From: Chrysochromulina parva
Lineage: Eukaryota; Haptophyta; Prymnesiales; Chrysochromulinaceae
NCBI GenBank assembly: GCA_002887195.1
Contig: PJAB01000404.1
Location: 1 to 27,597 of the forward strand
DNA: 27,597 nucleotides
Direction of reading: 5' to 3'
The first letter of the stretch is position 1. Each line of letters begins with the position of its first letter. The notes under the pieces were generated by a model. It saw only the letters and a list, made by a program, of their open reading frames with translations, did not search any database and had not been told where the DNA came from. Below, piece after piece: positions 1 to 27,597 of the stretch. A program made the position numbers and the translations under genes.

Positions 1-115
1 CGTGCGGCCACATCAGGCAGGGTCACCGCTTCCCATCCGAACAGCGAAGTTAAGCTGCCTCGAGTATCGGTAGTACTGCGGTGGGGGACCACGCGGGAAG
101 GCGATATGCTGCACG
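1..115 (+). rRNA. 5S ribosomal RNA
   Basis: The sequence has the eukaryotic 5S layout. The conserved AAGTTAAGC is at about 48-56, the GGTAGTACT element at about 69-77 and the GGGGGACC...GGGAA arm at about 84-98. The 5' end CGTGCGGC pairs with the 3' end around GCTGCACG (about 108-115) to close helix I. One or two 5' bases may lie outside the window, so the gene is complete or nearly so. A T-rich Pol III terminator follows at once. 5S rRNA is a component of the large ribosomal subunit and is transcribed by Pol III from internal control elements. The next protein gene starts only about 110 bases downstream on the same strand. Confidence 0.93.
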
Positions 116-128
116 TTTTAAGTTTTTT
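116..128 (+). terminator. Pol III T-run terminator of 5S rRNA
   Basis: TTTT directly follows the closing helix of the 5S gene and a second run of six T follows at 123-128. T-runs of four or more are the normal Pol III stop; the second run is probably a back-up. Confidence 0.8.
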
Positions 129-224
129 CCTGCACTTTCCATACCTTTCTCTTCCTTCTTTTGAAAAATGCTTTTAAAATCACGAGTTCGCCGGTTCCAT
201 TCACAGCGCGTCGCGTGAAGGAAA

Positions 225-1460
225 ATGGCGCCGCGTCTTCTGACCGTCGTGCTTGCGGCGACATGCGCCCTCGCCGCGTCGCAAACGAACCAATCCGCGT
301 CGCAAACGAACCAATCGACAAGCGCATCGCAAACGAACCAATCGACAAGCGCGTCGCAAACGAACCAATCGACAAGCTCGTCGCAAACGAACCAATCGAC
401 AAGCGCCACTTCCGCCCCTCCTCCCTCCTCCCCTCCGACGCCCCCCCTCCCTCCGTCGCCGCCGAGCGACCCACCATCGCCGCCGAGCGCACCCCCAGCA
501 CCCACCACGGACATCATCCTCTGCCGCACTCCTCAGGAGTGCGGCATCATTCAGGAACCCGCCAACTGCGGCAGTATCGGCGGCCAGGTGCGGGTCGGCG
601 ACGAAGTGACTCTCTGCATGGGCTTCCAGCCATCCAACGGCAGTGCCGCCAACGGCGGCAAGGTGCTCTTCCGCGTCAAGGTGGACTCCTTCTCGAAGCT
701 GCGCGTCGACACACGTGCGCGCGCGCCGCCCCTCCCCCGCACACGCCACCGCTCTGCAAGCGCCCGTGTTGCGCACGTGCGTCCCGGCCTCGCTTTCGCG
801 CTCGACCTCACGCGTATAAGCGCATGTGTCCCCCGGCTGCTCTCGCGTCACCCCGCAGTGCGATCGCTCATGGGTGAAGTGTGGAGCCCGCTCAAGCACA
901 AGTACAGCTCGATGTGGGTGGGCCTCAACGGGCGGCGCACCATCGGCCAGCATGCCGGCGTGGTGACGGGCCCGGGTACATGTAATGCCACCGCGGCTCT
1001 TCAAGGCGACCCCGGGAAGCGTTGCTATGGATGGATCACCCACAACAAGCCGGTCATCACGGAGGATTTCGACCTCTCGAATGGGCTCACGGCCATCGTG
1101 CACCTCGAGAAGGGCGTTGTCAACCGGATCGTGTGGGATAGCAGCTGCAACCTGTGCAAAGCCAGATCCACTGTTGTGACGTGCCTACACGACCGCACCG
1201 ACATTGTGTGCCCAGGTGGCGAACAATGCAAGGACTGTTACGCGCGCATCCCGCAAAACGGCTGCACGAGCGAGAGCGAAGTGTGCGCGCCCCACGTCTA
1301 CGTGGCGTGGCTCGGCACGGACAGAATGGGCACGCCGATGCTCAGCGCTGGCTCGGTGCTCTCGCGCTTCGCTGAAGGCTCCTTGGCCCAGTTTGGGGAT
1401 CAGCTGTACGAGGACATCCAGGAGCTTGGCCAATCGTGCAGGGCTGCAGAGAGGTGCTAA
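225..1460 (+). CDS. Secreted Cys-rich protein with NQS repeats and Pro-rich linker
   Basis: Family not recognised. The frame starts at an ATG with a clear signal peptide (residues 1-18, basic start, hydrophobic core, ALA before the likely cleavage). Residues 19-61 are five SQTNQS-type repeats, each with an N-glycosylation sequon. Residues 62-93 are a Pro/Ser/Ala linker like those of algal wall glycoproteins. The remainder holds about 15 cysteines, including CNLC, CKDC and paired single Cys, which suggests disulfides in a secreted or cell-surface protein. A 48-residue Arg/Pro/Ala-rich stretch (about 164-211) is unlike the rest and is better explained as an intron (715-858) that happens to stay in frame; spliced length would be 363 aa against 411 unspliced. 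The exact function is unknown. Gene existence is well supported by the signal peptide, the repeat phase and the Cys pattern. Confidence 0.75.
   Translation: MAPRLLTVVLAATCALAASQTNQSASQTNQSTSASQTNQSTSASQTNQSTSSSQTNQSTSATSAPPPSSPPTPPLPPSPPSDPPSPPSAPPAPTTDIILCRTPQECGIIQEPANCGSIGGQVRVGDEVTLCMGFQPSNGSAANGGKVLFRVKVDSFSKLRVDTRARAPPLPRTRHRSASARVAHVRPGLAFALDLTRISACVPRLLSRHPAVRSLMGEVWSPLKHKYSSMWVGLNGRRTIGQHAGVVTGPGTCNATAALQGDPGKRCYGWITHNKPVITEDFDLSNGLTAIVHLEKGVVNRIVWDSSCNLCKARSTVVTCLHDRTDIVCPGGEQCKDCYARIPQNGCTSESEVCAPHVYVAWLGTDRMGTPMLSAGSVLSRFAEGSLAQFGDQLYEDIQELGQSCRAAERC
279..407 (+). repeat. Tandem repeat encoding SQTNQSTSA units
   Basis: Five units: one of 21 bases, then four of 27 bases, nearly identical at DNA level (core TCGCAAACGAACCAATC). 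The unit is a multiple of three, so copy-number change would keep the frame. Each unit carries one NQS sequon. Confidence 0.95.
715..858 (+). other. Probable in-frame GT-AG intron (144 nt)
   Basis: GT at 715-716 follows the codons for VDT, and a pyrimidine-rich tract ending CCCCGCAG stops at 858. Joining 714 to 859 keeps the frame (C plus TG gives Leu, then RSLMGEV). The length, 144, is divisible by three and the segment has no stop, so retention would insert 48 residues. Its translation is Arg/Ala/Pro-rich and lacks the Cys/Gly character on either side. There is no transcript evidence; this is an inference. Confidence 0.55.
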
Positions 1461-1802
1461 ACCGCGCCCTTCTGTCCGTGGCGTGACGAGGAGCTCTGCA
1501 CCGAGTCATGATGCGCCAGCCTCAGCATGTGACCATGTGTGTGCCGTGCTGGATGACTCGCTGGTTTTACGACGTCGTCGTGTGCGTCTGTGCGTGGCCG
1601 TGTGCGAGCAGCGACTCTGTGCGTGTCGTTGTGGCCTGTGGCTCTCGTTTTGCATCGTTCCGGGGGACGGGTGGTCTTTTTTGTTGAGCTCTGTCTCCGA
1701 GCGCAGGGCACAGTGTTTTCGCATGTGAGGATGTGGGTCCGAGTCGATTTTTAATATTTTACTGAAGATATTTGGCTGTCGGTCCTCGGCACCTCCACCA
1801 TC
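1461..1802. other. Intergenic, no gene seen
   Basis: This is the 3' flank of the secreted-protein gene and the 5' flank of the SDR gene. It contains GT-rich sequence without coding character and an AT-rich patch at about 1748-1771 (TTTTTAATATTTT), about 40 bases before the SDR ATG, which may be a core promoter element. No RNA gene or conserved motif was recognised. Confidence 0.5.
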
Positions 1803-3056
1803 ATGGTGTTCTCTAGCCTACACCTAGGATTCCTACGGATGACATTCCTACGGATGACACCGAGCTCCCGCGTCCCGGGACAGGACCACCTTGACGCACT
1901 CATGAGCCTTAACAACATGCACACCGCAATTCACATCAAGGGCTTCGTTGCAGATGGCTTCGTTCACGCCTCTTCGAAAAACATGCACGCATCTGTCGCA
2001 ATCCTGGGTCTCTCTGCTGCAAGCGGTGTCGTCCTCGGGCCCAAGTCAACGAGCAGCGATGTGTTAGCCAAGTTCCGTGAAACCGGTTTCGCCCTCGGAC
2101 CCAAGTCAACGGGCAGCGACGTCCTGGCCAAGTACCGTGCCAAAGGCCTTCCACCATACGTCGAACGGGGAGGCACCGCAGTAGTGACGGGGGGGAATTC
2201 GGGACTCGGCTTGCAGTCCGTCGCAGTTTTGCTTAAGGCCGGGTGCCGTGTCGTGCTGTGCTCTCGCGATGCGAACGCGGGACGGGCCGCACTCGCATCA
2301 CTCGAGGGTGTCGATACCTCACGGGCTCGGGTGCAGCAGCTCGACCTCGCTGATCTGAACTCGATCGCGGCGGCACACAAGGAAATTGCCGAGACGGAGA
2401 GGTCCATCTCGTTGCTACTGAACAATGCTGGCGTCATGGCGTGTCCGCAGCAGCAGACCAAGCAAGGCTTCGAGCTGCAGATCGGCACCAACCACATCGG
2501 CCACTTTGCCCTCACCCGCCTGCTCCTGCCCTTCATGGAGCCCGACGGCCGCGTCGTGACAGTTGCGTCGATTGCCCATGGCATGGGGGAAGTCGACGCG
2601 TCCGACCTCGACTTTGTGCGGCGCAAGTACACCAAGTGGGGGGCGTACGGGCAGAGCAAGGGCGCCAACATCCTCTTCGCCAAGGGCCTCGCGGACGAGC
2701 TGCTCAAGGCAAACTCAGAGATCGTGAGCGTGTCGCTGCATCCTGGCGTGATCGCCACGCCGCTCTGGCGCCACGGCAACTTTTTGGCGACGTGGCTGAT
2801 CAGCAAGGTATACTGCGACAAGGACGAGGCGCAAGGCGCGTCGACGCAGCTCTATGCCTGCCTTGCGCCCGCCGAGGCTCTGCCGGCCGGCGCTTATTTG
2901 ATGGACTGCGCCCTCGCCATGCCAAACGCCGCGTGCGCTGATGAGACGGGGAAGGCGCGGAAGGCCCTGTGGGAGGAGACCGAGCGTCGCATCGCGGCGG
3001 CAGGCCTCGCGCTGCCCAACACGCTGCTTGGCGGCGCAGGCAGCTCGCCGCAGTGA
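1803..3056 (+). CDS. Short-chain dehydrogenase/reductase, TIC32/retinol dehydrogenase-like
   Basis: Classical Rossmann-fold SDR using NAD(P)H. The nucleotide-binding motif TGGNSGLG is at residues 129-136, NNAG at 207-210, the structural Asn in GTNHIGHF at 230, catalytic Ser at about 256 and the YGQSK active site with Tyr282 and Lys286. LLNNAGVMACP and SLHPGVIATPLWRH resemble plant TIC32 and animal retinol dehydrogenases/WWOX, so the substrate may be a retinoid, sterol, lipid or pigment-like carbonyl; the sequence does not fix it. The core starts near residue 122. The 120-residue leader is unusual: it contains a duplicated 20-residue segment and a mildly hydrophobic stretch (about 61-78) after Met61 (position 1983). 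It could be an organelle leader or translation could begin at an internal Met. A cytosolic or plastid-envelope site are both possible. Confidence 0.9.
   Translation: MVFSSLHLGFLRMTFLRMTPSSRVPGQDHLDALMSLNNMHTAIHIKGFVADGFVHASSKNMHASVAILGLSAASGVVLGPKSTSSDVLAKFRETGFALGPKSTGSDVLAKYRAKGLPPYVERGGTAVVTGGNSGLGLQSVAVLLKAGCRVVLCSRDANAGRAALASLEGVDTSRARVQQLDLADLNSIAAAHKEIAETERSISLLLNNAGVMACPQQQTKQGFELQIGTNHIGHFALTRLLLPFMEPDGRVVTVASIAHGMGEVDASDLDFVRRKYTKWGAYGQSKGANILFAKGLADELLKANSEIVSVSLHPGVIATPLWRHGNFLATWLISKVYCDKDEAQGASTQLYACLAPAEALPAGAYLMDCALAMPNAACADETGKARKALWEETERRIAAAGLALPNTLLGGAGSSPQ
2034..2153 (+). repeat. Tandem duplication in the SDR leader
   Basis: Two adjacent 60-base copies (2034-2093 and 2094-2153) encode LGPKSTSSDVLAKF... 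and LGPKSTGSDVLAKY.... They differ at several mostly synonymous sites, so the duplication is not brand new and the peptide appears to be kept. Confidence 0.85.
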
Positions 3057-3236
3057 TTGTGATACGGATGAATGGTTTTTCTTCTTTTGTCACTTATTAT
3101 AGTTCCATATGTTGAGAGTTTTTGAGAGCAGAGGCAACCCCTACTGACTTACCGGTACTTGCATGCACCACGACGCATCTTTCATGAAGAACAGAGTTTG
3201 GATCGAGACCTACCGAAAAGACAGTACTTGCCGTAG

Positions 3237-6200
3237 ATGTGGCAGCACCCGGCCGTGCTACCGCGCTGGACGGCACCACTGCCCCCACCCGAAATGACCA
3301 ACGACATCATCATCGTTATCCCAACGCTCGACGTGCATGTGGGCCCGAAAGCCACTGCAGAGCCACTTGCCGCCACCCTGCCAGAGGCCGGTGCAACGAC
3401 CCCCGCTGCCAAGGCCTCAAAGCGGCAGCACGGCACGGGTCGGCACAGCAGCCCGGCGTGGCCGCCTCCGAGTGGTCGCAGCAGCAGCAGTAGCAGCCTC
3501 GCCAAGCCCGGGCTCGCCCGTTCCCAAACGAGCATTGTCCTCAGCGTCAGCAACCACGCTTCCGCTACAGGTGCGCGTGTAGGCCTGAGCGCGTGGGACA
3601 CGAGCGACTCGCCACGAGCGAGCTTCCGCGCGCGAGCTGCCACGAGCGACTCGCCACGAGCAAGCTTCCGCGCATCCGCGCACCCGGCGCGCACATCGCC
3701 AAAGAAGCAGGGCAGCAACAGCGCTGTCGGCAAGCCGAGCGGAGTTCGTCGACGCAGCACCGGAGCCAAGCGTGACGGCGGTGCGGAGCCGCAGCCCTCG
3801 GCAGCCGCGGCTGTCGACCCGCACGTGCGCTGCGCGATGCTGCTGGACGAGCTCATGCGCCACCGCGCGCCGCGAGCGCCGCCGCCCGCGTCGATCGTGC
3901 CCAGTGCCGCCTGGGCCACGCTCGACATAAGTGATGGGTGGGTGAGCTTCGAACAACTATTGATACAGCTCAACAGCGCGGCGCTGCACGAGCTCGTCAT
4001 TGGCCCCCCCGAGCAAGTGCGCGCGCCGCCCTGCGCATCAGACGCGCCCGTGTACACCGAGGCGATGCTGCGCGACGTGCTCGCCACGTACGAACATGGA
4101 CTTGTCATGGGAAGGTCATCCCTCGCTCCGCCGGTAGCGTGGTCCCACAGCGGTTCGTCGGAAGCCGCAGCGGCGGCCGGTGGAGTGCTGGCGGCCGCGT
4201 CGATGGCCGCCGGGCCTGCAGCGGCCAGTTTGTCAGGCGGCGGCAGCGGAGCGCTACTGCGTCCCGATCTGCAATTCCAATGCAGCGTCGGTGAGGCGCT
4301 CGCAGCGCCCTCGATCGTGGCGAGCCAGTTTTATCGGCCCTTTGATGGCCTTGGCCGCCGAGATGCTAAGCTCTTGATGCCTACTAGGACCAATGAGGTG
4401 GCGGCTGCCTTTGGCTGGCCGCCGGCGGCTAGCGAGCCTCGCACGCTCCCGACGATCGGGATCGGCAGCCGAGGAAGCGTGAGGGCGCCGAGCCCTCTGT
4501 CTGCTGCGCGCGCTCCAGAGCGTGCCGTGCATGGATGGTATGGTGAGCAGCTGCCGAGGATCCTTCGTGGCGGGCTCACACGCATGCTGCGTCATCGGAC
4601 GCCCCTCGTGCGCACGCCGCTCGAGCGTGCGGCCGAAGCAGCTGCCCGCGCCAGCGGAGGACTCGAACGCGGCACGCATGCGGGCCGGTGGCGACCTGTG
4701 GGGAAGGGATCAGGCGCCGTGGTGAGCACTTGCATGCTGGGCGAGGAGGAACGCGGCCCGCATGCGGGCCGAGGCAGCGGCAGAGCGGCTAGCAGCTTCA
4801 GCAGCAGCTTCAGCAGCAGCTTCAACAGCAGCAGCTTGAGCAGCAGCAGCAACCTTGCTGCCGCCGAGGCGTCCGTTTATTACGACGAGGAAAACGGGCT
4901 GCTACTGCCTTCACGTGAGAGCGATGCGGCTGAGGCAGCTGCGGCGATGTCGGCAGAGAGGAACGTCGACCGCGGCAGCAAGCAGCTCCCCTTTCGTCCC
5001 TATGACACGTTTGTGTGGGTCGATGTCCACCGCGCGATGGCCGATGGGATCGTCTTCTGGCAGGGCCGCATCGAGGGGCAGCTGCTCTGCGATGGCGTGG
5101 AAGGCGATGGTGTGCTTCCCCCAGAGTACATCAGCCTCGTGATTGAGTGCAACGGAGGTCTGATGCTCGATTGGGTGATGATCCATCTGCTCGAGCAGCT
5201 CTTCCGGCACTGCGCCCGACTCGAGCTGACCTTACTGCATCAGTGCCAATCACACGCCGCCATCGCACCCGACACTGCTGCTGCCGTCGCTTCCACCGCC
5301 ACCGCCACCACTGCCGCCTCCGCCGCTGCGTTGGCTCCGCTCTTCTTCGTGCGTGCTGCGAGCTTCGATGCACAGGGTGCACCGTACGAACCAGTGCTGG
5401 CGATGCTCGGGGAGGCTGGCGTGCTGCTGTCCGAGACCGAGCGCATCCGGTCGCTCGGGATCACCATCGGAATGGATTCGGCCATCAAGGTGGTGCGCGG
5501 GCCGCTCTTTGCAGCCGTCGATGGCCGACGGCTCGACGGCAGCGCCGCCACGACGGCTGAGACGCTACGTAGGGCTGGAGGGCGCGGCAGCTGCGGCGGC
5601 GCGGTGCTCAGTGTGACCAATGCGTGTTGGGCGCTGCCTGAGTACCACACGCAGTTACTCGAGCGCGCCCAGCTTCTTTCCTCGTTCCAATCCATGCTCA
5701 AGGCATGCAGCGCACTGCAGCCGCCCGTGCCACAGCACTCGCGCCAGCATCCGTCAAACTCCTTCAACGCCGGCGGCCATGGTGCGGGTGGCAATCGCAA
5801 TGCCAACGGCCAGGGCGGCGCCCTCGGCGGGCGGCAAGGAGGCCTTCATGGCAACTCCGCCCTCGCCTCAGCTGATCCCATCACCTCTGACAATCCCGCG
5901 CCTGGCGCTGGCCAGCATGCTAGTGGCAGTCGAGGACGCGACGGAGCAGGCACCCCATTCCCTCCAGCCACTCCGGAAGGGCTCGAAGCCATCCTCCGCG
6001 AGCTCTGGGGCGCTGGCGGGCCGCTCAACAACCTAGCCATGGCGGGTCCCCGGCGTGCTAACGTGGCTTCCACGAGCACTGGTGGGCTACTTGACGTCGA
6101 GGCACACCGACTGGCCGGACTCCTGGCGGCGCTCTTCCGGCCACCACCGCCGCCCTTAAGCTCGATCAGCTCGGCTGAGCCACCTGAGTGGCCGCAGATG

Positions 6201-9200
6201 CCTGAGGCGTTGCGGGCGTGCCTGATGCAGCTGGCCTCCGAGACGGGCGCTACCGGTACTTGCGAGACGGATCACCGCATACGGATCCGCGCTGACGGGC
6301 ACGTGCAGTGCCCTGCCCACCTCGACGTCGCGGCGAGCGCCTCGAGCTTCGCCTTCGTGGCCGAGGCGGACGAGATCGGCGAGATCGCATGTTCACCGTT
6401 CGTGGAGCTACTGCAGCTGCTGCACCGCCTGCGGCAGCCCGAGACCATGAGGTTGCTCACTCCAGCCGCAACACCGCGCGGCTGGTCAGCGGCAGTGTCG
6501 GGTCAGCTGCAGCATGCGATCTACACTGACGGCGCGCCCGCTGGGATCACGTCGCCCGAGGGGTCGCCCCAAAGAGGCCATGCCGCGCATCGTGGCGGCA
6601 GCGCAAATGCGCTCAGCCCTCGCGTGCTCGCTACCTCGCTGGCCAGTAGCAGCCTCCTATCGTCACGCCTCGTGCCTCCCAGGTCGCCTCAGAGCTCAGG
6701 GGGCGTTGCACCGGACGCTCACGCCGTCGCCACCGCCGCCACCGCCGCCGCCACCGCCGCCACCACTGCCACCGCCACCGCCGCCGCCGCCGCTGCTGCG
6801 GCCGCCACCGCTGCATCGCAGGCCGCTTCAAACGCTGCGTACATGGCCGCTGCTGCAAGGGCCACGCTACTGTCCCTCGGCGACGACGACGACGACGACG
6901 AGCTCCTGGCGTTTGGATCTGCATTCGGCCGCAGTTCACCAGCCGTGCTGGCACCTCCGACGCCGGCGTCCCGGACGCTGCCGATGCCGCCCCCACCGCC
7001 GCCGCCACCGCCGCTGCTACCAGCGCTCACGCTGCCGGTGCCCCCTCCAATCAGCAGTGCGGCCGTGGTGAGGGGATCTTTTGAATCCTCACCACGGCCT
7101 TCCCTTTTTGGACGATCCTCACCTTCCCTTCCAAGACGCTCTCCTCGCTCCCGCTCCTCACCGTCGCCCTCTCCGAGATCCTCTAGCCCACGACAGTTGC
7201 TCTCCCCCCGCAACCTGCGGGCCGCCAACGCCACTCCGCGCCAGCGCCCATGCACCATCGGCGTCGGCAGCGGCAGCGGCGATAGCGGGATCTCCACCCA
7301 AGCGCGCGGGGAGAAGCTTTCCCCTCGCACGGATAGCAACAGGAGTGCCCACGACAGTACGGGCTCGCGCGTGCCACCCTCCTCCTCCTGGCTTCACGGC
7401 TGGCGGCCGCTCGAGGTGCCGCAGCACGGCAGCTTGTGCTCCTCGGCCATCCTCGCCGACGTGCGCGGCATGGTATGGCTCCTCGACTTCAGCGCTGCAG
7501 ATCTGCCCGCGACGAGCCCGCTGCTCGATGCGGCCTCGCTCGTGTGCGAGATGCTGCTCGAGTGGCAACCGGTGCCACTCGAGCTCTCCGAGCTCCGCGG
7601 CGCCTCGGCGCACGAGCTCTGCGAGCAGTTCCAGCTGAGTGAGGCGGCGGCCGTGCGCTTGCGCTTGCACCTCCGAGAGTGCGAGAGCATCGGCGCCCTG
7701 CACGCCGGCTGTGCGAACGATGATGAGCTGTGGGGAATCTTGCCGAGGATCGCAGACGAGAAAGGCAGCCTGAGACGCTTGCAAGAGGCCACTGCCGTTG
7801 TGGACGCCCTGCTTGCTGACAGCCCTGCCACAGCCGAGGAGAGCAAACAGCCAAGCACGGAGGACAAGAGCGCTCATGTCCGCGCGGAGCATGGGGGCAT
7901 GCAAGTCGATGCATCCCCTGCAGCTGCTCGACGGCGGATGGCAAATGCATGCGGCAGCAACGGGCCAGTGAACACAACGGGCGGCACCAGCAGCACAACG
8001 CCTCAGCTCTGGAAGCTCGGCCATCGCTCACCCCCTGCCGAGTGGACAGCGCACGCTCAGCATTGCTTCAAGCTCTGCATCACGGTGCTCTCCCTCGCCA
8101 CCGAGCTGACTGCCAAGAGCTCGCAGGCAGAGGCGCTCGCGGCGGAGCTCGCTCGTGGCTCTTCCCTCCCGGAGCCTCCCCCTGGTACCCACTGCGAGTC
8201 CTCCGCTACATGCAACCCGAGCGACCTCCACATTGCCAACCTGCTCTTCCCGATGCTGGGTGGTGCGCTGCGTCGGCTACTGCTGCCCACACTCGGCAAG
8301 TGGCAGAAGCGCCTCGCGTGGCACATGGCGCGCTCCATCGCACAGATGCTGCACACAGCCCTGCACACACCGCCCACAATCCCGCCCGAGCTCGGCACGG
8401 TGCGACGGCAAGAGGTGCGCTTGGCCGCAGGGCAGAGGGTCGCCGTGCTCGGCGACCCAGAGTCGCGGCTTGCGGGCTCCGAAGGCTCGACGAAACTCTG
8501 CTCCGTGGTAGCGCACGTGGGCGAGCAGGAGGAGGGCGGCGGCAGCGTGTCACTCGACCGCCAGCTCACCAGAGGTGGCGGCATCCGTGCCTCGGACCCG
8601 TCGGCACCGCCATCCATGGCGCTTCCGGAGGCCCATCCCGCGCTGACAAAGCCGCAGACGGCCCGGCCACTTTTTGGCGACACAAGCGTCGAGCATAGGT
8701 TGACACTTGATGGATTGAGCCATGCAGTCTTGCCCTGGCACGTGCCGCCGGCCGATGCCATCGAGGCGGTGCTTGCAGACACGCGCATAAGTTACGGCGT
8801 GCTGCAAGAGCTCGTCAGCTTGGTGACGATGATCCCACCTGCCGACGGCGCGATCGCGGACGAGGCAAAGGGCGGCGGTGGCATGCAACGCACGCCCAAG
8901 CGTATGATCAAGGGTGGTAACGACGAGAGCGACGATGATGACGATGAGCGAAGCGATGGTCGAAGGGGCGGCAAGAGCGGGGGCAAGAGCGGCGGCGAGA
9001 GCGGCGGGTGGACGGGCCCAGGGACGCATGCCAAGATTCGCGAGACATCGGATGCGATCTGCCGCGAGCTCACGAGGCTGCAGAACGCGTCGGAGCCGCT
9101 CCGCTTGCCGATCGTATCCCTCATTGAGCGCATCAGAAAGGCCAAGGCCGACGCGGCCGACGCTCTCACACAGGCGAATCTTGCAGAGGGGATGGCGACG

Positions 9201-12200
9201 GCGGCCAAGGAGGAGGAGGTGGCGGCCATCGAGCGTGCGGAGCAGCGGAGAGCCTCGGCCAAGGTTGCCGAGAAGCAGGCAGCGGCGGACGAGGAGAAGG
9301 CGGTCGCCGCACGGAACGAGCGCGATGTGGCCGAGGCCAAGGCGCGTGAGCTCACAGCTGCTGTCACCAAGGCGGCCGAGATGGGCGCCAAGCTGGGTGC
9401 CGGCGCGCCCAAGCGCGGCGGTGGGTTCAACATGGCTGCAATGAAGGCGGACGAGGCGGCCAAGGCGGCGCAGGCGGCGCGCGAAAAGGTGAGTGCCGCG
9501 CAGATGGCGGTCGAGCAGACGGTCCTGATGGCGCACGCGATATGTGAAGTCGCCACCAGCGCCGAGCAGGCAGCCGCTAAGGCGACTGCAGCGAAGGAGA
9601 GGGCGCTCGCGCACGCGGCGGCGGCGCACACGGCCGCGTCCATCGGAGTGATCCACGCGGCGCTCATCGTGGCAGTGACCGTCGACCGACGCGAGCTCGA
9701 GAGAGTGGTGGAGGCGTGGGCGTGGCAGCGGCTTCGACAGACAGGCGCAGCGGGCGTGAGAGCCTATGCGGCTGGGCAGCGTCTCATGGTGCGCATCGAT
9801 GGGCGGGCGGGTGGGGTCAGCACGTTGAAGGCGAGCGAGGCGGGAGCCGACGTCAAGGCGACGACGGCGGCGGCAAAAAAGGGCGAACGCCATGTCGCCG
9901 CGCCCCCCCGCACCAACGCAGGCTGCCCTGATATCGTAGCGGGGCCCGGTGACACGTGGGTCGACGCAACCGTGATGGCTGCTCCAGAGGCGAGTCGCCC
10001 GATGAGGGAACACGTCGTCCGTACAGCGGACGGGCACGAGCTGTCGCTCGTGCTCAATCCATGGAACCACGGGCCGCTCGACCTGCCCACCATCAGGTTC
10101 GACCACGTGCGCGCCCGACACGCGCGCACGATGCGCGTGCAGCATGCAACCCTCGTCGATGGTCTCTCTGGCCGTCGACTCGATGTGCTTGAGCAGTGCG
10201 TGCCCATTGAGATCGTCATGGAAGAAGCGGGGACTACCTTGTTTAGGGATCGACAGCGGGCAGCAGCCGCCACGACTGCCTCCACTACCGCGCCCGCCTC
10301 CTCCTCTTCTGCTGCACCCGAAGCAGGCTCGTGGGCTTCAGCCGCCCAGGCAACAGCGGGGGCATCGGAGCAGGCGGGGAAACGTGGGTTGTGGGGCCTC
10401 CTGCACGCTGCCACCGCCTCCGGCGTGCGGGGAGTTCCCAGTGACTATAGTGATGAGGTCGAGAGCGTTGTGGATGTCACGAGCCTTGCTGCGTGGCTCC
10501 AAGCGGCCCACGCGACGCGATGCCGCGCGGCCAACTCGCGCCGACCAGCGTGCGTGCTGCTCACGGCGGGCCCGTATGAGGGTAAGACGTGCCTACTCTC
10601 GCAGCTGGTGACAGGGATGATCCGTGACGAGCAGTGCGCTCTCGTGCCCATCCTCGTGCGCTCGCACGAGCTCGAAGCGAAGCTGAGCCAGCCGCGCAGC
10701 CGGACACTCTTTGCGCATTCGTGGAATTGGGTCGATGCGTTCTTGCAGAGCGAGTACGGCGCGGGTACCGACATCTATCGATTCTTGCGCCAGGCGATGC
10801 TCGCGAGGCGTGCGCTTCTGCTCATCGATGGGCTCGACGAGGGTGGCACGGCGCGCGCCGCCATCGAACGCCACATCGTCGACGTTCTCGCTCCACAGGG
10901 CCACACGATGGTGGTGACGTCGCGCCCGGCGGGGCTTCGGGTGGACCTCTTCGCGGAGCACTTTGTGCGGCTGCGCCTCGCCCCTCTCTCTGACTCACAG
11001 CAGCTCGAGGTCATTCAACGGCGCGTGGGTGGCAAGCTAGCTGTGAGCGGCGTGGCGGGCAGTGGCGGCGTGGCAGGCGGTGCTGCATCCAGCGCCGGTG
11101 CGGCCGCCGGCAGCGCGGTTCTGGAACGATACCTAAGGGACAAGGTGCCGATCGATCTCGAGACTGGCCAGCGAGTCTCCGGAAATCCGTGGATGCTCTC
11201 GGTGGTCCTCACCATCTTCCAATCGCGCCAACCGTTCTCCCAGGCCAAGCGCGATGGGATGGCCAAGCGCGTCGGCGGCGGCAACGTCAGAGCGGACGGA
11301 GGTGCCGAGGCCGCCGAGCTGATCGATGCGATGCCCACCACGGTCACCTTGTATGACCTCGCGACTCGTTCTGTGCTTGAGCGCGAGGGACTGATCGTCG
11401 CACGCGATTGCCATGTGGCCACGATGAGCGGCGCCAGCGGTGTCAGCGCTCGTGGTCTTGGCGTCAGTGATGGCAGCGCCACAACCGCGGCCGCCACGGC
11501 GTCCTGCGCAGAGCAGGTGGATGGGTTGCAGAGCTCTGCTTCCGAGACCGGCAACGAGGCCGCCCTCGCTCAGCTCGGCGCGCTCCTCCAAGCGACCTTC
11601 TTCGAGGCGCATGCAATGCAGCGGCGCGTCATTGACGAAACAGTCCTAGATGAGGCGGCACTCGGGCTGGTGCGGCCCAACGTGCTCCATGCCATCCGAG
11701 CGGACATGGCTCCGTTTGAGGGACGCGCTGAGCCGGGCCATTACGTCGAGGTGCTCGCCGGCCCGTGCGTGGGCAAGCGTGGCGTCGTGAGCGCCCGCCC
11801 GTTCCGTGTGCGCTTCGTCGACGGCACGAGCAGTGAGGAGCTGCGCGAGAGCGACTTCCGCTCGTCGGGCCTCGACGAGCAGTCAGGACGTGCTTTTGAG
11901 GCAAGGCAGCGGCAGCAGCGGCGGTCGGCGGTACGTGCGGCGTGCGAGCAGCTTCCAATCGTGACGCGCGAAGCGCTCCGTGCGATGCGCGTGCGCGTGA
12001 CGCAGGACAGGCTGCCTCTGCTCAAGCTGCTTCAGCTCGAGCCGCTCCAGATGCAATCGTCACACCTCTCCTTCCAAGAGTACTACACTGCGTGCGCCCT
12101 CTGCCTCGGCCGCCGGCTGCCCGCGAGCGCTGCCGCGCCGTGGCGTTGGGACGCATGGTGGCGCAACACGCTGCTACTCGGCATGGAAATGGGCGAGGCC

Positions 12201-12944
12201 TTTGGGCGAGGGTTACTCATGGCCGTGGGCGAGAGCGCCGAGCTGCTGGATCTGAACAGCAAGATCGCAGGAGATCGGCCGACGAGCCTGCTCGCGATCT
12301 CGCAGCTGCTGCTGGGGTGCGCCTCAGTCGCACTCGCGCACAACACGCTCGTGCCACACGAGGCGCTGCCGCTCGCCGAGGGCCTCAGGGCGAGCACGTC
12401 GCTGCTCAAGCTCAACCTCGCGTCCAACCATTTGTGCGGCGTCTGGTTCGACAATGGGCGCTTTGAAGGCGAATACTCTCCCATGGGCATCGGCGCCTTA
12501 GCGGACGCGCTGGTGGCCAACAGCTCGCTCACTACCCTTGACCTGAGCCAGAACTGTCTTGGGGTAAGTTACATCAACGGAGTGCGAGCCGCCTCCATTG
12601 AAGGCATCAGCCTCGTCGCGCAGGCAGCAAGCGCGAGCCGCTCGCTGCGCGAGCTCAACGTGAGCTACAATGGCATCGGGCCGCAGGGGGGCAAAGCCAT
12701 CGGAGACGCCTTTGGCGGCAGCGCCACGCTTACGGCGCTCGATATTGGCGGCAACATCATCGGGCTCAAGGGCGGCAAGGCTGTCGCCGAGGCGTTGCGC
12801 ACCAACGCAGCCTTCGTCTTCGTCGATGTGCGCTTCAATTCACTGGACGAGGCCACGAAGGCGCTCCTCGTCGAGGTCGCGGATGAGCGCGCGGCCGGGA
12901 GCGGGATCGAGAGGAAAGCTGCGGTCAAGGTCCTCCTCGACTGA
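3237..12944 (+). CDS. Giant NLR-like protein: Tpt1/KptA-like domain, coiled coil, NACHT NTPase, LRRs
   Basis: One uninterrupted frame of 3235 codons. Seen in order: a Tpt1/KptA-like RNA 2'-phosphotransferase signature in pieces, with R208-H209, DGWVSFEQLL at 233-242, Arg293, HGW at 432-434 followed by LRGGLTRM (443-450), Arg587 and VWVDVHRAMADGIVFW leading to LPPEYI (about 593-632); a segment HGS...VWLLDF (His1397, Asp1417) resembling degenerate aminoglycoside-phosphotransferase-like folds; long Ala/Ser/Pro-rich linkers; a charged coiled coil (about 1955-2140); a domain with NPWNHG (2274-2279); NACHT with Walker A GPYEGKT (2445-2451), Walker B LLLIDGLDE (2527-2535) and sensor TSRP (2561-2564); a NACHT-type helical region with GNPWML (2649) and SFQEYYTA (about 2945); a KOW/SH3-like insert GHYVEVLAGPCVGKRGVV (2834); and RI-type LRRs (about 3056-3220). 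The family fits a STAND switch with effector and sensor. Met20 (3294) is an alternative start. Introns within the low-complexity linkers cannot be excluded. Confidence 0.88.
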   Translation: MWQHPAVLPRWTAPLPPPEMTNDIIIVIPTLDVHVGPKATAEPLAATLPEAGATTPAAKASKRQHGTGRHSSPAWPPPSGRSSSSSSLAKPGLARSQTSIVLSVSNHASATGARVGLSAWDTSDSPRASFRARAATSDSPRASFRASAHPARTSPKKQGSNSAVGKPSGVRRRSTGAKRDGGAEPQPSAAAAVDPHVRCAMLLDELMRHRAPRAPPPASIVPSAAWATLDISDGWVSFEQLLIQLNSAALHELVIGPPEQVRAPPCASDAPVYTEAMLRDVLATYEHGLVMGRSSLAPPVAWSHSGSSEAAAAAGGVLAAASMAAGPAAASLSGGGSGALLRPDLQFQCSVGEALAAPSIVASQFYRPFDGLGRRDAKLLMPTRTNEVAAAFGWPPAASEPRTLPTIGIGSRGSVRAPSPLSAARAPERAVHGWYGEQLPRILRGGLTRMLRHRTPLVRTPLERAAEAAARASGGLERGTHAGRWRPVGKGSGAVVSTCMLGEEERGPHAGRGSGRAASSFSSSFSSSFNSSSLSSSSNLAAAEASVYYDEENGLLLPSRESDAAEAAAAMSAERNVDRGSKQLPFRPYDTFVWVDVHRAMADGIVFWQGRIEGQLLCDGVEGDGVLPPEYISLVIECNGGLMLDWVMIHLLEQLFRHCARLELTLLHQCQSHAAIAPDTAAAVASTATATTAASAAALAPLFFVRAASFDAQGAPYEPVLAMLGEAGVLLSETERIRSLGITIGMDSAIKVVRGPLFAAVDGRRLDGSAATTAETLRRAGGRGSCGGAVLSVTNACWALPEYHTQLLERAQLLSSFQSMLKACSALQPPVPQHSRQHPSNSFNAGGHGAGGNRNANGQGGALGGRQGGLHGNSALASADPITSDNPAPGAGQHASGSRGRDGAGTPFPPATPEGLEAILRELWGAGGPLNNLAMAGPRRANVASTSTGGLLDVEAHRLAGLLAALFRPPPPPLSSISSAEPPEWPQMPEALRACLMQLASETGATGTCETDHRIRIRADGHVQCPAHLDVAASASSFAFVAEADEIGEIACSPFVELLQLLHRLRQPETMRLLTPAATPRGWSAAVSGQLQHAIYTDGAPAGITSPEGSPQRGHAAHRGGSANALSPRVLATSLASSSLLSSRLVPPRSPQSSGGVAPDAHAVATAATAAATAATTATATAAAAAAAAATAASQAASNAAYMAAAARATLLSLGDDDDDDELLAFGSAFGRSSPAVLAPPTPASRTLPMPPPPPPPPPLLPALTLPVPPPISSAAVVRGSFESSPRPSLFGRSSPSLPRRSPRSRSSPSPSPRSSSPRQLLSPRNLRAANATPRQRPCTIGVGSGSGDSGISTQARGEKLSPRTDSNRSAHDSTGSRVPPSSSWLHGWRPLEVPQHGSLCSSAILADVRGMVWLLDFSAADLPATSPLLDAASLVCEMLLEWQPVPLELSELRGASAHELCEQFQLSEAAAVRLRLHLRECESIGALHAGCANDDELWGILPRIADEKGSLRRLQEATAVVDALLADSPATAEESKQPSTEDKSAHVRAEHGGMQVDASPAAARRRMANACGSNGPVNTTGGTSSTTPQLWKLGHRSPPAEWTAHAQHCFKLCITVLSLATELTAKSSQAEALAAELARGSSLPEPPPGTHCESSATCNPSDLHIANLLFPMLGGALRRLLLPTLGKWQKRLAWHMARSIAQMLHTALHTPPTIPPELGTVRRQEVRLAAGQRVAVLGDPESRLAGSEGSTKLCSVVAHVGEQEEGGGSVSLDRQLTRGGGIRASDPSAPPSMALPEAHPALTKPQTARPLFGDTSVEHRLTLDGLSHAVLPWHVPPADAIEAVLADTRISYGVLQELVSLVTMIPPADGAIADEAKGGGGMQRTPKRMIKGGNDESDDDDDERSDGRRGGKSGGKSGGESGGWTGPGTHAKIRETSDAICRELTRLQNASEPLRLPIVSLIERIRKAKADAADALTQANLAEGMATAAKEEEVAAIERAEQRRASAKVAEKQAAADEEKAVAARNERDVAEAKARELTAAVTKAAEMGAKLGAGAPKRGGGFNMAAMKADEAAKAAQAAREKVSAAQMAVEQTVLMAHAICEVATSAEQAAAKATAAKERALAHAAAAHTAASIGVIHAALIVAVTVDRRELERVVEAWAWQRLRQTGAAGVRAYAAGQRLMVRIDGRAGGVSTLKASEAGADVKATTAAAKKGERHVAAPPRTNAGCPDIVAGPGDTWVDATVMAAPEASRPMREHVVRTADGHELSLVLNPWNHGPLDLPTIRFDHVRARHARTMRVQHATLVDGLSGRRLDVLEQCVPIEIVMEEAGTTLFRDRQRAAAATTASTTAPASSSSAAPEAGSWASAAQATAGASEQAGKRGLWGLLHAATASGVRGVPSDYSDEVESVVDVTSLAAWLQAAHATRCRAANSRRPACVLLTAGPYEGKTCLLSQLVTGMIRDEQCALVPILVRSHELEAKLSQPRSRTLFAHSWNWVDAFLQSEYGAGTDIYRFLRQAMLARRALLLIDGLDEGGTARAAIERHIVDVLAPQGHTMVVTSRPAGLRVDLFAEHFVRLRLAPLSDSQQLEVIQRRVGGKLAVSGVAGSGGVAGGAASSAGAAAGSAVLERYLRDKVPIDLETGQRVSGNPWMLSVVLTIFQSRQPFSQAKRDGMAKRVGGGNVRADGGAEAAELIDAMPTTVTLYDLATRSVLEREGLIVARDCHVATMSGASGVSARGLGVSDGSATTAAATASCAEQVDGLQSSASETGNEAALAQLGALLQATFFEAHAMQRRVIDETVLDEAALGLVRPNVLHAIRADMAPFEGRAEPGHYVEVLAGPCVGKRGVVSARPFRVRFVDGTSSEELRESDFRSSGLDEQSGRAFEARQRQQRRSAVRAACEQLPIVTREALRAMRVRVTQDRLPLLKLLQLEPLQMQSSHLSFQEYYTACALCLGRRLPASAAAPWRWDAWWRNTLLLGMEMGEAFGRGLLMAVGESAELLDLNSKIAGDRPTSLLAISQLLLGCASVALAHNTLVPHEALPLAEGLRASTSLLKLNLASNHLCGVWFDNGRFEGEYSPMGIGALADALVANSSLTTLDLSQNCLGVSYINGVRAASIEGISLVAQAASASRSLRELNVSYNGIGPQGGKAIGDAFGGSATLTALDIGGNIIGLKGGKAVAEALRTNAAFVFVDVRFNSLDEATKALLVEVADERAAGSGIERKAAVKVLLD
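3599..3682 (+). repeat. Tandem 42-nt repeat near the start of the giant gene
   Basis: Two 42-base copies beginning CACGAGCGACTCGCCACGAG, at 3599 and 3641, encode TSDSPRASFR twice. The repeat lies in a Ser/Arg-rich linker before the Tpt1/KptA-like domain. Confidence 0.85.
4794..4852 (+). repeat. AGC/TTC-rich low-complexity tract (polySer)
   Basis: Interrupted AGC repeats encode SSFSSSFSSSFNSSSLSSSS. It lies inside the insertion that separates the HGW motif from the C-terminal half of the Tpt1/KptA-like domain. Confidence 0.85.
6718..6830 (+). repeat. GCC-type triplet tract (polyAla/Thr)
   Basis: GCCACC/GCCGCC repeats encode an Ala/Thr run in a linker of the giant protein. A short GAC run (about 6882-6900, polyAsp) and a CCGCC-rich polyPro tract (about 6988-7017) follow. 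Confidence 0.85.
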
Positions 12945-13513
12945 GAGAGAGTCCCTGAGAGACAGACACACATACACACACACAGAGAGATAGTGTGTTA
13001 AGAACGTAAGTGTGCGTGTGCGTGTGAATTGAGGCGCGGAGACCGGAGTTACGTTACTCGACGTCTCAACGGCGATACTTGATACTAACGGCGAGACCGA
13101 GAGCGCGACACCTTGCGCGACCTTGCGGTTGCGCTTCGAGAACTCCCCCCCGAAGGTGCAGAGGCGCCGAGTATAGCACACAATCTGCCACGTGTATCTC
13201 CCGTTGGGCAGGGCCGTTGGGATCAATAAGGATGCGCATTGACTTATTTCGAGAATCCCCCTTGGGCCTCGAATGTAGGAATTCCAAAATCGAAAACTGC
13301 CAAAAACGCCTATCATAAGTAATTCCTAACCTTGAGCAGCTGCAGATCTCCCGATACGTATCCCCATATGGTACCCCACATGCCCAATATCCCAAACGGC
13401 CGGGAGACATCTCCCCGCCGGGGGTAATTCGACTTCACAGCCAATGTTTATAACTTCACACCGTGGTTCATGGCAGGAACGCCGAAGGTTCGCGACGAAG
13501 CTTTCGGACGAAG
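12945..13513. other. Intergenic with GA/CA simple repeat
   Basis: A GA then CA dinucleotide-rich tract fills about 12943-12992 (GAGAGAGAGT..., ACACACATACACACACACAGAGAGATA). The remainder is less GC-rich than the genes and contains no reading frame with coding character; the SAP gene promoter should lie in its right half. No RNA gene recognised. Confidence 0.55.
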
Positions 13514-14323
13514 ATGCGGCTGTTTTTGCTGGTTGGCTGCTTCTCGGCCGCGGCAGCGGCATTTGCAAATGCAATACGGGCCGACTGCATACTAGTACAC
13601 CGTGGCGTGGCCACTCACATGAATGCTGGTGGTCCTGGAGAGGACCTGTCCATGTTCACAGTCGCGCAGCTCAAGGTCAGACTGCGGGCTGCGGGTTTGC
13701 CGGTTTCAGGCAAGAAGAGCGAGCTCGTCGAACGGCTCTCTGCCACAGCCAATCCAGTTCACACCGCTAGGACTTCAGAAGGCACCGCCTTCCCTCCTGT
13801 TGCCATGCAAGGCAACAATCCAATCGCTACAACTGCGCTCACATCCGAGACAATGGAAGAAGGCGCAGCGCGTCGCTCTGCGCGCCGCGCAAAGCTCTCC
13901 AAGTATATTGAGGAAGAATACATGCTCAGTATTGACACCGCACTCGCGCAATACGCGATTTCGAACACAGCGATCGCACAGCGCAGCTCTGCGGCTGAGT
14001 CCGAGGCGAGGATGGCCGAGGAAAAGACTGCCCGCCTAAAGCACGAGGGAGCTGCAGTGATCGCGAGACGGGAGGCACTCGTTGCTGCTCTAGCGGAGCG
14101 CATTGCACAGAAGATGGCTGCTATTGGTTCGATGGAGCAGGTCGGAACAGTCGTTCCCGTAGGCGCCACCGACGCTCCTGACGAGCTCTTCACGCGCACC
14201 GAGCTCGGGGGCCACGTGGTCACTAATCAAGCCGGGCGAGTCATCTCGCTCAAGCGAGTCGGGGAGTTCAGCGCGGCGCTTCCAGGGCGCTCGTGGTGGG
14301 AGGGTACGGGCCCTCGGCAATGA
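13514..14323 (+). CDS. SAP-domain protein with secretory/plastid-type leader
   Basis: The open frame begins upstream at a GTG (13463), but the first ATG is at 13514 and starts directly with a signal-peptide-like segment, MRLFLLVGCFSAAAAAFANA. The A-A-F at the predicted cleavage resembles the bipartite plastid leaders of haptophytes and stramenopiles. Residues 48-77, MFTVAQLKVRLRAAGLPVSG followed by KKSELVERL, are a clear SAP (SAF-A/B, Acinus, PIAS) helix-extended-helix motif that binds DNA or RNA. Residues about 110-205 are Ala/Glu/Arg-rich and helical, probably coiled coil. The C-terminal 60 residues are not recognised. An inferred role is a plastid nucleoid or plastid RNA-binding protein, as known for SAP proteins in plant plastids. 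A secreted protein is less likely given the nucleic-acid motif. 269 aa from this start. Confidence 0.8.
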   Translation: MRLFLLVGCFSAAAAAFANAIRADCILVHRGVATHMNAGGPGEDLSMFTVAQLKVRLRAAGLPVSGKKSELVERLSATANPVHTARTSEGTAFPPVAMQGNNPIATTALTSETMEEGAARRSARRAKLSKYIEEEYMLSIDTALAQYAISNTAIAQRSSAAESEARMAEEKTARLKHEGAAVIARREALVAALAERIAQKMAAIGSMEQVGTVVPVGATDAPDELFTRTELGGHVVTNQAGRVISLKRVGEFSAALPGRSWWEGTGPRQ

Positions 14324-14520
14324 AGATGATCATCTCCTCGAACGGCTTTGTCTTTTCTGCTATCCTTTAGTTTTTGTGACACATGTGATGTGATGTGACC
14401 GAACTTTTTTGTTGCCCTCGGCTACGCGCAAATTTCAAACTATGCTATGAGTAGAGAGGCCACTAGAGCTCAACGCTACACAGACCTGTACACGAGCGTC
14501 ACGCGAGTGCCGAGTCGTGA

Positions 14521-14540
14521 CGCGCCGACCGGACGGCGCG
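14521..14540. terminator. GC-rich hairpin between convergent genes
   Basis: CGCGCCG and CGGCGCG are perfect inverted 7-mers with a 6-base loop. The hairpin lies between the stop of the SAP gene (+) and the stop of the RING gene (-), so it could affect 3'-end formation of either. There is no other support, and GC-rich DNA produces such hairpins by chance. Confidence 0.25.
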
Positions 14541-14577
14541 ACGCGCCTAAAATTCTGTATTCTGACGGCTTTTGTTC

Positions 14578-16557
14578 CTAGACCTGTTCATCGATCATGT
14601 CAAAGCGACACTCGATCAGCCCAGCAATCGGGCCTCGGCAGGTTGGGCAGATTGTCACTCGCGCGGATCCACGCAGACACGTGCTGCAGAACATGGCATG
14701 CATGCACGGCATGAGCACAATGTCGCGCTTGCGTTCCATGCAGATGCAGCACATCCGGGCCTCTTCAAGGACGCTCACGCGCAGCTGCAAATCCGAGCAG
14801 CGTTGCATTAACTCTTTCACGCGCTGTTGCAGAGAGGCGTTTTGCCCTCGAAGCTCGGCAATCTCTGCAGATTCTGCCGCCTCGAGATCTGCGTAGACGT
14901 CACCATCGTACTCCTCCACGCCACCATGCCTGGCTTCAGAGAGTACACGTCGAGCATCGTCGGGTGCGAGGCCAAGTCCGACGAGCTCGTTGGGCGTCAT
15001 GAGTTCAATCGTCTGCAGGTTGATGCCTTGGCTGTCAAGAAACTCGTAGATAGCGTCAAGACTGCTTGCCACGTCAGAGTCAGTTCGCGTGAACTGCGAC
15101 GCATGCTGCCATGCAGCTGAGGAGCTTGGTCTCACCAGATGCAGTGCATGGACCCTATGGATGATGCCTGCAACTCCAGCTGTCTCGGACACGTGAAAAG
15201 CAGCAGGACACGCCTTGAGGTATACGACTAAGCGGAACGTCTTGATTGTCTTGCGAAGGCGCAGGCCCAGCTCGAGCTGTCCAACGAGCGTGACCACTTC
15301 AATGCCGCCTGGTCCGGCTGCTTGAACAAGGTCGAGGACCGCTGGGTGTGGCTGTTGCATAGGTTGCAGCTCTTCTCCGGGTAAGTGCAAATTCCTATTT
15401 GACGTCAGCCAAACGATCAAAGGATCGTCGGTACTCTCAATCGGTGCGGCCTCGAGCCATCCGCCGCCGGAGACGTTAGGGTCATTCTGAAACCAGAGGC
15501 GCCCGCGTGCCTCAGCGTGGCCGCAAAGATACTCGAGCTTCTTGTTCGCCGGGAGCACAGAGCGGTCTACCGAAGGGTGCGCGGCGTAGAAATCGCCGAG
15601 CTGCGCGGCAGTCACGCGCTGCTCGCCCCTGGTCCGGATCCACGCGCATAGCAGCGTGACGAACTGGTCGATGCCCGAGTTTCCCGCGGCGGTCGATTCC
15701 GCAGGCATGGCAACGCGTGTTGCACCAAAATCGGTGATAGCGGCAGCACCGGCATTCACGATACCTGTGCTCACCGAGTGGTCCTGTGATGCGACCGGTG
15801 CCGGAGGCCTTGGATGCGGGATCTGACCGGCGTGCACGCTGACAAACTCCTTGAAGCTTCCGTAATGTAATCGCAGGGCCTGTGCCAGCCTTGGCTCAGA
15901 AGAGCCAAACATGCCACCAATGCATGCTATCCATCGGTCATATCCGTCCCTTGCCGCCTCACGCACGGTCTCACTTTTGTTCAACCGGCCCACCAACTCA
16001 ATAAGCTGGCGCTTCCTCCATGCAGGAATCGGTGGCCTCGCGCCACCATCCTGCGTGGGGTGGTGCTGCAGCGAAGCACTGCTGAAGAGCGGCGGTGACT
16101 CTGACCGCGTGCCTGCGGTGACCCAGGAGTCATCGTCCACGAGTTTGTTCCCTGCGACTTTAAGACCGAGGGCACGGATGCACTGAGCGGCACAGTCCGC
16201 TTTGGCTTCTGACTTTTGTGGATGTCCATCGAGGTTGCAGAACTCAAGCGCGTGTTGATCTGGCCGTTGCAGAGCAACTGCGAACTGATAGCTTGGTGCT
16301 GAAAGAGCCGTTCTCGGCACGCGTAACTCGCTCGGCCCATGCGCAAATGGGCAGCGATCACCACGTGGGCATGGACCTATATGCGTGCACAGCCGCGTCT
16401 TGTACAATGGATGGGTCGGCTGTTGTTGAACAGGCTCTACGAGCAGGGATTCGAGGTCGCTTGAGTGTCCGCTCGGGTTCACGTCGACGTAGCTCACGCT
16501 CCAGCCAGGGCGCATTACGCAGTACTCGTGCAAGAGCGAGGCCAGCGACTTGGACAT
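14578..16557 (-). CDS. RNA-binding RING-type E3 ligase candidate (CCCH, dsRBM-like, SAM-like, RING)
   Basis: 659 aa from an ATG. A CCCH zinc finger (C57-x5-C63-x5-C69-x3-H73) lies within YKTRLC...CPFAHG. Residues about 86-132 resemble a dsRNA-binding motif, ending AKADCAAQCIRALGL. Two winged-helix-like regions follow: about 296-358 (FVTLLCAWIRTRG...LGDFY) and about 418-456 (IEVVTLVGQL...AAFHV), the second reminiscent of OST-HTH/LOTUS domains. Residues about 500-545 look SAM-like, about 565-600 form a coiled coil, and a C-terminal C3HC4 RING has C603, C606, C618, H620, C624, C627, C637 and C640. CCCH plus RING proteins in animals and plants bind mRNA and ubiquitinate partners, so an inferred role is RNA-guided ubiquitination or mRNA turnover. 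RING and CCCH are certain by motif; the dsRBM, LOTUS and SAM calls are weaker. The gene is convergent with the SAP gene. Confidence 0.88.
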   Translation of the reverse strand: MSKSLASLLHEYCVMRPGWSVSYVDVNPSGHSSDLESLLVEPVQQQPTHPLYKTRLCTHIGPCPRGDRCPFAHGPSELRVPRTALSAPSYQFAVALQRPDQHALEFCNLDGHPQKSEAKADCAAQCIRALGLKVAGNKLVDDDSWVTAGTRSESPPLFSSASLQHHPTQDGGARPPIPAWRKRQLIELVGRLNKSETVREAARDGYDRWIACIGGMFGSSEPRLAQALRLHYGSFKEFVSVHAGQIPHPRPPAPVASQDHSVSTGIVNAGAAAITDFGATRVAMPAESTAAGNSGIDQFVTLLCAWIRTRGEQRVTAAQLGDFYAAHPSVDRSVLPANKKLEYLCGHAEARGRLWFQNDPNVSGGGWLEAAPIESTDDPLIVWLTSNRNLHLPGEELQPMQQPHPAVLDLVQAAGPGGIEVVTLVGQLELGLRLRKTIKTFRLVVYLKACPAAFHVSETAGVAGIIHRVHALHLVRPSSSAAWQHASQFTRTDSDVASSLDAIYEFLDSQGINLQTIELMTPNELVGLGLAPDDARRVLSEARHGGVEEYDGDVYADLEAAESAEIAELRGQNASLQQRVKELMQRCSDLQLRVSVLEEARMCCICMERKRDIVLMPCMHAMFCSTCLRGSARVTICPTCRGPIAGLIECRFDMIDEQV

Positions 16558-16962
16558 GACTTGGGACCGTCACGATCCAGCCCCACAATTGCTGTCGACG
16601 GCGGTCGTGTGACGTGTGTCCTTTTTCGCCCCGACGTCGGTACCGGTACCGGAAAGCTCTGTGAATGTCACTGTGAATCATACTGAGCGGGGCAAGGTAC
16701 CGGTAGCCTGCATCCAGCCTTCTGTCCCTTACTTCGCCGCTGGCGACCGGTGGATCCCTTCTCTTCCCCCCCCCACGCGGTTGCCCAGGCAGCCGCCCTC
16801 GTACAGTAACCCCGCAGGTTCCAAGCCCGAAGCCGACCGCCGGCGTCATGTGCCATCGCACCGGCCTGTCCGATCCGCCGCACTACTGTGAATGTGAATA
16901 TCCGCCGCACTCCTGTGCGGCTGGCCGCATGCTGTCGGCGAGGCAATGCCAGTCAATCGGGC
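16558..16962. other. Intergenic, probable promoter of the RING gene
   Basis: 405 bases between the start of the RING gene and the 3' end of the Myb-like gene, both on the minus strand. It carries GGTACCGGTACCGG (about 16639-16652) and GGTACCGGTAGCC (about 16696-16708), two related KpnI/AgeI-type palindromic motifs. No coding character or RNA gene seen. Confidence 0.45.
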
Positions 16963-18198
16963 TTAGTCCCAATAGTCGCCCCCACTTTCGTCTGAGTCCC
17001 TCCTACCATCGCGGTCCGAGCCATGCGACATGCCCAGGCCGCGGCGACGATCATCGCGAACGCCGTCGTAGCAGCGGTAGCAGAACAGCACGTCTCGGAT
17101 GCACTCGTCCTCGTCTTGGGGGTGCGGGATCCAATACGGCTCTGCGCGGCCTTGGTGTGCCTCGCCGCACTTGAAGCAGCGACCCTCCCTGTCGCACTTG
17201 GCCAGCCACCTCATCTCGTCTGCACCCTCCTCAGGCAGGCCGATCTTGTCGTGCTCGACACAACCGTCACACTCACACTCGACAGCCGTACACTCCTCGT
17301 TCTCGTCCCAGAACAAGTACTGGTGGTGTCGCACGAGAAACGGTCCGCAGGAGCGACAGCTGATGACGCTCATGCCCAAACCGTCCGCGTCCGTCTGGTG
17401 GCAGGGGGGGAACCTGTACGACAAGCCATTCCCGTCAGACGGTGGAGCTGAGAGGGGCACTTAGTAGGTGGTACTCAGTGGGACTCACCTGTACGACTGG
17501 CCGTTCCCGTCGCGCGCACGTTCCGATGGTGTAGCGGCCGACCGGACAAGGCCACGCTCCAGAAACTCCATCGTGCGGCAGCCTGGGCACATGACCGCAA
17601 ACCCCCACGGCCCAGTCCTTGTGTTGCGAGCCACGCCCACGATCGCCTCCATACCCGCCGTTTGGAGTTTCTCTGAGCCGTTTGGAGCACAGTGCCCTGC
17701 AAAGGACAGCTTCTCTCCACTCGAGTTTCGTGGATGCTTCTTGCGCTTCGCGACTGGAGCGGCCGAGGCGGCCTCCACTGCCGTTGGAGCCTTGGCCCTG
17801 GCCTCCGCTGCCGCGGCAGGCACGCGTGAGCTCATCTTGTTCGCACCACATGTCGCTGGGGACGTCGCTTTTGCACGCTGCTGTCGCTCCATGTAGTACC
17901 AGTGCTGCTCCACGCTCGCTACCGTCCGATGCGAGCCAAGCTGCTGAACAGCGTCTGCCCACAAAAGTCGTTTAGGTCCTGCCGATGAGTCCCACGCCTC
18001 CACGATCATCTTGAGCCGCATATCATCTTCGACTGACCACGGAGCACAAGGAACTTTGCTGCCAGACTTGCGGCCGCGCTTCGTGACTTTCGGCGCGCCG
18101 GCAGACGCGAAGCCACCCACACCGCTGGCTGAGATGTCGCATTCTGCACCCACGGCGCTGGCTGATGGACCATTCTCTGCGCTCACGACGCAGTACAT
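16963..18198 (-). CDS. Myb/SANT-like and zinc-ribbon protein, two exons
   Basis: Two exons on the minus strand, 18198-17489 and 17413-16963, give 386 aa. The first-exon frame is open to 18357, but that codon is TTG; the first ATG is 18198. A Myb/SANT-like helix triplet with Trp markers begins APWSVEDDMRLKMIVEAW and ends VEQHWYYM. A basic Ala/Lys-rich linker with KRKKHPR (likely nuclear signal) follows. CPGC at the end of exon 1 and CRSC early in exon 2 look like the two halves of a zinc ribbon that the intron splits, which supports the splice. Further Cys pairs (CECDGC, CFKCG, CYRC) suggest a second zinc site. Without splicing, exon 1 would hit TGA directly after the donor. An inferred role is a nuclear DNA-binding regulator. 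The target is unknown. Confidence 0.8.
17414..17488 (-). other. 75-nt GT-AG intron flanked by direct repeats
   Basis: On the minus strand the donor is TACAG|GTGAGT (intron starts at 17488) and the acceptor TCGTACAG|GTTCC (ends at 17414). A branch-site-like CTACTAAG lies inside. It restores one frame across two otherwise separate reading frames and removes an in-frame TGA. The 25 bases 17487-17511 and 17412-17436 are imperfect direct repeats (3 mismatches), one at each splice site. Confidence 0.87.
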
Positions 18199-18399
18199 GC
18201 CACTCAGGCTTGGGTCCACGACCGGTGCAATGGCCTGGCGCGATCGCGACGAGTCTAAAAAAAGAACTTCTGACCAAGTTTCAAAAACACCGAGCGGAGG
18301 AGATAAGGAATCATCACCGGAGAAATCGTTCACAGGTCTTTCGCGCCTCCTCACCAAGGCCTGTCGACCCGACGCCTACGAGCGACGGTCACAATCATC
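18199..18399. promoter_or_regulatory. Short divergent promoter region
   Basis: About 200 bases separate the ATG of the Myb-like gene (-) from the ATG of the alpha/alpha-toroid gene (+). The two transcripts must start within it or overlap, so a shared bidirectional promoter is likely. No TATA box recognised. Confidence 0.45.
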
Positions 18400-19638
18400 A
18401 TGGATGAGGCCCGCAAAGCGGCTGTGCAGCGTGGGCTCTCCTTTCTCTACACCAATCTCTCGCGAGACGACTACTCGCCGCTTCTGCGGCTCGGCGGTCA
18501 GTGTGTGTCCATGTTCTATGATGTCTTCCTGAGCGAAACAGATGCCGCTCTGTGCGAGCAAGCGCGTGAATGGGCACTGGCGCTGCTCACAGTGCTCGCC
18601 AAGCACTGGCTGATGTGGCCGCAGCCGCTCTCGGTGACGCAGCTCTTCGAGATCCTTGGCGCTGTTCGATACGAACCGCTTGGGTTTGATTCAGCCGAGC
18701 TCCTGGCTCATGCCGACGAGGCCATCGCACACGTGGACATGGTAGGCCTCACCATGCCCGGGCGCTTTTTGGCCGACTGGCGCAGCGGGCAGCTCTGCAC
18801 TTGCGACTGGTACGAAGTGGCGTACCGCGTCTTCATCATCGAGTATTGCGAGGTCGTGCACCCCGGGCGCTTGCAGCCTCGGCCGCGGGTGGGCATGCGA
18901 GAGGTGCTAGCGTCCCTGCGGCGGCACAGCCTCGAGCCGCCGTGCCAGGTGGCGGCCGACTCGGACTTTGGCGAAGGCTATTACCTGGCTACCCACCTGT
19001 GCTACTGGCTGAGTGCGTACTCGGCCACACTGGAGCTACGTGATGCGCCATGGCTTGTAGCGTATGTGCGCGACACGCTCGCGTTTTGGTTGGCGCAGGC
19101 CGAGCTCCGTACGCAAGGGATTGCGGGCGAGGCCACTGATGGCCTGGTGTACGTCGACTTGGATGGCCTCGCCGAATGTGTCGATGTGCTTCGCGGGCTG
19201 CAGCACAGCCGCAGCGCCAGTAGTACCAACAAGTTCGGCACAACTTCCGACGCACAAGAGCGACAGCACGCGGCGTTCATGCAGGAACTTCCCGCGCTGC
19301 TCGATCGGGGCACGCAGTGGCTGCTCTCTCAACAAACCCCCAACGGCTCGTGGGCGCCATCGGTCCATCCCAAGGACCCCTTGAAGCCCAAGCTCCGCCA
19401 CGTCGCCGCCGCCGAGTCCGAGGACAATGACACGTACACGGATCTCTACGACGCGCTGCATCCCACGTGGACATGCACCATGGCCCTGTGCGATCGGCCT
19501 CCTGCGAGCAAGACCTCGGAACGGCAGCGGCCGGGCCTCCTGTACACAGAGCGCATGCGCGCTCTGATGCAGGAGACGTGCTTCAGCGCCCAAACGGTGC
19601 CGAAGAAGGCGAGGCAGCGGTTGCATCAGAGACGTTAG
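18400..19638 (+). CDS. Alpha/alpha-toroid (terpenoid cyclase/prenyltransferase-like) protein
   Basis: 412 aa, almost entirely amphipathic helices. GTQWLLSQQTPNGSWAP (about 303-319) and DALHPTWTCTMAL (about 351-363) resemble the Q-W-type repeats of squalene/oxidosqualene cyclases and the matching helices of other alpha6-alpha6 toroids. I see no DxDD or DCTAE-type protonating acid motif and no zinc-binding prenyltransferase set, so catalysis as a triterpene cyclase is doubtful; a non-enzymatic or diverged toroid protein is possible. No signal peptide or membrane segment. The C-terminal 40 residues are basic. It reads away from the Myb-like gene across a 200-base gap. The start ATG is at 18400 with no credible upstream extension. 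Confidence 0.7.
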   Translation: MDEARKAAVQRGLSFLYTNLSRDDYSPLLRLGGQCVSMFYDVFLSETDAALCEQAREWALALLTVLAKHWLMWPQPLSVTQLFEILGAVRYEPLGFDSAELLAHADEAIAHVDMVGLTMPGRFLADWRSGQLCTCDWYEVAYRVFIIEYCEVVHPGRLQPRPRVGMREVLASLRRHSLEPPCQVAADSDFGEGYYLATHLCYWLSAYSATLELRDAPWLVAYVRDTLAFWLAQAELRTQGIAGEATDGLVYVDLDGLAECVDVLRGLQHSRSASSTNKFGTTSDAQERQHAAFMQELPALLDRGTQWLLSQQTPNGSWAPSVHPKDPLKPKLRHVAAAESEDNDTYTDLYDALHPTWTCTMALCDRPPASKTSERQRPGLLYTERMRALMQETCFSAQTVPKKARQRLHQRR

Positions 19639-19765
19639 CGTTGATCTGATACAATGTAAGACAAACCGAGGGAGACAGTATTCGGACCGAAGAAGTTTCA
19701 CAGCCTATGTTTAGAATTCGACACCCACAGGGCGGGAGCGGAAGGCACTTTTGCGACGTGGCAAC

Positions 19766-21016
19766 ATGGCAATGTCGGTCGATAGCTCCGCAACGGCCTG
19801 CCTCAATCCGCGCCAGCGCATCGCGATCGGCGACCTTGTGATCGTGTACGAGGATTTCAAAACCCTGCACGCGGTGCGCGTCGCACCGCCGGCGAGATTC
19901 GACAGCCGCCACGGCTCCTTCCCTCACGCCGACTTTGTGGGCCGCCGCTTCGGCGAGCGCGTCTCTGAGCCACGCGGCCGCGGCGGGTTCGTGTACCTGC
20001 TCTCGCCGAGCCCGGAGCTATGGACGGCGACGCTGCCGCACCGCACGCAGATCCTCTACATCGCCGACATCTCGATGATTGTGCTGCAGCTTGAGCTGCA
20101 ACCAGGCAGGGTGTGCATCGAGGCAGGCACGGGCTCGGGCTCGCTCTCGCACGCGCTCGCGCGTGCGGTGGGCGCGCGCGGCCACCTGCACACCTTCGAA
20201 TTCAACGCGCACCGCGCCCAGCTCGCGGCCGCCGAGTTTGCCGCCAACGGGCTCGGCGGGCGTGTCACGTCGCTGCACGGCGACGTGTGTGCTGACGGCT
20301 GGGAGTACGCCAACACGGCGCATGGTTCGGTGGACGCGGCGATCTTCGACCTGCCGCAGCCGTGGGACGCGGTGCGGCACGTGGCTTCCTACCTGCGCCC
20401 GGGCGGCCGGCTCTGCACCTTCTCGCCCTGCATCGAGCAGATAGCTCGCACACAAGAAGCACTAGTTGCGTGTGGTTTCACTGGCATAGAGGTGATCGAA
20501 GTGGTTGTACGGACGCATGCAGTGAGCCAGCAGCAGGGCGGGGACGCGTCCTCCGCGCTCGCGCTCGCGCTCGCCCAGGGCGCTCGGGCCGCCATGGCCT
20601 CCGCCGCCCAGGCAGCCTCCGCCCCTGCCGCTCTCCAGCCGAGGACCTCGGAGGCGGCCATGGCGGCGGAGGCCATGGCGGCGGAGGCCATGGCGGCGGA
20701 GGCTATGGCGGCGGAGGCCAGTCCTGCCACGGCTGAGGGTGAGGGGGAGGCCGCGGCGGCGGCGGCGGCGGCGGCCAAGCGGCCACGGGTCGAGGACGGC
20801 GGCGACGACGACCTTGCACCGCCCGCGAAGGAGAGCAAAGCGTCTCCTGAGCCAGCAGCAACAGCAGCACCTCCGGCAGCAGAACCTCCGGCAACAGCAG
20901 CAGCAGCAGCAATACTGCCAAAGACGGCGCCGCCGGCGCAGCTATCGACACGACCGTACTCTGACATGCGAGGGCACACGGGTTTCCTCCTGTTCTGCTC
21001 AAAACACGTGGGGTAA
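19766..21016 (+). CDS. TRM61: tRNA (adenine-58-N1)-methyltransferase catalytic subunit TRM61
   Basis: Transfers methyl from S-adenosylmethionine to N1 of A58 in the tRNA T-loop, normally as a heterotetramer with TRM6 in the nucleus. The open frame reaches TTG at 19751; the first ATG is 19766 (416 aa), with another at 19772. Family marks: HADFVG (54-59), LLSPSPELWTATLPHRTQIL (78-97), the SAM-binding EAGTGSGSLSH (119-129) and the catalytic-loop DLPQPW (195-200). The C-terminus ends RPYSDMRGHTGFLLFCSK, as expected for the family. Between the methyltransferase core and this tail lies a roughly 130-residue low-complexity insert of Ala/Glu repeats, KRPR (likely nuclear signal) and Pro/Ala runs, so the protein is longer than typical TRM61. 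A TRM6 partner is not in the window. Confidence 0.95.
   Translation: MAMSVDSSATACLNPRQRIAIGDLVIVYEDFKTLHAVRVAPPARFDSRHGSFPHADFVGRRFGERVSEPRGRGGFVYLLSPSPELWTATLPHRTQILYIADISMIVLQLELQPGRVCIEAGTGSGSLSHALARAVGARGHLHTFEFNAHRAQLAAAEFAANGLGGRVTSLHGDVCADGWEYANTAHGSVDAAIFDLPQPWDAVRHVASYLRPGGRLCTFSPCIEQIARTQEALVACGFTGIEVIEVVVRTHAVSQQQGGDASSALALALAQGARAAMASAAQAASAPAALQPRTSEAAMAAEAMAAEAMAAEAMAAEASPATAEGEGEAAAAAAAAAKRPRVEDGGDDDLAPPAKESKASPEPAATAAPPAAEPPATAAAAAILPKTAPPAQLSTRPYSDMRGHTGFLLFCSKHVG
20660..20719 (+). repeat. 15-nt tandem repeat encoding MAAEA
   Basis: Four near-perfect copies of ATGGCGGCGGAGGCC within the TRM61 insert. Each copy is five codons, so expansion keeps the frame. Confidence 0.95.
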
Positions 21017-21033
21017 ACAAAGACGCGCGATAT

Positions 21034-21040
21034 TATAAAG
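21034..21040 (+). promoter_or_regulatory. Possible TATA element
   Basis: TATAAAG in an otherwise GC-rich 120-base gap, about 100 bases before the ATG at 21138. The position suits a core promoter, but this is a short motif match only. Confidence 0.25.
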
Positions 21041-21137
21041 AGGTCTCTAACCATTATGTGGCTGAATACCCGGACCCCCCACACCCCCGCCAGTAATTTT
21101 GCGAGCCAAAAGTGAAGAGTCTCGAAACGTCGGACCT

Positions 21138-21782
21138 ATGGCGCACCAAGCCGCGCCTGCCGACGAGGACTGGGACATGGACGAGGAAGATCGTGTGGCT
21201 GCGCTGCCCGACGCCCCCGGCGCGCTGCCCGCTGCGATGCTGCAGATGCTGAGTGGCGTTCAGAGGACAGTCAACGAGGACGGCGAGCTTGCGGAGCTGC
21301 CGCCGCCTGAGCCTGCGAGGCTTGCGCCTGCCTTCTCGAAGGAGACGCTGGTGGCGCTGCGTGCCGAGCGGCTCGCACGCCGCGCCGCGGCGCCGCCTAC
21401 CGACAGCGGATGCCTCGGTGACCCCCCCTCGATGCCCCCGGCCTCTGTCACCGCTCGCAGCTACCGCTCGGGCTCGGAGTCGCCACCTGACTCAGCTCGT
21501 GCCGGTGCCGACAGCACGCGGATGTTTTCGCGCACGTCGTTCTTGCCGGCTAAGGCGGAGCAGCCCCCTGCCAAGGCGCAAAAGAGCCATCGTACGAGCT
21601 CGAAGTCGCCGCCCGACTCCGCCGCGAGCAGCAAGGCAGGGAAGTCTTCTCCAGGCTCGGCGCTTAAGAGCAATCGCGACGCCAACTTGGAGAAAGTGAA
21701 GAAAAAGAAGGTCAAGGTGGACAAATCGTGCCTCTCGATGCGCAAGAGTCAGCTGTCTTCGAGGCAGGAAATATGCGTCTAA
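21138..21782 (+). CDS. Small disordered acidic/basic protein, unrecognised
   Basis: The frame extends upstream to a TTG at 21099; the first ATG is 21138 (214 aa). The N-terminus is strongly acidic (DEDWDMDEEDR), followed by a short helical stretch with LPAAMLQMLSGVQR and then Ser/Pro/Ala-rich sequence with SPPDSA twice. The C-terminus is Lys-rich (EKVKKKKVKVDK), probably nuclear or nucleic-acid binding. No domain recognised. The size and charge pattern suggest a disordered partner of a larger complex; no function is claimed. The short intergenic distance to TRM61 (121 bases) does not by itself indicate co-regulation. Confidence 0.6.
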   Translation: MAHQAAPADEDWDMDEEDRVAALPDAPGALPAAMLQMLSGVQRTVNEDGELAELPPPEPARLAPAFSKETLVALRAERLARRAAAPPTDSGCLGDPPSMPPASVTARSYRSGSESPPDSARAGADSTRMFSRTSFLPAKAEQPPAKAQKSHRTSSKSPPDSAASSKAGKSSPGSALKSNRDANLEKVKKKKVKVDKSCLSMRKSQLSSRQEICV

Positions 21783-22239
21783 TGGACGGAAGGGCAGCAG
21801 ATTTTGAGACCGCCATCGCACAACTAGGAGAGAGAGAGAGAGAGAGCAAGAGGGCATGCTTCACCAGCAGCGGCTGACATGGTGGTGGCACGTGCAGCGC
21901 CATCACTTAAACACTCAACAACGGCATCTATGCCCGGCCGGAAGCCTCGCCCAGGCCCCAGGGGGTCGCCCAATTTGATGCTGCAAAATGCACATGATAT
22001 TGCATCGCACCGGCATGCTCATCGCGTCTCGTCGCATGCGCTCCGGTACCCCACGGTGGTGGTGCGCGCCGACGCGGCATGCGCTCCGGTATCGGTGGTG
22101 ATGCGCGCCGACGCCTGAACGGTTTTGCAGAGAAGTGCGATTGCAAAAGCAATCGAGAAAAACAGAACCAGAAGGCAGAAGGAGCGGAGTCTCGCCTACG
22201 TCTAGGGAGCGCGGGCGCGCGCGGCCCTATCACTGTTTG
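21783..22239. other. Intergenic with GA tract and minisatellite
   Basis: Holds a pure GA run (21828-21846) and a two-copy 43-base repeat (22036-22116). The frame of the next gene is open through its right part from a GTG at 22135, but no ATG occurs before 22240. No RNA gene seen. Confidence 0.5.
22036..22116 (+). repeat. 43-nt minisatellite, two copies
   Basis: ATGCGCTCCGGTA...GGTGGTG.TGCGCGCCGACGC occurs at 22036 and 22079; the second copy is about 5 bases shorter. It lies about 120 bases before the GNAT-like gene, so it could sit in that gene's promoter or 5' UTR. Confidence 0.8.
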
Positions 22240-22959
22240 ATGCCAAGCACGGTCTGGTCCAGTATAGTGAGCCGCCTGGGTGGCAACAAGCGCGCAGCAG
22301 AGGAGGAGGAGGATGCGCGCCCGGCAAAGTCGCGCAAGACCAAGGAGCCGAGCAAGGCCTCCTATGCGGTGACGCCGCGGCAGCTCGTGATGCTTGGCGG
22401 CTTTTGGGAGGGCGTCCCGCCCTTCAATGGCGACGAGGACCGGCTTTACCGGTGGCTCGCGGAGCCGGCCCTGTGGGCACGCCTCGTCATGAACGACCTC
22501 GAGCCGCGCGTGCAGCAGCGCATCGTCCAGCTGCACGCCGGCATTCACGACGGCCTCGATGCCTCGGGCTTCGTGTGCTGGCGCACGCTGCCCCCGCTGC
22601 AGCCGGGCGTGCGCGTGTCGCTGCGCGCGTACGGATTGAAAGGCACGAGTGTTGACCTGCCGCGCGTCACCATCAAGCAGCTGCAGTTCTTGCCGAGTTC
22701 GCGCTTCGGTGAGGGGTGGGAGGCACGCTCATTTGCGGGGCCGCCAGCTTCGGCCGCTGCGACACCCCCGTGGCTGCGCAACGCGCGGCGGCTCGTGCAG
22801 GATGCCACATTCAGCTTCCTCGGCGCACCCATGCCTGTCGTCGACGAGGGATGGTCCAATGACCGCTTCTCACGCCAGGACGCCATCGTGCATGCCCTCT
22901 GCAGCACAGGTAGCAGCAGCAGCAGTAGCACAGATGTGCCGCCCAGCCCTCGCCGTGGC

Positions 22960-23002
<43 letters not shown>

Positions 23003-23463
23003 GCGGCGGCGGCGGCGGCGGCGGCAGCAGCCCTGGCAGTAGCAGCCGAGACGCGGTAGCCGCCGCCATCGTCGAAACTCCTTTCCCCGCGGAGCGACTG
23101 CTTCGCTCGCTTGTGAACGCGGGGAAGGACGACGAGCTGCTGTACATTGACGCGATCGTGGCCGACCGTTACGGCGCCGCGTACCGGCTTCTGTGCGATC
23201 TGGTCGCCGAGCGGCGCGCCCTCCACCCCGAGCGTCGGCTTGTAGTCGTCCTCATGTCCGTGGTCTCCTCCGACTGCCTCTCGCGCTACGCCCGCTGGGG
23301 CTTCTCGTACGGGGGGCTCGTGGGGAGTGGGTCGGACGATAAGGTACCCCTGCTCGTGGACCGCATCGATCGGCTGCTGCACGAGCTCAAGCGCTTCGAG
23401 GCCTCTATTGCCAAGGCGCACGCCCCCTCCCCGTGCTCCGTGGTCGATGACACGATGCACTAA
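22240..23463 (+). CDS. GNAT-like protein with polySer/polyGly insert
   Basis: 407 aa from ATG 22240. The first 40 residues include a basic/acidic segment with KRAAEEEEDARPAKSRK, a likely bipartite nuclear signal. A conserved-looking globular region (about 42-215) follows and is not recognised. Residues about 224-271 are Ser- and Gly-homopolymer linker. The C-terminal segment, ELLYIDAIVADRYGAAYRLL, then RRLVVVLMSVVSSD and SRYARWGF, has the order strand-helix-strand-YxxWGF seen in the CoA-binding half of GCN5-related N-acetyltransferases. If so, the fold is split by the Ser/Gly insert or only the C-terminal half is recognisable. The acceptor is unknown. The start is chosen because the upstream GTG at 22135 is not a eukaryotic start and the upstream residues are basic and non-conserved in character. 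Confidence 0.65.
22961..23034 (+). repeat. AGC then GGC triplet repeats
   Basis: About 13 AGC codons followed by about 8 GGC codons, giving polySer then polyGly inside the GNAT-like protein. The tract is in frame and prone to length change. Confidence 0.95.
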
Positions 23464-24510
23464 ACCGGCCCTCCCTGCGCCTTTGCGAAACCTTCCGCCC
23501 CTGACTCTCCTCTCGAGACTGGTTCCCGCGTCGCGCCGGGGCACCGCGCGGACGCATAATCGAATGCCATCTAAGGTGCGTGAAAATTACAGGAGGGCAA
23601 CCACGTGTTGCGAACAGGCATGCGAGGGAAGGCGTGGGGAGACCAGGCGAGAACGCGGGACGGTGCAGCAATCGCCCCGTGTGAGCACGCCCCACGCTGA
23701 AGCGATCCGCTCCGGTCGACGCTCCGGTAGCGTACGGTTTATGGGTGTCGGGTCGGGTGCGCGCGTGCGTGCGGGGTGGATCGGTGAGAAAAAGGGGCAG
23801 AACCCAGAACGAACAATGAACGTGCAGATCGCGCCTTCCGCGGTTATGGGTTTCCGATCACACCCAAGATCTCGCGCCGCGTCCGGAGGTCGCCGCTCCG
23901 CACGTGGTCGGTTGCGCCCTCACTCTGTGGGCATCATCCGCGGCCCCGGCGCCCTTCGCCCTTCGCTTTGAACATTCCAACGACGTGCATCTCGCATGCC
24001 TCGAGACCGAGATATGACGTATTAGGTGATAGCCCCGTGCCAACTGCCATCGCTCATCGTCATCCACACTCACAAAGCTGTTCCACATCTCCGCATGGAT
24101 CTGTCATGCTGTCATAAGCGCTCCTCGGCGCACTGTCTCGGGGGCTTCACAGGGGCCTCAGCCCGAGCCGCAGACACCCGCTCTCCCCCCACCTCAAACA
24201 ACACACGCGTGCAGCAGGGCCGCCTTCGCCTCGCGCCGCCATCGCCTCGGCCAAGGCCAAACGGAGACAGGTGCCGCGCACAGCTGCCGCATCCCTCTGC
24301 GGCTGTGCCCCCGTAACGTACCGACGTAACGGCAGCCGTAACGGCTGTGCCCCCGTAACGTACCCGGTTCCTCGCCATCGCGACCGAGAAGCCGTCGCCG
24401 CCATCGCGACCACGCCGACGTCGCCGCCTTCGCCATCGGCCTCCACCGCACGTGCCGCGGTCGCCTCCACGAACGCCGCTAGTGCCCTGGTCACCGCAAC
24501 CTCGCGCCAC
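23464..24510. other. 1-kb convergent intergenic region, no gene seen
   Basis: Between the 3' ends of the GNAT-like gene (+) and the kinase gene (-). Short frames are present, but none has domain character or a sensible start. It contains a 42-base repeat at 24301-24364. No tRNA, rRNA or recognisable element fragment seen. Confidence 0.5.
24301..24364 (+). repeat. Direct repeat of a 22-mer with 42-nt period
   Basis: GGCTGTGCCCCCGTAACGTA plus CC occurs at 24301-24322 and 24343-24364. CCGTAACG is also repeated between them. It lies in non-coding sequence 3' of the kinase gene. Confidence 0.85.
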
Positions 24511-24938
24511 TCATTTCTGCGCAATGAGGCCCACCATCCGAGGCTGCCCCGTCGTTGCGTACTTGCGGCTGCGAAAGTCGGCGCCACGGCGCGAGGCCGC
24601 CTCAGGACGCGGGTCGCGCGGGCTCGGGTCGCGCGGACCGCCCGGCGCCACGTGTCGCGGTGACACGGAGCGTGAGGGCGGCCGTTGCTGCTGCTGCTGC
24701 TGCGGCGGCGGCGCCTGCGGCGCGGAGCGCTCGGGGGGAGGACGTGGCGCATAGGATCCCGAGGGATGCTGCCGGCGCGCAGACTGCGGCCGCGCGGTGC
24801 GATGATAGTGGGCAGCCGCGTCGTCCACAGCCTCGCGCTCGCGCGCGGACGCGGGCTGCGGCTTGGAGGCAGCCTCCGCCCGCATGCGCTCGCGGAAGCT
24901 CGCGAGCGCATCGTATCGCGGGTCGGGGTGGGGCTCCT

Positions 24939-24984
<46 letters not shown>

Positions 24985-26403
24985 ACGGTGGCGCGCGGCA
25001 GCGTGCGCCGGACCCACAGGGCCCATGAGACTGGGGGACGAGCGGCGCGTGTCTTCGGCGCCGCTGGCCGCGTACGCCGCGGTCAGCAGCGTGAGAGGCT
25101 TGGGGGATCGTGTGAGGCCCTTTGTCGGAGTGTCTGCCGCCGGCTTGAGTGTGCGAGGCGCGAGCGGCGACTGGGCGAGGGGGTGGTTCTCCTTGCCGTT
25201 GCGTGGGACCGCCGGCTGCTGCGGCGGCGGCGGCGGCTTCGGCGGCTGCGGCTGCTGCGGGCGTGGCGCCGCGTCCCACTCGGGCCGAACGCCGCGCGCG
25301 GACACCTGGTTTGGTGCGGCGGGCGCGAGTGGGCCACCGTCGCGCCGAGCCGACTTGAGCGCATGGAGACGCATGAGCCAGTAGGTGGCCGCGCCCTCGG
25401 AGTGCTTGCCCAGCTCAGCGGTGACCTCGTCCACCTTGTACCCATGCTGCTCCATCTTGGCAAGCGTCGGCCCGTCCGGCGTCGTCTCCGAGAGAAGCTG
25501 CGCCACCGCACCGGCCTCGCTGCTGCCCGCGCGGATGACCGAAGATGCGGCCCCGCCCGCCGTGCACCACGGGTGGGACGCAATCTGCTCGAGGCTCCAT
25601 CGGCGCTGCGGGTCGGTGGTGAGTAGCCGCTTGATCACGTCCTTCGCCTCGCGCGTCAGGAAGGGCGGCGCCGCGTAGTCTCCCGCGATGATCTTCTTGT
25701 ACAGCTGTGAGGTGTTCTGATGCTCAAATGGGAGGAAGCCGCAGATCATCGCGAAGAGGGTGATGCCCGAGGACCAGATGTCGACAGGGTGACCGACGTA
25801 GCCGTGCGTCTGCCCCTCGCGCGTGAGCATCTCGGGCGCCGCGTAGCACGGCGAGCCACACGCATGCTTGAGCACCTGCCCCGGCGCGCACTTGGTCGAG
25901 AGCCCAAAGTCGATGATACGGATCGTCTTCTCGCTGTCGAGGAGCAGGTTCTCGGGCTTGATGTCGCGGTGCACAACATTGTTTGCGTGCAAGTACGAGA
26001 CGCCCGCCACGATCTGGTTGAAGAAGCGCCGCCCCTCATCCTCGCTCAGCCGCCCCGCCTTTACAATGTGCTGGAAGAGCTCGCCGCGGGCGGTAAACTC
26101 CATGATGAGGTAGATGCGGTCGGAGGTATGGATGATCTCCCAGAGCCGAATCACGTGCGGGTGTTTGAGTTGCTTGAGGATCTGGATCTCGCGCCCGACC
26201 CGCTCGATGTCGTCCGCCTGCTGCATCCGTCGCTTCTCGAGCACCTTGATCGCCACCTTCTCGCCAGCGAGCTGATGCGCTCCCTTCATTACGGTGCCAA
26301 AGGTGCCCTCACCGAGCTTGTCGCCGACAGCATATCGGCCGACCGTCGATGGCATGCCGCCCTGCAGGCCACCACCGCGCAGGCGGACGCACGAGGTCGG
26401 CAT
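24511..26403 (-). CDS. AMPK/SnRK/MARK-type Ser/Thr kinase with UBA-like segment and polyQ tail
   Basis: 630 aa from ATG 26403 (Met17 is an alternative). Kinase domain about 24-280: GEGTFGTV (31-38), Lys53 in VAIK, Glu72, HRDIKPEN (145-152), DFG (165-167), CGSPCYAAPE (182-191). Catalytic residues are all present. A UBA-like autoinhibitory segment follows (about 311-348, PTLAKMEQHGYKVDEV), as in the AMPK-related family. The tail is Pro/Gln/Arg-rich with a run of about 14 Gln and no recognised KA1 domain. The activation loop reads LKHACGSP: the position of the threonine phosphorylated by LKB1-type upstream kinases (AMPK Thr172) is His180. That suggests constitutive or otherwise regulated activity. 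The likely role is energy/stress or polarity signalling; no beta or gamma AMPK partner is in the window. Confidence 0.93.
24943..24984 (-). repeat. CAG (polyQ) triplet repeat in the kinase tail
   Basis: A pure CTG run on the plus strand, about 14 units, encodes polyglutamine on the minus strand. Confidence 0.95.
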
Positions 26404-26920
26404 GGAGCCGCCCTCTTCTAAAGAGAGCCCCCTGTTCTAAAGAGAACCCCCTCTTGAAATCGGGTCCCGAGAGCGAGCGAAATGAACCAAAGTGTGAAGT
26501 GGAATTAGTTTCCAGCGGGGGGGCGAATCGACCGACTGTCAGCGGGCGCGCCAGCGGGGATACGCACACTGAGCAAACAGCAAGGTTCGGCGCCCGTTGG
26601 CAACCAGGCTCTGCAGTTGCTGCCGATGTCAAGTCAAGTCCGGAAGCGTACAATTGTATCGAACGTGCTCCGGAAGCCAGCTGTGGTGAAAGGGAGTGGG
26701 CGGAGGTGACGGAGGGGATGCATCTATAAAAGGTCCACCTTGCCTTGACTTGCCTTGTCTGGACTTGTCCTGACATGACGGAATGGACTTGCCGCCCAAA
26801 CACAACCCGTCGTGTGGCAATTCGTGCATGTAATCCTACCGCGTGACGAGCCACAGCGCTCACGCAGCAAGATCGCAATCGCAAGGGTTCACCGTGCCAC
26901 GGCAGGCCGCCCACGCAAGC
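26404..26920. promoter_or_regulatory. Divergent intergenic region between kinase and Cys-rich gene
   Basis: 517 bases hold both promoters. Beside the kinase start is an 18-19-base repeat, about 2.5 copies (26410-26457, core TTCTAAAGAGA), which on the kinase strand reads CTCTTTAGAA and could mimic a 3' splice site in its 5' UTR. Related CAAGTC/GACTTG motifs occur at 26628-26640 and, inverted, at 26743-26768 around the TATA element. No coding region seen. Confidence 0.45.
26725..26732 (+). promoter_or_regulatory. TATA box candidate for the Cys-rich gene
   Basis: TATAAAAG, a consensus TATA box, in GC-rich surroundings, about 190 bases before the ATG at 26921 on the same strand. A transcription start near 26755-26760 would give a 5' UTR of about 160 bases. 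Confidence 0.4.
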
Positions 26921-27597
26921 ATGGGGCACTTTGTTTGGTTGCTGCTTTTGGGGAATTTGGATGAAATCCGACCGCTTACGTCTGCGTTTGGGACGCCAGC
27001 GCTACCTGAAGCACAAGTGACAGCGCTACCACGACTGCCATCGCCACGGCTGCCATCGCCACTCCGCGGCGTTCCGCCGGACAGCGGCTCCATTCTTGCC
27101 AGGATGAGTGACCGGAGGACATTGCAGTCACGGGCTCCCTCTTCAAAGAAACAACGAGCGCCTCGGTCACTTACCATGCGCCCCACCTCCTTAATCTGCT
27201 CCGACGCGTGCGTTGGAGCAGGTAGCTTTAGTTCCCAATATGCGTCAAATGGCGCCTGCAATGACGGCGGCTCCGGCTCCGAGTTCTCGAGTTGCGCCTA
27301 TGGCACCGACTGCACCGACTGCGGCCCGCGTCCAGTGCGTGACATCATTACCACGAGTACTTATCCTCCACATCAGCCCCCGCCGTCGCCGTCACCGCCA
27401 CCATCGCCGTCACCTCCACCCCCGCCGTCGCCGTCACCGCCACCGTCGCCGTCACCACCACCCCCGCCTCCACCGTTGCCGCCGCCACCCTTGCCACCGC
27501 CATCGCCGCCACCGATGTGGTGCAGCAATACGTGTGAGTTCGCACACAACGGCGCCTGCCAGGACGGCGGGCCAGACTCGCTGACTGCCCTCTATGG
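26921..27597 (+). CDS. Secreted Cys-rich/polyproline protein, 3' end outside window
   Basis: Open from ATG 26921 (first ATG after the in-frame TAA at 26831) to the right edge, 225 codons so far. The N-terminus MGHFVWLLLLGNL is a short hydrophobic leader, probably a signal peptide. A Pro/Arg/Ser segment follows, then a Cys module (residues about 92-128): CSDAC, NGACNDGGSGSEFSSC, GTDCTDCGPR. A Pro/Ser linker of about 45 residues (about 141-190) leads to a second module start, CSNTCEFAHNGACQDGGPDS, cut by the window end. Repeated modules of this pattern joined by (S)PPP linkers are typical of extracellular proteins in haptophytes and related algae; their biochemical function is not known to me. 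The upstream part (about 20-85) could alternatively be intronic or 5' UTR, with a start at Met62 (27104) or Met86 (27176). Confidence 0.75.
   Translation, partial: MGHFVWLLLLGNLDEIRPLTSAFGTPALPEAQVTALPRLPSPRLPSPLRGVPPDSGSILARMSDRRTLQSRAPSSKKQRAPRSLTMRPTSLICSDACVGAGSFSSQYASNGACNDGGSGSEFSSCAYGTDCTDCGPRPVRDIITTSTYPPHQPPPSPSPPPSPSPPPPPSPSPPPSPSPPPPPPPLPPPPLPPPSPPPMWCSNTCEFAHNGACQDGGPDSLTALY

Follow-up and report, generated by a model that had tools for sequence, protein, structure and literature searches.

The reading frame P0001, which lies in the stretch of Chrysochromulina parva DNA analysed here (the window, 27,597 nucleotides), is probably a decayed member of a small haptophyte (Chrysochromulina) family of NACHT-LRR STAND proteins headed by a KptA and a TCAD9 domain. 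It most likely represents a non-enzymatic receptor, or a protein that is losing its head, because both enzymatic domains have lost catalytic residues while the NACHT, the leucine-rich repeats (LRR) and the middle of TCAD9 are conserved. The architecture recurs in the same assembly, and some copies have intact catalytic residues. The suggestion of an immune role for the KptA-TCAD9-NACHT-LRR family comes from this architecture.

Organization of the P0001 reading frame

P0001 is a single uninterrupted frame on contig C404, which belongs to a 45-Mb assembly of 2199 contigs. The motifs read by the first-pass annotation in the N-terminus (R208, H209, DGWV at 233, HGW at 432, GGLTRM at 445, R587, VWVDVHRAMADGIVFW at 593 and LPPEYI at 627) are all at the positions that it gave. 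The TCAD9 domain between KptA and NACHT was absent from that earlier description. The parts of the frame, with the evidence for each, are as follows.

3237-12944, forward strand: open reading frame P0001, 3235 aa plus stop; covered by gene model P0012 and relative P0013
3822-4091, forward strand: segment resembling the KptA RNA lobe, aa 196-285, with R208-H209 and DGWV; shuffle tests against C102, C558 and P0010
4092-4523, forward strand: insert 1, aa 286-429, low complexity, no identifiable third tetrad arginine; alignments
4524-4610, forward strand: HGW...GGLTRMLRHRTPL segment, aa 430-458, with H432, R452 and P456; PF01885 at 18.8 bits, ungapped match to C558
4611-4946, forward strand: insert 2, aa 459-570, Ser/Gly-rich; alignments
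4947-5159, forward strand: NAD lobe, C-terminal part (aa 571-641), with R587, VWVDVHRAMADGIVFW and LPPEYI; paralogue HMM i-E 1.8e-7, shuffle tests (0/2000 for C558 and for C102, 2/2000 for P0010)
5160-7586, forward strand: TCAD9-like (aminoglycoside-kinase-like) region, aa 642-1450, without catalytic residues; alignment with C558, C102 and C587, motif listing
4088-4921, forward strand: putative intron 1 of P0012, 834 nt with no stop in frame; moving the alignment gap 4089-4922 by one base gives GT-AG ends
6551-7177, forward strand: putative intron 2 of P0012, 627 nt with no stop in frame; moving the gap 6552-7178 by one base gives GT-AG ends
9834-10226, forward strand: pre-NACHT region including the conserved linker RTMRVQHATLVDGLSGRRLD; similar linker in C102, P0007, P0008 and P0009, tblastn on C558
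10545-11021, forward strand: NACHT NTPase, Walker A GPYEGKT and Walker B-like LLLIDGLDE; Pfam and residue check
12243-12866, forward strand: leucine-rich repeat region; LRR_6 at 41.8 bits, 3 stretches

The presence of NACHT Walker motifs and LRRs in the same chain, proposed earlier, was borne out. The Walker A motif lies at residue 2445 and LLLIDGLDE at 2527, and LRR_6 exceeds its cut-off of 23.4 bits. The Pfam NACHT profile scored 24.0 bits by hmmscan, below its cut-off of 26.7, and 30.3 bits, above it, in the six-frame search. P0001 thus carries the NACHT with Walker A and B and the C-terminal LRR that define a STAND NACHT-LRR receptor. No NCBIfam profile and no PADLOC model matched P0001; PADLOC gave one weak match to P0002.

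The gene model P0012 (jgi/Chrpa1/.../Chrysochromulina_OHIO), 100% identical to P0001 over the queried region, removes residues 285-562, including the HGW segment, and residues 1106-1314 as introns. The length of both is a multiple of three, and neither contains a stop. In intron 1 the codon score of frame 0 was 0.019 against -0.19 and -0.24 in the other frames; in intron 2 it was -0.091 against -0.236 and -0.131, a small margin. We think that the stretch 4088-4921 is coding, with the KptA-homologous HGW segment inside it. If intron 1 is truly spliced, the KptA domain of P0001 would very probably be non-functional.

Recurrence of the KptA-TCAD9-NACHT order

According to excerpts from PMC6333775, CthTpt1 makes use of R18, H19, R68 and R121, together with the HGT motif at 101-103. 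PF01885 matches above the cut-off were found at four places in the assembly (C558, C102, C587 and C842). Those of C558 (169.2 bits, E 5e-50 to 1.2e-49) and C102 (106.7 bits, E 4e-31 to 1.8e-30) are full-length, and by alignment both have the tetrad and HGT intact (LLRH, QRFEL/CRFEL, HGT, MERHHIHL/MSRNFVHF, SGMR). C558 also matches the PDB entry for tRNA 2'-phosphotransferase 1 with E 5.6e-30.

The search for PF01885 together with NACHT, recommended by the first-pass annotation and carried out here in the Chrysochromulina assembly, was productive: the order KptA, TCAD9-like, NACHT occurs at five loci, within one frame at C404, C102 and C880 and over several same-strand frames at C558 and C587. 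Five of the six KptA-like loci found in the assembly precede a TCAD9-like region and a NACHT, a count that could miss decayed copies beyond the fetched loci. The exception, C842, is a KptA fragment at a contig end that looks like a free-standing Tpt1. In C102 the three domains share a 2611-aa frame, whose NACHT scores 25.1 bits by hmmscan (cut-off 26.7) and 28.7 bits in six-frame search. At C558, KptA and TCAD9 occupy one frame of 1339 aa, and matches to the linker, the NACHT, the post-NACHT part and the LRR come after it on the same strand; farther along there is another STAND-like match. The nearest paralogue, C587, is colinear with P0001 on one strand (KptA, TCAD9, NACHT), and its NACHT and post-NACHT matches show 44-65% identity to the window protein. 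Its KptA starts at PF01885 profile position 72, with the N-lobe off the contig and the frame reaching the contig end. C880 combines a relic KptA (paralogue HMM 8.7e-6), a TCAD9-like region and NACHT in one frame.

Outside the assembly, KptA with TCAD9 was found in P0005 (100%), P0006 (92%) and P0007 (45% identity); each protein search scored only the approximately 8000 candidates with most shared words. P0007 is a fragment starting inside the KptA RNA lobe, with its residues intact as far as present. A further relative, P0013, has a frame of 3269 aa and is 87% identical to P0001 over the queried region.

Identity of the KptA head

The PF01885 search advised for the N-terminus gave a match to residues 421-458 only (E 1.7e-3), and its 18.8 bits did not reach the cut-off of 26. 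P0013 scored 16.8 bits, and in a default PF01885 search of the assembly that contains P0001, the P0001 locus was not among the matches listed. The profile match is weak taken by itself, and the KptA identity is confirmed by paralogues in the same assembly. A paralogue HMM, built from the five KptA domains of C558, C102, P0006, P0007 and P0010 (C558 and P0006 being near-copies) and run over the fetched loci rather than the whole assembly, matched P0001 at E 3.9e-10 through two pieces that stand in order, of which the N-terminal one is weak (i-E 0.65). The NAD lobe of P0001 reached local alignment scores of 101 against C558 and 95 against C102, which none of 2000 shuffles attained in either case. 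The score of the HGW segment alone was reached by 0 of 2000 shuffles for C558 and 2 of 2000 for C102, and the N-lobe scored 50 against C102 (0/2000) and 46 against C558 (5/2000). Similarity to the Symbiodinium KptA P0010 was weaker (N-lobe 35/2000, NAD lobe 3/2000), and the HGW segment alone gave no signal against it (810/2000). The claim of a Tpt1/KptA-like N-terminus stands on the paralogue HMM and the shuffle tests, but not on the family cut-off, and these comparisons argue for homology of the P0001 head to verified KptA domains.

The structure prediction of the P0001 KptA region by AlphaFold, with 7 alignment rows, had a mean pLDDT of 40.4 and a pTM of 0.19. KptA plus TCAD9 of P0006, with 6 rows, was equally low (39.3). 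Since an unambiguous KptA copy was modelled as poorly, these predictions weigh neither for nor against a Tpt1-like fold of the P0001 head. MAFFT alignments A2-A4 were set aside: the long inserts in this domain led to wrong placement of HGW, of the segment after it or of the N-lobe. The residue mapping rests on alignment A1, ungapped local alignments and the H+20 spacing.

Catalytic residues and conservation of the KptA head

The first-pass annotation held that the Arg-His-Arg-Arg set needed for catalysis seems present, with R293 and R587 as members. This reading was not upheld. R208-H209 fit the first two tetrad positions. For the third arginine (Cth R68, KxRF context), alignment found no equivalent in P0001; R293 is a different residue in P0013, where the local sequence also differs, and it has no alignable KxRF context. 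A compensated frameshift as the source of this difference was considered and dropped. The HGW...GGLTRMLRHRTPL segment is the counterpart of HGT...R121..VHL. The distance from the HGT histidine to R121 in CthTpt1 is 20 residues, as is that from H432 to R452 in P0001, and the P0001 segment aligns to C558 without gaps. On this spacing and alignment the fourth tetrad arginine is R452 and not R587, which maps near Cth R139, a phosphate-cage residue. Moreover, HGT is changed to HGW in P0001 and C587 and to YGW in P0013 (H432 being Y there), and VHL to TPL in P0001. In the excerpted text of PMC6333775, HGT contacts the NAD+ ribose, and a double alanine HGT mutant of bacterial Tpt1 gave 4% product. 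Judged by these alignments, the P0001 head lacks both the complete Arg-His-Arg-Arg tetrad and the HGT of Tpt1/KptA. The remark of the first-pass annotation that the domain may also be inactive is the better reading, given the missing third arginine, HGW, TPL and the lost kinase-like residues.

Between P0001 and P0013, 170 of 190 positions are identical in the KptA segments (81/90, 23/29 and 66/71), a count that omits the two inserts (124/144 and 94/112 identical), and 2886 of 3200 aligned positions over the whole protein. The KptA segments do not differ in conservation from the rest of P0001 (p 0.71), and NACHT plus LRR, with 349/357, are above them (Fisher p 6e-5). In the C558-type pair P0006 and P0005, identity is 212/218 in KptA against 965/1045 in the rest (p 0.007) and 1177/1263 overall. 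The KptA head therefore looks relaxed in P0001 and constrained in the C558-type pair, from one pair each at protein level.

The TCAD9 kinase-like domain

The TCAD9 profile (PF19974, aminoglycoside-kinase-like; cut-off 40) scored 57.2 bits at C558, 59.9 at C1122 and 44.3 at C317, and 20.2 at C102, below the cut-off. It had no match in P0001 at E up to 10, and the locus search gave none for C404. The corresponding region of P0001 aligns with those of C558, C102 and C587 and has undergone several changes: GFSG is lost, TVTK has become LAML and HGD....N has become HGS....I (HGSLCSSAI). The kinase residues K, HGD and N are thus missing, and the D of LLDF alone is retained. According to the motif listing, C558, P0006 and P0007 have GFSG, TVTK/TVLK, HGDLN.AN and LIDF. 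C102 shows TVLR and HGDLRPAQ, C880 shows HGNLCTAN, and C587 has TVTV, with no catalytic loop found in the frame examined. In what could be seen of the copies, loss of the KptA residues goes with loss of the TCAD9 residues (C404, C587, C880), and C558, P0006 and P0007 have kept both sets; C102, where the KptA is intact and the TCAD9 partly changed, is a mixed case.

In the comparison of P0001 with P0013, the middle of TCAD9 is identical at 118/121 positions, the N-part at 24/28 and the C-part at 57/63. Such conservation of the middle despite the lost catalytic residues agrees with retention of the kinase-like domain for a role other than catalysis, and it speaks against a TCAD9 in P0001 that is without any function. 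A tree of the TCAD9 region with 13 rows, in which 3 of 10 inner branches were starred and long branches met, was not used for any claim of gain or loss. A viral origin of TCAD9 was also considered; an alignment search of viral_contigs confirmed 0 of 39 pattern matches.

Bacterial TCAD9 was surveyed at 78 loci in genome_contigs, with flanks of up to 4 kb, several of which were ended by contig ends. KptA adjoins TCAD9 at one of them (L087, Pleionea), where one strand carries closely packed genes for an ADP-ribosylglycohydrolase-like protein, KptA, a phosphatase-like protein and the TCAD9 protein; the glycohydrolase and phosphatase names are a reading of the sequence and of the Pfam list of P0011. 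Among the 78 loci, relatives of the former occur at L087 only (1/78) and of the latter at 62. This cluster is only suggestive of a functional link between KptA and TCAD9.

Possible mechanism and alternative explanations

From the N-terminus, the family has a KptA/Tpt1 ADP-ribosyltransferase, a TCAD9 kinase-like domain, a linker, a NACHT switch and leucine-rich repeats. The repeats may sense a ligand, upon which the NACHT would oligomerise and cluster KptA with TCAD9. Clustered KptA, with TCAD9, could then use NAD+ to modify phosphate groups of RNA, and the outcome may be an intracellular defence or an RNA-repair response. P0001 may persist as a helper, decoy or regulator, or it may be losing its effector head. 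The earlier proposal that a STAND switch carries an NAD+-using effector is plausible in the case of C558, C102, P0006 and, as far as its fragment reaches, P0007; for P0001 it is unsupported. A more specific version, which we regard as rather unlikely, is that activation of C558, P0006 and P0007 would cluster a TCAD9 RNA or nucleotide kinase with an NAD+-using KptA that ADP-ribosylates or removes phosphate, P0001 being a pseudoenzyme regulator. If it were true, the head of these three would be a self-contained, NAD+-burning, RNA-modifying NLR effector, distinct from TIR chemistry. TIR and KptA both consume NAD+.

The most serious competitor, doubtful in our view, is that a STAND regulator carries, in KptA and TCAD9, an enzyme of RNA repair or RNA modification and not an immune killer; TCAD9 or a partner would write a phosphate that KptA erases with NAD+. 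At each of the five KptA-NACHT loci seen, KptA is followed by a kinase-like domain; both domains retain their residues in C558, P0006 and P0007, and the two genes adjoin in L087. Excerpts from PMC9095486 describe a writer-eraser pair in archaea, in which ArkI writes and KptA erases the 2'-phosphate of tRNA U47, and this is a precedent for a kinase working with KptA. However, the bacterial adjacency is confined to 1/78 TCAD9 loci, the RNA-kinase role of TCAD9 and its kinship with ArkI are putative, and in C102 the KptA is intact and the TCAD9 changed.

An active NAD+-using KptA effector in P0001 itself, with its inserts tolerated and a shifted arginine replacing the missing one, is improbable. 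P0013 retains R208, H209, R452 and R587, its frame stays open across the corresponding region, and 26 sequences are listed as members of its cluster. These points are opposed by the absent KxRF equivalent, by the replacement of HGT and VHL, the former engaging the NAD+ ribose, and by a conservation of the KptA segments that is no better than the protein average. It is more improbable still, to a degree that makes it hardly credible, that the KptA-NACHT fusion is an accident of gene model or assembly, a chance open frame in GC-rich DNA. The GC content of 64-70% over the P0001 frame favours long chance frames, and long antisense frames (595 aa) occur in the window; but the same domain order at five loci, the long relative P0013 and the codon score, best for frame 0 in 4/4 tested segments (narrowly in one, the fifth being the training set), contradict it. 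A decayed, non-enzymatic member of the family is accordingly the reading of P0001 that we prefer.

Comparison with known systems

P0001 shares with the Tpt1/KptA family (PF01885) the motif order LRH, DGW, HG(T), GL..M.R, R.., WVD..A...G..F, LPP.Y, and C558 and C102 are clear members. P0001 differs in staying below the family cut-off, in having neither an identifiable third tetrad arginine nor HGT, and in its two long inserts and its junction to a NACHT-LRR protein. C558, with GFSG, TVTK, HGDLNAAN, LIDF and 57.2 bits, resembles TCAD9 (PF19974), whereas P0001 has no Pfam match and keeps only the DF of LLDF and the HG of HGS. As in the ArkI/KptA pair, where a kinase and KptA act on the same RNA 2'-phosphate, a kinase-like domain and KptA occur together; ArkI (COG2112) and KptA are, however, separate proteins acting on tRNA U47 (PMC9095486, excerpts). 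Prokaryotic, fungal and human Tpt1/TRPT1 ADP-ribosylate 5'-phosphate RNA or DNA in vitro (PMC8053099, excerpts), and KptA/Tpt1 is common among organisms in which it is unclear what RNA the enzyme naturally acts on (PMC6333775 and PMC8053099, excerpts). A STAND receptor carrying a KptA with intact catalytic residues would place the enzyme in a regulated setting and make a role in RNA ADP-ribosylation open to test.

The first-pass annotation knew of no described KptA-NACHT-LRR protein, and this agrees with the open-access PMC literature, a body of text in which no KptA-NACHT protein was found described and to which subscription papers and preprints largely do not belong; the excerpts of PMC9503650, PMC7955679, PMC7159879, PMC11833690, PMC8053099, PMC9095486 and PMC6333775 contained none. 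Relative to that literature, a KptA head would add an N-terminal domain to those described for NACHT proteins.

Summarizing, P0001 resembles NLR/STAND receptors, such as TIR-NLRs and bacterial NACHT proteins, in its central NACHT, its C-terminal LRR and its putative N-terminal effector, and it differs from them in the head of its family, which consists of KptA and a kinase-like domain, not of TIR, CARD, PYD or a nuclease. The series of intact, mixed, decayed and absent heads in one genome provides natural controls.

Genomic setting of the receptor

The genes around the STAND receptor in the window form an ordinary eukaryotic setting:

1755-3053, + strand: short-chain dehydrogenase
14581-16569, - strand: RING/CCCH protein
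19715-21013, + strand: GCD14-type tRNA methyltransferase
24514-26436, - strand: protein kinase

Related architectures

The following features were seen at other loci, those with contig names (C) belonging to the same algal assembly:

L019 (C880), 1-7146, - strand: KptA relic, TCAD9-like and NACHT sharing one frame
L013 (C317), 1784-6766, - strand: NUDIX, TCAD9 and NACHT in a single 1661-aa frame (domain bit scores)
L009 (C842), 9365-9901, - strand: probable Tpt1 end, ISGMR...NGVILTPG (sequence)
L023 (C649), 2-8809, - strand: CHAT and nSTAND/NACHT in a single frame (domain content)
L010, 7318-9903, - strand, and
L012, 1082-6547, + strand: frames with terminal peptides resembling each other
L087 (Pleionea), 724-5110, + strand: ADP-ribosylglycohydrolase-like, KptA, phosphatase-like and isochorismatase-TCAD9 (gene order)

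The C880 frame also contains two repeated stretches, C2-domain-like by eye, and a long coiled-coil-like stretch. The C842 piece, which is without TCAD9 and whose frame is cut by the contig end, is probably the terminal part of a free-standing Tpt1. The similar end peptides of L010 and L012 (RWPLMASDGL and GWPLIASGRVSI, respectively) may be an inserted repeat common to both. The C649 protein and those of L024 and L028, the latter two with DUF4062 and NACHT each in one frame, are further STAND proteins in Chrysochromulina parva.

The four Pleionea genes are tightly packed on the same strand, and a cluster of this type was found in one of the 78 TCAD9 loci (flanks up to 4 kb, several cut by contig ends). 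In the C317 frame, TCAD9 and NACHT scored 44.3 and 28.1 bits, and NUDIX just under its cut-off (21.0 vs 21.1 bits); its TCAD9-NACHT core is as in the KptA family, with a different nucleotide-acting head, NUDIX.
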